Shown piece by piece: positions 1-64,000 of a DNA stretch of 64,000 nt. Position 1 is the first letter of the stretch. Each line of letters starts with the position of its first letter. Made by a program: the position numbers and the translations under genes. The notes below the pieces were generated by a model, which was not told where the DNA came from, searched no databases, and was given only the letters and a program-made list of their open reading frames with translations. The DNA is from Phyllobacterium sp. T1293 (GTDB lineage Bacteria > Pseudomonadota > Alphaproteobacteria > Rhizobiales > Rhizobiaceae). The DNA is taken from positions 372,001 to 436,000 of the forward strand of contig NZ_CP088276.1 in the NCBI RefSeq assembly GCF_020731415.2, in the 5' to 3' direction.

Positions 1-1754
1 ATAAGGTCAACGCGATCATCAATTGCCATCTGGCAACAGGCCGCATTGGCCGCCCGGGCATGGGGCCATTTTCCGTAACGGGCCAACCCAATGCCATGGG
101 CGGACGCGAAGTGGGTGGGCTTGCCAATATGCTGGCCAGCCACATGCAGATCGAGAATGCCGGACACCGGCAACTGGTGCAAAATTTCTGGGCCTCGCCT
201 GATATAGCGAAGAAGCCGGGCTTGAAAGCAGTTGACCTGTTCAAGGCAGTTGGTGATGGCCGGATCAAAGCCCTGTGGATCATGGCGACCAATCCTGTTG
301 ATTCCATGCCGGAAGCGGATGGTGTGGCGAACGCACTGAAAGCCTGCCCGTTTGTCGTTGTCTCCGATATTAACGCTGCAACGGACACAACGGCTTACGC
401 GCATGTTCTGCTTCCCGCCGCCGGATGGGGCGAGAAGGACGGAACGGTTACCAATTCCGAACGACGGATCAGCAGGCAGCGACCGTTTCTGTCTACACCC
501 GGCGAGGCAAGGCCGGATTGGTGGATTATCACGGAAGTGGCTAAGCGCATGGGGTTTGCCAATGGCTTTCCCTACCAAAACCCGGCGCAGATTTTTGCGG
601 AACATGCGGCTCTTTCGGGCACGGACAATAATGGAAGCCGCGATTTCGATATTGCCGCGCACGCAACCATATCAGCGACGGAGTATGCAAGCCTTAAAGC
701 CTTTCAATGGCCGCAGGGGCGGGGGAGTGTCGCCTCGGACGGGCGCTTCTTTGCCGATGGCAGGTTCTATACGGGCGATGGCCGGGCGCGGTTCATTGCA
801 GTTCATCCGGATGAAACGTTTCACCAGGATGGGCTTTTTACATTGAACAGCGGACGCGTCCGCGATCACTGGCACACGATGACACGCACCGGAAAAAGTG
901 CGCGTCTGTCAGCCCATTTCGCTGAACCTTTCGCGGAAATTCATCCGCTTGATGCGGCGCAGAAGGGGATTGCCGATGCGAGCCTTGTCAAGCTGCACAA
1001 TGGCCATGGCGAAATCATCGTGCGGGCACTTCTTACTGACCGGCAGGCGCGGGGCAATGTTTTCGTGCCCATGCATTGGACCAACCAGTTTTCCGGCAGC
1101 GCGCGCGTTGATACATTGGTGACAGCACGCATAGATACGGTCTCGGGACAGCCCGCACTGAAGATGGCAAGAGTGGATGTCCAGCCATTTGCTGCCGGCT
1201 GGTACGGTTTCGCAGTCCTGCGCAATAAACCTCCGGCCATTGCTGCGGATTATTGGGCGCTCGCCAAAACCATTGATGGCTACCGGCTGGAATTGGCTGG
1301 CCTTGAGGATTTGGATGACTGGTCCGCATTCGCCGAGGCGCTTTTCGGTGCTGGCGAAGGCATGCCGTTGCTGCGCTATCACGACGAGAAGAATGGGCAG
1401 CACCGTATGGCTGTTTTCACCGATGATAGGTTGATCGGTGCGCTCTATATAGCGCGCGAACCCGTCGCGGTTTCACGCAGCTGGGCCAGCGAACAACTGT
1501 TGCAAAGTTTTGCCCTAGCGCAGAACCGCTTCCAGCTTCTGGCAGGACGCCCCGGTAAGGATATGCCCGACAAGGGGGCGATTGTCTGCTCGTGTTTTTC
1601 CGTTGGGCGGAATGAGATTGCCAGCGCGGCACGCAGTGGCTGCCACAGCGTTGCAGCCATCGGAGAGGCTTTGAAAGCTGGCACCAATTGCGGCTCCTGC
1701 CGCGCCGAGATCAGGGGGATTGTTGATGCAAATCTTGTCCAGGCCGCAGAATAG
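1..1754 (+). CDS. nasA: Assimilatory nitrate reductase, catalytic subunit (C-terminal part)
   Basis: Reduces nitrate to nitrite in the cytoplasm, using a molybdopterin-guanine-dinucleotide cofactor. The reading frame is open from base 3 through the left edge, so the N-terminal [4Fe-4S] part lies outside; about 583 codons are visible. The start of the visible part has the conserved GPFSVTGQPNAMGGREVGG stretch of the NasA/NarB/FdhF-type molybdoenzymes. The end is a BFD-like [2Fe-2S] module, with a C-x-C pair encoded at 1587-1595 and a CGSC motif near 1689-1700, typical of NasA fused to a NirB-like iron-sulfur domain. The siroheme-synthase-like gene overlaps its end, consistent with a nitrate/nitrite assimilation operon whose nitrite reductase genes would lie to the left (inference). 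Confidence 0.95.
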   Translation, partial: KVNAIINCHLATGRIGRPGMGPFSVTGQPNAMGGREVGGLANMLASHMQIENAGHRQLVQNFWASPDIAKKPGLKAVDLFKAVGDGRIKALWIMATNPVDSMPEADGVANALKACPFVVVSDINAATDTTAYAHVLLPAAGWGEKDGTVTNSERRISRQRPFLSTPGEARPDWWIITEVAKRMGFANGFPYQNPAQIFAEHAALSGTDNNGSRDFDIAAHATISATEYASLKAFQWPQGRGSVASDGRFFADGRFYTGDGRARFIAVHPDETFHQDGLFTLNSGRVRDHWHTMTRTGKSARLSAHFAEPFAEIHPLDAAQKGIADASLVKLHNGHGEIIVRALLTDRQARGNVFVPMHWTNQFSGSARVDTLVTARIDTVSGQPALKMARVDVQPFAAGWYGFAVLRNKPPAIAADYWALAKTIDGYRLELAGLEDLDDWSAFAEALFGAGEGMPLLRYHDEKNGQHRMAVFTDDRLIGALYIAREPVAVSRSWASEQLLQSFALAQNRFQLLAGRPGKDMPDKGAIVCSCFSVGRNEIASAARSGCHSVAAIGEALKAGTNCGSCRAEIRGIVDANLVQAAE

Positions 1755-2676
1755 TCCGAGCCCCGGAAGCATCGGGGAACTGGCAGTCCTGCCAGTGTTT
1801 TTCAACCTTCAGGGCAAGCGCTGTGTTGTCGTCGGTGGTACGGCGGCGGCTGCCTGGAAAGCCGAATTACTGGCCGCTGCAGGTGCCAATGTGCATGTTT
1901 ACACCGGTGCAATGAGCGAAGAAATGTCGGCGCTGGTGGCGGCTGGGACCTGCATTCATCACCCGCGCACCTGGTTGAAGACCGATTTGCGCGGCGCGGC
2001 AATAGCTGTTGCCGATGCTGCAACCGAGCAGGAAGCCCATCAATTCCGTGATGCGGCGGTGAAATCAGGCGTGCCGTGTAACGTCATCGACCAGCCCGCA
2101 TTCTGCCATTTTCAGTTTGGCTCCATCGTCAATCGTTCGCCTGTTGTGATTGGCATATCAACCGATGGCGCAGCACCGATTTTGGGGCAGGCGATACGAA
2201 GGCGGATTGAAACGATCCTGCCCCTGTCACTCGCGGCGTGGGCGCAACTGGCAAAGCAGTTGCGCAGTCATATCGCCGATGTGCTCCAACCGGGTCGCCA
2301 GAGAAGGCAGTTCTGGGAGCATTTCGTCAATCGGACGTTTGAGGCTGATGCGGCGCCTGATGAAAGCATTGGACTGGTGGCAAGGGCAGGGGAGATCGCC
2401 AACGACAGCAGCGGGAAAACCGGAACGTTAACTGTCATTCCTGTCGAAAGCGATGACCCGGAGCTTTTAACGCTCCGAGCCATGCGTCAGCTGCAAATGG
2501 CTGATGTCATCTTTCACGACAAAAATGTGTCGCCAGCTGTCTTGCAACTCGCACGGCGTGAGGCCAGACGGATCGCCTTGGACCATGAAACGTTTCATGA
2601 CAACAATAGAGCCAAACAGCTCTGTTCGGCGGGCAAACACGTCGTGGTTCTCAACGGGCTTTATGCCGCGTCCTGA
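1726..2676 (+). CDS. Siroheme synthase-like protein (CysG N-terminal domain plus degenerate SUMT stub)
   Basis: The first ~210 residues match the precorrin-2 dehydrogenase/sirohydrochlorin ferrochelatase module of CysG: FFNLQGKRCVVVGG (a Rossmann glycine motif), then SIVNRSPVVIGISTDGAAP. This module makes siroheme, the cofactor of nitrite and sulfite reductases. The last ~80 residues resemble only the first part of a uroporphyrinogen-III methyltransferase (PELLTLRAMRQLQMADVIFHD); the normal GAGPGDP-type SAM loop reads IPVESDDP and the rest is missing, so methyltransferase activity is unlikely. The start at ATG 1726 is chosen because AGGGGG lies 7 bases upstream; it overlaps the end of nasA by 29 bases. 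The end overlaps the convergent GST gene by 16 bases. Confidence 0.85.
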   Translation: MQILSRPQNSPSPGSIGELAVLPVFFNLQGKRCVVVGGTAAAAWKAELLAAAGANVHVYTGAMSEEMSALVAAGTCIHHPRTWLKTDLRGAAIAVADAATEQEAHQFRDAAVKSGVPCNVIDQPAFCHFQFGSIVNRSPVVIGISTDGAAPILGQAIRRRIETILPLSLAAWAQLAKQLRSHIADVLQPGRQRRQFWEHFVNRTFEADAAPDESIGLVARAGEIANDSSGKTGTLTVIPVESDDPELLTLRAMRQLQMADVIFHDKNVSPAVLQLARREARRIALDHETFHDNNRAKQLCSAGKHVVVLNGLYAAS

Positions 2677-3389
2677 TCAAGCTCAGGATAATGGCGGAAA
2701 ATGCCGTCTTCGTTGAATGGAATACGCCGTGGCGAGGCGAGATAACGGGCAATATTGGGTCGCTTCTGCACTTGATCATGCAAGGCCACGAGTAAGGGGT
2801 AATCGCGATCAAGCGTTCGGGTTGCGCGCGGAAAAGCATATCGCAGTCCCTCGATCACCTGAAACAACGAAAGATCGACATAGCTCAGCTTGTCACCAAC
2901 GCTGTGCTTTTGATCTCCGCTGGACAGGACACGTTCAAAATAGCCGAGATATTTCGGGATGCGATGGTCAATGAAACTGGTGGCGCGTGCCTTTGCTGCT
3001 TCCTTCTGATCTTCGTAGTAAAGCTCGGTTGCGATGGGATGGTGCGTATCATGCACTTCGCAGACAAAATCCGTGATCGTCAGTTGCAGGCCATTGGCGA
3101 CATAGCGCAGCCCGTCATCTTCTGGCACCAGTCCGAGTTTTGGCCCGAGATAAAAAAGAATATTGGCCACATGCGAGATAACCAGATCGCCGTCCTTGAG
3201 AAAGGGCGGCGCGAATGGTGTGTGCAAACCACCAAAGCTTTTGAGCATTGTCATCATCGCTGCTGTGCCGCGTCCGCTACCGGACTCGCGGGTGATGTCG
3301 ATATAGTCAGCACCGGCTTCTTCCAGCGCCAGCCTGACATACTCGCCGCGTCCCTGTATTCCGTCCCAATAATAGAGTTCATATGGCAT
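2661..3389 (-). CDS. Glutathione S-transferase family protein
   Basis: About 242 residues, the usual length for a cytosolic GST. The N-terminal thioredoxin-like half begins MPYELYYWDGIQGRGEYVRL and has a G-site-like SHVANILFYLG segment. The helical C-terminal half contains VGDKLSYVDLSLFQVI, the conserved N-capping/hydrophobic-staple Asp region of GSTs. It probably conjugates glutathione to electrophiles or acts in redox detoxification; no substrate can be named. The ATG at 3389 is preferred over the in-frame ATG at 3404 because GAGAGG lies 6 bases upstream of it. The start overlaps the end of the upstream LysR gene, so the two are probably co-transcribed and translationally coupled. Confidence 0.85.
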   Translation of the reverse strand: MPYELYYWDGIQGRGEYVRLALEEAGADYIDITRESGSGRGTAAMMTMLKSFGGLHTPFAPPFLKDGDLVISHVANILFYLGPKLGLVPEDDGLRYVANGLQLTITDFVCEVHDTHHPIATELYYEDQKEAAKARATSFIDHRIPKYLGYFERVLSSGDQKHSVGDKLSYVDLSLFQVIEGLRYAFPRATRTLDRDYPLLVALHDQVQKRPNIARYLASPRRIPFNEDGIFRHYPELDQDAA

Positions 3390-4308
3390 TTCTGACCTCT
3401 CCATTTCTCTCTACCGAAGCTGCGTTGGTTTCCTCGATCAGCCAATCAATGAACGCTTGTGTTGCTGGTCCGATTTTGCCGTCCTTGGGTGTTACCAGCC
3501 AATGGGCGGTTCTAATAGAAGTGATTGTCTGGGGAAATGGTTGCACCAGACGCCCGGTCCGCAAGTGATCATGGATAAGCAGCATGCGGCCAATGGCAAT
3601 GCCCTGACCATCAAGTGCCGCCTGCAGGGTGATGTTGTAATCGGTCAATTGGATGGTGCGTGCGTGAGACAAATCCAGGCCCACCGCATCAGCCCACACC
3701 TGCCAGTCAACGGGCTTTTTTGCGAATAGCAACGTGTGCCGCAACAAGTCCTGCAGCGCTGCAATTACGGGACCCGTTTGAAGCAATGCGGGACTGACAA
3801 CCGGGCTGAGCTGTTCAGCCATCAGCAAACGGGAATTTACCCCGGTCCAGTTGCCGTCGCCATAACGAATAGCAATGTCAACCTCGCCGCCCGCGACATC
3901 AGCGGTGCGCAGGGTCGGGTCGAGTTCAAGGTCGATATTGGGGTGTCGGGACTGAAATTTATGCAGGCGCGACACCAGCCAGTTTGCCGCGAACGAAGGC
4001 AGCAGGCTGATCCGGATCACATTGCGCTTGCTCTTGCTGCGCAGATCAGATGTGGCCGTCGCGATAAGACGAAAGGCGTCGGTCGTGCGGGCAAGATAAT
4101 CAGTGCCTTCCGGGGTCAGGGCGATGCTGCGCGCCTTGCGGATAAACAGTGGCAGGCCGAGAAATTCTTCCAGCTGGCGGATGTGATGGCTGACGGCGCT
4201 TTGTGTGATGAGCAATTCCTCACCCGCTCTTCGAAAACTCATCAGCCGGGCGACAGCTTCAAAGGCCCGGAGTGCCTGCAACGGCGGCAAGGTTGAGGAA
4301 GAACGCAT
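3379..4308 (-). CDS. LysR-family transcriptional regulator (GcvA-like)
   Basis: 309 residues, full length for the family. The N-terminal winged helix-turn-helix reads LQALRAFEAVARLMSFRRAGEELLITQSAVSHHIRQLEEFLG in register with GcvA/AmpR-type LysR proteins (here described across residues ~9-50), followed by TPEGTDYLARTTDAFRLI and a periplasmic-binding-like effector domain (VDIAIRYGDGNWTG). It is divergent from the ridA/aminotransferase/SDR operon across ~150 bases and overlaps the GST gene downstream, so it probably regulates one or both (inference). The effector is unknown. Confidence 0.88.
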   Translation of the reverse strand: MRSSSTLPPLQALRAFEAVARLMSFRRAGEELLITQSAVSHHIRQLEEFLGLPLFIRKARSIALTPEGTDYLARTTDAFRLIATATSDLRSKSKRNVIRISLLPSFAANWLVSRLHKFQSRHPNIDLELDPTLRTADVAGGEVDIAIRYGDGNWTGVNSRLLMAEQLSPVVSPALLQTGPVIAALQDLLRHTLLFAKKPVDWQVWADAVGLDLSHARTIQLTDYNITLQAALDGQGIAIGRMLLIHDHLRTGRLVQPFPQTITSIRTAHWLVTPKDGKIGPATQAFIDWLIEETNAASVERNGEVRNAI

Positions 4309-4462
4309 TGGGGTCCCGTGCTTTCGAGAACAAAATTGGGTTGATCGCCACGATATCGAGATTTCAAGACATTAGCCAGATCGATCGGTAATCCCGGTGA
4401 TTTGAATTGGACCCACCGGTGCGCACCGCAGATGATGCGTTTAAATTCAGTCGGAGATGATG

Positions 4463-4933
4463 ATGTCAGTCACAATAGCAGAGAAACTTGCAAGCCTTGG
4501 CCACAAATTGCCGGTCGCATCCGCACCAGTTGCAAATTATGTATCGGTCGTCCGCGCGGGCAATCTGCTCAGCATCTCGGGCCAGATCAGCCGGATTAAT
4601 GATGACAACGCCGTGCTTGGTGTTGTCGGTGCGGCAGTTTCCCCGGAAGAAGGGCGCAAAGCAGCGGAAATCGCAGCGATCAACGTGCTGTCCCAGATCG
4701 CTGCTGCGACTGACGGTACGATTGCAGCCATACGCCGTATCGTCAGGCTCGGCGTTTTTATGGCCGCAACCCCCGATTTTACAGAGCATCCGCAAGTGGC
4801 CAATGGCGCATCGGATTTGATGGTCGCCGTATTTGGCGATGTTGGCCGCCACAGCCGGGCGGCTGTCGGCGTCAGTTCCTTGCCACGCGGTGTTGCCGTT
4901 GAGGTTGATGCACTTGTCGAGCTGGAGGATTGA
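4463..4933 (+). CDS. RidA/YjgF-YER057c-UK114 family protein
   Basis: 156 residues, matching the longer YjgH-like branch of the RidA family (about 150 residues). The start of the fold is visible as YVSVVRAGNLLSISGQI, and the end reads RAAVGVSSLPRGVAVEVDALVEL; the Arg in SRAAVGVSSLP corresponds to the conserved carboxylate-binding Arg of active RidA proteins. RidA enzymes hydrolyse reactive enamine/imine intermediates formed by PLP enzymes, and here the next gene is a PLP-dependent class V aminotransferase-fold protein, so a partnership is plausible. Three ATGs occur in a row (4457, 4460, 4463); 4463 is chosen for its 6-base spacing from TCGGAG. It is divergent from a LysR gene. Confidence 0.88.
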   Translation: MSVTIAEKLASLGHKLPVASAPVANYVSVVRAGNLLSISGQISRINDDNAVLGVVGAAVSPEEGRKAAEIAAINVLSQIAAATDGTIAAIRRIVRLGVFMAATPDFTEHPQVANGASDLMVAVFGDVGRHSRAAVGVSSLPRGVAVEVDALVELED

Positions 4934-4935
4934 TG

Positions 4936-6129
4936 ATGGCGGAAGCACTCGACATTGAACAGCTGCGCTCGGAAACACCGGGTTGTGCCATCAGCACACA
5001 TTTCAACCATTCCGGCTCGTCGCTGCCATCGAACAGTACGCTTGCGGCGGTAACAGAGCACTTGCAGCGTGAATCGCTGTACGGGCCGATGGAGGCTGCT
5101 GCCAACGCCGCAGGTCTGATTGACGAAGCGAGGGCGGATGCGGCTGGCCTCCTTGGCGCAACGCCCCAGGAAATCGCCTTCTCCAGCAGCGGTTCGGCGG
5201 CATGGGGTGTGACCTTCGCCGCGTTGCCGCCACTAAAAGCAGGAGATCGCATTCTCGTCGGACGTCAGGAATGGGGCGGCAATCTTTCGACCATGCAGGC
5301 GGCAGCCAACAGAGCTGGTGCGCGGATAGAGATCATCCCGACCAATGAAGATGGCAGTGTTGATGCAGCGGCGCTTGCAACAATGATCGATGATCGCGTG
5401 CGGCTTGTCGCCTTGACGTGGCTTCCGGCCAATGGCGGGCTCATTAACGATGCAGCGGCTATCGGACGGGTAACTCGGTCCGCCGGCATCCCTTATTTCA
5501 TCGATGCTGCACAGACGCTCGGCCAGCTTCCGGTGGATGTGGCCGCCATTGGCTGCGATATGCTCAAGGGCTCCGGCCGTAAATATCTGCGTGGACCGCG
5601 CGGTGCTGCCATTCTCTATGTGAGGAAGGATTTTCAGGATAGGCTGGAACCCGCCTATCTTGATGTGCTCTCCTCATCATGGAGTGAAGACGGGCCGAAT
5701 GTGCGGATGGATGCCCAGCGTTTCGAGACCAGCGAAAAGCCGATTGCCCTGCTTCTCGGGTTAGGCGCGGCATTGAAACAGGCACGGAGCCTCGGCGTAT
5801 CCGCGATCCGCGAGCGGATTGTCAGCCTTTCCGGGCAATTGCGCAATCAGCTCAGCGCCATTCCCGGCGTGACGGTTCAGGACCTTGGTGCGGAAAAATC
5901 CGGTCTTGTATCCTTCACTTTGGAAGGCATGGCACCACAGCTTATTCGCAGCAAGCTTGCGGAAAAGCGGATTACAATTGCGGCAAATGGGATACCTTAC
6001 ACACCGCTTGATATGACCGCGCGTGGACTAAACGAAATTGCGCGTGCGTCGGTCAGCTATCTGAATACAGGACAGGAAATAGACCGTCTTTGCGACAATG
6101 TTGCCGTGCTTGCGCGGCAGGCCGCTTGA
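4936..6129 (+). CDS. Class V aminotransferase-fold PLP-dependent enzyme
   Basis: 397 residues with the class V fold (cysteine desulfurase / isopenicillin N epimerase / selenocysteine lyase relatives). Visible landmarks are the cofactor phosphate region IAFSSSGSAAWGV, the PLP-ring Asp in YFIDAAQTLGQLPVDV, and the Schiff-base Lys in KGSGRKYLRGPRGAAIL. The substrate is unknown; the family includes lyases, epimerases and transaminases. A GGAGG at 4924-4928 favours ATG 4936 (7-base spacing) over ATG 4933, which would form a TGATG overlap with the ridA stop. It sits between a RidA protein and an SDR in one operon, which suggests turnover of an amino acid or amine through an imine intermediate (inference). 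Confidence 0.85.
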   Translation: MAEALDIEQLRSETPGCAISTHFNHSGSSLPSNSTLAAVTEHLQRESLYGPMEAAANAAGLIDEARADAAGLLGATPQEIAFSSSGSAAWGVTFAALPPLKAGDRILVGRQEWGGNLSTMQAAANRAGARIEIIPTNEDGSVDAAALATMIDDRVRLVALTWLPANGGLINDAAAIGRVTRSAGIPYFIDAAQTLGQLPVDVAAIGCDMLKGSGRKYLRGPRGAAILYVRKDFQDRLEPAYLDVLSSSWSEDGPNVRMDAQRFETSEKPIALLLGLGAALKQARSLGVSAIRERIVSLSGQLRNQLSAIPGVTVQDLGAEKSGLVSFTLEGMAPQLIRSKLAEKRITIAANGIPYTPLDMTARGLNEIARASVSYLNTGQEIDRLCDNVAVLARQAA

Positions 6130-6155
6130 CGGAACGAAGGACAGGTGAGGACAAA

Positions 6156-6938
6156 ATGGATTTGGGAATCAGAGGCAGGCGGGCAATTATCTGTGCGAGT
6201 TCAAAGGGCCTCGGGCGCGGCGTTGCGGAAAAACTGGCAGAAGCAGGCGTTGATCTGACGCTCAATGCACGCACGGAAGCGGTGCTGCGCCAGACGGCGA
6301 AAGAGATTGCCGAGACCTATGGCGTCAAGGTTCAGATCGTTGCTGCTGATGTGACAACGGAAGAGGGCCGCAAGGAACTTCTGACTGCTGAACCGCAGCC
6401 CGATATTCTGGTCAACAATGCGGGTGGTCCGCCAGCTGGCCTCTGGTCTGACTGGCATGAGGAAGAATGGCTGAAGGCAGTCAATGCCAATATGCTGACG
6501 CCAATCTATCTGATGAACGCCATCCTTCCCGGCATGATCGAGCGCAAATGGGGCCGCGTGGTCAATATCACCTCCGGTTCAGTGAAAGCGCCTATTGCGC
6601 AGCTCGGCCTGTCCAATGCGGCACGCAGCGGTCTGACCGGTTTTGTGGCCGGAACCGCCCGGCAGGTCGCCCGTCATGGCGTGATCATCAACAATCTGTT
6701 GCCCGGTTCGCACGAGACCGACCGGATCAAGGGGTTTTTGGAAAAGACATCGGAAACCAGGGGCATTTCCATTGAACAGGCCCGCGCCGAAGCGCATGCC
6801 GCCAATCCCACGGGCCGCTTCGGCACGAAGGAAGAGTTTGGCGCGGCTGCAGCTTTCCTGTGCAGTCAATATTCCGGCTTCATCGTTGGCCAGAACCTGC
6901 TGCTTGACGGCGGTGCTTTCAATTCAACTCTGGGCTAA
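6156..6938 (+). CDS. SDR-family protein lacking the canonical catalytic Tyr/Lys
   Basis: 260 residues with a recognisable SDR fold: ASSKGLGRGVAEKLA replaces the TGxxxGxG nucleotide motif, ILVNNAGGPPAG is the NNAG strand, VVNITSGSVKAP holds the Ser region, and GQNLLLDGGAFNSTLG is the normal C-terminal end. Where YxxxK is expected the sequence is GLSNAARSGLTGF, so neither the catalytic Tyr nor the Lys is present. This fits the divergent beta-ketoacyl-ACP-reductase-like subgroup, known to depart from both the NAD motif and the tetrad. The start at ATG 6156 follows AGGTGAGG; an upstream in-frame extension overlaps the aminotransferase gene and is not used. It is the last gene of the ridA operon. 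Confidence 0.85.
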   Translation: MDLGIRGRRAIICASSKGLGRGVAEKLAEAGVDLTLNARTEAVLRQTAKEIAETYGVKVQIVAADVTTEEGRKELLTAEPQPDILVNNAGGPPAGLWSDWHEEEWLKAVNANMLTPIYLMNAILPGMIERKWGRVVNITSGSVKAPIAQLGLSNAARSGLTGFVAGTARQVARHGVIINNLLPGSHETDRIKGFLEKTSETRGISIEQARAEAHAANPTGRFGTKEEFGAAAAFLCSQYSGFIVGQNLLLDGGAFNSTLG

Positions 6939-7135
6939 TGGCGCCCTGAGCGATAGCGCATATGGGATGGGCGCGTGTACGGCCATCCCAAGCTGGAAAC
7001 AGGTTTTCCCGGTTACTCAAGCATTCGACGAAATGGTGCGATTGCGGCGATCTGATTGATACATCGGTATTGTGGTTTGACATAAATTCGGAACACAGCT
7101 GAAATAGATATCAGGCGCAGATTGAGGGGGATTCT

Positions 7136-7696
7136 ATGCCGGTTTTGACATTTTTGCGGGCTTTGGGCTGTTCCGGTCTGATCATCATGATGACCGCTTC
7201 AGGCGCATCGGCCGAAAACCTCAAGGAGTTTCACGCGCGCGATGGCTCCTATAGTTACAAGTATCCGGGAAATTTCGGAATAAGCACCATGTTCGCTGAC
7301 GGAACCGGCGATCCCATGGGCGTAACGGCTTCGACGCCGGAAAATGGCGACGTTCTGATTGAGATGTATTCCATGAATATCCGCGCCGTCAAAACTGTCA
7401 CCGAACAGACGATGGAGGCCTATGCCGCGCAATATGTGTCTGATCTGACCGACAGAAAGACCCATTTTGTTTCCAGGAAACCAACGCAAATGTTTGGTCG
7501 ACTTGCCGTTGACATGACCTTTGACGAGGCAATGGTTTTTGGTACTTCGAAAACAATGAGGACAAGGCGCATCATTGCAACGATTGCCGGAGGCAAGGAC
7601 TATTTTCTGATATGTCTCTATCGGAACGACCGCACGCAATTCGCGCCCGCCTGCGAAACTGCCGCAAAAACAGCCCGCTTGACAAAGGGCGGTTAA
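7136..7696 (+). CDS. Hypothetical secreted protein
   Basis: 186 residues. A signal peptide is clear: hydrophobic run FLRALGCSGLIIMMTASG ending ASA-EN, with probable cleavage after residue ~26. The mature part begins with a short PsbP/DUF1795-like pattern (ARDGSYSYKYPGNFGIS: a domain that starts by describing the substrate surface) and is rich in beta structure; I cannot assign a family securely. Two cysteines near the end (residues ~161 and ~174, in ICLYRN and PACETA) could form a disulfide in the periplasm. A GGGGG ribosome-binding sequence lies just upstream (7125-7130). Its membrane-protein neighbour follows in the same direction after 58 bases; no function is inferred. Confidence 0.7.
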   Translation: MPVLTFLRALGCSGLIIMMTASGASAENLKEFHARDGSYSYKYPGNFGISTMFADGTGDPMGVTASTPENGDVLIEMYSMNIRAVKTVTEQTMEAYAAQYVSDLTDRKTHFVSRKPTQMFGRLAVDMTFDEAMVFGTSKTMRTRRIIATIAGGKDYFLICLYRNDRTQFAPACETAAKTARLTKGG

Positions 7697-7754
7697 ATAA
7701 AGCCAATCTCGGCTCCTGATCCGATTATCCCGCTCCAAATGTGAGACACGCTAA

Positions 7755-8222
7755 ATGAGTTCTTCTCCCGTTCAGACCAGTCTTGCCCCGATCTTTGTTC
7801 GGTTCATAATCGCATTTGTATTATGCGTCATCTTCGTTCAGGTGGTCACTACGGTGCTGAAGTTCGACATACCCAGCTCTATGGGAATCATCACTCTCGT
7901 GGTTGCGCTTGCCCCGGCTTTTGATCTGTTCACAAGAACAACAGGCCGTGTGATGACATCAGGCGAAAAATTACGGTTTTCACTCGGCGCGGCAATCATC
8001 ACTATTGTCATAAACGTCGCAACATTGCTGCTTATGAGTTACATCGCGACCGGTTCCCTCAATCTTGACACTGTGACCAGTGGGGTTGGGCTGGGGAGGA
8101 TCGATGCTTCTTTTGTGGCGATTATTCTGGCTGGTAGTCTCGTGCTTGCATTTATCATTACATATTTCACTGCGGGCTTTATGGGGCGCGGTGCGCTGAA
8201 GCGTCTTGCCAAGGCAAAGTGA
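7755..8222 (+). CDS. Small integral membrane protein (ABZJ_00895-like)
   Basis: 155 residues with four hydrophobic segments: roughly residues 12-34 (FVRFIIAFVLCVIFVQVVTT), 41-60, 78-98 and 118-142 (SFVAIILAGSLVLAFIITYF). The C-terminal end is basic (GRGALKRLAKAK), suggesting the cytoplasmic side. The pattern resembles small uncharacterised membrane proteins of the ABZJ_00895 type, but this is recalled similarity, not a search result. There is no convincing strong ribosome-binding site; the ATG at 7755 is the first in the frame. It follows a secreted protein of unknown function and precedes the cyclase gene. Confidence 0.7.
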   Translation: MSSSPVQTSLAPIFVRFIIAFVLCVIFVQVVTTVLKFDIPSSMGIITLVVALAPAFDLFTRTTGRVMTSGEKLRFSLGAAIITIVINVATLLLMSYIATGSLNLDTVTSGVGLGRIDASFVAIILAGSLVLAFIITYFTAGFMGRGALKRLAKAK

Positions 8223-8325
8223 TGTGCATCGAATGGCGCGCATCTGACGACTGAAAGCGGTTTCAAATGGACTTGAGCCCGATAGACTCGTAAAGTCAGG
8301 TGCAGAGCCATTCAAACGGGGAATA

Positions 8326-10101
8326 ATGTTGGCCACCGACCGCGTTGCACGCAAACTCGTTGCTATTCTGGCAATCGATATGGTCAGCTATTCCAGTCAT
8401 ATGGAGACGGATGAGGCGGCCACAATTGCCCGGCTACGCCTGCATCGCCAGCAATTGATTGATCCTGTTTTGCGCGAACACAATGGCCGTATCGTCAAGA
8501 CGACGGGGGACGGACTGCTGGTTGAATTTGGCAGTGTCGTTGATGCAGTCGAGAGTGCTGTTCTCATTCAGCGCGGGGTGGCGGAGGCTGAAGTGAGTGT
8601 TCCAAAAGATCAGCGCATTCAATACCGGGCGGGCATCAACATAGGCGATATTGTCATTGATGGTGACGATATCTTTGGCGACGGCGTCAACATTGCCGCT
8701 CGAATGGAAGCCTTGGCCGAACCGGGCGGAATATCGATCACTGCCAATGTGTTCGAGCAGGTTGCTGGCAAAGTGGCCTTTACCTTTGAAGACCTCGGCG
8801 AACGGCAGGTCAAGAACATCAAGAAGCGCATCCGCGTTTACCGGGTTGTGCTTGAGATCATGGCTGGTGTGAAGCGCGCCGCTTCCAACGCACCACCGGT
8901 GGAAGATGTCGCCAAACCAGCCATCGCGGTGCTGCCGTTTCAGGATATGAGCGCGGATAAGGATCAGGAATATTTCGCCGACGGAATTGCCGAAGACATT
9001 ATCACCGGTCTGGCACGCAATCAGGCCTTCTTCGTCATCGCCCGCAATTCTTCGTTCACATACAGGGGCGGGGCCGTCGACATAAAGCAGGTCGCCGGGG
9101 AACTCGGTGTGCGCTACGTGCTGGAGGGTAGTGTCCGGCGTAGTGGCTCTCGTGTACGCATCACCGCGCAGCTGATCGATGCGGCAACCGGCAATCATAT
9201 CTGGGCCGAGCAATTTGACCGGCAGATGGACGATGTCTTTGCGGTTCAGGACGATATCACTGCAAGCATTGTGGGTGTTGTTACACCGGAACTCATCGGC
9301 GCGGAGATGAAGCGTGCGCGGCGTAAAGACCCGGCAAACCTGAATGCCTGGGATTATATGATGCGAGCCAACTGGCACGCCTGGCGCTGGACAAAGGAAG
9401 ACAGCGCCGCTGCCAAGGACTTTGTGCTGAAAGCAATCGCCATTGATCCGAACCAGGCAAGGGCACGGGTCGTCTACGCCATGTGCAAGATTGTCGATGT
9501 GCTTTATGCTTGGAGCCCCAACCCGCAGGCAGCCATGGCCGAAGCGCAGGACATGGCAAGGCTGGCCGTCGAACTGGATGACCGGGATGCCGAAGCCCAC
9601 ACCATACTTGGTTCAGTAGCGCTCTTCATGCGCCGTTTCGACGATGCACGCCGCTGTCTGGAAACAGCCATAGATCTCAATCCCAATCTGGCATTCGCGC
9701 GGATGTGGGGCGGCGGCTATTATGCGCTTGCCGGAGAAATTGAGAGCGCGCGGGAAACCCTGAAAATGGCCATTAGGCTGAGCCCGCGGGACCCGGCCAA
9801 CTACTGGACCTTTGCGTTTTTCGGCATGGCAGAATTCGCCGACGGACATTATGATGCCGCGGCGGAGTGGGCGCGCAAAGCCCTTCACATGAATTATAAC
9901 TTCCCGACCGGTCACCGGGTTCTTCTGGCGGCACTGGGAGAGATGGGGGATGCCAATGCAACGCGTGCTGCTTTGGATGGCCTGTTAAGCGTTGCTCCTG
10001 AAACCAGCATTACGACAACGCGCGTCGGCGTTCCCTGGAAAACGCCCGAACATCTCGAACGCTATCTCAATGCCTTGCGCAAAGCCGGATTGCCCGAATA
10101 A
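8326..10101 (+). CDS. Class III adenylate/guanylate cyclase-domain protein with TolB-like and TPR domains
   Basis: 591 residues in three parts. Residues ~8-180 form a class III nucleotidyl cyclase domain, with metal-binding Asp18 (ILAIDMVSYS) and Asp62 (KTTGDGLLVEF), and INIGDIVIDGDDIFGDGVNIAARMEA-type strands (residues ~105-130). Residues ~200-330 match the TolB/FlgO-like N-terminal domain found in such proteins (AIAVLPFQDMS, YFADGIAEDIITGL, RYVLEGSVRRSG). Residues ~345-580 are tetratricopeptide repeats (LGSVALFMRRFDDARRCLE, WGGGYYALAGEIESARETLK). There is no membrane segment, so it is probably cytoplasmic. The architecture is abundant in rhizobia; it may make cAMP in response to protein contacts through the TPRs (inference). 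Both metal-binding Asp residues are present, so activity is possible. Confidence 0.9.
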   Translation: MLATDRVARKLVAILAIDMVSYSSHMETDEAATIARLRLHRQQLIDPVLREHNGRIVKTTGDGLLVEFGSVVDAVESAVLIQRGVAEAEVSVPKDQRIQYRAGINIGDIVIDGDDIFGDGVNIAARMEALAEPGGISITANVFEQVAGKVAFTFEDLGERQVKNIKKRIRVYRVVLEIMAGVKRAASNAPPVEDVAKPAIAVLPFQDMSADKDQEYFADGIAEDIITGLARNQAFFVIARNSSFTYRGGAVDIKQVAGELGVRYVLEGSVRRSGSRVRITAQLIDAATGNHIWAEQFDRQMDDVFAVQDDITASIVGVVTPELIGAEMKRARRKDPANLNAWDYMMRANWHAWRWTKEDSAAAKDFVLKAIAIDPNQARARVVYAMCKIVDVLYAWSPNPQAAMAEAQDMARLAVELDDRDAEAHTILGSVALFMRRFDDARRCLETAIDLNPNLAFARMWGGGYYALAGEIESARETLKMAIRLSPRDPANYWTFAFFGMAEFADGHYDAAAEWARKALHMNYNFPTGHRVLLAALGEMGDANATRAALDGLLSVAPETSITTTRVGVPWKTPEHLERYLNALRKAGLPE

Positions 10102-10120
10102 ACGGGCAATCAGTGTGCCG

Positions 10121-11617
10121 TCAGGACGTCATCGCTTCCTGCATTTCCGTCTGAGTTGGTGGTTTGCCTCCGGCCTCGCGCGATACCGGGATGAGCCACG
10201 TCGTTATGCAGGTGAGCAATGCGACGATGAACACGCCCCAAAAACTCCAATGCAGAGCGGAGTGAAACACAAAGCGGATTGCAGGATCGGTCGATAGGCT
10301 TGAAAGGCCCGTCGGTTGATTGATTATCTGATGCAACCGGTCAGCAAGATCGCCGCTGCCAAAGTGAGCGATGCCGATGTTCAATATGGCGCCGAGCGTG
10401 GTAGCCCCCAGCGTATTGCCGAGACTACGGGCAAAAATGATGGAAGCCGTAGCACTGCCGCGCATGGACCATTCGACACTTTCTTGCACGAGCACAACAC
10501 TGGTCACGCTGACGAGACCCATGCCGAACCCCATGAGGAATGCGCCGAAGCCCGCATAAACAGGGCTGCTTTCCGGTGTCAGAAACAGAAGAAAGGACGC
10601 CCCGATCGGGAACATGAAGCTGCCCGCGCGCAAGGTTGTGCGGATTCCAAATGCACGGAAAAGGCGGATGGACAGCATGACCGCCAGAGGCCAACCAACG
10701 ATCAGCATGGTCAGCGTAAACCCGGCGACGAGAGGCGAGCGACCGAGCACACCTTGCACATAAATTGGCAGAATGGTCGTCAGACCGATCAGCGCCATAC
10801 CGGCCAGAAGCGTTGCGACATTGCTGGTTGCAATAAGCCTGCGGCTCCAAAGCGCAATCGAAATGATCGGCTCCGGGGCCCGGCGTTCCTGCATGAAGAA
10901 GAGGACGCCAGAGGCGATAAACAGGGCACCGAGTGATGCTAGTATCCACAGATCAGCATCTGTTTCGGTCAGGATGATCAGAAGCGAGACAATGGAAATC
11001 GTAAACAGGATCGTGCCCAGATAGTCGATTCTGGCTTTGCGCGGTTCGATTTTCTCATGCAGGAAAAGGGTAAAGCCGATAATGGTAAACAGGCCGATAG
11101 GCAGGTTGATCCAGAAAATCCATGCCCAGGAAACATGATCGACAATCAGACCGCCAGCGAGCGGGCCGGTCACGGCGGAGATGGCCCAGACACTGGCAAG
11201 CACGCCTTGGACCTTGGCCCGTTCCTCAAGCCTATAGAGATCACCGACAATGGTCATTGTCACCGGCTGGATCGCTCCCGCGCCAAGACCCTGCAACAAT
11301 CGGAATGCGATCAGTGACGTCATGGACCAGGCGAAACCTGCCAGCGCAGAGCCGATGAGGAAAATGACAATACCGCCGATCAGAATTGGTTTGCGGCCAA
11401 AAATATCAGACAGTTTGCCGTAGATGACGGTTGTCGTCGATTGCGCCAAAAGGAACGCCGAGAAAACCCAGCTGTAATAGGTAAAGCCGCCAAGCTGTCC
11501 GACAATCCTTGGCATGGCTGTGGCAACAATCGTGGCTTCGATGGCGACCATGAAAGTTGCCAGCACGATGGAGGCAATAATCAACGGACGCTTTGAACGT
11601 TCAACTGATTGAGACAT
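10121..11617 (-). CDS. MFS transporter, DHA2 drug:H+ antiporter type
   Basis: 498 residues with about 14 hydrophobic segments. Family motifs include IEATIVATAMPRIVGQLGG (motif D2-like, first helix), GKLSDIFGRKPIL (loop 2-3 motif A) and RLLQGLGAGAIQPVTMTIVGDL (motif B, helix 4). AISAVTGPLAGGLIVDHVSW is motif C, the antiporter motif. It exports drugs or toxic metabolites across the inner membrane using proton-motive force; the substrate cannot be predicted. It is convergent with the cyclase gene (20 bases between stops) and divergent from a GNAT acetyltransferase. A second DHA2 transporter lies only 1 kb away. Confidence 0.9.
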   Translation of the reverse strand: MSQSVERSKRPLIIASIVLATFMVAIEATIVATAMPRIVGQLGGFTYYSWVFSAFLLAQSTTTVIYGKLSDIFGRKPILIGGIVIFLIGSALAGFAWSMTSLIAFRLLQGLGAGAIQPVTMTIVGDLYRLEERAKVQGVLASVWAISAVTGPLAGGLIVDHVSWAWIFWINLPIGLFTIIGFTLFLHEKIEPRKARIDYLGTILFTISIVSLLIILTETDADLWILASLGALFIASGVLFFMQERRAPEPIISIALWSRRLIATSNVATLLAGMALIGLTTILPIYVQGVLGRSPLVAGFTLTMLIVGWPLAVMLSIRLFRAFGIRTTLRAGSFMFPIGASFLLFLTPESSPVYAGFGAFLMGFGMGLVSVTSVVLVQESVEWSMRGSATASIIFARSLGNTLGATTLGAILNIGIAHFGSGDLADRLHQIINQPTGLSSLSTDPAIRFVFHSALHWSFWGVFIVALLTCITTWLIPVSREAGGKPPTQTEMQEAMTS

Positions 11618-12053
11618 TTTATCTGTTCTGGCTTTCCACTCGCTGGGACAGTTGTCGACGGGTCGATGAAGACCATCGGGCGAGCAATATATTCTGTGGG
11701 ATCAAAATCTGGCGGCGGCAAGGGGCTATTGATAATTGCGGCTTGCGCAACGCAGTTCAACTCCTTGAACGTGCAGATGTCAATTGTTTGATGGTTACAT
11801 CGCAGCGATAAACTGCCATCCGCTGACATCACGCGCAGTTCCATAAGCTATCTTATGCGATCTTTGTGTGTAGCGGGGGTGGGTTCTATTTTTAACTGCG
11901 ACAGATACTAAACCCTCTTTGTTTTCAGGACGATGCATACTCTCTGCGCAATGAAAGCGATGCGTTGCACTGGATATTCACTTTGTTTGGCGATAACACG
12001 CATAGCCATAGCGGCAGCCAATCGAAGGCCGCGATATATAGGTGATGGCAATC
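11618..12053. other. Intergenic region between divergent MFS and GNAT genes
   Basis: About 435 bases with no reading frame I can support. A short minus-strand frame (11581-11844) overlaps the MFS start and has no recognisable product. The region should hold the promoters of both flanking genes, but I see no clear -35/-10 pair or operator. The proximal 150 bases before the GNAT gene are AT-rich. Confidence 0.5.
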
Positions 12054-12536
12054 ATGATCAGATTCAGACCAATGCTCAAAACTGAGTTTGAAGCTTACTA
12101 TCTTGGCTATTTTATCCCTGACTATGCGGCCGAGATTTCGTCGAATTATGGTCTTTCGAGCGATGAGGCAATTGCTCAAGCCAAGCGCGAGATTGCAGAA
12201 GACTTGCCAAATGGCCCGGAAACAGAAGGCCAGACGCTGGTCTGTATTCTTGATGTTCAAGATGGCGATGAACAGGTTGTCGGTTATCTCTGGTTTCGCG
12301 CTGACCCCGTATCAAGCTCGGCCTTCATCAATGATATTTATGTCTTTCCCCATTTTCAGAACAAAGGTTATGGCAAGGCTACCCTGAACGCGCTTCAGGA
12401 CGTATTGGACGAGATGGGTATTCAACACCTGCGTCTGCGCGTGGCCGCCGATAACGAACGGGCCAAACATGTTTATGAAGCCACCGGATTTCGTCTCACC
12501 GGTTTCAATATGACCAAGCGGATTGGCAAAGGGTAA
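12054..12536 (+). CDS. GNAT-family N-acetyltransferase
   Basis: About 160 residues, one GNAT domain. The acetyl-CoA-binding signature is visible as VFPHFQNKGYGKATLNAL (motif A, Q/R-x-x-G-x-G/A form), preceded by the beta-4 strand FINDIYV and followed by LRVAADNERAKHVYEATGF (motif B), a typical end for protein or small-molecule acetylases. The substrate is unknown. Of three possible starts (GTG 12042, ATG 12045, ATG 12054), the last is chosen because AGGTG lies 9 bases upstream and the domain begins immediately (MIRFRPML). It lies alone between two DHA2 MFS exporters, a setting sometimes seen for detoxification or drug-modifying genes (inference only). Confidence 0.85.
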   Translation: MIRFRPMLKTEFEAYYLGYFIPDYAAEISSNYGLSSDEAIAQAKREIAEDLPNGPETEGQTLVCILDVQDGDEQVVGYLWFRADPVSSSAFINDIYVFPHFQNKGYGKATLNALQDVLDEMGIQHLRLRVAADNERAKHVYEATGFRLTGFNMTKRIGKG

Positions 12537-12711
12537 CATCGGCCTTCACGGCAATTATTTTGTATCAGGTACAATGAATCACGAGATTGTATATGGATAT
12601 CGTATAATCTCAGGTTTATATCGGTGGTCGTTTCCCCACGGCTGACTGCCGTTTGCAAATCCGCGACATTCTCTTTCTGATATGTACGCGCTATTGAGAG
12701 CGACCCCGACC

Positions 12712-14190
12712 ATGTCGGACCAAACTTGCCAGAGCCCGCAGGCTCTGCCGATTACGACCCCAGCGCCTGAAATCCAGAAGACAGGTCCGAATTTCCGCAT
12801 CATCGCGCTCATTATCGCCAGTGCCATGTTTATGGAACAGCTCGATGCAACGGTGCTTGCAACGGCATTGCCGACCATGGCCCGCGATTTCGGCGTGCAG
12901 CCGCAATCGATGAGTCTCGCTCTCACCTCATATCTGCTTAGTCTTGCCATCTTTATTCCGGCGAGTGGCAAGATCGCCGACCGGTTCGGATCACGGACAG
13001 TTTTCAGCGCCGCCATAGCCGTTTTTGTCTTCGGTTCGATTCTTTGCGCGCAGGCACCGGATTTGCGTTTTCTCGTTGGTGCGCGCATTGTTCAGGGACT
13101 TGGCGGTGCCATGATGTTGCCAGTTGGCCGTCTCGTGCTTCTGCGCAGCGTCGCACGCAAGGATTTTGTCTCGGCGACATCCTGGTTGCTGATACCCGCG
13201 CTTGTAGGTCCAATTCTCGGGCCGCCGGTTGGCGGATTGATCGTCACTTATTTCGACTGGCGCTGGATTTTCTATATCAACGTGCCAATCGGCTGCATTG
13301 GATTTATCCTCGTCTCGCGTTTCATTGCAAATGTGAAAGGCGAATCCGATGGCCGCTTCGATTTCCTCGGCTTCCTGCTGTCGGGTATTTCACTTGGATC
13401 GTTCCTTTTCGGCTTCGAAATGGCCAGTCGCCCCGGTGAAACTGAACAGGCCGCGCTGCTTGTTGTCATCGGTGTTGTGTTTGGCGTTGGTTATCTGGCA
13501 CATGCCAAGCGCCATCCCTCCCCCATTCTCGACTTCTCGCTTATGCGTATCAGCAGTTTCAATACATCAGTGATTGCAGGTTCGCTCACCCGCATCACGC
13601 AAGGCGCACAGCCATTCCTGCTGCCACTCATGCTGCAATTGGGCTTTGGCCTTTCTGCAGCACGCGCTGGCGGTATTGTTGTGGCAACAGCGGTGGGCTC
13701 AATGTTGATGAAGGTAGTTGCGCCGAAGATTCTCAGGCGGGTTGGGTTTCGCTCGGGCCTCATCGTCAATGGTCTGGTCGCGACATTCGGCTATGCGCTT
13801 TGTGCCGCGTTCCGTCCGGATTGGCCCCTGCCCCTGATCTTCGGCATATTGATGTGCTGCGGATTTTTCATGTCGTTCCAGTTCACAGCCTATAACACCG
13901 TCGCCTATGACGAGATCGGACGCGAACGCATGAGTTCGGCGACCAGTTTCTACACAACGTTCCAGCAGCTCATGCTGTCGCTTGGCATCTGTGTCGGTGC
14001 TTTGGCGCTATCCGGGTCGATGCTGGTCAGAAGCCATGCAGCGCCTGAACTTGGTGATTTCTCCGCGGCTTTCCTCGTTGTGACAGCGATCTCATTGACG
14101 GCGACAATCTGGAATCTACGCTTTTCGCGGTCAGCAGGATCAGACATCAGCGGCCATACGAAGGGCGTAGCCAAGGCTCCGGCTGAATGA
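12712..14190 (+). CDS. MFS transporter, DHA2 drug:H+ antiporter type
   Basis: 492 residues with ~14 transmembrane segments. MEQLDATVLATALPTMARDFG is the first-helix signature; GKIADRFGSRTVF is motif A; ARIVQGLGGAMMLPVGRLVLL is motif B; and LIPALVGPILGPPVGGLIVTYF is motif C, the antiporter signature. It is related to but clearly different from the minus-strand DHA2 transporter at 10-11.6 kb. The start is uncertain: ATG 12682 would add MYALLRATPT. I prefer ATG 12712 (MSDQTCQ), although its GAGAG is rather far away. It probably exports toxic compounds; substrate unknown. The ~220 bases after the gene hold nothing recognisable. Confidence 0.88.
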   Translation: MSDQTCQSPQALPITTPAPEIQKTGPNFRIIALIIASAMFMEQLDATVLATALPTMARDFGVQPQSMSLALTSYLLSLAIFIPASGKIADRFGSRTVFSAAIAVFVFGSILCAQAPDLRFLVGARIVQGLGGAMMLPVGRLVLLRSVARKDFVSATSWLLIPALVGPILGPPVGGLIVTYFDWRWIFYINVPIGCIGFILVSRFIANVKGESDGRFDFLGFLLSGISLGSFLFGFEMASRPGETEQAALLVVIGVVFGVGYLAHAKRHPSPILDFSLMRISSFNTSVIAGSLTRITQGAQPFLLPLMLQLGFGLSAARAGGIVVATAVGSMLMKVVAPKILRRVGFRSGLIVNGLVATFGYALCAAFRPDWPLPLIFGILMCCGFFMSFQFTAYNTVAYDEIGRERMSSATSFYTTFQQLMLSLGICVGALALSGSMLVRSHAAPELGDFSAAFLVVTAISLTATIWNLRFSRSAGSDISGHTKGVAKAPAE

Positions 14191-14411
14191 CGCCAGGTCA
14201 CTCTCGCCTCACTTGAACTTGATTGGTGCGTCTCTGGCCTATCCGATAGTCATAAGGCCCGACAGCCAGCGGACGTTTTGACGATACGGTGGAGTTTCAA
14301 GCACTATTCTTTCCCCGGTAAAGCGTTCCAGCACAGAGGTTGGCACGCGACGGTATGCCGTGTCTCACTCATTGATTTCACTGGTCGTCGGATCAACAAA
14401 GGAGCAGGAAC

Positions 14412-15047
14412 ATGCACTTGAAGTATGGTTTGGATCGGATATCCGTAGCGATGCTATTGGCGCTTGGTGCCGCGATGGCGACACTGCCGGCGCAGGCGCA
14501 AACATCCGCTGATCAACGTGTGAGAGTGCGCGGAACGGTCAGCAGCATTGATGCGACAACACTGACCGTGAAGACCAGAGAAGGTGCGACGACCAGAGTC
14601 GCGCTTAAATCCGGCTGGCAGGTGGCGGGCGTCGTCAAGGCATCAGTTGATGATATCAAGCCCGGCGACTTCGTCGGTATTGCGTCGCTTCCCAAAGCCG
14701 ATGGCGGCGATGGTGCGCTCGAAGTTCTGATCTTCCCTGCGGCCATGAAAGGCACAGGCGAAGGAAGCTATTCGTGGGATCTGAAGCCGAACAGCTCGAT
14801 GACAAACGCCACGGTGGCTGACGCCGTGAAATCGGTTGATGGGCGCACGGTTACGGTCAAATATCAGGGCAAGGATAAGAAAATCTCCATTGCCGATGGC
14901 ACGCCAATCGTTACCTTCGCCCCCGCAACAACGGCGGATCTGACCCCCGGCGCTGTTGTGTTTGTACCCGGCGAGAAAGCGGCGGATGGCGCCATTTTCA
15001 CAAGCCGTGTTGTGGTCGGCACCAAAGGTGTGGTTCCACCCATGTAA
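14412..15047 (+). CDS. Secreted DUF5666-like protein
   Basis: 211 residues. A signal peptide is clear (hydrophobic ISVAMLLALGAAMATLPAQA, cleavage near AQA-QT at residue ~30). The mature protein contains OB-like repeats of the DUF5666 kind: RVRGTVSSIDATTLTVKTREG, then IKPGDFVGIAS, then a second VKSVDGRTVTVKYQGKDKKI and LTPGAVVFVPG. This means two tandem small beta-barrel units exposed to the periplasm. The function of this family is not known. GGAGCAGGA lies immediately upstream of the ATG. The gene is followed by a strong intrinsic terminator, so it is probably a single transcription unit. Confidence 0.75.
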   Translation: MHLKYGLDRISVAMLLALGAAMATLPAQAQTSADQRVRVRGTVSSIDATTLTVKTREGATTRVALKSGWQVAGVVKASVDDIKPGDFVGIASLPKADGGDGALEVLIFPAAMKGTGEGSYSWDLKPNSSMTNATVADAVKSVDGRTVTVKYQGKDKKISIADGTPIVTFAPATTADLTPGAVVFVPGEKAADGAIFTSRVVVGTKGVVPPM

Positions 15048-15090
15048 TTTTCCGTTTGTTCATCTGACGGCGCAATCAACCCATCTGAAA

Positions 15091-15146
15091 ATAGCAACAC
15101 CCGATATGTCAGTATTGTTGACATATCGGGTGTTTTGCGTTGCTAT
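15091..15146 (+). terminator. Intrinsic terminator with extended imperfect palindrome
   Basis: A perfect 15-bp stem (ACACCCGATATGTCA at 15097-15111 with its complement at 15119-15133) around a 7-base loop is followed by TTTT. An outer pair, ATAGCAAC (15091-15098) and GTTGCTAT (15139-15146), extends the symmetry to 56 bases with a small bulge. It ends the DUF5666-like gene and sits ~30 bases before the aminotransferase start. Confidence 0.75.
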
Positions 15147-15172
15147 GGCTTAACAACAGCCGGGAGGAAGAC

Positions 15173-16390
15173 ATGGGCGATTGGGATGCTCTCTACGCTA
15201 CGCGTACAAAAAACATGCGTGCGTCCGAGATACGTGAACTGCTGAAGCTGCTTGATCAGCCCGATATCATATCCTTTGCTGGCGGTATTCCGGACCCTGC
15301 CCTCTTCCCCAAGGAAGCGATCAAAGAAGCCTACGACGCGATCATCAGCAAGAATGCGGACGTTGCTCTGCAGTACTCGGTGAGTGAAGGCTATCGCCCG
15401 CTGCGCGAATGGCTGGTCACGCATATGGCGTCAATCGGTGTGCCCTGCAGCATCGACAATATTGTCATCACGACAGGCTCGCAGCAGGCTCTCGATTATC
15501 TCGGCAAGCTGTTCATATCGCCCGGCGACACTGTTCTGACGACATGGCCCACCTATCTCGGCGCGCTGCAGGCGTTCAACGCTTACGAGCCGCGCTATGA
15601 CCGTCTCAACCCTGAGCAGGGAAACATGACGCCCGCTGCCTATCGCGACGGTGCAAAGGCTGCTGGCGGTGATGTCAGGCTCGCCTATCTCACAGCTGAT
15701 TTCTGCAACCCGACAGGCGAAACGGTCAGCCGTGATGGCCGCATCCGATTGATTGAACTGGCGCACGAACTCGACATACCGCTGATTGAAGATGCCGCCT
15801 ATCAGGCATTGCGTTTTGATGGCGAACCTGTCCCCTCAATGCTTGCTCTTGACTGCGAGCGGGAAGGAAATATTGACAGCACTCGGGTCATCTATTCCGG
15901 CAGTTTCTCCAAGACACTTACACCCGGTTTGCGTGTTGGCTGGATATGCGCCGCAAAGCCGGTGGTTGCCAAGCTGGTCCTGATCAAACAGGCCGCTGAT
16001 CTTCACAGTCCAACCATAAATCAGATGGCGATCCATCATGTGGCTGAGCGGTCATTCGACAAACAGGTGGAGAAGGTTCGCGACAGTTACCGCAAGCGCC
16101 GGGATTATATGCTGGATGCCCTCGCCCGCTTCATGCCTGAAGGTGTGACATGGACAAAGCCTGAGGGCGGCATGTTCGTCTGGGTAACTTTGCCTGAAGG
16201 TATGGACGGTGCAGCCCTCCTCGCCAAGGCGTTGCAGAAAGTACGGGTGGCGTTTGTTCCCGGCTTTGCATTCTTTGCCGATGGCACGGGTAAGAACACC
16301 ATCCGGCTCAATTTCTCCCTGCCCAACAAGGAAGCAATTGAAACGGGTATTTCCCGGCTTGGAAAACTGATTGCTGAAGAGGTCGCCTAG
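15173..16390 (+). CDS. PLP-dependent aminotransferase, class I/II (2-aminoadipate transaminase-like)
   Basis: 405 residues with the fold of the LysN / MocR-domain-like aminotransferases, without a DNA-binding domain. Landmarks are IISFAGGIPDPALFP (N-terminal gate), YSVSEGYRPLREWL, ITTGSQQALDYLGKLF (phosphate-binding helix), TADFCNPTGETVS (Asn), PLIEDAAYQALRF (Asp pairing with PLP nitrogen), the Schiff-base Lys in SGSFSKTLTPGLRVGW, and IRLNFSLP (substrate-carboxylate Arg). It transfers amino groups between 2-oxo acids and amino acids; the exact substrate is not predictable. ATG 15173 is chosen because GGGAGGA lies 6-8 bases upstream. It is convergent with the sensor kinase gene. Confidence 0.9.
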   Translation: MGDWDALYATRTKNMRASEIRELLKLLDQPDIISFAGGIPDPALFPKEAIKEAYDAIISKNADVALQYSVSEGYRPLREWLVTHMASIGVPCSIDNIVITTGSQQALDYLGKLFISPGDTVLTTWPTYLGALQAFNAYEPRYDRLNPEQGNMTPAAYRDGAKAAGGDVRLAYLTADFCNPTGETVSRDGRIRLIELAHELDIPLIEDAAYQALRFDGEPVPSMLALDCEREGNIDSTRVIYSGSFSKTLTPGLRVGWICAAKPVVAKLVLIKQAADLHSPTINQMAIHHVAERSFDKQVEKVRDSYRKRRDYMLDALARFMPEGVTWTKPEGGMFVWVTLPEGMDGAALLAKALQKVRVAFVPGFAFFADGTGKNTIRLNFSLPNKEAIETGISRLGKLIAEEVA

Positions 16391-16409
16391 AGCCTTTTGG
16401 GCAGAACCA

Positions 16410-17969
16410 CTATGCTGCGGGGAGCCTGATTGCAAAACGGGCCCCCGCGGTGGTGCCCTGCAGCTCGATCGTGCCGTCATGACCCCTGACCAATGCTGCG
16501 GCAATACCAAGTCCGAGACCGGTACCACCGCTTTCGCGCCGTGTGGTAAAGAAAGGTTCGAAGATACGGCCTTTATTGCCGGGTGAAATCCCGCTGCCAT
16601 CATCACTTGCCGTAAGGGTTACAACCTCTGGCCCCGCCACAGCATTGAGCGTAAAGCGCGTGGCGCCATGGCGCGCGGAATTATCGGCCAGATTGGAAAG
16701 GATGATAGCCGCGTTCTCGGCAGACATGCGAAAGCGGATGTCTGCGCCAACATCAATCTCAACTGGCATTCGCCTGTCCGGAACAAGCATTTCAACCACT
16801 TCACCAAGCGAGGTTGTTTCGCCGGTTAAATGCATGCTCTCGGCGCGGGCGAGTTCGATCAATCGGCGGACCAGACGGTTCAACCTGTCCGTATCGGCAA
16901 TGATATTGCTGTAAAACCGGACTCGCTTTTCCTGTCCCATCTCGTCTCCGGCATCACGAAGCAGTTCAGCTGCACCTTGGATTGCAGTCAGAGGCGATTT
17001 GAGTTCATGCGAAACATGGGTGGCAAATGTTCGTATTGTGTCTGACCGGGCCTGCAGCTTGTGCGCCATATCAAGAAATGCATTTGAAAGCTCGGCCATT
17101 TCACGCGTCCCGTGATGGTGCAATGGTCCAATAGCATTTCTGTCACCGGCGGAAATTCGCGCTGTCCGGTCGATCAACTCGTAGATTGGCCGGCTGATGG
17201 TTCGGATAAAGACAAAGGCGATAATCAGCGTGACACCCAATATGGTAAGGGCGGCCAGTATCACCTTGCCGCGTTCGCTGTAGAGGTGTTTGACAATGTT
17301 ATTGGGAGTTCTGGACGCGTAAACAACGCCCGCAACGCGATCCCCAACAATGACGGGGATTGCTGCAAAGACGCGCACGCGCGTGCCCCGGCTGACCGAG
17401 TAGATTGGCGGAACCGGCGAATCCAGAACACGCGTGCGCAATGCACTGGCATAGGTGCCGGTCAGTGCTGTACGCACCTCCTCAATACCCGCGAGTGACT
17501 TGCCGGTTTCGCCGCTTCCGGCAATGACGACTCCGGAAGGATCAAGCAGCCGGAAACCGGCAAGTGTGATTGTCTGGGTATCGGTCAGAATTCCCGTAAG
17601 GCGCGCGCCGATTGCAACGAAGACGGGATCAACCGCAGCTGGAACAGAATCCGGTCTGCGCGGCAGAACGGGATCAATAGCAAGGTCGAGGCGTGGCTCG
17701 ATGGGGTGGTAGCGTTCGTCCACGCTGCTTCCAGCCGCAGGAGCAGGCATTGCGCCAAGCTTTTCACGGGGAATATCAGCATCGCGTACTTCACGCGCAT
17801 AGATCGCTGCGATAGCGGCTCCCTGCGCGATAAGCTCAGCCTCCGTTTGCCGGATGAGCTGGTTTTCATAGAGGCGAAAGAAAAACAGGCCGACAAAGGG
17901 CAGGACCATGACTGTCATCAGGATGACGAGTACCACCAGTCCAAGTCGTGGTCGCCATTTCTCACTCAT
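16410..17969 (-). CDS. Two-component sensor histidine kinase
   Basis: 519 residues, inner-membrane kinase. A first transmembrane helix (LVVLVILMTVMVLPFVGLFFF, ~residues 10-32) and a second (VILAALTILGVTLIIAFVFI, ~235-258) flank a ~200-residue periplasmic sensor of dCache/CreC-like character. HAMP follows (ISRPIYELIDRTARISAGD), then HisKA with the phospho-accepting His in ATHVSHELKSPLTAIQGA, then an ATPase domain with N box ILSNLADNSARHG, G1 ASDDGSGISPG and G2 SGGTGLGLGIAA. The start overlaps the stop of the response regulator by 4 bases (ATGA), so the two are translationally coupled. The signal is unknown. Confidence 0.92.
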   Translation of the reverse strand: MSEKWRPRLGLVVLVILMTVMVLPFVGLFFFRLYENQLIRQTEAELIAQGAAIAAIYAREVRDADIPREKLGAMPAPAAGSSVDERYHPIEPRLDLAIDPVLPRRPDSVPAAVDPVFVAIGARLTGILTDTQTITLAGFRLLDPSGVVIAGSGETGKSLAGIEEVRTALTGTYASALRTRVLDSPVPPIYSVSRGTRVRVFAAIPVIVGDRVAGVVYASRTPNNIVKHLYSERGKVILAALTILGVTLIIAFVFIRTISRPIYELIDRTARISAGDRNAIGPLHHHGTREMAELSNAFLDMAHKLQARSDTIRTFATHVSHELKSPLTAIQGAAELLRDAGDEMGQEKRVRFYSNIIADTDRLNRLVRRLIELARAESMHLTGETTSLGEVVEMLVPDRRMPVEIDVGADIRFRMSAENAAIILSNLADNSARHGATRFTLNAVAGPEVVTLTASDDGSGISPGNKGRIFEPFFTTRRESGGTGLGLGIAAALVRGHDGTIELQGTTAGARFAIRLPAA

Positions 17970-18664
17970 AGGCCGCACCGGCCAAGCCGGAAGCCAACCC
18001 CGTGAACCGTTTCAATGGCGTCCGCACAGCCTGCAGCGGCAAATTTGGCACGAATATTGCGGATATGGCTGTCCACCGTTCGATCGGAAACATGAATATT
18101 GACCGCGCGACTGGCACCCATGATCTGGTCGCGGCTTAACACATGGGCCGGTTTATTCAGCAAGCTTTTGATCATGGCGAATTCGATCGAGGTGAAATCG
18201 AGGTCATGCCCGGAAAAGTTTACGGAATGCCGGGCGGGATCAAGTGTCAGAAGACCATGGATCAAGGGTTTTGGGTCCGGTCCGATTTCGGTGGCAGCTG
18301 GGCGGGCCCGCCGCAGGATGACATTGACCCGCGCAACCAGTTCACGCGGGCTGAACGGCTTTGTCACATAGTCATCGCCACCCATCTCCAGCCCGAGAAT
18401 GCGATCAATTTCTTCATCACGGGCCGAGAGAAACAGGATCGGGACATTCGATGTCTTGCGTAGCTCACGGCAGACGTCGAGCCCGTCCATCTCCGGCATA
18501 CCAATATCCATCACCAGAAGATCAGGAGCCTTCTGCTGGGCCATGCGCAGCGCGGCAATACCATCTGCCGCGACATCCGTTATCATACCGGCTTTTTCCA
18601 ACGCAAAGCAGATCACTTCGCGAATATGCGGGTCGTCATCTGCCACAAGAATGCGTTGCGCCAT
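17966..18664 (-). CDS. OmpR/PhoB-family response regulator
   Basis: 232 residues. The receiver domain has the acidic pair in RILVADDDPH, the phospho-accepting Asp in LLVMDIGMPEMDG (residue ~53), the conserved Thr/Ser in ILFLSARDEE and the Lys in DDYVTKPFSPREL. The C-terminal winged-helix DNA-binding domain (~residues 130-228) ends in SDRTVDSHIRNIRAKF and VHGVGFRLG, typical of OmpR/PhoB proteins. It is phosphorylated by the overlapping sensor kinase, and probably controls genes at this locus or elsewhere. The nearest upstream gene, a DUF4173-like membrane protein, ends only 11 bases before this start, so all three may form one operon and the membrane protein could be an accessory sensor (inference). 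Confidence 0.93.
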   Translation of the reverse strand: MAQRILVADDDPHIREVICFALEKAGMITDVAADGIAALRMAQQKAPDLLVMDIGMPEMDGLDVCRELRKTSNVPILFLSARDEEIDRILGLEMGGDDYVTKPFSPRELVARVNVILRRARPAATEIGPDPKPLIHGLLTLDPARHSVNFSGHDLDFTSIEFAMIKSLLNKPAHVLSRDQIMGASRAVNIHVSDRTVDSHIRNIRAKFAAAGCADAIETVHGVGFRLGRCGL

Positions 18665-18675
18665 AGGTTCGTCTT

Positions 18676-20217
18676 TCAGTGTTCACCCGGCACGAAATCC
18701 GGTCGTGAGGGTGACGTGGGATTCGCCTCTAGATAGCGGGAAAGACGCCATCCGCGAAAGGTCCAGGCACGCCAGTTCTCGAAATACCGGCGTTGTTGTC
18801 TGACGAGCCCCTGCCGTTCCTCTTCCAGCATACGCGCCGTTTGCACGTCTGCAGGAGGTATTGCCGCGATCATGCTATCCATAGCCGGAATAGCGTCCGG
18901 GCCGAGCAATGTGAGGTAGGTGATATCGACATTGAACTCTCCTCCATTCATCGCCCGACTGTGTTTTACGTTATACCCGGCAATTAAAGCCGCGAAATTG
19001 ATAAAGCAGCACACATAAAGTGTCGCAGAAAGCGTCAGAAGATTGGCGGCAAACAGCCATTCATTCGATTTTCCAAGTGCAATGCGAACCATGATCAACA
19101 CAAGCCCGGCGGCCACCAGAAGCATCCAGATAAATGCGGCCATACGCCAATAAGTTAGCGAGTAGATGCTGACATAAAGATCAAGACGCAGCATGGACGA
19201 GATGACAAGCACAACATTCTGGGCTGTCCACAGATAGACCAGCGCACGGATGCGGCGGTTTGCCGATGTCGCACTGCCCGGTCGCATGGCCACAAGGACA
19301 AATCCGGCAGCGAGCAATGCCGTTGCAATCAGCGGATATGCACCGCTATGGGCGTAGCTGGAATAGGTCACACCATCGGGCAAAGCAGCGCCGCCCCACA
19401 GATAGGTGGCATCGAGCGCTGTCTGAATTGCAAACAATGCGTTGAAGAGCAGGAGCGCGCGCAGAATTGCTCCCTTGCCAAAGACAATGTCCTCGATATC
19501 CGTGCCATCCATCTTCATCGATGGTACGGACGCCAAGGGATTGACCAGTGATTTGCGCTCATTTCGCATGCGCCGGATCTGTAGACGTGGGCGCAGGAAT
19601 GCCCAGCTTCCGGCAATGAACAGCAGCCAGAACAGGCTGCGCCATATGCCGATGATGTCAAAGATTGCCCAGAAATCAATGAGGGATAGCCAGTGCTCGA
19701 TCACCGGGTTGGCAATGCCAAACAAGGTAATGAAAACCCCTGCCAGAATGAGTGGCATCAACCAGACGGCAATACTGGCAAAGCGGATTGCACGCTTGCC
19801 AACACGCCGGATGACGGTTCGCCAGCGAATGAAATCCCTGATGAACCTGATAGGTGCAACAAGCAGAAATATTGCCACCTGCCGGGCGATAGAAGCCACG
19901 CCTGTACGCAAGCGTTTTGCCGTGGCCAGTGCAAAAAGGCCGAGTGAGATTATGGCGATGGAAATAGAAAGCCCGGTGATGTCCTCCAGGAGGGGAGCAA
20001 GCCCGATGATCAGCAGCGTAAGTCTGATTGCCAACGCCCCGCCCTTTGCTGGCGCTGGGTTGGCGATAATGATTGCAGTTGCAAGCAGCACGGCCAGAAT
20101 CAGCAGCGACACCCCGACATATTGGTCAAAAAGCAGAAAATCAGCGGCGGCGGTCAGGAAAAGGGCAAGTCCCATTCGCGTTGGAAAACTCGGTTGGAGT
20201 GTTCTGGATGTGATCAT
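18676..20217 (-). CDS. DUF4173-like polytopic membrane protein
   Basis: 513 residues with about 12-13 hydrophobic segments, beginning at MGLALFLTAAADFLLF and VSLLILAVLLATAIIIA. The middle contains the DUF4173 block (KGAILRALLLFNALFAIQTALD, YLWGGAALPDGVTYSSYAHSGAYPLIATALLA), which is the conserved signature of that family. The C-terminal ~100 residues are soluble (LLGPDAIPAMDSMIAAIP ... ENWRAWTFRGWRLSRYLE). No biochemical function is established for the family. Its stop lies 11 bases before the response regulator start, on the same strand, which suggests co-expression with the two-component system. It is divergent from the FtsK-type gene. Confidence 0.82.
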   Translation of the reverse strand: MITSRTLQPSFPTRMGLALFLTAAADFLLFDQYVGVSLLILAVLLATAIIIANPAPAKGGALAIRLTLLIIGLAPLLEDITGLSISIAIISLGLFALATAKRLRTGVASIARQVAIFLLVAPIRFIRDFIRWRTVIRRVGKRAIRFASIAVWLMPLILAGVFITLFGIANPVIEHWLSLIDFWAIFDIIGIWRSLFWLLFIAGSWAFLRPRLQIRRMRNERKSLVNPLASVPSMKMDGTDIEDIVFGKGAILRALLLFNALFAIQTALDATYLWGGAALPDGVTYSSYAHSGAYPLIATALLAAGFVLVAMRPGSATSANRRIRALVYLWTAQNVVLVISSMLRLDLYVSIYSLTYWRMAAFIWMLLVAAGLVLIMVRIALGKSNEWLFAANLLTLSATLYVCCFINFAALIAGYNVKHSRAMNGGEFNVDITYLTLLGPDAIPAMDSMIAAIPPADVQTARMLEEERQGLVRQQRRYFENWRAWTFRGWRLSRYLEANPTSPSRPDFVPGEH

Positions 20218-20654
20218 GTTTTGTGACCCTTGGCATCGCTGCGGTTAACCGGCGGATTGGATGGGGCTCTGAATGGGAGGATTGTGGCGCCAGAGAGTGG
20301 TGTTGGCGGATCGACAAGCCACCACCCATCGGAGAGAAGTCGTGAAGGCAAAGAGTATTTGATGTGATGAATGGGTTCTGAGGGCGTTTGCATGCGGACT
20401 TTGTGCTTGCGAACAAAGGACGGCCTGTGTTGCGGTGGAGGAGAATTTCAGCAGTTTCGTGCAGAAATTGTGCAGGCGTGTTGAAGTGATGGTTCCAACA
20501 ATCAGCCTGTGTCGAGCGAGTTGAAGAAATCCGCTGTCAAGATGTGGCAAGAGGGAGAGTGTTTGCAGCCATCAGTAGCAACTTATTAACCTTCATTTTC
20601 TATTCGATAAGGCAAGTTTACGAGCAACATCCAATCGCTTCGCTTGCAGGTATC
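20218..20654. other. Intergenic region between divergent DUF4173 and FtsK-type genes
   Basis: About 440 bases without a supported gene. An in-frame extension of the ftsK-like frame reaches back to 20544 but begins with an unlikely peptide and lacks a ribosome-binding site. Promoters for both flanking genes must lie here; I see no palindromic operator or terminator. Confidence 0.5.
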
Positions 20655-23393
20655 ATGCGTATTCCAAGAACAAATTTCTCAATGAAGTCAGATGATTACG
20701 TAGACGAGTATGGCGATGTGAACGAATCGCCTGCGTCTGTACCAGCACCTGTGGCCGCAAAACCCTACGTGCCGGAACCAGCACCGGCACCGGTTCAACG
20801 CCAAGCGGCTCCCAGCGCGCGCGCTACGGCGCCTTCACCTTACGAGCCGGTATCGACAAGACGCTCCGTTGAAGCGCCTGCTTTAGCCACGCCAAGTGCA
20901 GTAACGCGCGCCCCGATGCGGGCGGCCGTTACCCTTGAACCTGATACGGACCCGTCTGCACCTATTTCCAAGCGGATGTTCTCGCTCTCTGCCAATGTAC
21001 GGTTCACGCGCACACCGGATGCAGTCTTGAACAAGCATCGCAACGGAACAGAAAACACGCTGCCTGCTGTTAAGGCGGCGCCTGTGCCTGCCGTCAAGAC
21101 AGACAAATCCATTGCCGCGCCAAAAACGCCAATGGAGCCAGCGCGTGCATCTGCGAATGTCTCGCCTGAAAAGAAGACCGTCACGCCAAATGTCGCTGTT
21201 GAGAAGGCCCCTGCCCCAATTGAGGCTAGCCTGCTTCGCGGGCCGGCATTTCCTGCAAGCTATGCCACACCCGTAGTGACCCATGCTCCGATCGTTCGCG
21301 AGAGCCGGCCCAGCCTGCAGGTGGCTGGCGCGCAGTCCGTGCCGCACAAATCCGGACCACTTGACTATCTCTCGGATTTTGCATTCTGGGAATCGATGGA
21401 ATTTTCCGGCGGTGTTGCCCCGATCCCCGCTGCGTCCGCATCGCAGGCCGTGCGCAAAATTGCGCCAGATGCCATCACAGCCCTGTTCCGCGTGGTCGAA
21501 CTGCGCCAGTCGCATCAACCAGACGCCGCAATGGCGGTGCCTGCAACGCCCATGCCATTGCCTGTCGCCCCCATTGTTCCGGTCGCGCCGAAGGTTGTTG
21601 AGCCTGCTGTGCCATTGCATCAGCCAGAACCCGTCATTGAAAAAGCGGTGATTGTAGAACCGATCATCGTAGCACCGGAACCGTTGGTTGCGGCTGTTGT
21701 GGAAACTGCACCAGCTCCGCAGCTTGCAGTAGCGGTCGAAGAGAAGCCGTCGCGCCTTCAGGTAACGGTTCGTCAGGAGCAGCCCGCTATCGTTCCCGCA
21801 CGTCTCACACCGCTACCGGTCCAGTCCTATGGCGAAACCTATGAACGCCCGCCGCTGTCCCTGTTGCAGGAACCGGCAGAACGTACGGAAGTGGTCATAA
21901 CGCAGGAAGCGCTGGAACAGAATGCCGGGCTTCTAGAGAGTGTGCTGGAGGATTTCGGCATACGCGGCGAGATTATTCATGTGCGCCCCGGCCCAGTGGT
22001 CACACTTTATGAATTCGAGCCCGCACCCGGGATCAAGTCTTCGCGTGTCATTGGCCTTGCTGACGATATCGCCCGTTCCATGTCTGCCTTGTCGGCTCGT
22101 GTTGCGGTAGTACCAGGACGCAATGTCATTGGTATCGAATTGCCGAACGCGATCCGCGAAACCGTATATTTCCGCGAGATGATCGCATCAGCGGATTTCA
22201 CGAGCACCAAACTCAAGCTGGCGCTTTGCCTTGGTAAGACCATTGGCGGTGAACCTGTGATTGCCGAGCTTGCGAAAATGCCTCATCTGCTGGTGGCCGG
22301 TACAACCGGTTCGGGCAAGTCTGTCGCCATCAACACGATGATCCTCTCGCTGCTCTACCGGCTGACACCGGAAGAATGCCGCTTGATCATGGTCGATCCA
22401 AAAATGCTGGAACTGTCGATTTATGATGGCATTCCGCACCTGCTGACCCCTGTCGTAACAGACCCCAAAAAGGCCGTTATGGCGTTGAAATGGGCAGTGC
22501 GGGAGATGGAGGACCGCTACCGGAAGATGTCGAAACTTGGCGTGCGCAACATTGACGGCTTCAATGCCCGTGCCGCGCAAGCCAAGGAAAAAGGTGAGAC
22601 GGTGATGTGTACTGTCCAGACCGGCTTCGACAAGGGAACCGGCGAGGCCATTCATGAGCAGGAAGCTCTCGATCTGACGCCGATGCCTTATATAGTGGTC
22701 ATTGTCGACGAAATGGCCGACCTGATGATGGTGGCGGGCAAGGACATTGAAGGCGCTATTCAGCGGTTGGCCCAGATGGCACGCGCTGCCGGTATCCATC
22801 TGATCATGGCAACACAGCGCCCGTCGGTCGATGTTATCACCGGTACGATCAAGGCGAACTTCCCGACCCGCATCTCGTTTCAGGTGACATCGAAGATCGA
22901 CAGCCGCACCATTCTCGGTGAACAGGGCGCCGAACAGCTGCTCGGTCAGGGCGATATGCTGCACATGGCAGGTGGCGGACGGATTTCCCGTGTACACGGA
23001 CCCTTCGTTTCTGACGAGGAAGTCGAGCGTGTCGTGGCGCACCTGAAAGCACAGGGCCGTCCTGACTATCTCGATACGGTTACTGCCGATGAGAGTGAAG
23101 AGGAAGAACCTGAAGCCGAAACCGGCGGAGCCGTCTTCGACAAGGGCGCTGTTGCGGCTGAAGATGGCAATGAACTCTATGACCAGGCGGTTAAAGTGGT
23201 TATGCGGGACAAGAAGTGCTCGACCTCCTACATCCAGCGCCGTTTGCAGATCGGCTATAACAGAGCTGCATCGCTGGTGGAACGCATGGAAAAGGAAGGG
23301 CTGGTCGGACCGTCCAACCATGTAGGCAAGCGGGAAATTCTCTCGCACAGCCGGGATAATGCACCATTCGCCAACAGCGATATGCCGGACTAA
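20655..23393 (+). CDS. ftsK: FtsK/SpoIIIE-type DNA translocase without an N-terminal membrane domain
   Basis: 912 residues. Unlike canonical FtsK there is no four-helix membrane domain; the first ~430 residues are a low-complexity linker rich in Pro, Ala and Val ([17 protein letters not shown] and similar runs). The motor follows: [26 protein letters not shown] (alpha domain start), Walker A in [16 protein letters not shown], Walker B in [14 protein letters not shown], then [23 protein letters not shown]. The C-terminal gamma winged helix ([21 protein letters not shown]) is the KOPS-reading part that directs translocation toward dif and activates XerCD. It pumps DNA during chromosome segregation; the missing anchor suggests a soluble paralogue. 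Start chosen at ATG 20655; ATG 20682 is an alternative. Confidence 0.9.
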
Positions 23394-23407
23394 TTTTCAA
23401 CGTAAAA

Positions 23408-23427
23408 GACGCAAGTGCCCTTGCGTC
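23408..23427 (+). terminator. Hairpin after ftsK-type gene
   Basis: GACGCAAG (23408-23415) and CTTGCGTC (23420-23427) form a perfect 8-bp stem with a 4-base loop 15 bases after the ftsK stop. There is no T-run after it, so it may be a weak terminator or an mRNA 3' end stabiliser. Confidence 0.45.
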
Positions 23428-23533
23428 TCCACCGCCGCTATGTCATGACGCGCGTCCTTGATTTGGGCGCGCTGTGTCCATTCGACGGGCCCTGTCCCGA
23501 TTTCTGACATTCATGGCATAAAGGAGCGCGGCA

Positions 23534-24823
23534 ATGGCTCAGGCGCTGGGTTTCGACTTTGGCACGACCAACACGGTTTTGGCATTGGCGAATGGAACAA
23601 CGACACGCTCATTGTCATTCACCAATGCGACCGGCACGGCCGACAGCATGCGCACGGCGCTGTCCTTCATGAAAGACCCTGTTGCCGGTGCAGCGGCGTT
23701 GAAGGTTGAAGCGGGGCATGCGGCAATCCGCCAGTTCATCGATAATCCCGGCGAAAGCCGCTTTTTGCAGTCCATCAAGACATTTGCCGCAAGTGCGCTC
23801 TTTCAAGGCACTTTGATTTTTGCCAAGCGCCATACGTTTGAAGATCTGATGGAAATTTTCGTGCGGCGGTTAAAGACCTATGCCGGCGATGAATGGCCAG
23901 GCGATGTCAAACGTATTGTTACAGGCAGGCCAGTGCATTTTGCCGGTGCCAATCCCGATCCGGCACTGGCAACCGCGCGCTATAATGAGGCGCTCACCCG
24001 TTTTGGCTTTCCTGAAATCCACTATGTGTATGAACCAGTGGCCGCAGCATTTTATTTCGCCCAAAATCTCAAGGCTGATGCGACCGTTCTTGTAGCGGAT
24101 TTCGGGGGTGGCACGACCGACTATTCGCTCATCCGTTTTGAGAAGAAGGCCGGTAAACTCAGCGCAACGCCAATCGGTCATTCCGGTGTCGGCATTGCAG
24201 GGGATCATTTTGACTCCCGGATGATCGACAGCATTGTCGCGCCGCAAATCGGCAAGGGAAGTTATTTCAAGAGCTTCGACAAGACACTCGAAGTGCCCTC
24301 CTCCTACTACGCCAATTTCAGCCGCTGGAACCAGCTTTCCATCTTCAAGACAACACGAGAGTTTTCCGAGTTGAAAAAACTGGTCCGTTCCAGCCTTGAG
24401 CCGGAGAAGCTCGAGGTTTTCGTTGATCTCGTCGATCACGATGAAGGCTATCCACTCTATCAGGCCGTTTCGGCAACCAAGATGGCGCTGTCTACAGCTG
24501 AGGAGGCGGAGTTCAACTTTGAACCATTGGGACGTGGTGGTCGAAAGATGATCAAGCGCAGCGACTTCGAAGAGTGGATTGCGGCTGATCTGACGCGTAT
24601 TGAAGGCGCGCTTGACGATGTTCTTGAGAAGACCAACACAGCGGTGGGTGATATCGACAAGGTCTTCCTGACCGGGGGTACGTCCTTTGTCCCGGCGGTC
24701 CGGCGCATATTCACCGAACGCTTTCCGCAGGACAAAATCGAAAGTGGCGGCGAGCTGCTTTCGATCGCGCATGGGCTAGCGCTCATTGGAGAACGCGACG
24801 ACATTCCGCAATGGACCGCCTGA
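23534..24823 (+). CDS. yegD: Hsp70-family protein, YegD-like
   Basis: 429 residues, the length of YegD-type Hsp70 proteins, which keep the ATPase domain but lack a normal substrate-binding domain. The actin-like ATPase signatures are present: GFDFGTTNTVLAL (phosphate 1), VYEPVAAAFYFA (connect 1), LVADFGGGTTDYSLI (phosphate 2) and FLTGGTSFVPAVRRIF (adenosine). GGCAATGG-type context with AAAGGAGCG upstream gives a good ribosome-binding site. It probably acts as a cytoplasmic ATP-dependent chaperone-like factor; its client is unknown. It follows the ftsK-type gene after a hairpin and is likely a separate unit. Confidence 0.88.
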   Translation: MAQALGFDFGTTNTVLALANGTTTRSLSFTNATGTADSMRTALSFMKDPVAGAAALKVEAGHAAIRQFIDNPGESRFLQSIKTFAASALFQGTLIFAKRHTFEDLMEIFVRRLKTYAGDEWPGDVKRIVTGRPVHFAGANPDPALATARYNEALTRFGFPEIHYVYEPVAAAFYFAQNLKADATVLVADFGGGTTDYSLIRFEKKAGKLSATPIGHSGVGIAGDHFDSRMIDSIVAPQIGKGSYFKSFDKTLEVPSSYYANFSRWNQLSIFKTTREFSELKKLVRSSLEPEKLEVFVDLVDHDEGYPLYQAVSATKMALSTAEEAEFNFEPLGRGGRKMIKRSDFEEWIAADLTRIEGALDDVLEKTNTAVGDIDKVFLTGGTSFVPAVRRIFTERFPQDKIESGGELLSIAHGLALIGERDDIPQWTA

Positions 24824-24856
24824 TCTGGTCAGGCGACGGCCTTTTAGGGCTGGATA

Positions 24857-25153
24857 TCAGATATCAAACTTCTTCCAGAGCGACGTCTTTTGAGCCGTTT
24901 CTGGAGAACGTTCAGCATTATTGCAGAAGGTCAGCAGGGTTTTATCATCAACCCGCTGGTTGATTTCTGCCTTTGCAGTGAAAGCTGTCACTGTGAAAGT
25001 ATCCGGCCATTCGGACTCATATCCAACGGCGGTTGTCGCAACCAGCGCTGCGCACAGTGCCAGGCTCAACAGGTAAATCCGCCCGAGATTCTTTGGTCCT
25101 TCCGTCCGTTCTGTTACATATTCCGGTTCGCGATCGACATTGCCTCTATGCAT
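24857..25153 (-). CDS. Small single-pass membrane protein, hypothetical
   Basis: 98 residues. One hydrophobic helix (IYLLSLALCAALVATTAVG, ~residues 27-45) follows a charged N-terminal stretch, so a bitopic protein with the C-terminal ~50 residues outside is likely. The sequence after the helix has no recognisable family. GGAG lies 8 bases upstream of the ATG at 25153, which supports it being a real gene. It is convergent with the yegD-like gene (33 bases between stops). The function is not known. Confidence 0.6.
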   Translation of the reverse strand: MHRGNVDREPEYVTERTEGPKNLGRIYLLSLALCAALVATTAVGYESEWPDTFTVTAFTAKAEINQRVDDKTLLTFCNNAERSPETAQKTSLWKKFDI

Positions 25154-25361
25154 GATGAATCTCCGGATAGTTTTAAAGCGTTGAATGCAGCTTATTCAGT
25201 TTGAAGGGCCGCCAGAAATACGGACGCAATAGAGGCAAGTTTTTGACCGATGCGAACACATCAAAATCAACTCTTATTGATTGGAATAATGGAGTAAATT
25301 TTAACGGTTTTCCCACCCTCTGGCTGGGAACCCGGATCAAAATTGCCGTGCTTGTTCGTGG

Positions 25362-25661
25362 TCAGGCCGGGAGATTGTGCGCTTTGCGCGCCATGAGGCA
25401 TTCCGGATCGCCGGGCATGCAGGAACGGCACACTTCGGGGCGTACATCGTAAATGCCGCAAGCTGTGGTCTTGCCGATCTCGCCCGTTAATGCGGAGCAG
25501 CGAACACCGATGCAGCGCATGCCGCTTTCGTCGCTGGCCACATATTTGGCGGGAATAAGCGCAAGCTGCTCGTCATCCTCGACGGAGAATCTCGGCCACT
25601 GCGATGAGTAGCAGCAACAGGCGCCGCAGGTCTGGCAATCATAAATCTCGCCTGCATTCAT
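25362..25661 (-). CDS. YkgJ-family cysteine cluster protein
   Basis: 99 residues with the zinc/iron-chelating UPF0153 (YkgJ) pattern: DCQTCGACCCY at the start, then MRCIGVRCSAL, TTACGIYDVRPEVCRSCMPGDPEC. The ten or so cysteines are spaced as in this family, which probably binds a metal cluster; no reaction is established. It lies 5 bases downstream of a 60-residue basic protein gene and is probably co-transcribed with it. Cytoplasmic (no signal peptide). Confidence 0.85.
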   Translation of the reverse strand: MNAGEIYDCQTCGACCCYSSQWPRFSVEDDEQLALIPAKYVASDESGMRCIGVRCSALTGEIGKTTACGIYDVRPEVCRSCMPGDPECLMARKAHNLPA

Positions 25662-25666
25662 GCGTT

Positions 25667-25849
25667 TTATTTGCCCTTGCGTTTGCGTGCAGGCGTCTTG
25701 GACGTTGCATTGAACAGATCACTATCGCCTGTCGCGGCATCAACAGCCGAACCTGCCACGTTCTGTTCGACCTTCTCAGGCTTGGGTGCCTTTGCTGGTG
25801 CCGGACGCTCGCTTGTCGCAGGGTCCTTGGCGGTAAATTTGATAGCCAT
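25667..25849 (-). CDS. Small basic Lys/Pro/Ala-rich protein, hypothetical
   Basis: 60 residues, rich in Lys, Ala and Pro and ending in a basic tail (KTPARKRKGK), probably disordered. AGGA lies 7 bases upstream of the ATG and the gene runs directly into the ykgJ-like gene, so I treat it as real. No known family is recognised; a nucleic-acid-binding or partner-binding role would be a guess. Confidence 0.55.
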   Translation of the reverse strand: MAIKFTAKDPATSERPAPAKAPKPEKVEQNVAGSAVDAATGDSDLFNATSKTPARKRKGK

Positions 25850-26006
25850 GGTTCAATCCTTTCATATTCGCCCTGATGAGCGATACGGATTGCCAGTGCA
25901 GGCCGTCAGCGCAGGAAGGGAGCCGTTGTTTACCCCGTATGAACCACGGATACTAGGCTTGAGGCCCATTTATCTGGGGAAGCGGCATAAGACCATCGGC
26001 GAATAA

Positions 26007-26675
26007 CTACGATACGGCCATGAGCTTTTTCGCCTTGGCGATAGGTGCCTGAGCCAGAAGGTCCTTCTTGCGAAACGAGTCGACGATGGCTGTCAGCGTC
26101 ATTGTTCCGGCTGCGACCAGATCAAAAGATTTATTAAGCCGCATCCATTCGGACAGCAGTCCACTCATCGCACTTTGTAGTGAGCGTGCTGCAATTTCGG
26201 GTCGCCATTCGCTTGAAAGCATTCCGCGCTTCTTGGCAAGTGTTGTCAAACGCAAGAGCATCTGATGGACCTCTTCGTTGAGCGTGCGAAGCCGTTCCAG
26301 AACTTGAGCCATCTCGCCTACATATTCGCAGCGCTGGGTGATGATGGTGAAAACACGCTGCTTGCGCTGATCTCCCGCGAAATTCTCAAGGCAGAAAATA
26401 CCGGCATCCAGAGCAATATCGAGAGGATTGCCGACCTCACAATGAAATGCCTTGGTCAGCAGGTCATCCTGCGGGAGCCGTACCCGCTCGACCACTTCCT
26501 GATAGAGTTCGATCTTGTCCTTGAAATGGAAATAAATAGCGCCACGCGTAACACCTGCATGCGCGGCAATCTGATTGAGTGTCGACTGATTGACACCATG
26601 TTCCAAAAAGACCGCTTCCGCAGAATCCAGAATGGATTCACGCGTTTCTCCGGCCTCGGCTTTGGTCCTGCGCAT
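26007..26675 (-). CDS. TetR/AcrR-family repressor of the adjacent RND pump
   Basis: 222 residues. The N-terminal helix-turn-helix reads ILDSAEAVFLEHGVNQSTLNQIAAHAGVTRGAIYFHFKDKIELY in register with AcrR/TtgR (residues ~13-56), and the C-terminal part is the TetR_C acrR-like ligand-binding domain. The start at ATG 26675 has GGAGGCG upstream; the frame runs further to 27056 but that extension overlaps the divergent pump gene. It is divergent from a membrane-fusion protein and RND transporter, the standard layout of acrR/mexR/bepR-controlled efflux loci. A TACA/TGTA palindrome in the intergenic region is its likely operator. Toxic compounds would release it from DNA. Confidence 0.92.
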   Translation of the reverse strand: MRRTKAEAGETRESILDSAEAVFLEHGVNQSTLNQIAAHAGVTRGAIYFHFKDKIELYQEVVERVRLPQDDLLTKAFHCEVGNPLDIALDAGIFCLENFAGDQRKQRVFTIITQRCEYVGEMAQVLERLRTLNEEVHQMLLRLTTLAKKRGMLSSEWRPEIAARSLQSAMSGLLSEWMRLNKSFDLVAAGTMTLTAIVDSFRKKDLLAQAPIAKAKKLMAVS

Positions 26676-26828
26676 AACGCCTCCTTCGCTCGGGTGATCC
26701 CTCCTGGGGAAGCCGGAACATCGTCCGTCAGTTATGATCCCGCGGCCCTTGTCGTACCGCCGGTTCGATAACCCAAACGTGATCGCGTCCGGTCTATTTT
26801 CGGACACAATATCACGCTTTCGTATATT

Positions 26829-26855
26829 TACAATCACGGATGTATGTTTGTACAT
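26829..26855. promoter_or_regulatory. Candidate operator for the TetR/AcrR repressor
   Basis: ATGTA-N6-TACAT (26840-26855) is a perfect inverted repeat, overlapped on the left by TACA-N8-TGTA (26829-26844). Both halves resemble the TACATACA/TGTATGTA halves of AcrR-type operators. The element lies 36 bases before the membrane-fusion protein ATG and within the divergent promoter region. Confidence 0.55.
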
Positions 26856-26891
26856 GCGCCCAGATATTCCTCGGACAAGCGAATCCTCCCA

Positions 26892-28055
26892 ATGACTTTG
26901 CTCGGCACCCGTTTCCTTCCCCTTATTGTTCTTACAAGCATGACACTGGCATTCAGTTTGCCGGCTAATGCTCAACAGGCTGGCGGCAAGGCCCCTCCCC
27001 CACCGCAGGTAACGGCAGTTGCCGTTCATCCGGAGGAAGTGGACCTTTCCTACCAATATGCCGCACGCATCACAGCCTATCGCGATGTACAGGTGCGCGC
27101 CCGTGTCGGCGGTATACTTATGAAGCGCAATTTCGTTGAGGGCTCAGAGGTCAAGGCAGGTGAGCTGCTCTTCGAGATCGATCCTGCTCCTTACGAGGCA
27201 GAACTCGCCCGTGTGCAGGCCCAGTTGCAACAGGCGCAGGCACAATATGCACAATCCGTTCGTGACGCTGATCGTGCCCAGACGCTGGTGGATCAGAAAG
27301 TCCAGAGCACGGCAGCCCGCGATACGGCAATGTCTACGCGAGATCTCAACGCTGCTGCGGTTGCGGCGGCTAAAGCGCAGGTGAGAACAGCTGAACTCAA
27401 CCTGCAATACACGAAGGTCACTGCGCCCATCAATGGCGTGACAAGCCGCGAGCAGGTTTCGGAAGGCAGTCTTATTGGCACGGATGCCTCTTCAAGCCTG
27501 CTGACTTCGATTACCCAGACCGACCCTGTTTATATCAACTTCTCCTTCACGGACACGGAAGCCGCCGAAATCCGCCGTCTGCTTGACGAGCGTAAGGCCA
27601 AGGGACTGGAAGCCAACAAGCTTTCGGTCAAGCTCTCCTTTGGCGATGGGACTGTCTATAATCATTTCGGTACAATAGACTTTACCTCCAGCAGCCTTGA
27701 TCTGGAAACGGGTACGCTGGGCGTGCGCGCCATTATCGACAATCCGGATCGGCGTCTCCTGCCGGGGCAGTTTGTCCGCGCGACGGTCACTGGTGTGACT
27801 GTCAATGACACGATTGTCATCCCTGAAGCTGCGCTGATGCAGGGGCCTAAAGGCCAGTTTGTCTATGTGGTAAACAATGAGGGCAAGGCAGAAGTTCGCC
27901 CCCTCAATCTTGGTCAGCAAGTCGCCAAAGGCTGGATTGTCTTATCCGGTCTTAATGCCGGTGATCGTGTGGTCACAGAAGGTGTCATCAAGGTCAAGCC
28001 CGGTCAGGCCGTTGCAGCGACCGATACTGTCAAACAGGCTCTGGTGACCCAATGA
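26892..28055 (+). CDS. RND efflux pump periplasmic adaptor (membrane fusion protein)
   Basis: 387 residues. An N-terminal signal region ([22 protein letters not shown]) is followed by a typical MFP: beta-barrel and lipoyl halves in [33 protein letters not shown] (residues ~50-85), a long coiled-coil hairpin (~90-165, rich in Ala/Gln), then lipoyl return [15 protein letters not shown]. The membrane-proximal domain follows in the C-terminal third. It bridges the inner-membrane RND transporter to an outer-membrane TolC-like channel, which is not encoded here. No lipobox Cys is visible, unlike AcrA. ATG 26892 is preferred over the extended start at 26844. The stop overlaps the transporter start by 4 bases. 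Confidence 0.93.
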
Positions 28056-31000
28056 ACCGTTTCTTCATTGACCGGCCGGTTTTCGCGGCCGTCATATCGA
28101 TTATCATCGTCCTGGCAGGTATTGTTGCGATCCGGGTCCTTCCGATCGCTCAATATCCGGAGTTGACGCCGCCGCAGGTGGTTGTCAGCGCCAACTATCC
28201 GGGCGCCAGTGCCGAAACAATCGCGCAAACCGTTGCATCGCCGCTTGAACAGCAGATCAACGGCGTCGAAAACATGCTCTATATGCAGTCAACGAATTCG
28301 GCCAGTGGCCAGATGCAGCTGACGGTGACATTCGCACTCGGCACCAATGCCGATCAGGCGACAATCAACGTTAACAACCGCGTACAGCGTGCCACATCGA
28401 CCCTGCCGCAGGACGTGACCCGTCAGGGTGTGACAGTTGCCAAGCGCTCTACATCCATTCTTGGCCTCGTGGCCATGTATTCCGAGGGTGGCCAGTTTGA
28501 CCGCACCTATATCGGCAATTATGCCCTGCTTAACGTGGTCGATGATCTGAAGCGTATTCCGGGTGTCGGTGATGCGCAGGTTCTCGGCAATCCGAACTAT
28601 TCCATGCGTATCTGGCTGCGCCCGGACAAGCTGGCGCAATATAATTTGACCCCGACGGATGTCGCCACCGCCGTTCGCGAACAGAATTCCCAGTTTGCTG
28701 CTGGCAAGTTCGGTGATCAGCCTGATCCGCAGTCGAATGCTTTCACCTATTCCGCCACAACGATGGGCCGCCTGCCCGATGCCAAGGCTTTCGAGAACAT
28801 TATCCTGCGCTCCTCTCCAAACGCAGCAACCTTGCGGCTGGGTGATGTCGCCAGAGTAGAGTTGGGCGCGCAAAGCTATGCGGTGGACAGCAAGCTCAAC
28901 GGCACGCCCGCCATACCAATTGCGGTCTACCTGCAGCCGGGCGCCAATGCGCTCAACACCATGGACGCTGTGCGCTCCCGTATGGATGAGCTGAAAGCCG
29001 CTTTCCCCACGGGCATGGATTATTCGATCCCTTACAACACGACCAAATTCATTCAGGCATCCATCGATGAGGTTGTCACGACATTCATCGAAGCGATTAT
29101 CCTCGTCGTTCTCGTGGTCTTTATCTTCCTGCAGAACTGGCGGGCGACACTTATCCCCGTTATTGCCGTGCCGATCTCTATTATCGGCACGTTTGCAGGC
29201 ATGTATGTCCTGGGCTTTTCGATCAACCTCTTGACGCTCTTCGGTCTCGTTCTGGCGATCGGTATTGTGGTCGATGACGCGATTGTGGTTCTGGAGAACG
29301 TCGAACGCATCATGTCGACGGAAAAGCTGCCGCCGCGTGAGGCAGCGATCAAGGCGATGAGCGAAGTGACCGGTCCTGTCGTTGCCATCGTGCTGGTGCT
29401 CTGCGCCGTGTTCGTGCCTGTCTCCTTCATGGGCGGGCTTGCAGGTGCAATGTACAAGCAGTTTGCTGTCACGATTGCCATGTCGGTGACAATCTCCGGC
29501 ATTGTCGCGCTATCACTGACACCCGCACTCTGCGGCCTCATTCTGAAACCCGGCCACCACGAACCGGCCCTCCCCTTCCGTATGTTCAACCGGGCGTTTG
29601 AGCGCATAGCATCGGGCTATACTTCTGGCGTGCGGTTCCTGATCAAGCGGGTGGCCATTGGCCTGACCTTGTTTGCCTTCCTGATCGGCGGCACGGCTTA
29701 CATGTTCTACAAAATACCGGGTTCACTGGTGCCTGATGAAGATCAGGGTGTGCTCTTGAGCGTTGCGGTGCTTCCGCCCGCGGCGTCGCTGACGCGAACC
29801 AAAGCTGCGATGGAACAATCATCACAGAATTTGGCCAAGCACCCTGCCGCCGAGAACGTCTTTGCCATTGCTGGTTTTGATCTTCTCTCCGGTGGTCAGA
29901 AGTCCAATGCAGGTACAACCTTCCTTACCCTCAAGGATTGGAGCCAGCGCAAGACGCCGGAACTCGATTCCCGCAATATGGCCGGTCCCATCATGGGCAT
30001 GAATGCCGGGATCAAGGACGCCATGATCCTTGCGTTCAATCCACCACCTATTCAGGGTCTGAGCACGACAGGCGGCTTTGAATTATATGTGCAGAACCGT
30101 GCGGGCAGTGATGTGGCCAAGCTGACAGATGCCACTAACAAAATCGTGGAAGCAGCGTCCAAACGGCCTGAGCTTACCAGTGTAAGAACAACATTCGATG
30201 CGAACGTGCCGCAGTATCAGCTGGACCTCGATCGCGACAAGGCCAAGGCTCTCAACGTTCCCATCAATTCTGTCTTCGATGCGATGCAGGCGTCTTTCGG
30301 TAGCCTTTATGTGAATGACTTCACACTCTATGGCCGTAATTATCAGGTCAATCTGCAGTCGGAAGCGGATTTCCGCCGCACACCTGATGACCTCCGGCAG
30401 GTGTTTGTGCGTGCCGATTCCGGCAGCATGATCCCGCTCAGCGCTCTTGTAACGGTAAAGCGTATAGTCGGCCCGGATCAGCTTGAGCGGTTCAACGCCT
30501 TCAGTGCTGCCAAGGTGACGGGTAATCCGGCTCCGGGTTACACTTCGGGCGATGCGATCAAGGCTATGCAGCAAGTCGCCAAGGAAACGCTGCCTGAGGG
30601 CTTCCAGATTGCGTGGACCGGTTCTTCCTTCCAGGAATTGGCGACGAGCGGCACCGGTTCGCAGGCGATGATTTTCGGCATCATCATGGTGTTCCTGATC
30701 CTTGCTGCACAGTATGAAAAGTGGAGCTTGCCGCTCGCGGTTATTATGGCGGTGCCCTTTGCGCTCTTCGGTGCTCTTGCTGCAACCATGCTGCGTGGGC
30801 TGACCAATGACGTCTACTTCCAGATTGGCATGGTGACACTGATAGGGCTTGCGGCGAAGAACGCGATTTTGATCGTGGAGTTTGCGGTACTGAAACGTCA
30901 GGAAGGTTTTTCGGCTGCGGAGGCTGCCATTGAGGCGGCGCGGCTACGTTTCCGGCCGATTGTCATGACTTCGCTTGCGTTCATCCTTGGTGTTGTACCT

Positions 31001-31195
31001 CTTGCGATCAGCTCCGGTGCAGGTTCGGCAAGCCGTCACGCCATCGGTACGGGCGTTATCGGCGGTATGCTTGCCGCAACATTTATTGCGACTTTCTTCA
31101 TTCCAATGTTTTACCGGCTCATTGCTTGGAAAGACCCGGGTAAGAAGAAATCATCCCTGCCCGATGCGCAACCCGCTCCGGCCCCGGCCGAATAA
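28052..31195 (+). CDS. RND-family multidrug efflux transporter (AcrB/MexB-type, HAE1)
   Basis: 1047 residues, the expected length of a HAE1 RND pump. It begins [20 protein letters not shown] and has the proton-relay signature in helix 4, [18 protein letters not shown], with the Asp pair. Two large periplasmic loops follow helices 1 and 7, and helix blocks at ~340-540 and ~870-1030 are visible ([37 protein letters not shown]). It uses proton influx to pump drugs out as a trimer with the adaptor encoded upstream. The ATG overlaps the adaptor stop (ATGA), so the two are co-translated. The regulator-adaptor-transporter order is like Brucella bepR-bepDE, but I cannot assign orthology. Confidence 0.95.
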
Positions 31196-31200
31196 TCATC

Positions 31201-31235
31201 GAACCCCCTCCCCTCCTCCAAGGTTGAGGGGGTTC
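31201..31235 (+). terminator. Terminator after RND pump operon
   Basis: GAACCCCCTC (31201-31210) pairs perfectly with GAGGGGGTTC (31226-31235) around a 15-base loop, starting 5 bases after the pump stop codon. The following CCGCTTT gives a short T-tract. It probably ends the adaptor/transporter transcript. Confidence 0.6.
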
Positions 31236-31306
31236 CGCTTTCTGGGGCTATGGATCAACTCCTGCTTAGGCGCTAAGAATGAGACTGGCGGCTACAGGAG
31301 GAAATA

Positions 31307-31657
31307 ATGGCTGTTCGACGCATTGTGCCAAATCTCGCAGCAAATGATCCGGAGCTTGCCAGAAAGTTTTATGAAGACCTGCTTGATCTCAAGGTCGTCA
31401 TGGATCATGGGTGGATACTGACATTTGCTTCTGATGCCACGTCCCGACCTGAGATAAGTGTGGCGAGCGAGGGTGGCTCAGGCACTCCCCTCCCCGCTCT
31501 TTCCATTGAGGTGGATAATGTTGATGCTGTTTATCAACGGGCAAAGGCTGCCAGGTTGGAGATTCCCTACGATATCACTGATGAACCGTGGGGTGTCCGC
31601 CGCTTCTATGTCCGTGATCCCTTTGGAAACGTTGTGAATATTCTCTCACATGGGTAA
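31307..31657 (+). CDS. VOC (glyoxalase/bleomycin resistance/dioxygenase) superfamily protein
   Basis: 116 residues, one vicinal-oxygen-chelate domain built of two beta-alpha-beta-beta-beta units. The start (RRIVPNLAANDPELARKFYEDLLDLKVVMDHG) and the end (VRRFYVRDPFGNVVNILSH, residues ~97-115) are typical; the RDPFGN turn with Glu/His positions is the common VOC end. The function may be fosfomycin-, bleomycin- or glyoxalase-like; no metal-ligand pattern is decisive. GGAGGAAATAATG is a strong ribosome-binding site. It is a monocistronic gene after the pump terminator, convergent with a LysR gene. Confidence 0.85.
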   Translation: MAVRRIVPNLAANDPELARKFYEDLLDLKVVMDHGWILTFASDATSRPEISVASEGGSGTPLPALSIEVDNVDAVYQRAKAARLEIPYDITDEPWGVRRFYVRDPFGNVVNILSHG

Positions 31658-31710
31658 GCGTTAGTTTCGTATTAACCAATTAACAATTTGATTTTACATA
31701 ATAATATATC

Positions 31711-32631
31711 TCATACGGTCATATCGGCGGGGTTACTTTCCACTAGGAAGTCAATGAACGCACGGATACGCGCAGCCATATGTTCGTGTCCGGCAAAGAC
31801 CGCATGGATAAATTCGATATCTTCCGGATTATAATCCTCCAGAACCGGCACAAGCGCGCCGGCATCGAGATCTCTTTGCACGTGGAATTGACCAATACGT
31901 GCGAGCCCAAGCCCGGCAATTGCCAGTTGCCGCACGCTCGAACCATTATTGGCTTTAAAATTACCCTTTACCGCTATCGGGCGAATACGTCCCTCGCCCG
32001 GATAGCGAAAAGCCCACTCATCCATGCTGCGGCGAAAGTTGAATGTCAGGCAGTTATGCCACGCCAGTTCGTCGGGTGTCTGCGGTGTGCCATGCCGGGC
32101 AAGATAATCAGGAGCGGCAACAACAACGCGGCGGCTCTCGCCGAGTTTGCGCGCCTTCAAACCCGAATCGCGCATGGGACCGGTGCGGATGGCAACGTCG
32201 GCGCGCTCTTCAATAATGTCAATAACGCCATCGGACAGTGAGAGATCAAGCTCCACATTCGGATAGCGTGCGAGGAACGCCGGGACAAGCGGGACGATAT
32301 AACGCGTGCCGAAACCAACCGATGAATTGACCCGAAGGAGACCACGCGGAACTGCAGCACCACCTGAGGTCATGAGCCGTTCTGTTTCGTCGATTTCGGC
32401 GATGATGCGAACCGCGCGCTGGTGATACGCCTCGCCTTCCGGTGTCAATTGCAGCGCCCGCGTCGATCGAACCAGCAAACGTGTGCCAAGACGTTCTTCG
32501 ATCCGTGTAATCAACTTGCTGATTGCCGATGGTGACAGGTTGAGCCGTTCACCGGCAGCCGTGAAACTGCCGCGCTCTACGGCCTCCACGAAGACCTCCA
32601 TCTCGCCTGCCCGGTTGTTCATGCGAAACAC
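31711..32631 (-). CDS. LysR-family transcriptional regulator
   Basis: 306 residues. The winged HTH is FVEAVERGSFTAAGERLNLSPSAISKLITRIEERLGTRLL (residues ~13-52), then STRALQLTPEGEAYHQRA and an effector domain of the CrgA/DntR-like kind (VNSSVGFGTRYIVPLVPAFL, DVAIRTGPMRDSGL). It is divergent from the luciferase-like monooxygenase and aldo/keto reductase genes and probably controls them (inference). A perfect T-N11-A palindrome lies 13 bases before its ATG, so it probably also autoregulates. Confidence 0.9.
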   Translation of the reverse strand: MFRMNNRAGEMEVFVEAVERGSFTAAGERLNLSPSAISKLITRIEERLGTRLLVRSTRALQLTPEGEAYHQRAVRIIAEIDETERLMTSGGAAVPRGLLRVNSSVGFGTRYIVPLVPAFLARYPNVELDLSLSDGVIDIIEERADVAIRTGPMRDSGLKARKLGESRRVVVAAPDYLARHGTPQTPDELAWHNCLTFNFRRSMDEWAFRYPGEGRIRPIAVKGNFKANNGSSVRQLAIAGLGLARIGQFHVQRDLDAGALVPVLEDYNPEDIEFIHAVFAGHEHMAARIRAFIDFLVESNPADMTV

Positions 32632-32643
32632 CTCAATCGACTA

Positions 32644-32660
32644 TGTGAATTCAATTCACA
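32644..32660. promoter_or_regulatory. LysR-box palindrome upstream of the LysR gene
   Basis: TGTGAATTCAATTCACA is a 17-base palindrome about a central C; its core TGAATTCAATTCA is a T-N11-A LysR motif. It sits 13 bases before the LysR ATG (32631) and ~130 bases before the divergent monooxygenase gene, so autorepression plus activation of the divergent operon is plausible. Confidence 0.55.
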
Positions 32661-32789
32661 GACCTTAGTTTATTTTACTGCATTATAACAGCAATGGGTT
32701 TGCGCCATATGTCGATCAACAGGGCGCACAGGAAGCGCCTCCGTCAATAGAGCTGTTCGCTCGCGATCCAAGTACGGGAGTAGCACTCC

Positions 32790-33800
32790 ATGTCAAAGCA
32801 GTATTCGTCCCTCGATCTTATTCGAAAGCCAGGCACAATCACGCTCGGCATAGAATTGCCACTGGATAATGACTGGGCGCCGGAACGTGAAACAAGAAGG
32901 ATTGCCGAAGGTCGTCCCTTTGGTGTTCCCGATTTACGTCTGTATCCGGAACTCGTTCAGCAGGTTGATCGCTCTGGTTTTTCCGCCGTGTGGATGCGTG
33001 ATGTCCCGGTATTTGATCCGAATAATTTCGGCGATGCTGGATCAGTCTATGATCCGTTCGTCAATCTGGGCTTTCTCGCCGGTATAACCCGGAATGTTGC
33101 CCTTGGAACGGCGGCAGTTGTTCTGCCCCTGCGCCATCCAATGATGGTTGCGAAGGCGGCAGCTTCCGTTGACGTGCTTTCCGGCGGACGCCTGATCCTC
33201 GGTGTTGCTTCTGGCGACAGGCCGGTCGAATATCCCCTGCTCGGGCTTGATTTTGAAAGCCGCGGCGATGCCTTTCGCGATGCAGTCGCCTATTTGCGTG
33301 CGGCGTGGCAATCCAATGGCCTGCCGGTTGGCCGTGGACAACTGGAGCCCGCACTTGATCTGCTGCCGAAGCCACCGCGTGGCAATATTCCAATGATCAT
33401 TGCTGGACAAGGACGCCAGACACCGGAGTGGATTGCAGATGAGATGGACGGCCGCTTCGTTTATCCGAACGGTATTGAACGACTTGCCGCTCAGGCGAGT
33501 GATTGGCGCACCGCCCGCGCGGCAAACAGCATTTATGACGGTGCGTTTATCAGCGCTTTCCATCTGGATCTTGCGGAGAATGCCAACGAACCCGCCACAC
33601 CTCGCCGGTTTGGCGCACGGCTTGGCCGCAACGCATTCATTGAGCATTTGCACAACCTCAATGCCATTGGCGTCGACCATCTGGCATTGCTGCTGCGGCC
33701 GTCGCAGCGCCCTTTGAACGAAGTTATCGACGAATTGGCGCGCGAGGTCCTGCCCCAGTTCAATCAATCCCCATCCGCCCTTCAGACAGCGGCCGAATAA
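32790..33800 (+). CDS. LLM-class (luciferase-like) flavin-dependent oxidoreductase
   Basis: 336 residues. The bacterial luciferase-like TIM barrel is seen from GIELPLDNDWAP through YPELVQQVDRSGFSAVWMRDVPVFDPN, VALGTAAVVLPLRHPMMVAKAAASVDVLSGGRLILGVASGDRP and PMIIAGQGRQTPEWIA (residues ~100-230). These are the FMN/F420-binding strands of the family. It appears to belong to the TIGR03571-like LLM group, which acts on small carbonyl or sulfur compounds with reduced flavin; the substrate is unknown. It starts an operon with the aldo/keto reductase (14-base gap) and is divergent from a LysR regulator. Confidence 0.88.
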   Translation: MSKQYSSLDLIRKPGTITLGIELPLDNDWAPERETRRIAEGRPFGVPDLRLYPELVQQVDRSGFSAVWMRDVPVFDPNNFGDAGSVYDPFVNLGFLAGITRNVALGTAAVVLPLRHPMMVAKAAASVDVLSGGRLILGVASGDRPVEYPLLGLDFESRGDAFRDAVAYLRAAWQSNGLPVGRGQLEPALDLLPKPPRGNIPMIIAGQGRQTPEWIADEMDGRFVYPNGIERLAAQASDWRTARAANSIYDGAFISAFHLDLAENANEPATPRRFGARLGRNAFIEHLHNLNAIGVDHLALLLRPSQRPLNEVIDELAREVLPQFNQSPSALQTAAE

Positions 33801-33814
33801 CACAGGAGAATATT

Positions 33815-34648
33815 ATGCATTTTGTAACAACCAATGGAGCCTCCATTCCCGCTTTGGGTTTTGGCACATTTCGTATGCCGGGAGCCGATGTGTTGCGCAT
33901 GGTGCCGCACGCTTTGAAACTTGGTTTTCGCCACGTCGATACGGCCCAGATTTATGGCAATGAAGCTGAGGTCGGCGAAGGCATCGTCAAGTCAGGTATT
34001 GCACGCAGTGACGTCTTCCTGACGACCAAGGTCTGGGTTGAGAATTATCGACGGGATACATTCCTCGCCTCGGTCAATGAGAGCTTGAAGAAACTGAAAA
34101 CAGATCACGTCGATCTGCTCCTATTGCATTGGCCCAACACCGTGGTGCCGCTTGCCGAGCAGATTGGTGCGCTGAACGAGGTCAAGGCGGCAGGCAAAGT
34201 CCGTCACATTGGCGTGAGTAACTTCAGCACGGCGCTAATGGCCGAAGCCATTGCATTAAGCGATGCGCCACTGGTGACCAATCAGGTGGAGTACCATCCT
34301 TATCTCAATCAGAGACCGGTGATTGCCGCAGCGCGTGAGGCAGGCATGTCCGTCACTGGCTATTACGGCATGGCCGATGGCGCTGTCTTTGAAGACGCGG
34401 TTCTTAGTGATATCGCTGTGCGTAACGGCAAGACCGTTGCTCAGATTGTTCTGCGCTGGCTGGTACAGCAGGAGGGTGTCATTGCCCTGTCAAAGACCGT
34501 GGGTGAGGCCCGTGCTGCTGAGAATCTTGCTATATTCGATTTCGTTCTTAGTTCGGATGATATGAAAGCAATTCACGCTCTGGCCCGAACCGATGGCCGC
34601 ATAGTCAGCCCCAACGGCCTTGCTCCGGTCTGGGACAACGCAGTGTAA
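33815..34648 (+). CDS. Aldo/keto reductase (DkgA/DkgB-like)
   Basis: 277 residues, the short AKR5-type length. The catalytic tetrad is present: Asp42 and Tyr47 (GFRHVDTAQIYGNE), Lys72 (VFLTTKVW) and His105 (DLLLLHWPN). The NADPH-binding end includes VIALSKTVGEARAAENLAIFDFVLS. It probably reduces small aldehydes or 2,5-diketogluconate-like substrates with NADPH. AGGAGAATATTATG is a strong ribosome-binding site 14 bases after the monooxygenase stop, so the two are co-transcribed. It lies directly beside the origin region. Confidence 0.9.
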   Translation: MHFVTTNGASIPALGFGTFRMPGADVLRMVPHALKLGFRHVDTAQIYGNEAEVGEGIVKSGIARSDVFLTTKVWVENYRRDTFLASVNESLKKLKTDHVDLLLLHWPNTVVPLAEQIGALNEVKAAGKVRHIGVSNFSTALMAEAIALSDAPLVTNQVEYHPYLNQRPVIAAAREAGMSVTGYYGMADGAVFEDAVLSDIAVRNGKTVAQIVLRWLVQQEGVIALSKTVGEARAAENLAIFDFVLSSDDMKAIHALARTDGRIVSPNGLAPVWDNAV

Positions 34649-34667
34649 ACGGGCCGCGTAAAGCGCC

Positions 34668-34721
34668 ATCACCTCCGACGTCAATCTGGCATCACCTCCG
34701 TTGCATTCGTAACGGAGGTGA
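34668..34721. repeat. Repeated ATCACCTCCG half-sites with a perfect inverted repeat
   Basis: ATCACCTCCG occurs at 34668-34677 and again at 34691-34700. The second copy forms TCACCTCCGTT (34692-34702) pairing perfectly with AACGGAGGTGA (34711-34721) around an 8-base loop. There is no T-run, so this is more like protein-binding sites or a stem-loop than a standard terminator. It lies between the aldo/keto reductase stop and the parS sites. Confidence 0.5.
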
Positions 34722-34809
34722 AATGGTATGGAAGTCGATATATCATCATTGGAGGGCGATTCGGTTCGACGAACGTGATTTGTGAATGCGTGGATCGCCA
34801 AATTTCGGT

Positions 34810-34825
34810 GTTGTACGTGTACAAC
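34810..34825. other. parS: parS-like centromere site 1 for RepA/RepB partition
   Basis: GTTGTACGTGTACAAC, a near-perfect 16-bp palindrome matching the repABC parS consensus GTT-N4-GC-N4-AAC at the outer triplets (centre GT instead of GC). It lies ~230 bases upstream of repA, one of the usual locations for parS in these replicons. Confidence 0.75.
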
Positions 34826-34898
34826 TTACGCGAAGCTCAGCACGGCGGTTGGGATTGGGGGCAGGAGGGCAAGGTCGCTTAAACTAAACTGCAGCTAA

Positions 34899-34914
34899 GT
34901 TGTACGCGTACAAC
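34899..34914. other. parS: parS-like centromere site 2 for RepA/RepB partition
   Basis: GTTGTACGCGTACAAC, a perfect 16-bp palindrome fully matching GTT-N4-GC-N4-AAC. It lies ~140 bases upstream of repA and ~75 bases from site 1. RepB (ParB-like) should bind it to load the partition complex. Confidence 0.85.
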
Positions 34915-34946
34915 CGTTGTCTGCCTCGTCTCTCGAAATTGCACTT

Positions 34947-35004
34947 AACTGTTGGTTAACCTAAAACAGTTTGCCACTAAAAGAGAATCTCTCCATATTA
35001 TAAT
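34947..35004 (+). promoter_or_regulatory. repABC promoter region with nested palindrome
   Basis: AACTGTT (34947-34953) and AACAGTT (34965-34971) flank a GGTTAACC palindrome (34954-34961), a nested inverted repeat suited to RepA/RepB autorepression. A TATAAT at 34999-35004 is a perfect -10 box ~50 bases before the repA ATG; I see no strong -35 at the right distance. Confidence 0.5.
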
Positions 35005-35055
35005 CAGCGCATATTTTTAAAGTTTGGACGAAAATGCGCAGATGAGAGGTTGGAG

Positions 35056-36255
35056 ATGCTTGATCAGAACCCGGCAGGTGCGCCCGCAACGACGTTGCGG
35101 TCGTTGATTGCATCTGACGCTGAAGATTTGGCGCGTCAGCTGCAAGCTCATCAATCGCGCATTTTTCCGCCGACAGCGCAGAAAACAATCCGGATGTTTA
35201 CGCCCGCAGAGGCTGCCGATTTTATCGGTATTCACGAAGGGTATCTGCGCCAGATCGTGGCCGATGGTCATGGCCCGGCACCGCAGTCGAACGGACGCAG
35301 GCTTTATTCTGTCAATGATCTGGAAGAGCTGCGCCGTCTGCTTGACGCCAATGGCAAGAGTGCTGCGAAATATGTGCGGCATCGCCGGGATGGCGAAAAG
35401 CTGCAAATCATTTCGATCATGAATTTCAAGGGCGGTAGCGCGAAGACCACGACCTCAGCGCATCTGGCCCAGTATCTGGCACTGCGCGGCTATCGTGTGC
35501 TTGCCATTGATCTTGATCCTCAGGCGTCGCTCTCGGCCATGTTTGGCCACCAGCCGGAACTTGATGTCGATCAGAACGAGACGTTGTACGGCGCAATTCG
35601 CTATGGTGCTGAGCGCCGCCATATCACTGAAATCGTTCGGGCAACGTACACGCCAAACCTGCACATCATTCCGGGTAATCTGGAATTAATGGAGTTTGAG
35701 CACGAAACACCAAAGGTTCTTGCTGACAGGCGACCTGATACGATGTTTTTCTCCCGTATCGGCGAATGTCTTGCGGATATTGAATCTGCTTATGATGTGG
35801 TCATTCTCGATTGCCCACCGCAGTTGGGGTTTCTTTCGCTTTCAGCGCTTTGTGCGGCAACGGCAATTTTGATCACCGTTCATCCACAGATGCTTGACGT
35901 CATGTCCATGTCGCAGTTCCTGCACATGACCAGCGATCTCCTTGCTGTGGTCGAAAACGCAGGCGGCAAAACCGAATATGACTGGATGCGCTATTTGATT
36001 ACGCGTTTCGAGCCTAATGACGGCCCGCAAAATCAGATGGCCGGCTTTATGCGGTCAATTTTCGGTAATCGTGTTCTTGAAAGTGAGATGTTGAAGTCCA
36101 CGGCGATTTCCGATGCCGGTTTGACCAAACAAACTCTTTATGAGGTGGACCGTTCGCTGTTTACGCGCGGTACCTATGACCGGGCTTTGGAAAGCCTGAC
36201 GCTCGTTAATGGTGAAATTGAAGAATTGCTCCGTAGAACGTGGGGAAGGAAATAA
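35056..36255 (+). CDS. repA: RepA, ParA-like partition ATPase of repABC replicon
   Basis: 399 residues, normal for repABC RepA. An N-terminal HTH part (FTPAEAADFIGIHEGYLRQIV ... RRLYSVNDLEELRRLL, residues ~50-100) precedes the ParA ATPase: deviant Walker A in MNFKGGSAKTTTSAHLAQY, LAIDLDPQASLSAMFG (Walker A' Asp), and VVILDCPPQLGFLSLSAL (Walker B). It segregates the replicon with RepB and represses the repABC promoter. ATG 35056 is chosen with GAGAGG 9 bases upstream; a TTG at 35050 is in frame but weaker. Four bases separate its stop from repB. Confidence 0.96.
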   Translation: MLDQNPAGAPATTLRSLIASDAEDLARQLQAHQSRIFPPTAQKTIRMFTPAEAADFIGIHEGYLRQIVADGHGPAPQSNGRRLYSVNDLEELRRLLDANGKSAAKYVRHRRDGEKLQIISIMNFKGGSAKTTTSAHLAQYLALRGYRVLAIDLDPQASLSAMFGHQPELDVDQNETLYGAIRYGAERRHITEIVRATYTPNLHIIPGNLELMEFEHETPKVLADRRPDTMFFSRIGECLADIESAYDVVILDCPPQLGFLSLSALCAATAILITVHPQMLDVMSMSQFLHMTSDLLAVVENAGGKTEYDWMRYLITRFEPNDGPQNQMAGFMRSIFGNRVLESEMLKSTAISDAGLTKQTLYEVDRSLFTRGTYDRALESLTLVNGEIEELLRRTWGRK

Positions 36256-36258
36256 CCC

Positions 36259-37269
36259 ATGGCACGTAAAAACCTGTTTGAAATGACGCCTGAAAGCGAC
36301 GAAGCAGAATCTGCAGCGCCCGTGAGGACAACGCTGGGACGGCCGCTGCTTGGTCTTGACCGCCCTTTGCGGCCTGCAAGCCCTGTAGGGGCCATATCGC
36401 AGTCGCTCGATGGTATTTCCGCCAAGGCACAGCGGGCTGACGAAATTGAAAAGCGCCTTGCAGAAGGGCAGGCGATCATTGAGCTTGACCCTTCCCTTGT
36501 GGACGCTTCTTTCGTTGTTGATCGTCTCGGTGTTGATGCCGATGATCAATCAGGCCTGGTTGTACAGATCCGCGAACATGGACAACAGGTTCCCATTCTG
36601 GTGCGTCCGCATCCTGAAAGGGAAGGGCGGTTTCAGGTTGCCTATGGGCATAGGCGCTTGGCGGCCGTTAAAGAGATCGGCGGCAAGGTCAAGGCAGTTG
36701 TACGTGACCTTACCGACGAGCAGCTGATTGTTTCGCAGGGCCAAGAGAACAACTCACGCACTGATCTGTCGTTTGTCGAGCGCTGCTATTTCGCTGCAAA
36801 GCTGGAGACCAAGGGCTTTAACCGTGAGACGATCATGTCATCGCTCGGCGTCGATAAGGCGGCATTATCGCGCATGATCGCTCTTGTTAAGCGCATCCCA
36901 TCGCCCTTGATTGAAGCGATTGGCCCAGCACCAGCGTTCGGGCGGCAGCGCTGGGCTGAGATCGCCGACATGCTCGAAGATAAATCGAAGCGCGCGCGAG
37001 CGCTGAAACACATCGATGATGCGGATTTTCTTGCTGCGAAAAGCGATGCACGCTTCCAAATCATCTTCGATCTCATGAAAATTACCAAAGATAAGCCGCG
37101 GGTAACGGCCTGGACTGCGCCAGATGGGACATCTCCGGCGAAGATCAAGGAAACCGATGCGGCACTTAGTATAGCATTCGACAAACGGATTGGTTCGCAA
37201 TTTGGCGCTTTCGTTGAGCGCAAGCTGCTGACTTTGTTTGAAGAATTCCAGAAGGAAACAGGAGACTAG
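36259..37269 (+). CDS. repB: RepB, ParB-like partition protein of repABC replicon
   Basis: 336 residues. The ParB/Spo0J N-terminal nuclease-fold region is clear: LVVQIREHGQQVPILVRPHP, FQVAYGHRRLAAVKEIG (arginine patch), VSQGQENNSRTDLSFVERCYFA, then an HTH in TIMSSLGVDKAALSRMIALVKRIP. The C-terminal part is the RepB-specific dimerisation region. It binds the parS palindromes upstream of repA and works with RepA in partition and repression. GGGGAAGGAAATAACCC precedes the ATG. It is followed by the antisense RNA gene and repC. Confidence 0.96.
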   Translation: MARKNLFEMTPESDEAESAAPVRTTLGRPLLGLDRPLRPASPVGAISQSLDGISAKAQRADEIEKRLAEGQAIIELDPSLVDASFVVDRLGVDADDQSGLVVQIREHGQQVPILVRPHPEREGRFQVAYGHRRLAAVKEIGGKVKAVVRDLTDEQLIVSQGQENNSRTDLSFVERCYFAAKLETKGFNRETIMSSLGVDKAALSRMIALVKRIPSPLIEAIGPAPAFGRQRWAEIADMLEDKSKRARALKHIDDADFLAAKSDARFQIIFDLMKITKDKPRVTAWTAPDGTSPAKIKETDAALSIAFDKRIGSQFGAFVERKLLTLFEEFQKETGD

Positions 37270-37281
37270 ACACCGCAAAAG

Positions 37282-37331
37282 AAAAAAGCTCCCGAACGTT
37301 GCCGTCGCGGAAGCCCTTCTCACAGTGTGGT
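37282..37331 (-). ncRNA. incA: Antisense counter-transcribed RNA (ctRNA) controlling repC
   Basis: Between repB and repC, the minus strand carries a short transcription unit: promoter at 37338-37366, then ~50 bases ending in an intrinsic terminator (GCTTCCG/CGGGAGC stem, plus-strand 37288-37294 and 37308-37314) and a TTTTTT run (37282-37287). This matches the small ctRNA found in this position in repABC replicons, which pairs with the repC leader and lowers RepC synthesis, setting copy number and incompatibility. The exact 5' end is estimated. Confidence 0.82.
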
Positions 37332-37337
37332 AACTTG

Positions 37338-37366
37338 AGAATCGCATTTCCGGGAATCAGTGTCAA
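37338..37366 (-). promoter_or_regulatory. ctRNA promoter
   Basis: On the minus strand a perfect TTGACA -35 (plus 37361-37366) and GATTCT -10 (plus 37338-37343) are separated by 17 bases. The predicted start is near 37331. Confidence 0.75.
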
Positions 37367-37425
37367 GAGTAATTGGCGTCGTTTGGGCGAGCGGAGATCT
37401 TTTGCCTATTGAAAGGTAGAGGACG

Positions 37426-38811
37426 ATGCAGTCGGGGAATGCATTCACGACGCCCTTTGGGCGGCGATCGCTGTCGCTTGGCATGCTGGCAACGCAGGCC
37501 AGCGCGATGGAGGTCGATCCAGAGGCTTCGGTCGACAAATGGAAACTGTTTCGCGCATTGTGCGAGGCAAGGGCGCTGATCGGGATTTCCGACCGGGCGC
37601 TGGTGGTGCTGAATGCGCTTTTGACGTTCTATCCGCACAATGAACTGAGTGAGACGAGCGGGCTGGTGGTGTTTCCATCCAATGCGCAACTGTCATTGCG
37701 CGCCCATGGCATGGCACCGGCAACCCTGCGCCGGCATTTGAGCGCGCTGGTGGAAACCGGCCTGATCTTTCGTAAAGACAGCCCCAATGGCAAGCGCTAT
37801 GCGCGCAAGCCACGAACAGGGGCGACAGGGACAGGGGAGGGCGGTGAGGCATTTGGCTTCTCGCTGGCCCCGCTGGTGGTGCGCGCCCAGGAGTTCGAGG
37901 CGATGGCCGAAGACGTGCGCTCTGAACGGCTGCAGCTGAAGCTGATGAAGGAAAAGGTGACGCTGCTGCGCCGTGATATCGTCAAGCTGATCGAGCTTGG
38001 CTTTGAGGAAATGCCAGAAATCGACTGGAGCGGCCACTACACGGCGTTTCGCGCGGTGATGGATGATATTCCGCGCCAGGCAACGATCCGCGATCTGGAG
38101 CCAGTTGTGGACGGGCTTGAGTGCATCCAGCTGGAGATCTGCAAGTTGTTGCAGGATAAGCTGAATTTACGACAAACAAGCGCCAGAGAGTCTCATTCTG
38201 AGCGCCACAAACAAAATTCAAATACAAAATCCACTTCTGAACTTGAACCCGGCTTCAGAAAAACCCAAGGCCAAACCCACGTGCCAAACACTGCACCGGA
38301 TGTGCCTGCTAAAACGACAGAGGTTGAAACAAGCAATACAGGATCAGAAAACCCTGACAGGGCAGGGCGGCTGGCGGCTGTGGCAACTGGCCCGGCGGGT
38401 CGTGCTGCGGTAGAACCCGCTGATTTGCCCGCCAGCGAGGCTTTTGCCTCCGCCTTTGATGCAAAGCCGGTTCCGCTCGGTCTTGTCCGTCAGGCTTGCC
38501 CCGATATAGCAGCCTATGCCAGGAACGGCCTTGCCAGCTGGTCCGAACTGATGGGCGCCGCCATTGTCGTGCGCTCCATGCTCGGTGTCAGCCCATCCGC
38601 CTACGAGGAAGCCTGCTCGGTGCTTGGCCAGGAAAACGCCGCCATCGCCATGGCCTGCATCCTGCAAAGGGCCGATCAGATCAATTCTGCCGGCGGTTAT
38701 CTCAGATCTCTCACCGACAAAGCCGCAAACGGCGAATTCTCCGTCTGGCCCATGCTGCTTGCCCAGCTGCGCGCAAATGGCCAACACGTCAGAATTGTCA
38801 AAGAAAAGTGA
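37426..38811 (+). CDS. repC: RepC, replication initiator of repABC replicon
   Basis: 461 residues; RepC is the only essential replication initiator of these replicons. The N-terminal part carries FGRRSLSLGMLATQ, typical of RepC, and a winged HTH in SNAQLSLRAHGMAPATLRRHLSALVETGLIFRKDSPNGKRYARK (residues ~85-130), then the RepC_C part after a linker rich in polar residues (GSENPDRAGRLAAVATG). It ends with the conserved LIRQACPDIAAYARNGLASWSEL-like block (residues ~349-370). AGAGGA lies before the ATG. It is ~60 residues longer than many RepCs, mostly in the linker. The gene contains the likely origin (AT-rich segment). Confidence 0.96.
   Translation: MQSGNAFTTPFGRRSLSLGMLATQASAMEVDPEASVDKWKLFRALCEARALIGISDRALVVLNALLTFYPHNELSETSGLVVFPSNAQLSLRAHGMAPATLRRHLSALVETGLIFRKDSPNGKRYARKPRTGATGTGEGGEAFGFSLAPLVVRAQEFEAMAEDVRSERLQLKLMKEKVTLLRRDIVKLIELGFEEMPEIDWSGHYTAFRAVMDDIPRQATIRDLEPVVDGLECIQLEICKLLQDKLNLRQTSARESHSERHKQNSNTKSTSELEPGFRKTQGQTHVPNTAPDVPAKTTEVETSNTGSENPDRAGRLAAVATGPAGRAAVEPADLPASEAFASAFDAKPVPLGLVRQACPDIAAYARNGLASWSELMGAAIVVRSMLGVSPSAYEEACSVLGQENAAIAMACILQRADQINSAGGYLRSLTDKAANGEFSVWPMLLAQLRANGQHVRIVKEK
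38160..38260 (+). other. oriV: Candidate replication origin (oriV) within repC
   Basis: An AT-rich, A-tract-containing stretch (strongest 38201-38245) interrupts the otherwise GC-rich repC frame in the linker region. In studied repABC replicons the origin lies in an AT-rich part of the repC coding sequence; location here is inferred from that and composition. Confidence 0.55.
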
Positions 38812-39424
38812 GGGGGTGGCTCATACGCGAACAACCAACCAAAACTGCGCGGTCAGTCCTGTGCGGACGAAACCCATGGCCTATCCGGTATTGGGGCCAC
38901 TGGAATATCGGCAATACCAACCCGAATTTTGCTGTTTTGTACAAACTAGAAAGTTATCAGAAAATGAACGTTTGAAAATGCCGATAAGGCGAAAACAGGG
39001 TGAACAGGAGAATGAAGCGGGAAAGCGGAAAGGGCAGAGGAGGCCGAAAACGTTGAACAAATACAGGGCTGTAGCGGCGAGTAGATGCGGGAAAATCATC
39101 AAGATTGGGCAAATGGGCGGACGGAGAGTGGGTTTCGGCGTTATAAGATAGCATAGTAGGTCCGTAACCCAAGAGTAATGAGGTATTAGTCCATAGCGAG
39201 GAAGCTATTATTATAATAAATTCTGAATAACAGAGATTATGTAATAAAATCAACGGTGATATGTCTATGCTGACTGCTGAAGCTCCTTCGAATTAAGCAT
39301 AAGCCGGGGCAAATGTTGTCGCTGCGATGAGCTACCATTCATATACAACACGTATGCTCGCCATGTGCTCATCAGCGCAGTTCCGCCAATTGCTGAGCTA
39401 ATGACGTCAAACGACCGGAATGGA
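38812..39424. other. Intergenic region after repC
   Basis: About 610 bases with no gene I can support. Short frames such as 38957-39253 (minus) have no recognisable product. It becomes AT-rich after 39170. No clear terminator, parS or transposon end is seen. Confidence 0.5.
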
Positions 39425-41932
39425 TCAAAATTGAACATTCAGCTTGGCATTAAAGCCGTGCTCTTGAGAGAGCGAGCCAATCTGACCTTGGTATGCGAGC
39501 CCGATCGACGCGTTCTCCATGAGATTGACGTTAATATCTGCTTCAAGAAGCGCGGTGTCTTTTGCAATTGGTGTGCCCATAACACTGAATACTTCACCGC
39601 CGCTGAAGGCCAATGTCGATGCCGGGCTTATATCGCCAAAGGCATGCCGCCAGCCAATGCCGCCGCGTACGGCCACGGGCACAGCACCAAACAGTAAATC
39701 GGTGGAAGTTCGCAATCCGAGTGTTGTAAAGGTGGCGCTGGTCGAACCGTTAGATCCACTCAACGCGGCTGCTTCGCCTTTTTCCCGGAACCCGTCCGCC
39801 CTCAGATGTACATAGGCCAGGTTGCCATATGGTTCGAACGATGTCTTGCCTATATCCATGCGGTAGGCAAGTTCACCGAAGGTCTGAAAGGTGCCGGCAT
39901 CGTAGTCACTTGAAAGCCTATCGGAAAAGCCCGGAAGCGTGACTGATCTCTGGGTTTCCATGCGATGCCACGTATAGGCGAGACCAGTACGAAAACCGAG
40001 ATTGCCGCGCTGCGTGCCAGCATAAAGACCGACATGATAGTTGTCGCTCGAACCGGACGATGCGCGTTCGTCTACGGTGAAGGACGTATGACTATAGCCA
40101 GCCAGAATACCGAGCCGCCATGTTTCGTCGACAAGGGCGTCGCCGCCTGCCAGAAAGCCTCCGGTCGAGCGATCGAGGCGGGCGGCATTACCGTTTCCGT
40201 CCATATGCCCCCACGCTCCGAAGCCGCGGCCCCAGACAGAGAACTTTTCGCTCGTTGCCCGGACGGCTTGAGATCCATCCGGTCCGTATGCCATCACAGG
40301 AAGGGGCGATGCTCCTACGCCATCGAATGCCGAACGAATGCGCTCATTCGCGGAATCGCGGATAAAATGGCTATCCTCTATAAGAGCGCCCCGTGCGGAA
40401 GCATGGACCTCGCCCGAGAGTTGGTTAAAGGCATTGCGCGATTCCTGGGTAGTCAGGAATAGAATGTGGTCGTGGATAGTATTGCCACCGCCGAGCGCTT
40501 CGCTTGCTGCCGCCACGGAGCGCTGATTGAAAGTGTTTGCCACATCGGCAAAACGCGTCGTCGAGCGCGTGGTATCCAGGAAGACATTTGTTGGATCGTA
40601 GACCAATCGGAAGTCGATGAAAGGCGAATCGTTGGCCAGCGCTCCAGTTAGCCCGCCATATATGCCGTTGACGCCGCCCGCAGCTGTTAAAAGAGTGTAG
40701 CGTGTATTGATTGAAGCCATGCCCTGTTGCACCAGCTTGATTTGAGCGCCGCTGTCGATTGCTGCACTCCCTGCAATTTCGATGAGGTCGGAAGACTTGC
40801 CGAGCCCTGCTTCGTAGATGGAGCTCGCTTGCTGGGCATAATTGCCGATCACGGTGAGCGCGGCAACCTGCAGATTCGGACTAAAGACACTCCCGGGCGC
40901 GATGGTGCCTCCGCCGGCAATGGTCATCGCGCCAAATGATCCAGTGCCGGCGATGATGCCGCCATTGTTCGCCTGTGCGATTCCTCTGATTTTCCCATCA
41001 TTGCCCAGAAGGCCGGAGGTGCTCACGTCATGGGAGATGGAAGCCGTTTCTGTTAGCAGCAGACCGGCACCTGAAGCGACGGTTGTTATCCCGGAATAGC
41101 TGTTGGCGCCGCTCAGGGTCTGTACGCCCCCGGCCACAGTTAAGCTGCCGCCCATATTCTTACTGTCAGGGTCAAGATCGTTGATACTACCGGCAAAAGT
41201 GTCTCCTGCTGCGGTCAATATCAGGGTTCTGGTACCCAGCTGGACTGTCCCGGTTTTACTGCCGCTCAAGCTACGAATGCGGGCATCGTCGTAGGCATCC
41301 GAAATTCCCCAGTTGTCATTGCCATTTCCATGCTCGGAAATATTAAGCGTGCCATCTGCGACCACCTTGGCGGAGTTCTCGATACTGCCAAGTCCAGCCA
41401 GAGACAGAAAAGCGCCACCATTGATATTGGTCGCGCCCCTATATGTATTGATATTGGTCATCCGCGCGTTTGTACCCGTATCGAGCGCCAGTGTCCCGGA
41501 ACCGGATACCACGCCGGCGATACCCAACCACCCCTGATTGCCCATCTGGGTGGTGATCTTGTTCAACTGCGGTTTGTCAGCTGAGGACGCATCGGTTGTG
41601 AAGTTGTTGGCACTCACGAAATAGGACGTATAAGCGGTGGCCTTGTTCCACAGGTCGTACATTACCGAATTGTTGTGGAAAAAGGGCAAACCTATAATCA
41701 GACCCGCCCCATCACCCTCACCGGAAAGCCGGGCAATCTTGATGTTGTTGAATGTGACCGCACTGCCATTATCGCCTGGCTTCTGTATGGAAAACGTATC
41801 TATTTTCCCGTTATTGGGATCGCTGGCGTTGTTCTCCTTTATCTCGAGACCCGCGTCTGCCAGAGTCTTGATTATTCCCTTCTGGGTGAGAAAAACTGCT
41901 CCTCGATGGGATAAAAGCTCGAGCTGAAGCAA
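39425..41932 (-). CDS. Autotransporter (type V secretion) protein, N-terminally truncated
   Basis: 835 residues. The C-terminal ~275 residues form the AT-2 type beta-barrel, starting SVWGRGFGAWGHMDGNGNAA and ending with an aromatic residue (AKLNVQF) as outer-membrane proteins do. The passenger includes autotransporter-associated beta-strand repeats (TLALDTGTN, TNINTYRGATNINGG, LSLAGLGSIENSAKV, GVQTLSGANSYSGITTV). No signal peptide is present: the frame begins directly after a TGA stop with TTG (41932) and internal passenger-like sequence. Only 136 bases separate it from the preceding gene, with no missing N-terminal in another frame. It is thus probably a 5'-deleted remnant, unless a non-classical start is used. 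The barrel and passenger frame is intact. Confidence 0.8.
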   Translation of the reverse strand: MLQLELLSHRGAVFLTQKGIIKTLADAGLEIKENNASDPNNGKIDTFSIQKPGDNGSAVTFNNIKIARLSGEGDGAGLIIGLPFFHNNSVMYDLWNKATAYTSYFVSANNFTTDASSADKPQLNKITTQMGNQGWLGIAGVVSGSGTLALDTGTNARMTNINTYRGATNINGGAFLSLAGLGSIENSAKVVADGTLNISEHGNGNDNWGISDAYDDARIRSLSGSKTGTVQLGTRTLILTAAGDTFAGSINDLDPDSKNMGGSLTVAGGVQTLSGANSYSGITTVASGAGLLLTETASISHDVSTSGLLGNDGKIRGIAQANNGGIIAGTGSFGAMTIAGGGTIAPGSVFSPNLQVAALTVIGNYAQQASSIYEAGLGKSSDLIEIAGSAAIDSGAQIKLVQQGMASINTRYTLLTAAGGVNGIYGGLTGALANDSPFIDFRLVYDPTNVFLDTTRSTTRFADVANTFNQRSVAAASEALGGGNTIHDHILFLTTQESRNAFNQLSGEVHASARGALIEDSHFIRDSANERIRSAFDGVGASPLPVMAYGPDGSQAVRATSEKFSVWGRGFGAWGHMDGNGNAARLDRSTGGFLAGGDALVDETWRLGILAGYSHTSFTVDERASSGSSDNYHVGLYAGTQRGNLGFRTGLAYTWHRMETQRSVTLPGFSDRLSSDYDAGTFQTFGELAYRMDIGKTSFEPYGNLAYVHLRADGFREKGEAAALSGSNGSTSATFTTLGLRTSTDLLFGAVPVAVRGGIGWRHAFGDISPASTLAFSGGEVFSVMGTPIAKDTALLEADINVNLMENASIGLAYQGQIGSLSQEHGFNAKLNVQF

Positions 41933-42068
41933 TCAATCTCCCCTCCGGGATCGGCACGAAGGCGCTCTCAGGAGAGGTAAAGGTGACCAGTCATAGGTGA
42001 TCGCGTTCTAGCTGTGGCGCCAGGCCTCTACCTTATTCACCATGGTTCCGACACTGCCACACAATTCC

Positions 42069-43766
42069 TCATGCTCTCTCCGAAAAGTCATCTTTGAGGT
42101 GTCGGGCTCTCGGATCTGGGATCGGCACGGCTGCTATAAGCGCCTTCGTATAATCGTCCTGTGGATTTTCAAACACCGCGCGTCGGGTTCCCGTTTCGAC
42201 GATACGCCCGCCACGCATGACAGCGACGTGGTGGGACATTCGCTCAACCACGGCCATGTCATGCGAGATGAAGAGATAGGCAAGCCCCATCGTCTCCTGC
42301 AATTCGAGCATGAGATCAAGCACGCGTGCCCGCACCGAGACATCAAGCGCCGCAACACTTTCATCGGCAACAATAAGTTTTGGCTGCAGGGCCAGCGCCC
42401 GCGCAATGCAGATGCGCTGGCGCTGGCCTCCGGAAAATTCGTGCGGATAGCGTGTCGCCGCGTCGGGCTGCAAACCAACGCGTCGCAATAGTTCAGCTAC
42501 CCGGTCATCGCGTTCGCTCCGCCCGCCAAGGCCGTGAATGATCAACGGTTCGGCAATAGCGGCACCAACCGCCATGCGCGGATCGAGCGAGGCATAAGGG
42601 TCCTGAAAAATCATCTGTGCCGAACGACGCACCGGCTGCATCTGGCGTGCGTTCAGCCCGGCAATGTTCCTGTTGTCGATGACGACATCGCCGGTGAAGG
42701 GGATCAGCCCAAGAACCGCCTTCCCTGTGGTTGATTTGCCGGAACCGCTTTCGCCAACAAGCCCCAATGTTTCGCAGGGACGTAGCTCAAACGAGACATC
42801 ATTGACGGCGGCAGGGTGTGGTTTGCCTTTGAACAGCCATCGGGCGGGGCTGCCATAGGTCACATTCAGATTGCGCACATGCAGGATCGGCGAGGGTGAT
42901 GGGGGAACAGCGGTTGCTGCCTGCGGGCTGACACGGGGCGGGCCATCGGTGCCTGTGTGGGCACCAAGACGGGGGACAGCCGCCAGCAATTCCTGTGTAT
43001 AGGCTTGCGTGGGTTTCTCGAAGATCGACAGCGCGTCATCCTGTTCAATGATGCGCCCGTTCTGCATGACCGCAACGCGGTCGGCCATTTCGGCAACAAC
43101 GCCCATATCGTGGGTGATCAGGATGATCGATGCGCCGAATTCCTGTTTCAACTCACGCATCAGTTTGAGGATTTGTGCCTGCACTGTCACATCAAGCGCC
43201 GTGGTCGGCTCATCGGCAATCAGCACTTTCGGACGGCAGGACAGCGCCATGGCAATCATGACGCGTTGGCGCATTCCCCCGGAAAGCTCATGCGGATACT
43301 GGGTCATACGACGTGCCGGGTCGGTGATATGCACGGCGTCCAGCATCTGACGTGCAATCGTCTGCGCCGTGCCGCCTTCGCTGCCCTGATGTTCGGAAAT
43401 GGCCTCGGTCAGTTGTGCTCCAATCGACATCACAGGATTGAGCGAGGTCATCGGCTCCTGAAACACCATGGCCACATCGCCGCCTCGCACGCTGCGCATG
43501 GCACGATTTGACAGGGCCACCAGATTCTTCTCGCCAAGATGAATACTGCCCGATGCCACCTGCAACGACGCTTTCGGCAGCAACCCCATGATGGAAAGAG
43601 ACGTTACCGATTTGCCCGAACCGGATTCGCCCGCGATGCACAGCGTCTCCCCCAGATTAAGGTCAAAACTGATATCATCAAGAACCCGCCGCCGGCCTTC
43701 CGGCGTGCGGGCATCGACACAGAGATTGCAGACAGTCAGAACAGGCGTTGGGCTAAGCACAGTCAC
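42069..43766 (-). CDS. ABC transporter ATPase, double-domain (dipeptide/amide importer, DppD-DppF fusion type)
   Basis: 565 residues containing two nucleotide-binding domains in tandem. NBD1 has Walker A GESGSGKSVTSLS, signature ELSGGMRQRVMIAMAL and Walker B VLIADEPTTALD (residues ~45-195); NBD2 has GESGSGKSTTGKAV, EFSGGQRQRICIARAL and LIVADESVAALD (~335-490), with a Ser where Pro is normal. It powers the importer of the upstream permeases and binding protein. GsiA/YliA-type fused ATPases are the closest relatives. Its GTG start (43766) overlaps the stop of the amidase by 4 bases. It is the last gene of the amide operon. Confidence 0.94.
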   Translation of the reverse strand: MTVLSPTPVLTVCNLCVDARTPEGRRRVLDDISFDLNLGETLCIAGESGSGKSVTSLSIMGLLPKASLQVASGSIHLGEKNLVALSNRAMRSVRGGDVAMVFQEPMTSLNPVMSIGAQLTEAISEHQGSEGGTAQTIARQMLDAVHITDPARRMTQYPHELSGGMRQRVMIAMALSCRPKVLIADEPTTALDVTVQAQILKLMRELKQEFGASIILITHDMGVVAEMADRVAVMQNGRIIEQDDALSIFEKPTQAYTQELLAAVPRLGAHTGTDGPPRVSPQAATAVPPSPSPILHVRNLNVTYGSPARWLFKGKPHPAAVNDVSFELRPCETLGLVGESGSGKSTTGKAVLGLIPFTGDVVIDNRNIAGLNARQMQPVRRSAQMIFQDPYASLDPRMAVGAAIAEPLIIHGLGGRSERDDRVAELLRRVGLQPDAATRYPHEFSGGQRQRICIARALALQPKLIVADESVAALDVSVRARVLDLMLELQETMGLAYLFISHDMAVVERMSHHVAVMRGGRIVETGTRRAVFENPQDDYTKALIAAVPIPDPRARHLKDDFSERA

Positions 43767-44707
43767 GCGAACACGATCCTCGGGAAATAGAAGGAAACCA
43801 CCCAGTTGGGCGCATCGACGATTTCGCTGATGCGCAGGTCCCCGCAGACCGAACAGAGCAGATAGGCATCGATGGCGCTCATGCCATGCTCAGCACCCAG
43901 CAGATCGATCATGCGCATCAGACCTTCGCGGGCGCCGGTCATCAGGTCCGGGCCGATGCCGGTCGTCACCTCATAACCCGCACCATCCAGATGTCGTGTC
44001 ACCGGTTCGGTGGTGGTGAACCTTGGGCTTTTCAAACGCGCATCCTTCACCAGCTCGATGGTGGCTTCCACTTCCATCTGGCTTTCAATCGCCGTGCCGC
44101 AGACTTCGCCGTCACCTTGCGCCGCATGGGTATCGCCGATGGAGAAAAGCGCCCCGTCCACCTCAACCGGAAGATAGAGCGTCACGCCCGAGGTCAGATC
44201 GCGTATGTCGAGATTGCCGCCGACCCGGCGGGGCGGAACAACCGAATGCAGCCCCGCTTCCGCAGGGGCAACACCAATCGTTCCGGCAAAGGGTTTGAGC
44301 GGCACGCGGCCACCGGGTCCGTAAAGTGCTGGTGCCATGCTGATGGGATCATAGTTCCACATATGCAGGGCGGGCTCCTGAAACTGGTCGGCCAGCAGAC
44401 CGAAGCCCGGAATATTGGCCGTCCAGCCGACACCGGATGGCACAAAGCGGCGGATCGTCACCTTCAGTGCATCGCCCGGCTTAGCGCCCTCGACATAGAC
44501 AGGGCCAGTGACGGGATTGATCTTGCTGAAATCGAGACTATCGAGCGTCTCCAGCGTCGATCCCTTGCCCAGCTGGCCGCCGGATGAGTCAAGACACTCG
44601 AAATGAATCGTTTCACGGGCCTTGGCAATCAGCGCCGGTTCAAAATCGCGGTTCCAACCGAAATGATGTTTTGTGCGATGAATGGTGTGGGTGCAGACGA
44701 TGCACAT
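43763..44707 (-). CDS. Acetamidase/formamidase family protein
   Basis: 314 residues. The family core is visible: TKHHFGWNRDFEPAL, VYVEGAKPGDALKVTI, IPGFGLLADQ, PFAGTIGVAPAEAG, PPRRVGGNLDIRDLTSGVTLYLPVEVDGALFSIGDTHAAQGDGEVCGTAIE (residues ~155-205), then MSAIDAYLLCSVCGDLRISEIVD near the end. These enzymes hydrolyse formamide or acetamide to ammonia and the acid in the cytoplasm. ATG 44707 (MCIVCTHT) is chosen with GGGAG upstream; the frame extends to 44734. It lies within the amiC/amiR-controlled operon, giving a clear context as the catabolic enzyme. The downstream ATPase overlaps it by 4 bases. Confidence 0.92.
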   Translation of the reverse strand: MCIVCTHTIHRTKHHFGWNRDFEPALIAKARETIHFECLDSSGGQLGKGSTLETLDSLDFSKINPVTGPVYVEGAKPGDALKVTIRRFVPSGVGWTANIPGFGLLADQFQEPALHMWNYDPISMAPALYGPGGRVPLKPFAGTIGVAPAEAGLHSVVPPRRVGGNLDIRDLTSGVTLYLPVEVDGALFSIGDTHAAQGDGEVCGTAIESQMEVEATIELVKDARLKSPRFTTTEPVTRHLDGAGYEVTTGIGPDLMTGAREGLMRMIDLLGAEHGMSAIDAYLLCSVCGDLRISEIVDAPNWVVSFYFPRIVFA

Positions 44708-44735
44708 GTCAGAACTCCCGGAAAAATGATGCATG

Positions 44736-44759
44736 CCCTCGGGGCGTGTTCCCCGAGGG
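44736..44759 (-). other. Intercistronic hairpin between binding-protein and amidase genes
   Basis: CCCTCGGGG (44736-44744) and CCCCGAGGG (44751-44759) form a perfect 9-bp stem with a 6-base loop. On the minus strand a TTTTT follows 8 bases after it. Such hairpins after a binding-protein gene often protect its mRNA 3' end or partly terminate transcription, raising binding-protein levels over downstream genes. Confidence 0.6.
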
Positions 44760-44779
44760 TGTGACAGGCAAGGGCAGGT

Positions 44780-46399
44780 CTACTGCTTCACGTAGATCGC
44801 GTCGTAATTGATGACGCGGGTGGGATCGACATAGATCTTGTCCGAGCCACCCATGCGCGGCGACTTAGCCACAACGCGGCGCTCGTTGATCACGGGAATC
44901 CACGGTGCATCCGCCATGATATCGGTGAATATCTTGCCCCAGACAGCGGCACGTTCGGTTGCCTTGGCCGGATCGGACATGGAGTCTGCCGCCGTCGCAC
45001 GCTTGTCTAGATCGGCATTGCAGTACCAGGACCAGTTCCAGCCGCCGCTGACCGCGCCGGAGCAGCCAAGGATCGGGCCGTAGAAATTGGACGGATCAGG
45101 GAAATCGGCAATCCATGCCATGCCGCCGGACCAGATCATTGGCGCTTCACCTTCCGTACCGCCTGCCGCGATCACGTTGGACTGAGCCAGCGCGCGCACT
45201 TCCGCCTTGACGCCAATTGCAGCCAAATCCTGCTGGATGGCCTGAGCGACGCGCGGCTGTGGGTCGGTATTGGTCGAGTAGAGGACCGTCTGGAACCCAT
45301 CGGGGAAACCAGCCTCCGCCAACAGTGCCTTGGCTTTTGCCACGTCGTAGGCATAACCGGTATAGCTCTTGTCATAGCCGGGCATTGCGGGTGGCAGGGG
45401 CTGATTGGCGGGTGTGGCGCGGCCATTGAGAATGCGGGTGATGCGCTCCTTGTTGACGGCCATGTTGACAGCCTGACGCACTTTCACATTGTCAAACGGC
45501 TTGATTCTGGTGTTGAGCGACACATAACCGGTGTGGAGCTGTTCACCATCCACGATCATCCCGGCTCCGGCAGGGGAATTCTTGATCTCAAGGAATTTTG
45601 CCGGAGGAATGCCATCACCGGCAATATCAACCTCGCCCTTTTGCAGGCGCAGAAGCGCAACAAGCGGTTCCTGTCCAACCTCGACGGTGAACTTGTTGAT
45701 ATGCGGCATATCCTTGACGAAATAGTCGGGGTTGCGCTCGAACACGAGGCGCTGGCCGATGGTCCATTCTTTCAGGACAAATGTGCCGGAGCCAACGGGT
45801 TTCTTGCCGAAATCGCCCCCAGCCGCCTCAACAGCTTCCTGCGGAACCACGGAAGCGAAATTGATGGCCAGAACATGCAGGAAAGTGGCATCAGCACGGG
45901 AGAGATGGAAAATTACCGTGGCGGCGTCGGGAGCCTCGATGCCTTCAAGGGTTGTAGCCTTGCCACCGGACACATCTTCATAACCCTTGATCGCACTGAA
46001 GAAACCGGCGCCGGGGCCTTGTGTCTTTGGATTGACTGCACGCTCGATCGAATATTTTACATCCGAGGCAACAAGCTCGCGGCCATTGGTAAATTTCACA
46101 CCTTTGCGCAGCTTGAACGTGTAGGTCAGACCGTCCTTCGATACATCGAATGTCTCTGCAAGGGAGGGAATGAGATCGGGCGTTCCCGGCGTATAATCCA
46201 TCAGGCGCGAATAGAGGCTCTTGATCATCGACCAATTGACCCAATCATAGCCGACAGCCGGATCAAGCGTGGCGATATCATCTTTATAGGTGATGAGCAC
46301 ATCGCCCCCCTGTTGCGGGGTTTCCTGTGCCCATGCGGGTAGCGGCGTTATCAGGAGCGCCGTTGCCATGGTGGTGTTGCGAAGCCAGCGTTTTAACAT
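44780..46399 (-). CDS. ABC transporter periplasmic substrate-binding protein (SBP family 5)
   Basis: 539 residues. A signal peptide is visible (TTMATALLITPLPAWAQ, cleavage near WAQ-ET, residue ~25). The SBP_bac_5 (OppA/DppA-like) pattern follows: IATLDPAVGYDWVNWSMIKSLYSRLMDY, SLAETFDVSKDGLTYTFKLRKGVKFTNGR (residues ~80-110, family signature), YVSLNTRIKPFDNVKVRQAVNMAVNKERI. It binds substrate in the periplasm and delivers it to the permeases; amide/peptide compounds are implied by the operon. The family binds peptides, nickel, glutathione and others, so the ligand is not certain. Confidence 0.93.
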   Translation of the reverse strand: MLKRWLRNTTMATALLITPLPAWAQETPQQGGDVLITYKDDIATLDPAVGYDWVNWSMIKSLYSRLMDYTPGTPDLIPSLAETFDVSKDGLTYTFKLRKGVKFTNGRELVASDVKYSIERAVNPKTQGPGAGFFSAIKGYEDVSGGKATTLEGIEAPDAATVIFHLSRADATFLHVLAINFASVVPQEAVEAAGGDFGKKPVGSGTFVLKEWTIGQRLVFERNPDYFVKDMPHINKFTVEVGQEPLVALLRLQKGEVDIAGDGIPPAKFLEIKNSPAGAGMIVDGEQLHTGYVSLNTRIKPFDNVKVRQAVNMAVNKERITRILNGRATPANQPLPPAMPGYDKSYTGYAYDVAKAKALLAEAGFPDGFQTVLYSTNTDPQPRVAQAIQQDLAAIGVKAEVRALAQSNVIAAGGTEGEAPMIWSGGMAWIADFPDPSNFYGPILGCSGAVSGGWNWSWYCNADLDKRATAADSMSDPAKATERAAVWGKIFTDIMADAPWIPVINERRVVAKSPRMGGSDKIYVDPTRVINYDAIYVKQ

Positions 46400-46429
46400 T
46401 CTGTTCCCTTTTCTTGTTCTGGTTGAAGT

Positions 46430-47350
46430 TCAGCGCGCACGGATGCGCGGATCGAGCAGCGGCGCGATGATGTCGGCAAGCAGGTTGCCCAGAACAATCG
46501 CGAGTGCGGAAACCAGGGTGACGCCCATGATGATCGGAATATCGACCTGTTGAATGGCCTGCCACGCCAGCTGGCCGATGCCGGGCCAACCATAAACAGC
46601 TTCGACCACCACAACACCGCCCATAAACTGGCCGATATCGATACCGATCATCGCAATGATCGGCAAAAGCGCATTGGGCAGGGCATGGCGCAAAACAATA
46701 CGCGCGGACGACAGGCCCTTTGCCCGCGCCGTGCGCACATAATCCTGATTGAGCACATCGATCATGGCCGAGCGGACCATGCGGGCATACCAGCCCGCAC
46801 CGAGAATACCCAGCGTGGCGGCAGGCAGCACCACATGGGCAGCGGTGCCAAAACCGCTCATCGGGAACCAACCAAGCGTAACGGCAAAGACGTAAAGCAA
46901 CAGCAGCGCGACAACAAATTGCGGTGCTGAAACGCCGACGAACGAAGCCATCATCACAACGCGGTCAACCGCACCGCCACGGCGCAAGGCCGCTATGACG
47001 CCAAGGGTCAGGCCAAGAACGACCTCTACGAAAATACCAGCTGCCATCAAAATCAAGGTTGCGGGAAGTCGGGCGAGGATCAGTGCGCCCACATCGGTCT
47101 TTTGTGCGTAGGAGCGACCAAGATTGCCCTGGAGTATGCCTTGCACATAGGTCCAGAACTGCACGAGAAGCGGCTGATCCAGACCGAGTTCCCGGCGGAT
47201 ATTGGCAACCGTTTGTGCCGTGGCGCTGCGCCCGGCAATCATGCGGGCGGGATCAGCAGGCAAGGCATAAAGCAGCAGGAAAGTAATGGCAGCAACCCCA
47301 AGAAGGATCAGCGCGGTTTGCACGAGACGGCGCATAATGAGCAGGGCCAT
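46430..47350 (-). CDS. ABC transporter permease (DppB-type)
   Basis: 306 residues, with six transmembrane segments (RRLVQTALILLGVAAITFLLLYAL first). The EAA loop of importer permeases is visible in DYVRTARAKGLSSARIVLRHALPNALLPII (residues ~195-225). It starts at ATG 47350, 1 base after the stop of the neighbouring permease; a longer in-frame start at 47398 would overlap that gene and is rejected. It pairs with the DppC-type permease. Confidence 0.93.
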   Translation of the reverse strand: MALLIMRRLVQTALILLGVAAITFLLLYALPADPARMIAGRSATAQTVANIRRELGLDQPLLVQFWTYVQGILQGNLGRSYAQKTDVGALILARLPATLILMAAGIFVEVVLGLTLGVIAALRRGGAVDRVVMMASFVGVSAPQFVVALLLLYVFAVTLGWFPMSGFGTAAHVVLPAATLGILGAGWYARMVRSAMIDVLNQDYVRTARAKGLSSARIVLRHALPNALLPIIAMIGIDIGQFMGGVVVVEAVYGWPGIGQLAWQAIQQVDIPIIMGVTLVSALAIVLGNLLADIIAPLLDPRIRAR

Positions 47351-47351
47351 A

Positions 47352-48200
47352 TCACCCCCTCCCGCGCTGGGTGGGATCGAGAATATCGCGCAAAGCATCC
47401 CCGACCAGATTGAATGACAATGCCGTTAGAAGGATGACCGCTCCTGGGAAGAACACCAGCCACGGCGCCGCCTGAAAATAGCTCTGGCTTTCAAAGATGA
47501 TGTTTCCCCATGACGGTTGTGGCGGCTGGACGCCGATGCCAAGGAAAGAGAGCGTAGCCTCAAGCAAAACAGTTGTAGCGATGCCAAGTGTGCCCCAGAC
47601 GATGGCTGTCGGCATGAGATGCGGCAGAATATGCACGAACAGAATGCGCAGGTGCCCGGCACCGAGGGACCGTTCCGCGAGAATGAAATCACGCTCCACC
47701 AATCCGCGCGTTTCCGTATAGACAATGCGGGCCACCTGCACCCAATTGACCAGTGCAATAACCATCGCAACGATCCAAAGGCTCGGATGCAGCAATGCGG
47801 CCAGAACAATGGCCAGCAACAGGGCGGGAAACGCCATCATCAGATCGGTGAACCGCATCAGCAGGCCACCGACGGCACCGCGCAGGTAGCCGGACAGGAT
47901 GCCGACCAGAAGGCCAATGGCGACAGCAATGCCATTGGCGACAAGGCCGATGATCAACGACGTACGGGCACCAAACAACAGACGCGAGAACAGATCCCGC
48001 CCGAGTGTATCGGTGCCAAGCAGGAACTGGGTGCTGGGCGGCAGAGGCGCGCCCTCAATCGACAGCCCGTCAAACATCTGATTGTCAGGGCTATAGGGCG
48101 CAATCAATGGAGCCCCGAGTGCCATCAGTACAACCAGCGCGACGATAATCAAGCCGAACAGTGCGGATGGCTGACGCAACAGGGTTTTTAAAACGCGCAT
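47352..48200 (-). CDS. ABC transporter permease (DppC-type)
   Basis: 282 residues. It has the N-terminal OppC_N helix (ALFGLIIVALVVLMALGAPLIAPYSP) and the EAA loop ERDFILAERSLGAGHLRILFVHILPHLMPT (residues ~175-205), which contacts the ATPase. LLGTDTLGRDLFSRLLFGARTSL is the usual DppC/OppC signature. It forms the importer channel with the DppB-type permease. The ATG shares one base with the amiR stop, so it is tightly coupled to the regulators. Confidence 0.93.
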   Translation of the reverse strand: MRVLKTLLRQPSALFGLIIVALVVLMALGAPLIAPYSPDNQMFDGLSIEGAPLPPSTQFLLGTDTLGRDLFSRLLFGARTSLIIGLVANGIAVAIGLLVGILSGYLRGAVGGLLMRFTDLMMAFPALLLAIVLAALLHPSLWIVAMVIALVNWVQVARIVYTETRGLVERDFILAERSLGAGHLRILFVHILPHLMPTAIVWGTLGIATTVLLEATLSFLGIGVQPPQPSWGNIIFESQSYFQAAPWLVFFPGAVILLTALSFNLVGDALRDILDPTQRGRG

Positions 48201-48781
48201 CAGCCAGCCTCCGGCAAAGGTTCAGCACCGGCAAGAATGAGGGCCGCAACCTGCTCCATGGGCATTCGCCGCTCCATCGCGCAATTGCGCAGGATGCTGT
48301 AGGCATGTTCCTCATCGGCATTATGGGCGGCCATGATTTTCTCGACAGCCGCGTGCACTAATGGCCGAAGCCGCACGCGTTCTTCAAGGTGTTGCAATTG
48401 CCGGGATGCCGCTATGCGTTCCGCATGAATTGCAATGGCCATCACAAGGGTGGGGTAAACAGCAGATGTTGCAACGGGCTTGGCAATAATGGCCCCGGCA
48501 CCCTGTTGCATCGCCCAGGCGATACGCCCGGGCGCCTCCGAGCTGAGTAATGCGACAACAGGCAGTGGAGCTTTGCCTTCTGACCACGGCAACAAATCAT
48601 CCCAGCCTTGATCCGCATCGACCAAAACAATATCGGGTAGATCTGTGGCCGCCAATGGCTCCCATTGCACGGTGACGTAAAGACCAAGCAGCTTGAGCTG
48701 ACGTGTCAGGCGTTCCGTGGTTATGTCAGATCGATGAAGGATGGTTACGCGCCAACCGGTGAAATTAGGGGTATCTCTCAT
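48200..48781 (-). CDS. amiR: AmiR-like ANTAR-domain antiterminator
   Basis: 193 residues, as in Pseudomonas AmiR (196). A degenerate receiver-like N-terminal domain (VTILHRSDITTERLTRQLKLLG ... IVLVDADQGWDDLL) lacks the normal phospho-acceptor set. A coiled coil (ERIAASRQLQHLEERVRLRPL, residues ~118-140) leads to an ANTAR domain: VHAAVEKIMAAHNADEEHAYSILRNCAMERRMPMEQVA (residues ~138-178). ANTAR proteins bind paired hexaloop RNA hairpins to prevent termination. Its ATG overlaps the stop of amiC by 4 bases. It would be held by AmiC without amide and act on the leader upstream of amiC when released. Confidence 0.92.
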   Translation of the reverse strand: MRDTPNFTGWRVTILHRSDITTERLTRQLKLLGLYVTVQWEPLAATDLPDIVLVDADQGWDDLLPWSEGKAPLPVVALLSSEAPGRIAWAMQQGAGAIIAKPVATSAVYPTLVMAIAIHAERIAASRQLQHLEERVRLRPLVHAAVEKIMAAHNADEEHAYSILRNCAMERRMPMEQVAALILAGAEPLPEAG

Positions 48782-49914
48782 GAAACGATCCGCAATCTGA
48801 CGGGCATTTTTGTCCGGCGACGGGTAAGATAGGGATCAGCTGCAATTGCTGGCTGTGAATTCACAATATCAAAGCTGTTGTCATCATTGATACGGCCAAG
48901 ATGAAAAGGCAGCGCCATGTGATTGGTATCGGGATCGATCTGTACCTCACCGAAAACGGTCGACAGTGGCACACCGGATAAATGGCGGCGAACGGTTTGC
49001 GGATCATCGGTTCCGGCCGCAATAATCGTCTCGCCGCAGAGTTTGACGGCGGCATAGGCACTGGCAAAAATATTGGAAAGATGCCGCTGCGAACCGAAGC
49101 GCTTGGAAGCCTCTGTCTTGAAAGCCAGATTTTCCGGCGAAACAAGACTGTCAAAATAGGCCGCCACCGAAAAATGCCCAGTCGCCACACCAGTACCAAT
49201 CTCGTCCAGTTCACATTCGGAAAGATCGCAACTGACGACGGGGCAATTTTCCGGCAAAAAGGCTGGGTCACGATCACCAAGGACCTTGAATGCCTGCAGG
49301 AAAGCATAGCTTGCCGGACCAATCAGATTATTCAGCACAAAACTTGGCCGCCGCTGTTCAATATCAAGGATGATACGCTCAACGGCGGTTTCTTCCAGCG
49401 GCAGATAACGTTCACCCAGTACCTCCCCGCCAACCTGGTAGATCAGCTCCCGCGCAAGCCGGTTCATCTCCCACCCCCACACATAGTTAGCACCGACCAG
49501 ATAGGGTCGCCGACCATAGCGTGGCAGCATGTAATCGAATAGCGGTAGCAAGTGCTGATTGGGGCAGGCACCAGTATAGATCACATTTTCATTGGCCTCG
49601 AAGCCTTCATAAGGGCACATATACCAAAGTAAGCCATCATGCTTTTCGACAAGTGGGATCACTTCCTTGCGGGCAATGGACGTAATTGTCCCGACGATAT
49701 GGTTGCAACCATGGTCCCGTAGCAACGAGCGCGCGCCATCAAGGTAGCCGGGAATATGACCCTGTGGATCGATGAATACAGGTTCGATGGCACCGGGATA
49801 CTTGTTCCTTATTTCATCGATGGCAAATTCAGCACCATCGCGGCTATCCCGCCCGATGGCTCCATAGGGGCCAATCGTCGAATAGAGAATGCCAATTTTT
49901 ATTGCGTCGCCCAT
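48778..49914 (-). CDS. amiC: AmiC-like amide sensor (periplasmic-binding-protein fold, cytoplasmic)
   Basis: 378 residues without a signal peptide, the length of AmiC (385). It is a Peripla_BP type I fold, starting IKIGILYSTIGPYGAIGRDSRDGAEFAIDEI (residues ~4-35), with the AmiC/UrtA landmark CPYEGFEANENVIYTGACPNQHLLPL (residues ~105-130). In Pseudomonas AmiC binds AmiR and releases it when acetamide or a similar amide binds. ATG 49914 is chosen over 49953, because the extension would overlap the leader terminator T-run. It is the first gene of the seven-gene operon and its leader carries a terminator/antiterminator. Confidence 0.92.
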   Translation of the reverse strand: MGDAIKIGILYSTIGPYGAIGRDSRDGAEFAIDEIRNKYPGAIEPVFIDPQGHIPGYLDGARSLLRDHGCNHIVGTITSIARKEVIPLVEKHDGLLWYMCPYEGFEANENVIYTGACPNQHLLPLFDYMLPRYGRRPYLVGANYVWGWEMNRLARELIYQVGGEVLGERYLPLEETAVERIILDIEQRRPSFVLNNLIGPASYAFLQAFKVLGDRDPAFLPENCPVVSCDLSECELDEIGTGVATGHFSVAAYFDSLVSPENLAFKTEASKRFGSQRHLSNIFASAYAAVKLCGETIIAAGTDDPQTVRRHLSGVPLSTVFGEVQIDPDTNHMALPFHLGRINDDNSFDIVNSQPAIAADPYLTRRRTKMPVRLRIVS

Positions 49915-49922
49915 ATTCCACC

Positions 49923-49974
49923 AAAAACAAAAACCCCACGACGCGATTCCCATCTAGGATGGGGCGTCATGGGG
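49923..49974 (-). terminator. Leader intrinsic terminator upstream of amiC
   Basis: On the minus strand an 11-bp stem (left arm plus 49964-49974, right arm 49934-49944, one U-G pair) encloses a small CCCATC/GATGGG hairpin and is followed by TTTTTGTTTTT (49923-49933). It ends just 8 bases before the amiC ATG at 49914, so it should stop transcripts before the operon unless antitermination occurs. Confidence 0.85.
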
Positions 49975-50069
49975 CGAAACTGCCCATCGACTGTTGAAGT
50001 CATGTGAGTGCAACAAACGTTGCGCAATCAATAGGCACGATTAAAATACGTGCACCCAAAACTTGTCAA
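49969..50069 (-). promoter_or_regulatory. amiC operon promoter and candidate ANTAR antiterminator leader
   Basis: A TTGACA -35 (plus 50064-50069) and TTTTAA -10 (50041-50046) with a 17-base spacer give a start near 50034 and a leader of ~120 bases. A first hairpin (GCAAC/GTTGC, 50010-50023) is followed by a GGGC/GCCC stem with a 6-base loop (49976-49981). The second stem uses the left arm of the terminator, so the two are mutually exclusive. This is the layout of ANTAR two-hairpin leaders; the loops do not match the A1/G4 consensus perfectly. Confidence 0.65.
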
Positions 50070-50390
50070 GCGACTTATTGGAAGCTGCCATCAAGACGTT
50101 TCGGCAGGTGTCCGAAGAGACGATCGTTTGGTAATGTTCTGCTGGTTCAATGTGTCTTGACCGGCAGCGCTACCACCTGAACGCGCCGCAACATCATATG
50201 GACAAGACCAAGCGCATCCACCACGACTAGGCATCCTCGGCTGTATTGCAGGCATCACACTCAACACCGCGCTGCGTATGCGCAGGTTGGAAACCAGGCC
50301 CGCTCTCTGGCGGGGGCTCAGAGGTGCGAAGAGCGTCTTGCACGCAGGCACCCTTCTTCGCCTGCCGCTTCAATCGCGATCCAAAGCCGT

Positions 50391-50747
50391 GATTATTTGG
50401 GATCTTACGGACGGGTTGATCTCATAAACGCTGCCCCTGGCAATCGGCCCTTGTTGGATCTCTTCGAGCAAGGTGAGATAGACGCAGCATTTGCTCCATT
50501 TCTTCCATCTGGCTTCTTTAGACCCAACTCAAAGTTCAGGCAGTTACTGCCCGACTTTAGAGAGCAAGAAGTATAGTACGCCTCTAGCGCCGGTTTCGTT
50601 CCAGGAATGCATATTCTGGGAATAAAAGCTGAATTGACGTTGAAATACCCGTGGCTTGTTCAGGCAATAAGCGAAGCGTTTGATAACAGTGCGAGACTTT
50701 GGCGTGAAAAGCGTGAGAAATTTGCAGAGACCTCGCCGTGGAGATGA
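50391..50747 (+). pseudogene. Broken 4,5-dihydroxyphthalate decarboxylase-like gene (C-terminal remnant)
   Basis: One continuous frame encodes GEIDAAFAPFLPSGFF ... FRQLLPDFREQEV, then an amber TAG (50574-50576), then YASSAGFVPGMHILGIKAEL ... KYPWLVQAISEAFDNSARLW ending at TGA 50745-50747. The two halves match in order the C-terminal part of 4,5-dihydroxyphthalate decarboxylase / related substrate-binding-like proteins (GEIDA..., LFPDYRAVE..YY, FPIMH, HPWLa..L..AF). No matching N-terminal part is found upstream. It is thus a degraded gene with an in-frame stop. Confidence 0.65.
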
Positions 50748-52207
50748 GCAAACAGATTGATCTAAGTGTCTTGGATACGTTTGGCCGACGGCCACTGATC
50801 AAGCCTGACATCAGCGTGACACGTCTATTGGGTCCACCAGGTATCGCTAAGGCTGCAGCTTTGTTGCCTGTCCAGGCACGACTATTAGGTCAGCGCGCTA
50901 CACCAGAAGCTAAAGCGTCGTTGCCTTTGACGCCGGTGCGGTAACTATCACACTGATCAGGTCGTACGCCGCCGGTCCGGCTTCTGTCCAAAGCTAAACC
51001 GTTCCAGCTTCATATTTGGTTCGTCTGTTTCAGTCGCTTTGCTTCAAATTTCTCCTATAAGATTGAAAATGATAGAAAATATCCGTTACATAAAATTCAC
51101 TGGAGGAATATGGACAACCCAAACCGAAAGATGCAAATTTGGACTGAAAAAAGTTTCAGACCAAGCAAAATAAGATGTTTCTCGATTTTAGCTCATACTA
51201 TTTAAATTCAAAAATTCTGAGCCTCAAGTCCTAAGACTGATAGAAGGCTGCTCTTCAAATGAATGCCCTCAGGCTGATCGCCTCCGAATAATTGGTTCAT
51301 GAAAAGTGATACGCGTGCAGATGATCTGCAAAAGCTCGCATAGAGAGCAAGCGCTAGCGTGTTGTATGATATAACATTTCATGTCTATGGGGAATCTCGC
51401 AATGGATTTGAAATTGTTGTCTGAACAGTCATTCGCCCTGCAACGTATTGCGGTCGAATATTGAGGCATTTAATCCTGACGGTATGCCTAAAACACAATT
51501 TCTTTGGATCATTGATAACGTCGGAGAAGAAACAACTCCTAATGTGTTTAACGCCGGATTGTCGATAGCGCGGCCAAAACGAAATGGTTCATGTCAATTC
51601 TGATTAAACTCGCTTTTCGCATGTATTTATCGAGGGTTGTGGCCCAAATCATTATGAGGACGTTTATGCAAACCTCTGTAATATTTGGGTGATCATCGAA
51701 TTGTGCCCTTACGCTGCATGGTCAGGCTATAATATCGCGCCATGTTGCGATCGGGATCATAACGCGTGACATGGAATGATTGGGGGCTCAGTCATGTCCT
51801 CAAGAATCCTGACTTCAGACGCAATCGTCCAATGACAAAATTTGAATCTGTAGAACTCCATCGATTCAAATCTTTGATGGGAATGCCGCGCTGCGACACA
51901 ACTATCGGCAAGTCAAACCGAAGATTTGCAAGCCTTTCGCAGCACGATAACTTTCTGGTTTGTAAAAACGCTCATCTATCAACATGACTTGAAGCAGGCA
52001 GGATGGAATCCCATCTGGTTTCTTGTCACTATCGTAGTGTCATGCGCAACTCGTGCTAAATTCATCATGGCGTCACGTTGATCGCTGGTGACCAGCGTGA
52101 TGCCCAGACCACTCCTACAATGATCGTACTGTGGTTTCAGCCCGTCGAGTGGCAAAGAGAATCATGGACACAATTACCGGACTGCCCATTTGCTCAAGAT
52201 GGTCACC
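50748..52207. other. Gene-poor AT-rich stretch
   Basis: About 1.46 kb with no gene I can support. Short frames at 50738-50944 and 51766-51987 (both plus) have no family resemblance. From ~51000 the DNA becomes clearly AT-rich relative to neighbours. Near the end a 15-base palindrome CGCTGGT-G-ACCAGCG (52083-52097) lies ~110 bases after the SDR stop and may be a protein-binding site. It looks like decayed or foreign DNA. Confidence 0.5.
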
Positions 52208-52981
52208 CTACTTCGTAGTGTAACCGCCATTGACCAGAATGGTTTGACCAGTCATCCACCATCCCTCCGAAACCATGAACCTAATGTACGGAACAATGTC
52301 TTGAATATCGGTCAGACCAGTTTTGGTGAATTTTGACAATGCCGCGGCTGATTTATGGTAGGCGACGGCATCCGCCCCCTCCGCAGGATAGAAGAATGGT
52401 GTGTCCATCGGGCCTGGTCCGATTGCCGTTACTGAAATCCCACGTGCCCCGAACTCCTTCGACGCTGCGCGGGTAAAGTGTTCTACGGGTGCCTTTGTAC
52501 CCGCATAAGCGGCATAAAACGGTGTGAACGCACCCAGGAGTGACGTTACGAGTGTACAGATCTTGCCATTGTCATTGACATGTTTTCCTGCCTCTTTAAG
52601 AAAAAAGAAGGCCGCTTTTGCATTCACCGCGCTCGATTGATCATATTCTGCTTCCGATATCTCGAGGAGTGGTTTTTTCAGGACCTTGCCAACGGTGTTG
52701 ATGGCAATATCCGGGCGGCCAATAGCAGCCACGACATCGCCAAAGAGCTTTTCCACGGCATCTGCAGTGGTCAGATCTGCCTGAAATGCAACTGCCTTAG
52801 CACCCGCTGCCTTCACTGCCGCCAATGTTGCTTCCGCATCAGCTTTCGTCGCTGCACTGTTGTAATGAATGGCTATTGCCCTTGCGCCGTGCTTGGCAAG
52901 GTCACGTGCGATAAGCCCACCGAGATTCTTTGCTCCTCCGGCGATGATTACGGTTTTACCTTTAATACTATGATCGGCCAT
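52208..52981 (-). CDS. SDR-family oxidoreductase
   Basis: 257 residues, classical SDR. The nucleotide loop is IIAGGAKNLGGLIARDLA (variant of TGxxxGxG), the NNAG position reads INTVGK, and the catalytic residues are Ser in VTSLLGAF and the YxxxK in YAAYAGTKAPVEHF. The C-terminal end MTGQTILVNGGYTTK is typical. It reduces or oxidises a small carbonyl/hydroxyl compound with NAD(P). It is divergent from a LysR gene (~140 bases), which probably controls it. The pair lies in a gene-poor region between mobile-element remnants. Confidence 0.9.
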   Translation of the reverse strand: MADHSIKGKTVIIAGGAKNLGGLIARDLAKHGARAIAIHYNSAATKADAEATLAAVKAAGAKAVAFQADLTTADAVEKLFGDVVAAIGRPDIAINTVGKVLKKPLLEISEAEYDQSSAVNAKAAFFFLKEAGKHVNDNGKICTLVTSLLGAFTPFYAAYAGTKAPVEHFTRAASKEFGARGISVTAIGPGPMDTPFFYPAEGADAVAYHKSAAALSKFTKTGLTDIQDIVPYIRFMVSEGWWMTGQTILVNGGYTTK

Positions 52982-53121
52982 GAATGAAGGCTCCTTGATT
53001 TAAAACGCTACACAATGCAGTCGCTTCCCGTAGACAACGATATCGCTTAGATTGATGGGATAAAGTCGACAAATCTGACATCACTTGTCAGTTTAGGCAT
53101 ACAATCGGAGGTGTTTATCAA

Positions 53122-54015
53122 TTGGATCGCATTGATTTATTCCGCATCTTTTGCAGGGTTGTTGAGTGTTCGAGCTTCACCCGCGCCGCTGATACGCTGG
53201 ATATTCCGCGATCTTCTGTTTCGGCTGCCGTTTTGGAACTCGAAGGACGCGTCGACGCCAGACTTCTCTATCGAACAACTCGCAAGGTTTCGCCCACTCA
53301 AGAAGGGCTTGCCTTCTATGCACGCTGCCAGCAGATGATTGCCGACATGGACGCGACGGAGAATCTTTTCCGACACGCCTCCACCCAACCGACTGGTAGA
53401 CTTAGGATCGATGTTCCAGGGCGGATTGGCCGATTGATTATCGCTCCAGCGCTCCCACGGTTTCTGGATCAATATCCGCAGATTGATATTGATCTTGGCG
53501 TCAGCGATCGCACTGTCGATCTTATAGGAGACAACGTCGATTGTGCTCTACGGGTTGGATTTCTGCCTGACTCAAACTTCATTGCTCGCAATTTCGGAGA
53601 ACTACCGCTCATGAATGTTGCGAGCCCCGAATATCTGGCGCGCTATGGTGTCCCCGCTTCACCTGATGAACTCAGCACTCATTGGGCCGTAAACTACGCT
53701 TCCCCTTCGACAGGCCGTACAACAGGGTGGGAATGGGAAGATAAAGGAAAGCTGCACACCTTATCCATGCGCAGCCGGGTTACCGTTAATAATGCTGAAG
53801 CTTACATTGCCTGTTGCCTGGCCGGTTCCGGATTGATCCAAATACCGGCCTTCGATGTAAAGGTTCATATTGATGCAGGCGAACTTGTTGAGGTCATGCC
53901 AGCATATCGCGCCCGTTCCATGCCAATGACCCTGCTTTATCCACATCGCCATTTTCTGACGCGTCGCCTCGAAGTTTTTGCTGATTGGCTCGAGACACTC
54001 CTTCAAGCCGATTGA
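53122..54015 (+). CDS. LysR-family transcriptional regulator
   Basis: 297 residues. The winged HTH is FCRVVECSSFTRAADTLDIPRSSVSAAVLELEGRVDARLL (residues ~10-49), then TTRKVSPTQEGLAFYARC and an effector domain (RIDVPGRIGRLIIAPALPRFLDQYPQIDIDLGVSDRTVDLIGDNVDCALRVG, residues ~97-148) like CrgA-type regulators. The start is TTG 53122, with CGGAGG 8 bases upstream; no ATG is suitably placed. It is divergent from an SDR gene and probably regulates it. Downstream lies a decayed transposase. Confidence 0.88.
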   Translation: MDRIDLFRIFCRVVECSSFTRAADTLDIPRSSVSAAVLELEGRVDARLLYRTTRKVSPTQEGLAFYARCQQMIADMDATENLFRHASTQPTGRLRIDVPGRIGRLIIAPALPRFLDQYPQIDIDLGVSDRTVDLIGDNVDCALRVGFLPDSNFIARNFGELPLMNVASPEYLARYGVPASPDELSTHWAVNYASPSTGRTTGWEWEDKGKLHTLSMRSRVTVNNAEAYIACCLAGSGLIQIPAFDVKVHIDAGELVEVMPAYRARSMPMTLLYPHRHFLTRRLEVFADWLETLLQAD

Positions 54016-54036
54016 CTAGCAGATTATCAATCAGCA

Positions 54037-54592
54037 ATGAACTTTGACCCCTTAGCCTGGCTTGACGACCACTAGGGCCAAGGCGCGCGCGATGCTTCGG
54101 CACTCTGGCGCGAAATGCGTAAGAAACACTTTTGTGGTCAGATCGGCGTCGTCTTTGAATAGGTGCGGCGCAGGCGCCTTGCTCAAAGCCTGATCAAGTA
54201 TACATGCCCGCACGTCTTCAGCACGAAACATCGCCAGACCGATGAGACTGGCGCGTGATAACCTGTCCAAATCATAGGCAGTACTCATCGCTGCAATCGA
54301 GAGCATTTTCCTGACATCGTCATCGCACAAGCGCTGATCGACGACTTTCAGCAGATGATCCAGTAAAACGGGGGCCGCCAACTTTGTTGGTTGGTTTAAA
54401 GCAGCCAAGGATAGCCTCGTCGGATCGTTTGCCAACGGCGTCGAAAAGGACATCGCAGCGGTTCGCAACGCGATCATCTCCCTGTGGTCGAATGATCAAA
54501 CCGAGGGCCTGATCACCAAACCCATTAAGAGACAGATGTACGGCCGCGCCAAGATCGATCTGCTCCATGTACGTCTCATCGGGGCAACTTAG
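54037..54592 (+). mobile_element. Decayed ISL3-type transposase remnant
   Basis: Fragments in order: FDPLAWLDDH (stop) GQGARDASALWREMRKKHF, then VVFE (stop) VRRRR from 54037; IVIAQALIDDFQQMIQ (stop) near 54310-54390; and, after a one-base frameshift, FVGWFKAAKDSLVGSFANG and WSNDQTEGLITKPIKRQMYGRAKIDLLHVR ending at TAG 54590-54592. These are the C-terminal parts of ISL3-family transposases (YL..RW..GC.N..qLWRElr..G; LPWSNGQVEGQINRLKLIKRQMYGRA). Several stops and a frameshift, and the N-terminal part missing, show it is dead. Confidence 0.75.
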
Positions 54593-55018
54593 GTTTCGGC
54601 CACAGAGGGTGTGTCACACCCAATTTTGCACGTCTAAACGGAGGTATGGCTCTGTTGGTTCGAAGCTGCCAGCACGCTGTACCAAAACTGCATAATCGGT
54701 AGTATCAACATTCGCAAAGGAAGGCTCCAAGACGTCCGCAGCGCGAGCGACTGATAATTTTCTTATCACTTTGTAGACGCCGTCATTCAATTGAAGCGAT
54801 ACCTTGCATTTGCGATTTTACGGGCTTGTGTCCTCTTGCTGAGCCGAGCGTTCGCTCGGACATGGCAGGAAAGTTCTGTTCGAGACGGTACCGCGATCTG
54901 ATCGGAACTTCGCCATGAAGATGTGAGTATCCATTGTGATCATTGACAGTAATTATGTCATATGCGTGAGATAACAAAGTGTAGACTATCCCGTGATACT
55001 TCTCAAAGAGGTGCGGCA
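54593..55018. other. Intergenic region between ISL3 remnant and hydrolase gene
   Basis: About 425 bases with no supported gene. A minus-strand frame (54783-55031) has no recognisable product. Possible IS-end sequence is not certain. Confidence 0.45.
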
Positions 55019-55948
55019 ATGCAAAGTCCATTCCCCGCGAGCATGAGCAGCTATGTTAGCGGGCAAATTGCCAAAATTGAAGGTGAGCAGCGACGGCAGG
55101 CGGAAATTGCGGCGGTTAATGCCGCAACGGATATTTTCGCAGGCGTTGACGGGACGGGGGTATTTAACGACCGCCAGTATCAGCTGGAATTTCAGAACAG
55201 CTTCGTCAACCGCATGTTTCGGGAATGGGACACGCCAGCGAAATTTTACCGGCGCGGCCCAAGTATAGATGGTATCGGAACAGCCAATCTGGCCTTTGCT
55301 GCCTTCGAATATGTCCATAAGCTTTATGACCAGAAAGCTGAGAAGCCTAAGCGGATTTTTCTCGCTGGTTATAGTCGGGGTGGTGCGGCGGTCGTCAAAG
55401 TATGTGATCTCCTGCAGGACAGGGGCATACCCGTGCACGGTCTTTTCCTGTTCGATGCGGTCGATAGGGCAGTGCTGATTACCCCCAGTTTTATTCCCAG
55501 AAATGTCCGCTACTGTTTCCATGCCCGTCGCGATCCGCGAAGCAATTCACGCAACAGCTTTGGCAGCTATGGCACCAAGGTCTATCGCGATGCCACGGCC
55601 TATCGGGAAAGATTTTTCTATTGCACCCATGGGGGCATGGGCGGGGTTCCCTGGCTCAAGGCAGATCCGGATGGTCATATCAACGAGGCTGAAAACATAA
55701 ATCTCGGAAAGCCAATTGTGCAAAACCCTACACTTCGTGTTTTGGCCATGACCAATCCTGCCACCGCCAGTCTGGTGATATCAGATCACCTAGCTCGTCA
55801 GGGGAACGATGCTTATCGTGCCGCAGGCCGCACGAATGTAACCTTACAGCAGGACAAAGTTGGTTCAGCTGAAGTCGGGCAATGGATGTTCGCCGCACTC
55901 AAAGAGTTGCGCAAGGACGCTGCAACTGCTCAAGTTCCGGCGTTTTGA
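55019..55948 (+). CDS. Alpha/beta-hydrolase, DUF2235/Tle-like
   Basis: 309 residues. An Asp-rich loop FAGVDGTGVFNDRQYQLEF (residues ~40-58) resembles the start of DUF2235 proteins, and the nucleophile elbow IFLAGYSRGGAAVVKV (residues ~110-125) gives G-x-S-x-G with the catalytic Ser. LFLFDAVDRAVL is a candidate Asp and FFYCTHGGMGGVPW a candidate His. DUF2235 includes type VI lipase effectors (Tle1), but no T6SS genes are present here, and no signal peptide or membrane segment is visible, so a role as a free cytoplasmic lipase/esterase is only a possibility. ATG 55019 follows GAGGTG. It lies alone between two transposase remnants, suggesting acquired cargo. Confidence 0.7.
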   Translation: MQSPFPASMSSYVSGQIAKIEGEQRRQAEIAAVNAATDIFAGVDGTGVFNDRQYQLEFQNSFVNRMFREWDTPAKFYRRGPSIDGIGTANLAFAAFEYVHKLYDQKAEKPKRIFLAGYSRGGAAVVKVCDLLQDRGIPVHGLFLFDAVDRAVLITPSFIPRNVRYCFHARRDPRSNSRNSFGSYGTKVYRDATAYRERFFYCTHGGMGGVPWLKADPDGHINEAENINLGKPIVQNPTLRVLAMTNPATASLVISDHLARQGNDAYRAAGRTNVTLQQDKVGSAEVGQWMFAALKELRKDAATAQVPAF

Positions 55949-55971
55949 CAGGGTCACTATCATTGCATCGT

Positions 55972-55992
55972 AAAAACCGGTTCGGATTTTTT
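55972..55992 (+). terminator. Weak hairpin with T-run after the hydrolase gene
   Basis: AAAAACCG-GTT-CGGATTTTTT (55972-55992) forms a short stem broken by one mismatch, followed by a T-run, 24 bases after the stop. It could terminate the hydrolase transcript. Confidence 0.35.
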
Positions 55993-56128
55993 AGCGTAAA
56001 TGCTGTGTTATGCTTCACAAAACGGCTTTCGGATGCCAGCGCGACGGGTATTTGGTTCCTTGTGGCTGCACATTTTGAACGAAACCACGAACTGAAGATG
56101 CAAGGTGTCTAACAAACTCGGGGCTATT

Positions 56129-56248
56129 CAGACATTGCTGGTTGACGTCCTCAAAGATATTTATCGGCTGCCAGAGCTGCTTGCCCAATTAGGACTGGCG
56201 GGCAGTTCGTACTTTTACCATCGAGCCCGTATGAAGGTGGCAGACAAG
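56129..56248 (+). mobile_element. IS3-family transposase (OrfB) N-terminal fragment
   Basis: One frame reads LVDVLKDIYRLPELLAQLGLA and GSSYFYHRARMKVADK (56141-56248), matching the start of IS3-family OrfB proteins (LPELLAQLGLARSSYFYHRARL...ADKY). Only this ~120-base piece remains and the rest of the transposase is absent. Confidence 0.65.
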
Positions 56249-56297
56249 TGCCTAGCCAAATTCACTGCACATCCCTGTTGAATACCTGTGATCTCCG

Positions 56298-56312
56298 GTA
56301 TACAGTGTATAC
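56298..56312. promoter_or_regulatory. Palindromic operator candidate upstream of tetR
   Basis: GTATAC-AGT-GTATAC is a perfect 15-base inverted repeat ending 20 bases before the TetR ATG (56333), well placed for autorepression and control of the coupled Lnt-like gene. Confidence 0.6.
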
Positions 56313-56332
56313 TTGTGACGGAAAGAGCGTCG

Positions 56333-56929
56333 ATGAGTCCAAAGCAACGTATCCTTGACAGTGCGCTGAATGAACTGGCCCGCGTTGGGGCGCAGGGGTT
56401 TAGTTTACGCGCCGTCGCGGTTGCCGTCGGCATCACGCCAATGGCTATCTATCGCTATTTTAGCAATCGGGAAGAGCTTCTGTTCGCTGCAGGCGAAGCG
56501 GCCTTCGCAATATGGTTGCGACGGGTCGAAGCTATCAAGGAGCAGGGGGCGCTGAATTGGCTGCGAAAAGTGGGACAAGCCTATATCGAGTTTGCGCTCG
56601 ATGAGCCAGCTCACTTTGATGCCTGCTTTGTTCTGCGGACCCGCGTGGAAAGGCTCTATCCCACGGACTTTGAAGCAGGGCTATCGCCGGTTATCACAAT
56701 GGTGACGGAGCGCATCGCAATTGCGCAGGCGGAAAGCAGATTGAGGGCGGGTAACGCCCTGGAGTTCGCACTCTTCTATTGGGCAGAATTGCATGGGCTC
56801 GCCTTGTTGCACCGTTCGGGGCGTTTTGCCATGGAACGTCCTGCCTTTTTGGCTCTCATAAACCGGTCCATTGATCGCATGCTCAACGATGCGACGGCGG
56901 GCGAGGAAACACCGTCAAGCTCATCATGA
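56333..56929 (+). CDS. TetR-family transcriptional regulator
   Basis: 198 residues. The N-terminal HTH is ILDSALNELARVGAQGFSLRAVAVAVGITPMAIYRYFSNREELL (residues ~7-50), a clear TetR domain; the C-terminal domain (TetR_C-like, with WLRKVGQAYIEFALDEPAHFDACF) is ligand-binding. ATG 56333 is chosen; the extension to 56288 overlaps the operator. A perfect palindrome lies 20 bases upstream. Its stop overlaps the ATG of the Lnt-like gene by 4 bases (ATGA), so this regulator and the acyltransferase are translated together, an arrangement that implies it controls it. The ligand is unknown. Confidence 0.88.
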   Translation: MSPKQRILDSALNELARVGAQGFSLRAVAVAVGITPMAIYRYFSNREELLFAAGEAAFAIWLRRVEAIKEQGALNWLRKVGQAYIEFALDEPAHFDACFVLRTRVERLYPTDFEAGLSPVITMVTERIAIAQAESRLRAGNALEFALFYWAELHGLALLHRSGRFAMERPAFLALINRSIDRMLNDATAGEETPSSSS

Positions 56930-58338
56930 TCAGAAAAGACCATCCATATCTTGGCATTGTCGCAGCCACGACAACCGGATTACTGTTTTGGGCTTCGCGC
57001 GATACGGGATCGTTTGGCCCTCTCGTGCTGATAGCACCCATTCCATGGCTCGCCTACGCTTTGCCGGCAAAGCGTATCGTGTGGATTGCTGTCTTGTCCT
57101 TTTTGGCGGGCACACTTGGTCGGCTTGGATTGATCCTAGCCTATATTGGAGTGATTCCACCGGCTGTACTCATTCTTTGGATAATCTTCCTGCCGCTTTG
57201 GTTTATGGGCACCGTGCTGCTGACACGCTGGCTGTACCGCTCCGCTTCGCTCTGGATGGCTCTGTTGGCTTATCCCGTATTCTCCACGGCAAGCGAGTTT
57301 CTGTTCAATCTTATCTCGCCTCACGGCAGCTTTGGATCGCTCGGTTATTCCCTGATTGATCTTCCTGTCCTTGTACAGGCTGCCAGCATCGGGGGTGTTG
57401 CCGCCCTAACCTTCATCGGCTCGCTTGTGCCAATGGCCGGGACCTTATTCATCATTTCTCCGCGTTCCCGCAGACATACGGTATTACTTGCAGGGTCATC
57501 ATTGATTGTTATCTTGATGTTTGGAGCGATCCGGATGGAACATGGCTATGACCGGCAGGTGGCTGTCTCTTTAATCGCTATTGATGCATTGCAGGATGAC
57601 GACGTCAAAGATGAACACACGGCCCAACTGAACGCGAAGGCCTATGCGGACCTGATTGATACTCTCGCCGGTACGCGCCCCGATATTATCGTCCTTCCCG
57701 AGAAAAGCCTGATCCGCAAACCTGGCTGGAGTGACACAGGCACTCTGATACGGAACGCGGCAGAACGGCATGGCATCTCCATCGTCGCAGGTTTCAATGA
57801 GACCCTGGGAGATGAATCTCATGCCAATACCGCTGAGTTCTATCATCCAATGCAGCAAAATCAGCGCTATCTCAAACGCAGGCTCATACCAGGTCTTGAG
57901 AGCGAGTTCGTATCTGGAACGGAGAACCTCATCATCGGGAGCACCGGTATCGCAATCTGCAAGGACATGGATTTTGCCCCGGCTATTCGGGATTATGGCC
58001 GGCACGGCGTTCAATTGATGCTGATTCCAGCATGGGATTTCAGCGCCGATGCACGATTGCACGCCCGCATGGCAGTCGTGCGCGGTGTAGAAAATGGCTT
58101 TGCGGTCGTACGCGCGGCAGCCAACGGCATGCTCACTGTCAGTGATGCTTATGGCCAGATAATAGCAGAGAAAGCCACGGCCAAAAATTCTGCCGTGATC
58201 TTGTCTTCCAGCGTTGGATTGCGGGACGGAAAAACGCTCTATGTGCTGTTCGGTGATGTCTTTAGCTGGCTTACGGTTGTCAGCGGTGTGCTTTTGATCA
58301 TCCGTGGATTTGGATTAACGCGAAAGAATTTGGATTGA
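56926..58338 (+). CDS. Apolipoprotein N-acyltransferase-like membrane protein (Lnt paralogue)
   Basis: 470 residues, somewhat shorter than Lnt (512). Six or so helices form the N-terminal membrane part (residues ~10-205), followed by a nitrilase (CN_hydrolase) domain. The catalytic triad is present: Glu259 (IIVLPEKS), Lys317 (RYLKRRLIPGLES) and Cys345 (IAICKDMDF), and a final transmembrane helix (VVSGVLLIIRGFGL). Lnt adds an N-acyl chain to lipoproteins on the inner membrane. The Glu loop and nearby substrate loops differ from those of housekeeping Lnt, so a special substrate or a different acyl transfer is possible. It is coupled to a TetR gene by a 4-base overlap, unlike the essential lnt. 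Confidence 0.87.
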   Translation: MIRKDHPYLGIVAATTTGLLFWASRDTGSFGPLVLIAPIPWLAYALPAKRIVWIAVLSFLAGTLGRLGLILAYIGVIPPAVLILWIIFLPLWFMGTVLLTRWLYRSASLWMALLAYPVFSTASEFLFNLISPHGSFGSLGYSLIDLPVLVQAASIGGVAALTFIGSLVPMAGTLFIISPRSRRHTVLLAGSSLIVILMFGAIRMEHGYDRQVAVSLIAIDALQDDDVKDEHTAQLNAKAYADLIDTLAGTRPDIIVLPEKSLIRKPGWSDTGTLIRNAAERHGISIVAGFNETLGDESHANTAEFYHPMQQNQRYLKRRLIPGLESEFVSGTENLIIGSTGIAICKDMDFAPAIRDYGRHGVQLMLIPAWDFSADARLHARMAVVRGVENGFAVVRAAANGMLTVSDAYGQIIAEKATAKNSAVILSSSVGLRDGKTLYVLFGDVFSWLTVVSGVLLIIRGFGLTRKNLD

Positions 58339-58380
58339 ATAAACTCCCTAGGATGTCATTTCGCCCTCCCGCAAGCAACT

Positions 58381-59649
58381 TTACAACGAGCCCGTGAAAC
58401 GAGTGGATGAGTAAGGCGCTGGATCTGTAAATGTGTTCTCGCCCGTGATCATCTCGGCCAGTAATCGTCCCGTCACCGGACCGAGCGTGAAGCCATGATG
58501 GTTGTGGCCAAATGCAAACCAAAGTCCCTTATGTCGCGCGCCGGGGCCAATGACAGGACGCATATCCGGAAGACAAGGACGCGAACCCATCCAGGGCGTA
58601 GTTTCAATGCGATGTCCGAGTGGAAGAATTTGCCTTGCGAGTGGTTCAGTTCGATCAAGCTGGATTGGCGTTGGTAGGCTGTCGCGCCGAGAAAATTCAA
58701 TGCCTGTCGTCAATCGAATTCCCTGACTCATCGGTGCAAGCAGAAAGCCACCGTCAACGTCAACGAGTGGGTGGTTGAGTGAAATATTGGCGTTGGTATT
58801 AAAATGAACATGGTAGCCGCGTTTCATGAGAAGTGGAATCTTATAGCCGAGTGGCCGGAACACCGTATCAGACCACGGTCCCAACGCTACCACGACTTCA
58901 GGCGCCTCCACTTTGCCGCTGGCTGTGGGCATACTCCACCCACTGCTTGTTTGCTTGAGATCGCCAGCATCGCCATTTAGAAACAAACCGCCACGGTTTA
59001 CGAAGAGGGTGGCAAAAGCTTTCACGATACCGCCAGGGTCGGGCACAGTGGCTGCATCAAGCCAATGTATGGCGCCGGTAAGAGTGTTGGAAAAATAGGG
59101 TTCGCGTTTCTGAAGTGCCTTCGTGTCAAGTACGTCATAGTTCAGGTCAAACCGATGGAGCGTCTCAGCAACGTTGCGCGCCTGTTCGAAAGTTCTTTCA
59201 TTGCGATAAGCTTCAATCCAGCCGGTTTTACGCAATTGCTGCAATACACCTGCCTGGGACATCAGCATCTCGTGCTCGGTGACAGAGCGTTCGATCAGAG
59301 GCCACATATCAACTGCCGCCCGTGCTAGCGGATTTGGAGCGGATTCGCGCCAGAAGCGCCAGAGCCAAGGCGCAATGCGCGGTAGGTCGCGCCAATCGAA
59401 ATGCACATCTGCGGAACGGTTCAGCCCATATCGCAGCAGCGTTGGCAGATCGCGTGGGACACCATAGGGGATGACGCTCGACCGCTCGATCAAGCCGGCA
59501 TTGCCATAGCTGGTTTCTTCGCCGGCGCCCCGTCGGTCTACCAACATCACCGTCCGTCCACGCTGCTGCAGGTGTAACGCCACCGAGACGCCGACAATGC
59601 CGGCGCCCAGAACGATAACTTCTTCGTTTTTTTCAACCTGAGACATCAC
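58381..59649 (-). CDS. FAD-dependent D-amino-acid dehydrogenase-like oxidoreductase (DadA/DAO family)
   Basis: 422 residues. The FAD-binding dinucleotide motif is EVIVLGAGIVGVSVALHLQQRG (residues ~9-30), then DRRGAGEETSYGNAGLIERSSVIPY, typical of DadA. The C-terminal region ends MGSRPCLPDMRPVIGPG and FAFGHNHHGFTLGPVTGRLLAEMI, the DadA end. It oxidises D-amino acids (or a related amine) to keto acids and ammonia, passing electrons to the chain. It is the last gene of the minus-strand cluster, 13 bases after the M81-type peptidase gene, with which it is probably co-transcribed. Confidence 0.9.
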   Translation of the reverse strand: MMSQVEKNEEVIVLGAGIVGVSVALHLQQRGRTVMLVDRRGAGEETSYGNAGLIERSSVIPYGVPRDLPTLLRYGLNRSADVHFDWRDLPRIAPWLWRFWRESAPNPLARAAVDMWPLIERSVTEHEMLMSQAGVLQQLRKTGWIEAYRNERTFEQARNVAETLHRFDLNYDVLDTKALQKREPYFSNTLTGAIHWLDAATVPDPGGIVKAFATLFVNRGGLFLNGDAGDLKQTSSGWSMPTASGKVEAPEVVVALGPWSDTVFRPLGYKIPLLMKRGYHVHFNTNANISLNHPLVDVDGGFLLAPMSQGIRLTTGIEFSRRDSLPTPIQLDRTEPLARQILPLGHRIETTPWMGSRPCLPDMRPVIGPGARHKGLWFAFGHNHHGFTLGPVTGRLLAEMITGENTFTDPAPYSSTRFTGSL

Positions 59650-59662
59650 GTATCCTGACAGG

Positions 59663-61153
59663 TCAAATCGTCATGTCGCGGTCGAGCGGAAAGATCGGGC
59701 GAGGGACGTTGCGATACGGCATTTTTCCATAGTCCATTGTGCATAGAGCGCCGCTGTCGCAGACAATAATTTTGCCAGCTATGGGTTCGAAGGCTGCCCG
59801 GAAATGCTGCATTGATTTTAAGCCCACCACACGATGAGCGCTGGGATCGATACCGAAAGCGCGAAATTGCTGCAGATCACGCATCTGGGAGGGCTCAGTG
59901 ACGACAAGGACTCTGATATCGTTGATCTGGACGACAGCGGTCAGGCCGAAGGTGAAGGCCAGGCCGCCCAGTTGTGGTCCATCGCCAATCAGTCTGCCAT
60001 CGCTGAGGTGAAGCAATTTGGCTTTCACTTGCAGGGGTCCGCCACCAAAGCGCGGGTCCGTCTTGCCCCCGAGTGAAATCTGAACGGTATCGCCAACGGT
60101 TGCGTTGTGGAGCAGGCGAACGGTTTCAGGATCAACGATCGGGCCAAAACATGCTTCGCCAACGCCAACCTTCAGAAGGCTGCCAAGCAATGTTGTTGCA
60201 TCGCCATAACCGCCCGCGCCGGGATTGTCAGCATAGTCGGCGATAATCATTGGACGGTCGCCGCGATAGTGCAGGGCAATTTCGGCGGCTTCATCCACAG
60301 TATAAAAGGTATTCAACACGTCGAAACGGTTTTCCCATATCTGGTCAGCAATGCTCTCGGCGAAATGCTGATGTGGAGCAAGTTCGCCATGATATGTAAC
60401 AAGCACTGTCGGGCCAACTTCAGGGATGTCCGCGTTGGGGAAAGCGCCGTTGATGCTGACCGCAAGCGCGCCGGGTGTCTGTTCATGAGCGCGGGCTGCG
60501 TCAATCCAGTCAACCATTGGGCCGACGTCTGTTCGTCCCGCATTGGCTTCCTCAAGCATCGGCCGGCGGACGAGAAATGTCTTAGGCTGGATTTCACCCA
60601 TCATCGTGCGGTGAAGCAAATCCCCCGCATGCTGGGCAATATTGCGCATGTCGATATGCGGATAGGTTTTGAACGAGATCAGAATGTTGGCATGTTCGCA
60701 CATCTTCGCCGTGACATTAGCATGGGGATCCAGGGTAACGGCGATAGGCAAATCCGGTCCGACCACAGCGCGCAACCGGGCCAATAGTTCTCCTTCGCCA
60801 TCAGGTGCGAAATCAGTCACCATAGCGCCATGCAGGCCGAGCAAAATGCCATCCAGATCGTCTTTTCTTGCCATGGCAGCCCGCACAATAGCACCACCGA
60901 TACGGTCGAAAGCATCGCGCGTCACGGGTCCAGCGGGTTCGGCTGAAGCACTTACAACGTGCTCCGTCTTCCAGTGGAATTTGCGAGCGATATCCATAAA
61001 GCCTGCAATCTCCGTATTGGCTACGCCCCGCGCAAGAATGGCGGCTTCACCGAAAAGAACGCCTTCTACTTCGAAGGCCTCATAATCGGTTTTTCGAACG
61101 TTGAAAGTGTTAGTCTCGTGGGCGAATTCGGCAGTCAGGACGCGAAAGGTCAT
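59663..61153 (-). CDS. M81-family metallopeptidase (MlrC-like)
   Basis: 496 residues. It begins FRVLTAEFAHETNTF (the HETNTF signature of the MlrC N-terminal domain), and contains ILLGLHGAMVTD, AVTLDPHANVTAKM and SFKTYPHIDMRN (residues ~115-180), the conserved metal-ligand loops. The C-terminal MlrC_C domain has YADNPGAGGYGDATTLLG and SLGGKTDPRFGGGP. Family members cut linearised microcystin (MlrC) or other peptides/amides. ATG 61153 follows GGAGGAGACC, a strong site. It lies with a beta-lactamase-fold hydrolase and dipeptide ABC ATPases, suggesting it degrades unusual or D-residue peptides (inference). Confidence 0.92.
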   Translation of the reverse strand: MTFRVLTAEFAHETNTFNVRKTDYEAFEVEGVLFGEAAILARGVANTEIAGFMDIARKFHWKTEHVVSASAEPAGPVTRDAFDRIGGAIVRAAMARKDDLDGILLGLHGAMVTDFAPDGEGELLARLRAVVGPDLPIAVTLDPHANVTAKMCEHANILISFKTYPHIDMRNIAQHAGDLLHRTMMGEIQPKTFLVRRPMLEEANAGRTDVGPMVDWIDAARAHEQTPGALAVSINGAFPNADIPEVGPTVLVTYHGELAPHQHFAESIADQIWENRFDVLNTFYTVDEAAEIALHYRGDRPMIIADYADNPGAGGYGDATTLLGSLLKVGVGEACFGPIVDPETVRLLHNATVGDTVQISLGGKTDPRFGGGPLQVKAKLLHLSDGRLIGDGPQLGGLAFTFGLTAVVQINDIRVLVVTEPSQMRDLQQFRAFGIDPSAHRVVGLKSMQHFRAAFEPIAGKIIVCDSGALCTMDYGKMPYRNVPRPIFPLDRDMTI

Positions 61154-61239
61154 GGTGGTCTCCTCCAAAGAGTCTTTTTGGTATTAAGTTGAGAATTGTA
61201 AAATGGTCAGATGGCCGATGCGGGAATGGGGGGTGACAA

Positions 61240-62610
61240 TTACGTTCTGCTGAAGCGCATTTCACTTACCCGTCCATCGTCATCGCGGCGAACAAACCAA
61301 TGCATATGATAGGCGTATTCGGTTGGCAGGCTGTAATGGCGGACGTTTTCGCGAGGGTCGCAACCATGTTCTATCAATTGAAGTGAACTGTTCGCGCAGC
61401 TCACGCCACCGCTTGCAATAAGCTGGTCGAACCATCCATTGCCTGACCAGGAATCCCAGGCTTCCGCCGTGAAGGCTTCTGGCGCGGGGCGGCCCGTCAG
61501 TATCGCGCGCAGCAGGATGCGATCGTTAATCGTTGACGCCTGATTGGTATCTTCTATCGGTGCATAGGGAGCCAAGGTTGGATCAATATACCCAGCAATG
61601 GTCTGGGCAATATGAGCGACACGAGCTTCCTGAAGGTTTGCCAAAACTGCGACTGAAACACCCTGCGCTGGAAAGCGGGCAATCTCTGCCCGAAACCCGT
61701 CCCAAGTACCACCGTGTCTGATTTTGTGATGGCCGCGAATTTCAGCATTTTCCCAACCGAGGGCATAATTGTTGAAGGCGGTATGACCATTCTTCAACAG
61801 ACTTGCCTCGAACATGATTGATAAGAGTTCAGGAGACAGAACGCGTGGTGACTCCAGTTCGATCAACCAATGGGCAATATCGCGCGGTGAAAAATAGAGC
61901 CCACCGTCCGCTGTGCGAAGAAGCGTTGGCGCAGTCCAATGTCTGCTAGTTAGTTCACCGGTTTCGATACTATGACCAGCCGCGCGGTTTGGTACAATAT
62001 TGAACCAACTGGCTTCGCGAGCAGTCGCCATGCCAATTGGCCGGAACACGCGATCCTTTAACAACTCGTAGTATGGCTGGCCGGTGATGCGCTCAATAAT
62101 GATCCCCGCCAAGACGTAACCGATATTACTGTACTGATAACTTTCGCCGGGCTGAAAGACGAGTGGTGACAAGGCCGCCAGCGCAATCAACTGATCGCTG
62201 CTGTAATCCTGCCATATATTGATTGGAACGACACCGTCATCAATAGGGGTTGGTGCAAAGACCTCCCTGAAATTGCCCAAACCGCTCATCATCGAAAGCA
62301 TCTGGCGAATGGTAATATCTGCCCAAGTGGCCGGCCCTTCAGGGATATAGCGGGTAAGCGGATGGTCAAGTTCAATACGGCCATCTTGGGACAACAGCAA
62401 AATTGCAGTGGCGGTAAACATCTTGGCGGCGGATCCAGACTGGAAAATAGTATCCGGCGTAACTGGAACCCTGTGTTCGATATTCGCCAGGCCGTAGCCT
62501 GAAAGGTGTACGATCTGTCCGCGATGGACAACCGCGACGCCAAGGCCTGGAATCTGCTGGCGGTCTATCTCCGACACAAGGTAGTCATTCAACGCAGTAA
62601 CGAAACTCAC
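61240..62610 (-). CDS. Serine hydrolase, beta-lactamase/D-aminopeptidase family (class C-like)
   Basis: 456 residues. The class C/D-aminopeptidase (S12) catalytic set is visible: Ser60-x-x-Lys63 in FQSGSAAKMF, Tyr160-Ser-Asn in YQYSNIGY, and HGG in KIRHGGTWDGF as the KTG equivalent. There is no signal peptide, so it is cytoplasmic, like many D-aminopeptidases or esterases rather than resistance beta-lactamases. The C-terminal ~110 residues form an additional domain. GTG 62610 is chosen because GGAGGA lies 7 bases upstream; ATG 62625 lacks one. It follows the ABC ATPase genes and precedes the MlrC-like peptidase. Confidence 0.88.
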   Translation of the reverse strand: MSFVTALNDYLVSEIDRQQIPGLGVAVVHRGQIVHLSGYGLANIEHRVPVTPDTIFQSGSAAKMFTATAILLLSQDGRIELDHPLTRYIPEGPATWADITIRQMLSMMSGLGNFREVFAPTPIDDGVVPINIWQDYSSDQLIALAALSPLVFQPGESYQYSNIGYVLAGIIIERITGQPYYELLKDRVFRPIGMATAREASWFNIVPNRAAGHSIETGELTSRHWTAPTLLRTADGGLYFSPRDIAHWLIELESPRVLSPELLSIMFEASLLKNGHTAFNNYALGWENAEIRGHHKIRHGGTWDGFRAEIARFPAQGVSVAVLANLQEARVAHIAQTIAGYIDPTLAPYAPIEDTNQASTINDRILLRAILTGRPAPEAFTAEAWDSWSGNGWFDQLIASGGVSCANSSLQLIEHGCDPRENVRHYSLPTEYAYHMHWFVRRDDDGRVSEMRFSRT

Positions 62611-62667
62611 AGCACGTTCCTCCATAAAATATGCAACAGCTCGGGGTGGATTGGGATATTTGCCTGG

Positions 62668-63675
62668 CTATGGAACAGCCCTCTCGCGTGCATGTGCCCG
62701 CTGTGCGACGCCGGAAGCCATATCCTCCAACAGCGGGTGGTGGCAGGCCGCTTGGTGATGAGATGTGATCGCTTCAAGCGATGGCAGAGATGAGCGACAA
62801 AGATCGGAGGCACGCGGGCAACGAGCGGCGAAAGCGCATCCGACTGGCGGATTGTAACCACTAGGGATTTCCCCGGAAAGCCGCGTGATCGTACGTCTTT
62901 GACGCGGGTCCGGCTCAAAAGTGCTGTCAAGTAATGCGCGTGTGTAGGGATGCGCGGGCAACGCATCGCTCGGCATGATTTCAACAATACGACCAAGATA
63001 CATCACAAGGATTTTGTCGCAAAAGTAGCGTACCAGACCGAGATCATGCGAGATGAACAGATAGGTCAGACCAAGCGACTCACGTAGACGATTGAGTAAC
63101 GCAACGATCTGTGCTTGCACCGAGACGTCAAGTGACGCGGTAGGCTCATCAAGGACAACCAGAGAGGGGTTGAGCGCTAGAGCACGTGCGATGCCGATGC
63201 GCTGCTTTTGTCCCCCCGATAATTGGTGAGGGTAGCTATTCGTCAATGCCGGGTTTAATCCTACCATCTCAAGCAGTGATGCTACTGTTGTATCCGCAGA
63301 TTTGAGTTTTATCCCCTGAACTTTGAATGGCTCCAGAAGTGCATCGCGTACCCGGTATCGCGGGTCGATGGCGGAATAGGGGTCCTGAAACACCAGTTGC
63401 ATACGTTGCCGCAAGCGACGCAAATCTCGCCGCGACAGTGTTGCCATATCCAGATCATCGAATTGAACCGATCCTTCGCTTGGTTGGATCAATCTCAAAA
63501 CCAGACGCGCCAACGTGGACTTGCCGCAGCCGGATTCGCCCACAACGCCAACGATCTGCCCGCGCGCAAGCGTGAAGGAAACGTCACTGACGGCATGAAA
63601 AACTTGACGTTTTTGAAACAGCCCCGCATTCGTAAAGCGTCGGCTGAGGTGATCAACAACAAGAAGATCGCTCAT
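62668..63675 (-). CDS. ABC transporter ATPase, DppF/OppF type
   Basis: 335 residues. Walker A is GVVGESGCGKSTLARLVL, the signature is HQLSGGQKQRIGIARALAL and Walker B is LVVLDEPTASLDVS. The C-terminal ~80 residues have the oligopeptide/dipeptide importer extension (GYNPPVGCAFAARCPRAS, a Cys-rich motif that may bind a metal cluster). It powers a peptide importer with the overlapping DppD-type ATPase. Its ATG overlaps the stop of the neighbour by 4 bases. Permeases and binding protein should lie to the right, beyond the window. Confidence 0.93.
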   Translation of the reverse strand: MSDLLVVDHLSRRFTNAGLFQKRQVFHAVSDVSFTLARGQIVGVVGESGCGKSTLARLVLRLIQPSEGSVQFDDLDMATLSRRDLRRLRQRMQLVFQDPYSAIDPRYRVRDALLEPFKVQGIKLKSADTTVASLLEMVGLNPALTNSYPHQLSGGQKQRIGIARALALNPSLVVLDEPTASLDVSVQAQIVALLNRLRESLGLTYLFISHDLGLVRYFCDKILVMYLGRIVEIMPSDALPAHPYTRALLDSTFEPDPRQRRTITRLSGEIPSGYNPPVGCAFAARCPRASDLCRSSLPSLEAITSHHQAACHHPLLEDMASGVAQRAHARERAVP

Positions 63676-64000
63676 GCTACATCCGCCATGTGACAGGCAA
63701 CACCATGATTGCCGGTGTCGATACGAAGTCTGGGAATTTCTGTAAGGCAGTTATCTGCAACGCGCGGACAACGGGGATTGTAGCGGCAGCCGATGGGTTG
63801 ATCTGCCACGTTGGGGACCATGCCGGGAATGGGTTGCATGCTGCCGCGTATCATGTTCTGACGGGGGATGCAGTGGATCAACGCTTGGGTATAAGGGTGG
63901 CGGGCGTCTTCGAAGATTGCATTGACTTGTGCTTGTTCGATGACACGGCCGCAATACATCACCGCAACCCGATCGCATGTCTGGGCAACGACGCCCATAT
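63672..64000 (-). CDS. ABC transporter ATPase, DppD/OppD type (C-terminal part, cut by window edge)
   Basis: About 109 codons, the frame staying open to the right edge. The visible part starts just after the H-loop (MGVVAQTCDRVAVMYCGRVIEQ) and has the dipeptide importer C-terminal extension HPYTQALIHCIP and CRYNPRCPRVADNC. The nucleotide-binding part lies outside. It overlaps the DppF-type ATPase start by 4 bases. Confidence 0.9.
   Translation of the reverse strand, partial: MGVVAQTCDRVAVMYCGRVIEQAQVNAIFEDARHPYTQALIHCIPRQNMIRGSMQPIPGMVPNVADQPIGCRYNPRCPRVADNCLTEIPRLRIDTGNHGVACHMADVA

Follow-up and report, generated by a model that had tools for sequence, protein, structure and literature searches.

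The amiE leader of Pseudomonas precedes the regulatory genes amiC and amiR. Frkic et al. in 2024 reportedly described the gene set of substrate-binding protein (SBP), FmdA and ABC transporter as L-amino-acid-amide systems; to our knowledge, little is understood of the natural source of amino-acid amides or of their role for soil bacteria. The rule for ANTAR targets, as given in the accessible text of PMC3369931 and PMC8934654, is a hexaloop with A at position 1 and G at position 4 (A1 and G4), of which G4 is needed by EutV, and a survey of ANTAR targets was seeded with A1/G4 (PMC3369931). A 2026 paper (PMC13209695, cited throughout from its accessible text) describes an 8-kb "acetamidase operon" on a plasmid of Klebsiella sp. 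KOS9, with amiC, amiR, an amidase gene and the four genes of a cluster-5 ABC importer; it names the enzyme amiE and its substrate acetamide. KOS9 has a single annotated acetamidase gene, which lies within such an operon, and its lysates have acetamidase activity, so acetamide is favoured as a substrate there (PMC13209695). A word search of the accessible text found no mention of a leader.

The window, the whole stretch of 64,000 nucleotides that was analyzed, comes from a large plasmid of Phyllobacterium sp. T1293 and holds a seven-gene operon entirely on the minus strand, at the place and in the order that an initial annotation had given: amiC-amiR-permease-permease-SBP-FmdA-fused ATPase. Pfam searches upheld the core of that annotation, an AmiC/AmiR module combined with an ABC importer of dipeptide type and an amidase of the FmdA family. 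Specifically, amiC (48778-49914) encodes an AmiC-type amide sensor of 378 aa (Peripla_BP_5 of the AmiC/UrtA type, PF13433) and amiR (48200-48781) an ANTAR RNA-binding antiterminator of 193 aa (AmiR_N and ANTAR, PF21332 and PF03861). The permeases, both with BPD_transp_1 (PF00528), are of OppC/DppC type (47352-48200; also PF12911) and OppB/DppB type (46430-47350; also PF19300); they are followed by an SBP of family 5 (44780-46399; 539 aa; SBP_bac_5, PF00496, 338 bits), an FmdA_AmdA-family amidase (43763-44707; 314 aa; PF03069, 195 bits) and a fused DppD-DppF-type ATPase (42069-43766; 565 aa) with two ABC_tran stretches and oligo_HPY. The start of amiC was corrected to the ATG at 49914, as the start in the open reading frame list (49953) falls within a terminator, and the starts of the second permease (47350) and fmdA (44707) were likewise corrected from the sequence. 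The ATGA, one-base and one-base-gap junctions initially annotated throughout are present at four of the six junctions (amiC/amiR, overlap of 4; amiR/permease, overlap of 1; permease/permease, gap of 1; fmdA/ATPase, overlap of 4) but not at permease/SBP (gap of 30) or SBP/fmdA (gap of 72), the latter containing a stable predicted hairpin, CCCUCGGGG-AACACG-CCCCGAGGG (44736-44759, minus strand).

We assessed conservation in two samples. Set A comprises 80 rhizobial loci, the best of 158 from a contig-wide scan with peptide patterns, and all set-A counts rest on this selection. Because the scan peptides included WYMCPYEG and NYVWGWEM, which cover AmiC pocket positions, and WGFCFWWN, which is the leader translated from a wrong start, set A is biased toward pocket and leader features; the AmiR_N sample is free of this bias. 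For the latter, 90 regions were taken from 104 distinct above-cut-off matches outside the window's genome, with 3 matches in long open frames and 11 others, most of them high-scoring, set aside; one region (L206) had no match, giving n = 89 in the synteny test, and the 69 with both AmiC and AmiR entered the terminator/P2 test. The initial annotation had suggested looking for amiC-amiR beside SBP family 5 and FmdA genes, and this synteny was found: 77 of the 80 set-A loci (best 80 of 158) have the exact seven-gene order, two of the misses being contig-end cuts. Median spacings in these 77 full-order loci were -4, -1, -1, 27, 69 and -4, and the SBP-fmdA spacer folded at -15 kcal/mol or below in every one (77/77). 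The seven-gene order was also present in 31/90 AmiR regions of the AmiR_N sample, and the leader motif and AmiC co-occurred in the same 10/20 genomes of the genus. The operon is real and strongly conserved, more than chance would give. A Klebsiella plasmid (L082), which we presume carries the KOS9 operon, has the exact order, and related operons were found on hundreds of plasmids, chiefly of Klebsiella, where the annotation is sometimes glutathione transport. Whether such an arrangement had been described was left uncertain initially; it already had been, for the Klebsiella plasmid (PMC13209695, accessible text), and the gene arrangement is therefore not new.

Upstream of amiC lies an intrinsic terminator (49923-49975, minus strand; stem 49934-49974, U tract TTTTTGTTTTT at 49923-49933), identified by fold, covariation and conservation. 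The 5' end of its stem is also the 3' arm of a candidate antiterminator hairpin, P2 (GGGC-AGUUUC-GCCC, 49972-49985, minus strand, identified by pairing). The 82-nt leader has a minimum free energy of -36.6 kcal/mol (z -4.8), with 1/200 shuffles equally good, and P1, a smaller hairpin described below, together with the terminator showed 92 cells changed on both sides of a pair, compared to 21.1 in shuffles; covariation was strong for the terminator and thin for P2. Among set-A leaders (best 80 of 158), the terminator was found upstream of amiC in 81/81, compared to 6/405 shuffles and 0/81 amiC-internal stretches; P2 and the terminator were both present in all 81 and are mutually exclusive, as P2 uses the terminator's 5' strand, and 100% of P2 cells were paired. 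RNAalifold alone draws P1 and the terminator without P2, with which the terminator is incompatible. In the 31 full operons outside set A, the terminator was found in 27 (shuffles, 10/155), with the strict terminator test failing in 4 leaders, and P2 was found in 24. The leader terminator escaped a simple terminator scan of the window, probably owing to the scan's loop limit of 8 bases, and an Rfam gathering scan of the window placed no family over the leader, matching only ctRNA_p42d and the S-element of repABC. Searching the host genome with the leader motif (150 of 2141 first-look candidates scored) gave one strong site (E 2.6e-29) and no convincing second target, the next matches having E values of 0.065 and 0.076. 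In genome G406, motif match R1 does not lie at that genome's AmiR locus, L188. Sequence and structure thus agree with the initial proposal that the operon has its own antitermination switch. As the terminator precedes amiC, the switch includes its own regulators and, as had been proposed, would control its own sensor; an operon that contains its own regulators is no peculiarity of this arrangement, since those of Pseudomonas also follow a leader.

The P1 hairpin (GACU-UCAAC-AGUC, 49989-50001, minus strand), identified by pairing and covariation, lies 3 nt upstream of P2, so that the leader carries a pair of small hairpins in tandem, of which the second overlaps with the terminator. In set-A leaders (best 80 of 158), 97.6% of P1 cells were paired and both-side changes occurred at 2/4 pairs; support is weaker than for P2 and the terminator, as shuffles yielded such hairpins in 236/800. 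The P1 loop has five bases in the window and 3-7 across leaders, conserved in neither sequence nor length; P1 thus does not have the A1/G4 hexaloop of the rule, and no A1/G4 hairpin is shared among leaders. Upstream of P1, CACATGAC is conserved in set-A leaders (best 80 of 158). A long-range pairing of CACATGAC with the terminator 3' arm was rejected by eye because the arm is altered in L056 and L058 (CACATGAC unchanged) and in L076 (CACATCGAC) with no compensating change. Further upstream is a promoter-like sequence (50040-50069, minus strand) made up of TTGACA (50064-50069), a 15-nt spacer and TATTTTAAT (50040-50048). The initial annotation ended at 50069, the far edge of this TTGACA. A loose promoter pattern ([CT]TTGAC, 14-19 nt, TA[TA]) matched 74/81 set-A leaders (best 80 of 158) and 4/31 full-operon leaders outside set A, both being raw counts without a shuffled control; it was not found in Klebsiella leader L082, and a general scan gave the window's TTGACA site no score.

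AmiR scored above the Pfam cut-offs for both domains (PF21332, 36 against 27 bits; PF03861, 42.2 against 27.3 bits) and matched 1qo0_D (E 2e-11), consistent with a pseudo-receiver and an ANTAR domain. Position 1 of the six-base P2 loop is A in 81/81 set-A leaders (best 80 of 158), and position 4 is U in 69, A in 12 and G in 0 (L064 placed by hand in both counts); outside set A, A1 occurs in 22/24 full-operon leaders with P2 and G4 in 2/24, one of which (L182) is without A1. Binding of AmiR to P2 is not guaranteed, as P2 does not have the G4 that EutV needs, and by eye position 4 showed no correlation with AmiR contact residues. It is possible that the system serves amides while AmiR acts on an RNA element other than P2, or that the terminator is opened otherwise, for example by a ligand-sensing leader. 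This would be compatible with the proposed operon function, and the conserved CACATGAC before P1 would suit it, as would the finding that canonical A1/G4 hexaloop hairpins, present somewhere in the scanned stretch in 14/81 set-A leaders (best 80 of 158), occupy no shared position (their commonest offset is common to 5 leaders). We consider it unlikely: P2 sits at the usual ANTAR P2 site, the terminator 5' end, with A1 throughout set A; Klebsiella leader L082 and alphaproteobacterial leaders L190 and L191 have both A1 and G4 at this site; and the residues equal to EutV Tyr164, Arg168, Met172 and Arg175 are kept in 81/81 set-A AmiRs (best 80 of 158). At the position of EutV Arg177, 66 of these 81 AmiRs have Pro.

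AmiC matched PF13433 (351 bits), PDB 1pea (E 3e-47) and PDB 8tg1 (E 1e-53), gave a confident AlphaFold2 model (pLDDT 86.7) and, judged by eye, has no signal peptide, in keeping with an intracellular role for its AmiC-type periplasmic-binding fold; as a UrtA/FmdD urea-type SBP it did not reach the TIGR03407 cut-off (221.9 against 492.75 bits). Its pocket, read from sequence, differs from that of Pseudomonas AmiC at Tyr83, Thr106 and Tyr152, which we take to be ligand-contact positions. In the 31 full operons of the AmiR-based sample, the first of these is Ile in 18 and Val in 8, the second is Cys in 22 and the third is Trp in all 31; 13/38 AmiCs of other operons likewise have Trp in place of Tyr152. 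The set-A pocket is uniform (81/81; best 80 of 158), which is partly forced, as the two AmiC scan peptides hold two of the three positions. In the AmiC tree, a branch with 100/100 support has the AmiCs of family-5 importer operons on one side. With slightly less than even confidence, we propose that the AmiRs of this operon read a code other than A1/G4, in the form of a single hexaloop in which position 1 is A and position 4 mostly U, A or C, beside a hairpin with a codeless loop, and that the Ile/Cys/Trp AmiC clade is a dedicated intracellular amino-acid-amide sensor. If the relaxed code is true, surveys seeded with A1/G4 (as in the accessible text of PMC3369931) will have overlooked an entire class of ANTAR switches; if AmiR acts on G4-less loops, ANTAR targets have been defined too narrowly in print, and there are more switches in known genomes than are listed.

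The SBP shares 68.7% identity over 511 residues with PDB 8upi, presumably an L-amino-acid-amide binder, and the SBPs of full operons L148, L147 and L143 are 98.4, 98.2 and 96.1% identical to 8upi. Judged by this 69% identity and by the three altered AmiC positions, the ligand is probably not acetamide but another small amide, probably an amino-acid amide, and the initial guess of a ligand larger than acetamide is favored. An operon with the same switch but with acetamide, formamide or other short aliphatic amides as ligand and substrate seems rather unlikely. The amidase does belong to the FmdA_AmdA family and matched 2ii1 and 2f4l (E about 1e-38), but it did not reach the cut-off of the formamidase FmdA equivalog NF045496 (109.7 against 500 bits); the closeness of the SBP to 8upi and the altered AmiC pocket also argue against short amides, and a family-5 SBP would be unusual for acetamide. 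Acetamide is what was proposed for the Klebsiella relative, where lysates of acetamide-grown KOS9 show acetamidase activity, though the accessible text gives no deletion and growth of KOS9 on acetamide could not be tested there (PMC13209695). Some plasmid annotations (GsiABCD) imply instead an importer of glutathione or of di/oligopeptides, accompanied by a side amidase; GsiA and GsiB are indeed the best NCBIfam matches of the ATPase and SBP, L082 and 5 of the 40 matches listed carry such annotation, and the fused ATPase exceeds several general dipeptide/nickel ATPase cut-offs, with both domains contributing to the score. However, all four Gsi equivalog cut-offs were missed (GsiA 692/1077, GsiB 215/594, GsiC 258/463 and GsiD 215/484 bits) and the operon has a fixed amidase and an amide-type sensor, making this reading very improbable.

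We consider it likely that this is an inducible, leader-switched operon that scavenges nitrogen and carbon from small amides, of which L-amino-acid amides are the likeliest. Gene content and order, the terminator and the mutually exclusive P2 are conserved; for AmiC-AmiR release, RNA binding, the promoter and start, and catalysis, the behavior of the respective families suggests the following scheme. Transcription would start about 120 bases upstream of amiC and stop by default at the terminator just before it, with partial read-through supplying AmiC and AmiR, kept as an inactive complex. An amide in the cell would bind AmiC and free AmiR, which would bind P2, with P1 alongside, so that the terminator could not form. 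The whole operon would then be transcribed, and the levels of sensor, importer and amidase would rise in concert. Uptake of the amide would fall to the SBP with its Dpp-type ABC importer, and release of ammonia from it to the FmdA-family amidase. This would link a nutrient operon widespread in plant-associated bacteria to a concrete switch, and it proposes a sensor for amino-acid amides. In the literature accessible to us, we found no report of the leader, the G4-less loop or the AmiC pocket signature.

Compared to amiEBCRS of Pseudomonas aeruginosa, the window shares an AmiC-type sensor and an AmiR with ANTAR domain, whereas it has an FmdA amidase in place of the nitrilase AmiE and a Dpp-type ABC importer in place of AmiS; Pfam found no nitrilase or AmiS family among the seven genes. 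The window also differs in that its leader precedes amiC and its P2 loop is without G4, and its AmiC has Ile/Cys/Trp at the presumed contact positions Tyr83/Thr106/Tyr152. The leaders are alike in having a terminator whose 5' end bears a hexaloop hairpin (PMC3369931, accessible text). Like the dual-hexaloop ANTAR RNAs of EutV (accessible text of PMC3369931 and PMC8934654), the leader has two small hairpins, the second in the terminator, and a six-base P2 loop with A1; unlike them, it is without G4, its P1 loop is unconserved and the Arg177 position of its AmiRs is mostly Pro. Klebsiella L082 is 38% identical to the window in AmiC and 63% in the SBP, and its leader has a terminator and P2 with loop AAUGAA (A1 and G4), with no P1 found. 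Finally, the window resembles the FmdA-associated SBP_bac_5 systems that 8upi presumably represents, having a closely related SBP of the 8upi type beside an FmdA_AmdA amidase and ABC genes.

In the window (G000:C4:372001-436000), whose replicon carries repABC, the genes amiC, amiR, two permeases, a family 5 substrate-binding protein (SBP), fmdA and a fused ATPase run on the minus strand from 49914 down to 42069. The start of amiC was reassigned from 49953 to 49914, where the alignment of its relatives begins, since the mechanical ORF begins with 39 bases that belong to the terminator region. The initial annotation had described tight junctions throughout; this holds for four of them (-4, -1, +1 and -4), while 30 bases separate the permease from the SBP gene and 72 bases lie between the SBP gene and fmdA. 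A strong hairpin without a U tract lies inside the latter spacer (44736-44759); in 77 of 77 rhizobial loci this spacer folded with an energy of at most -15 kcal/mol. This hairpin may stabilise the upstream message and so leave the SBP in excess of the enzyme.

The window also holds repABC replication genes (35050-38811), ctRNA_p42d (37275-37320, minus strand), an S-element (37361-37428, plus strand), a 949-aa FtsK-family DNA translocase (20544-23393) and a 328-aa ORF without a Pfam match at E 1e-5 (54962-55948). An ORF-poor stretch of about 2.1 kb (50070-52207, no ORF of at least 90 aa) looks decayed; its sole match in the plasmid collection is 166 bases of a WGR-domain gene from Phyllobacterium sp. 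628.

A peptide-pattern scan of genome contigs detected 158 encoding loci, of which we retained the best 80; their titles are all rhizobial, and together with the window they form set A. The proposed synteny of amiC-amiR with SBP family 5 and FmdA genes was borne out, as 77 of these best 80 of 158 loci have the exact order. Among the other three, L013 and L055 lie near contig ends without the remaining genes, and the SBP match of L053 is split in two. Mean identity to the window across the 80 loci was 70% for AmiC and AmiR versus 79-88% for the other five genes, making the regulators the fastest-changing members; the closer AmiC of Phyllobacterium sp. OV277 is 93% identical. In L016 (900-9300), the full operon has beside it a divergent cluster with matches to AmiC (42%), AmiR (37%), SBP, permease and ATPase, making two related systems back to back.

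A search for AmiR_N covered 398 genomes of the phylum and 297 of the order; 90 of the 104 regions above the cut-off were fetched, and 31 of these 90 had the full order. In many of the others, what comes after AmiC-AmiR is an importer of the urea/branched-chain type, with a second AmiC-like protein and two ATPases. In L131, L139 and L193 such a run also includes an FmdA match, so this amidase family pairs with urea-type importers too. Five loci (L135, L177, L180, L186 and L188) combine AmiC-AmiR with a separate family 5 importer, a second family 5 operon kind in which the ATPases are separate; fmdA directly follows amiR in L177 and L180. The AmiCs of these five cluster at 100/97, and in the whole tree of 76 proteins a 100/100 branch splits 39 full-operon and the 5 family 5 types from 32 others.

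The window SBP is 68.7% identical over 511 residues to PDB 8upi, which we take to be a Mesorhizobium SBP for L-amino-acid amides from FmdA-linked operons; Frkic et al. reportedly showed this binding in Biochemistry in 2024. The SBPs of L148, L147 and L143, all from full operons with AmiC-AmiR, are 98.4, 98.2 and 96.1% identical to 8upi, so this protein type belongs to operons of the same kind. The pocket residues of AmiC were read off an alignment with Pseudomonas AmiC, in which Tyr83, Thr106 and Tyr152 are presumably ligand contacts. These positions are Ile, Cys and Trp in 81 of 81 set-A AmiCs, a count biased because the scan peptides include the Thr106 and Tyr152 positions. The AmiR-based sample is free of this bias, and in its 31 full operons the three positions hold Ile (18) or Val (8), Cys (22) and Trp (31), with Ser85 and Tyr104 each kept in all 31. 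The commonest residues in 38 other AmiCs are Tyr (16), Ser (21) and Tyr (17); Trp occupies the third position in 13. Sensor and importer have thus changed together.

The same seven-gene order occurs in L082, on a conjugative IncF plasmid of Klebsiella (OW969756.1 76225-95286); its AmiC has the Ile, Cys, Trp pocket and sits on a long branch, its placement in the 76-protein tree unsure. At least 80% of the L082 operon was present in 735 of 72,556 plasmid records and in 6 of 5,426 E. coli genomes; any match was found in 1,136 plasmid records, 755 of them Klebsiella, an organism split that applies to any match only. Among the matches listed, 5 of 40 rows were annotated as Gsi (glutathione) and formamidase, likely a misnomer for the plasmid operon. 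The window proteins fell below the Gsi, formamidase and UrtA equivalog cut-offs, and the fused ATPase exceeded those of some general dipeptide or nickel ATPase models. PMC13209695 reports that lysates of Klebsiella KOS9 had acetamidase activity and that the single annotated acetamidase gene of this strain lies within an amiC-amiR-ABC operon, and it states over 99% similarity to Enterobacteriaceae plasmids. We took the KOS9 operon to be of the L082 kind; the lysate activity then favours acetamide as a substrate there and speaks against amino-acid amides as the ligand. FmdA-family enzymes may act on larger amides as well as on acetamide.

In 81 of 81 set-A leaders, an intrinsic terminator complete with U tract precedes amiC. 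The window's 82-base leader (fold -36.6 kcal/mol, z -4.8) comprises hairpins P1 (49989-50001) and P2 (49972-49985) and the terminator (49923-49975); P2 and the terminator are mutually exclusive because they share bases 49972-49974. Covariation was assessed on 77 distinct leaders (alignment A1). P1 plus terminator paired in 94.5% of cells, with two-sided changes at 12 pairs and in 92 cells versus 21.1 in shuffles, and pairing dropped to 31-42% when slid by 1-3 columns. P1 plus P2 paired in 98.8% of cells and P2 alone in 100%; covariation support for P2 is thin, since a single pair shows two-sided change, in 2 sequences. A strict terminator finder was positive in 81/81 set-A leaders, 27/31 full operons elsewhere and 12/38 other AmiC-AmiR loci (shuffles: 6/405, 10/155 and 7/190), with no positives in amiC-internal stretches of any group.

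A leader covariance model found one strong site in its own genome (E 2.6e-29; next 0.065; 150 of 2,141 first-look candidates scored), and within the genus the 10 of 20 genomes that have the motif are also those that have AmiC. Among 39 relatives outside the genus it matched only G406 (E 1.8e-4), away from the AmiR locus there; the model is narrow, since it missed G411 despite the full operon in that genome (L178).

Published ANTAR targets are hexaloops with A at position 1 and G at position 4, and a change at either weakens EutV binding (PMC3369931); G4 stacks on EutV Tyr164 (PMC8934654). P2 has A1 in 81 of 81 set-A loops (80 placed by the automatic finder) and, at position 4, U in 69, A in 12 and G in none; scanning these leaders revealed no A1/G4 hairpin at a shared place. 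P2 was found in 24 of the 31 full operons elsewhere, with A1 in 22 and U (9), A (9), C (4) or G (2) at position 4; one of the two G4 loops, in L182, is without A1. The Klebsiella L082 loop, AAUGAA, has both. By alignment, AmiR residues at EutV 164, 168, 172 and 175 are Tyr, Arg, Met and Arg in 81 of 81, and the Arg177 position is Pro in 66. By our reasoning, the survey in PMC3369931 could hardly have detected a G4-less class because its seed, as described there, demanded A1/G4 in both loops. Our literature search of open-licence PubMed Central returned none of the leader, the G4-less loop or the pocket signature; the gene arrangement itself is known in print, PMC13209695 having already described amiC-amiR-ABC-amidase for a Klebsiella plasmid.
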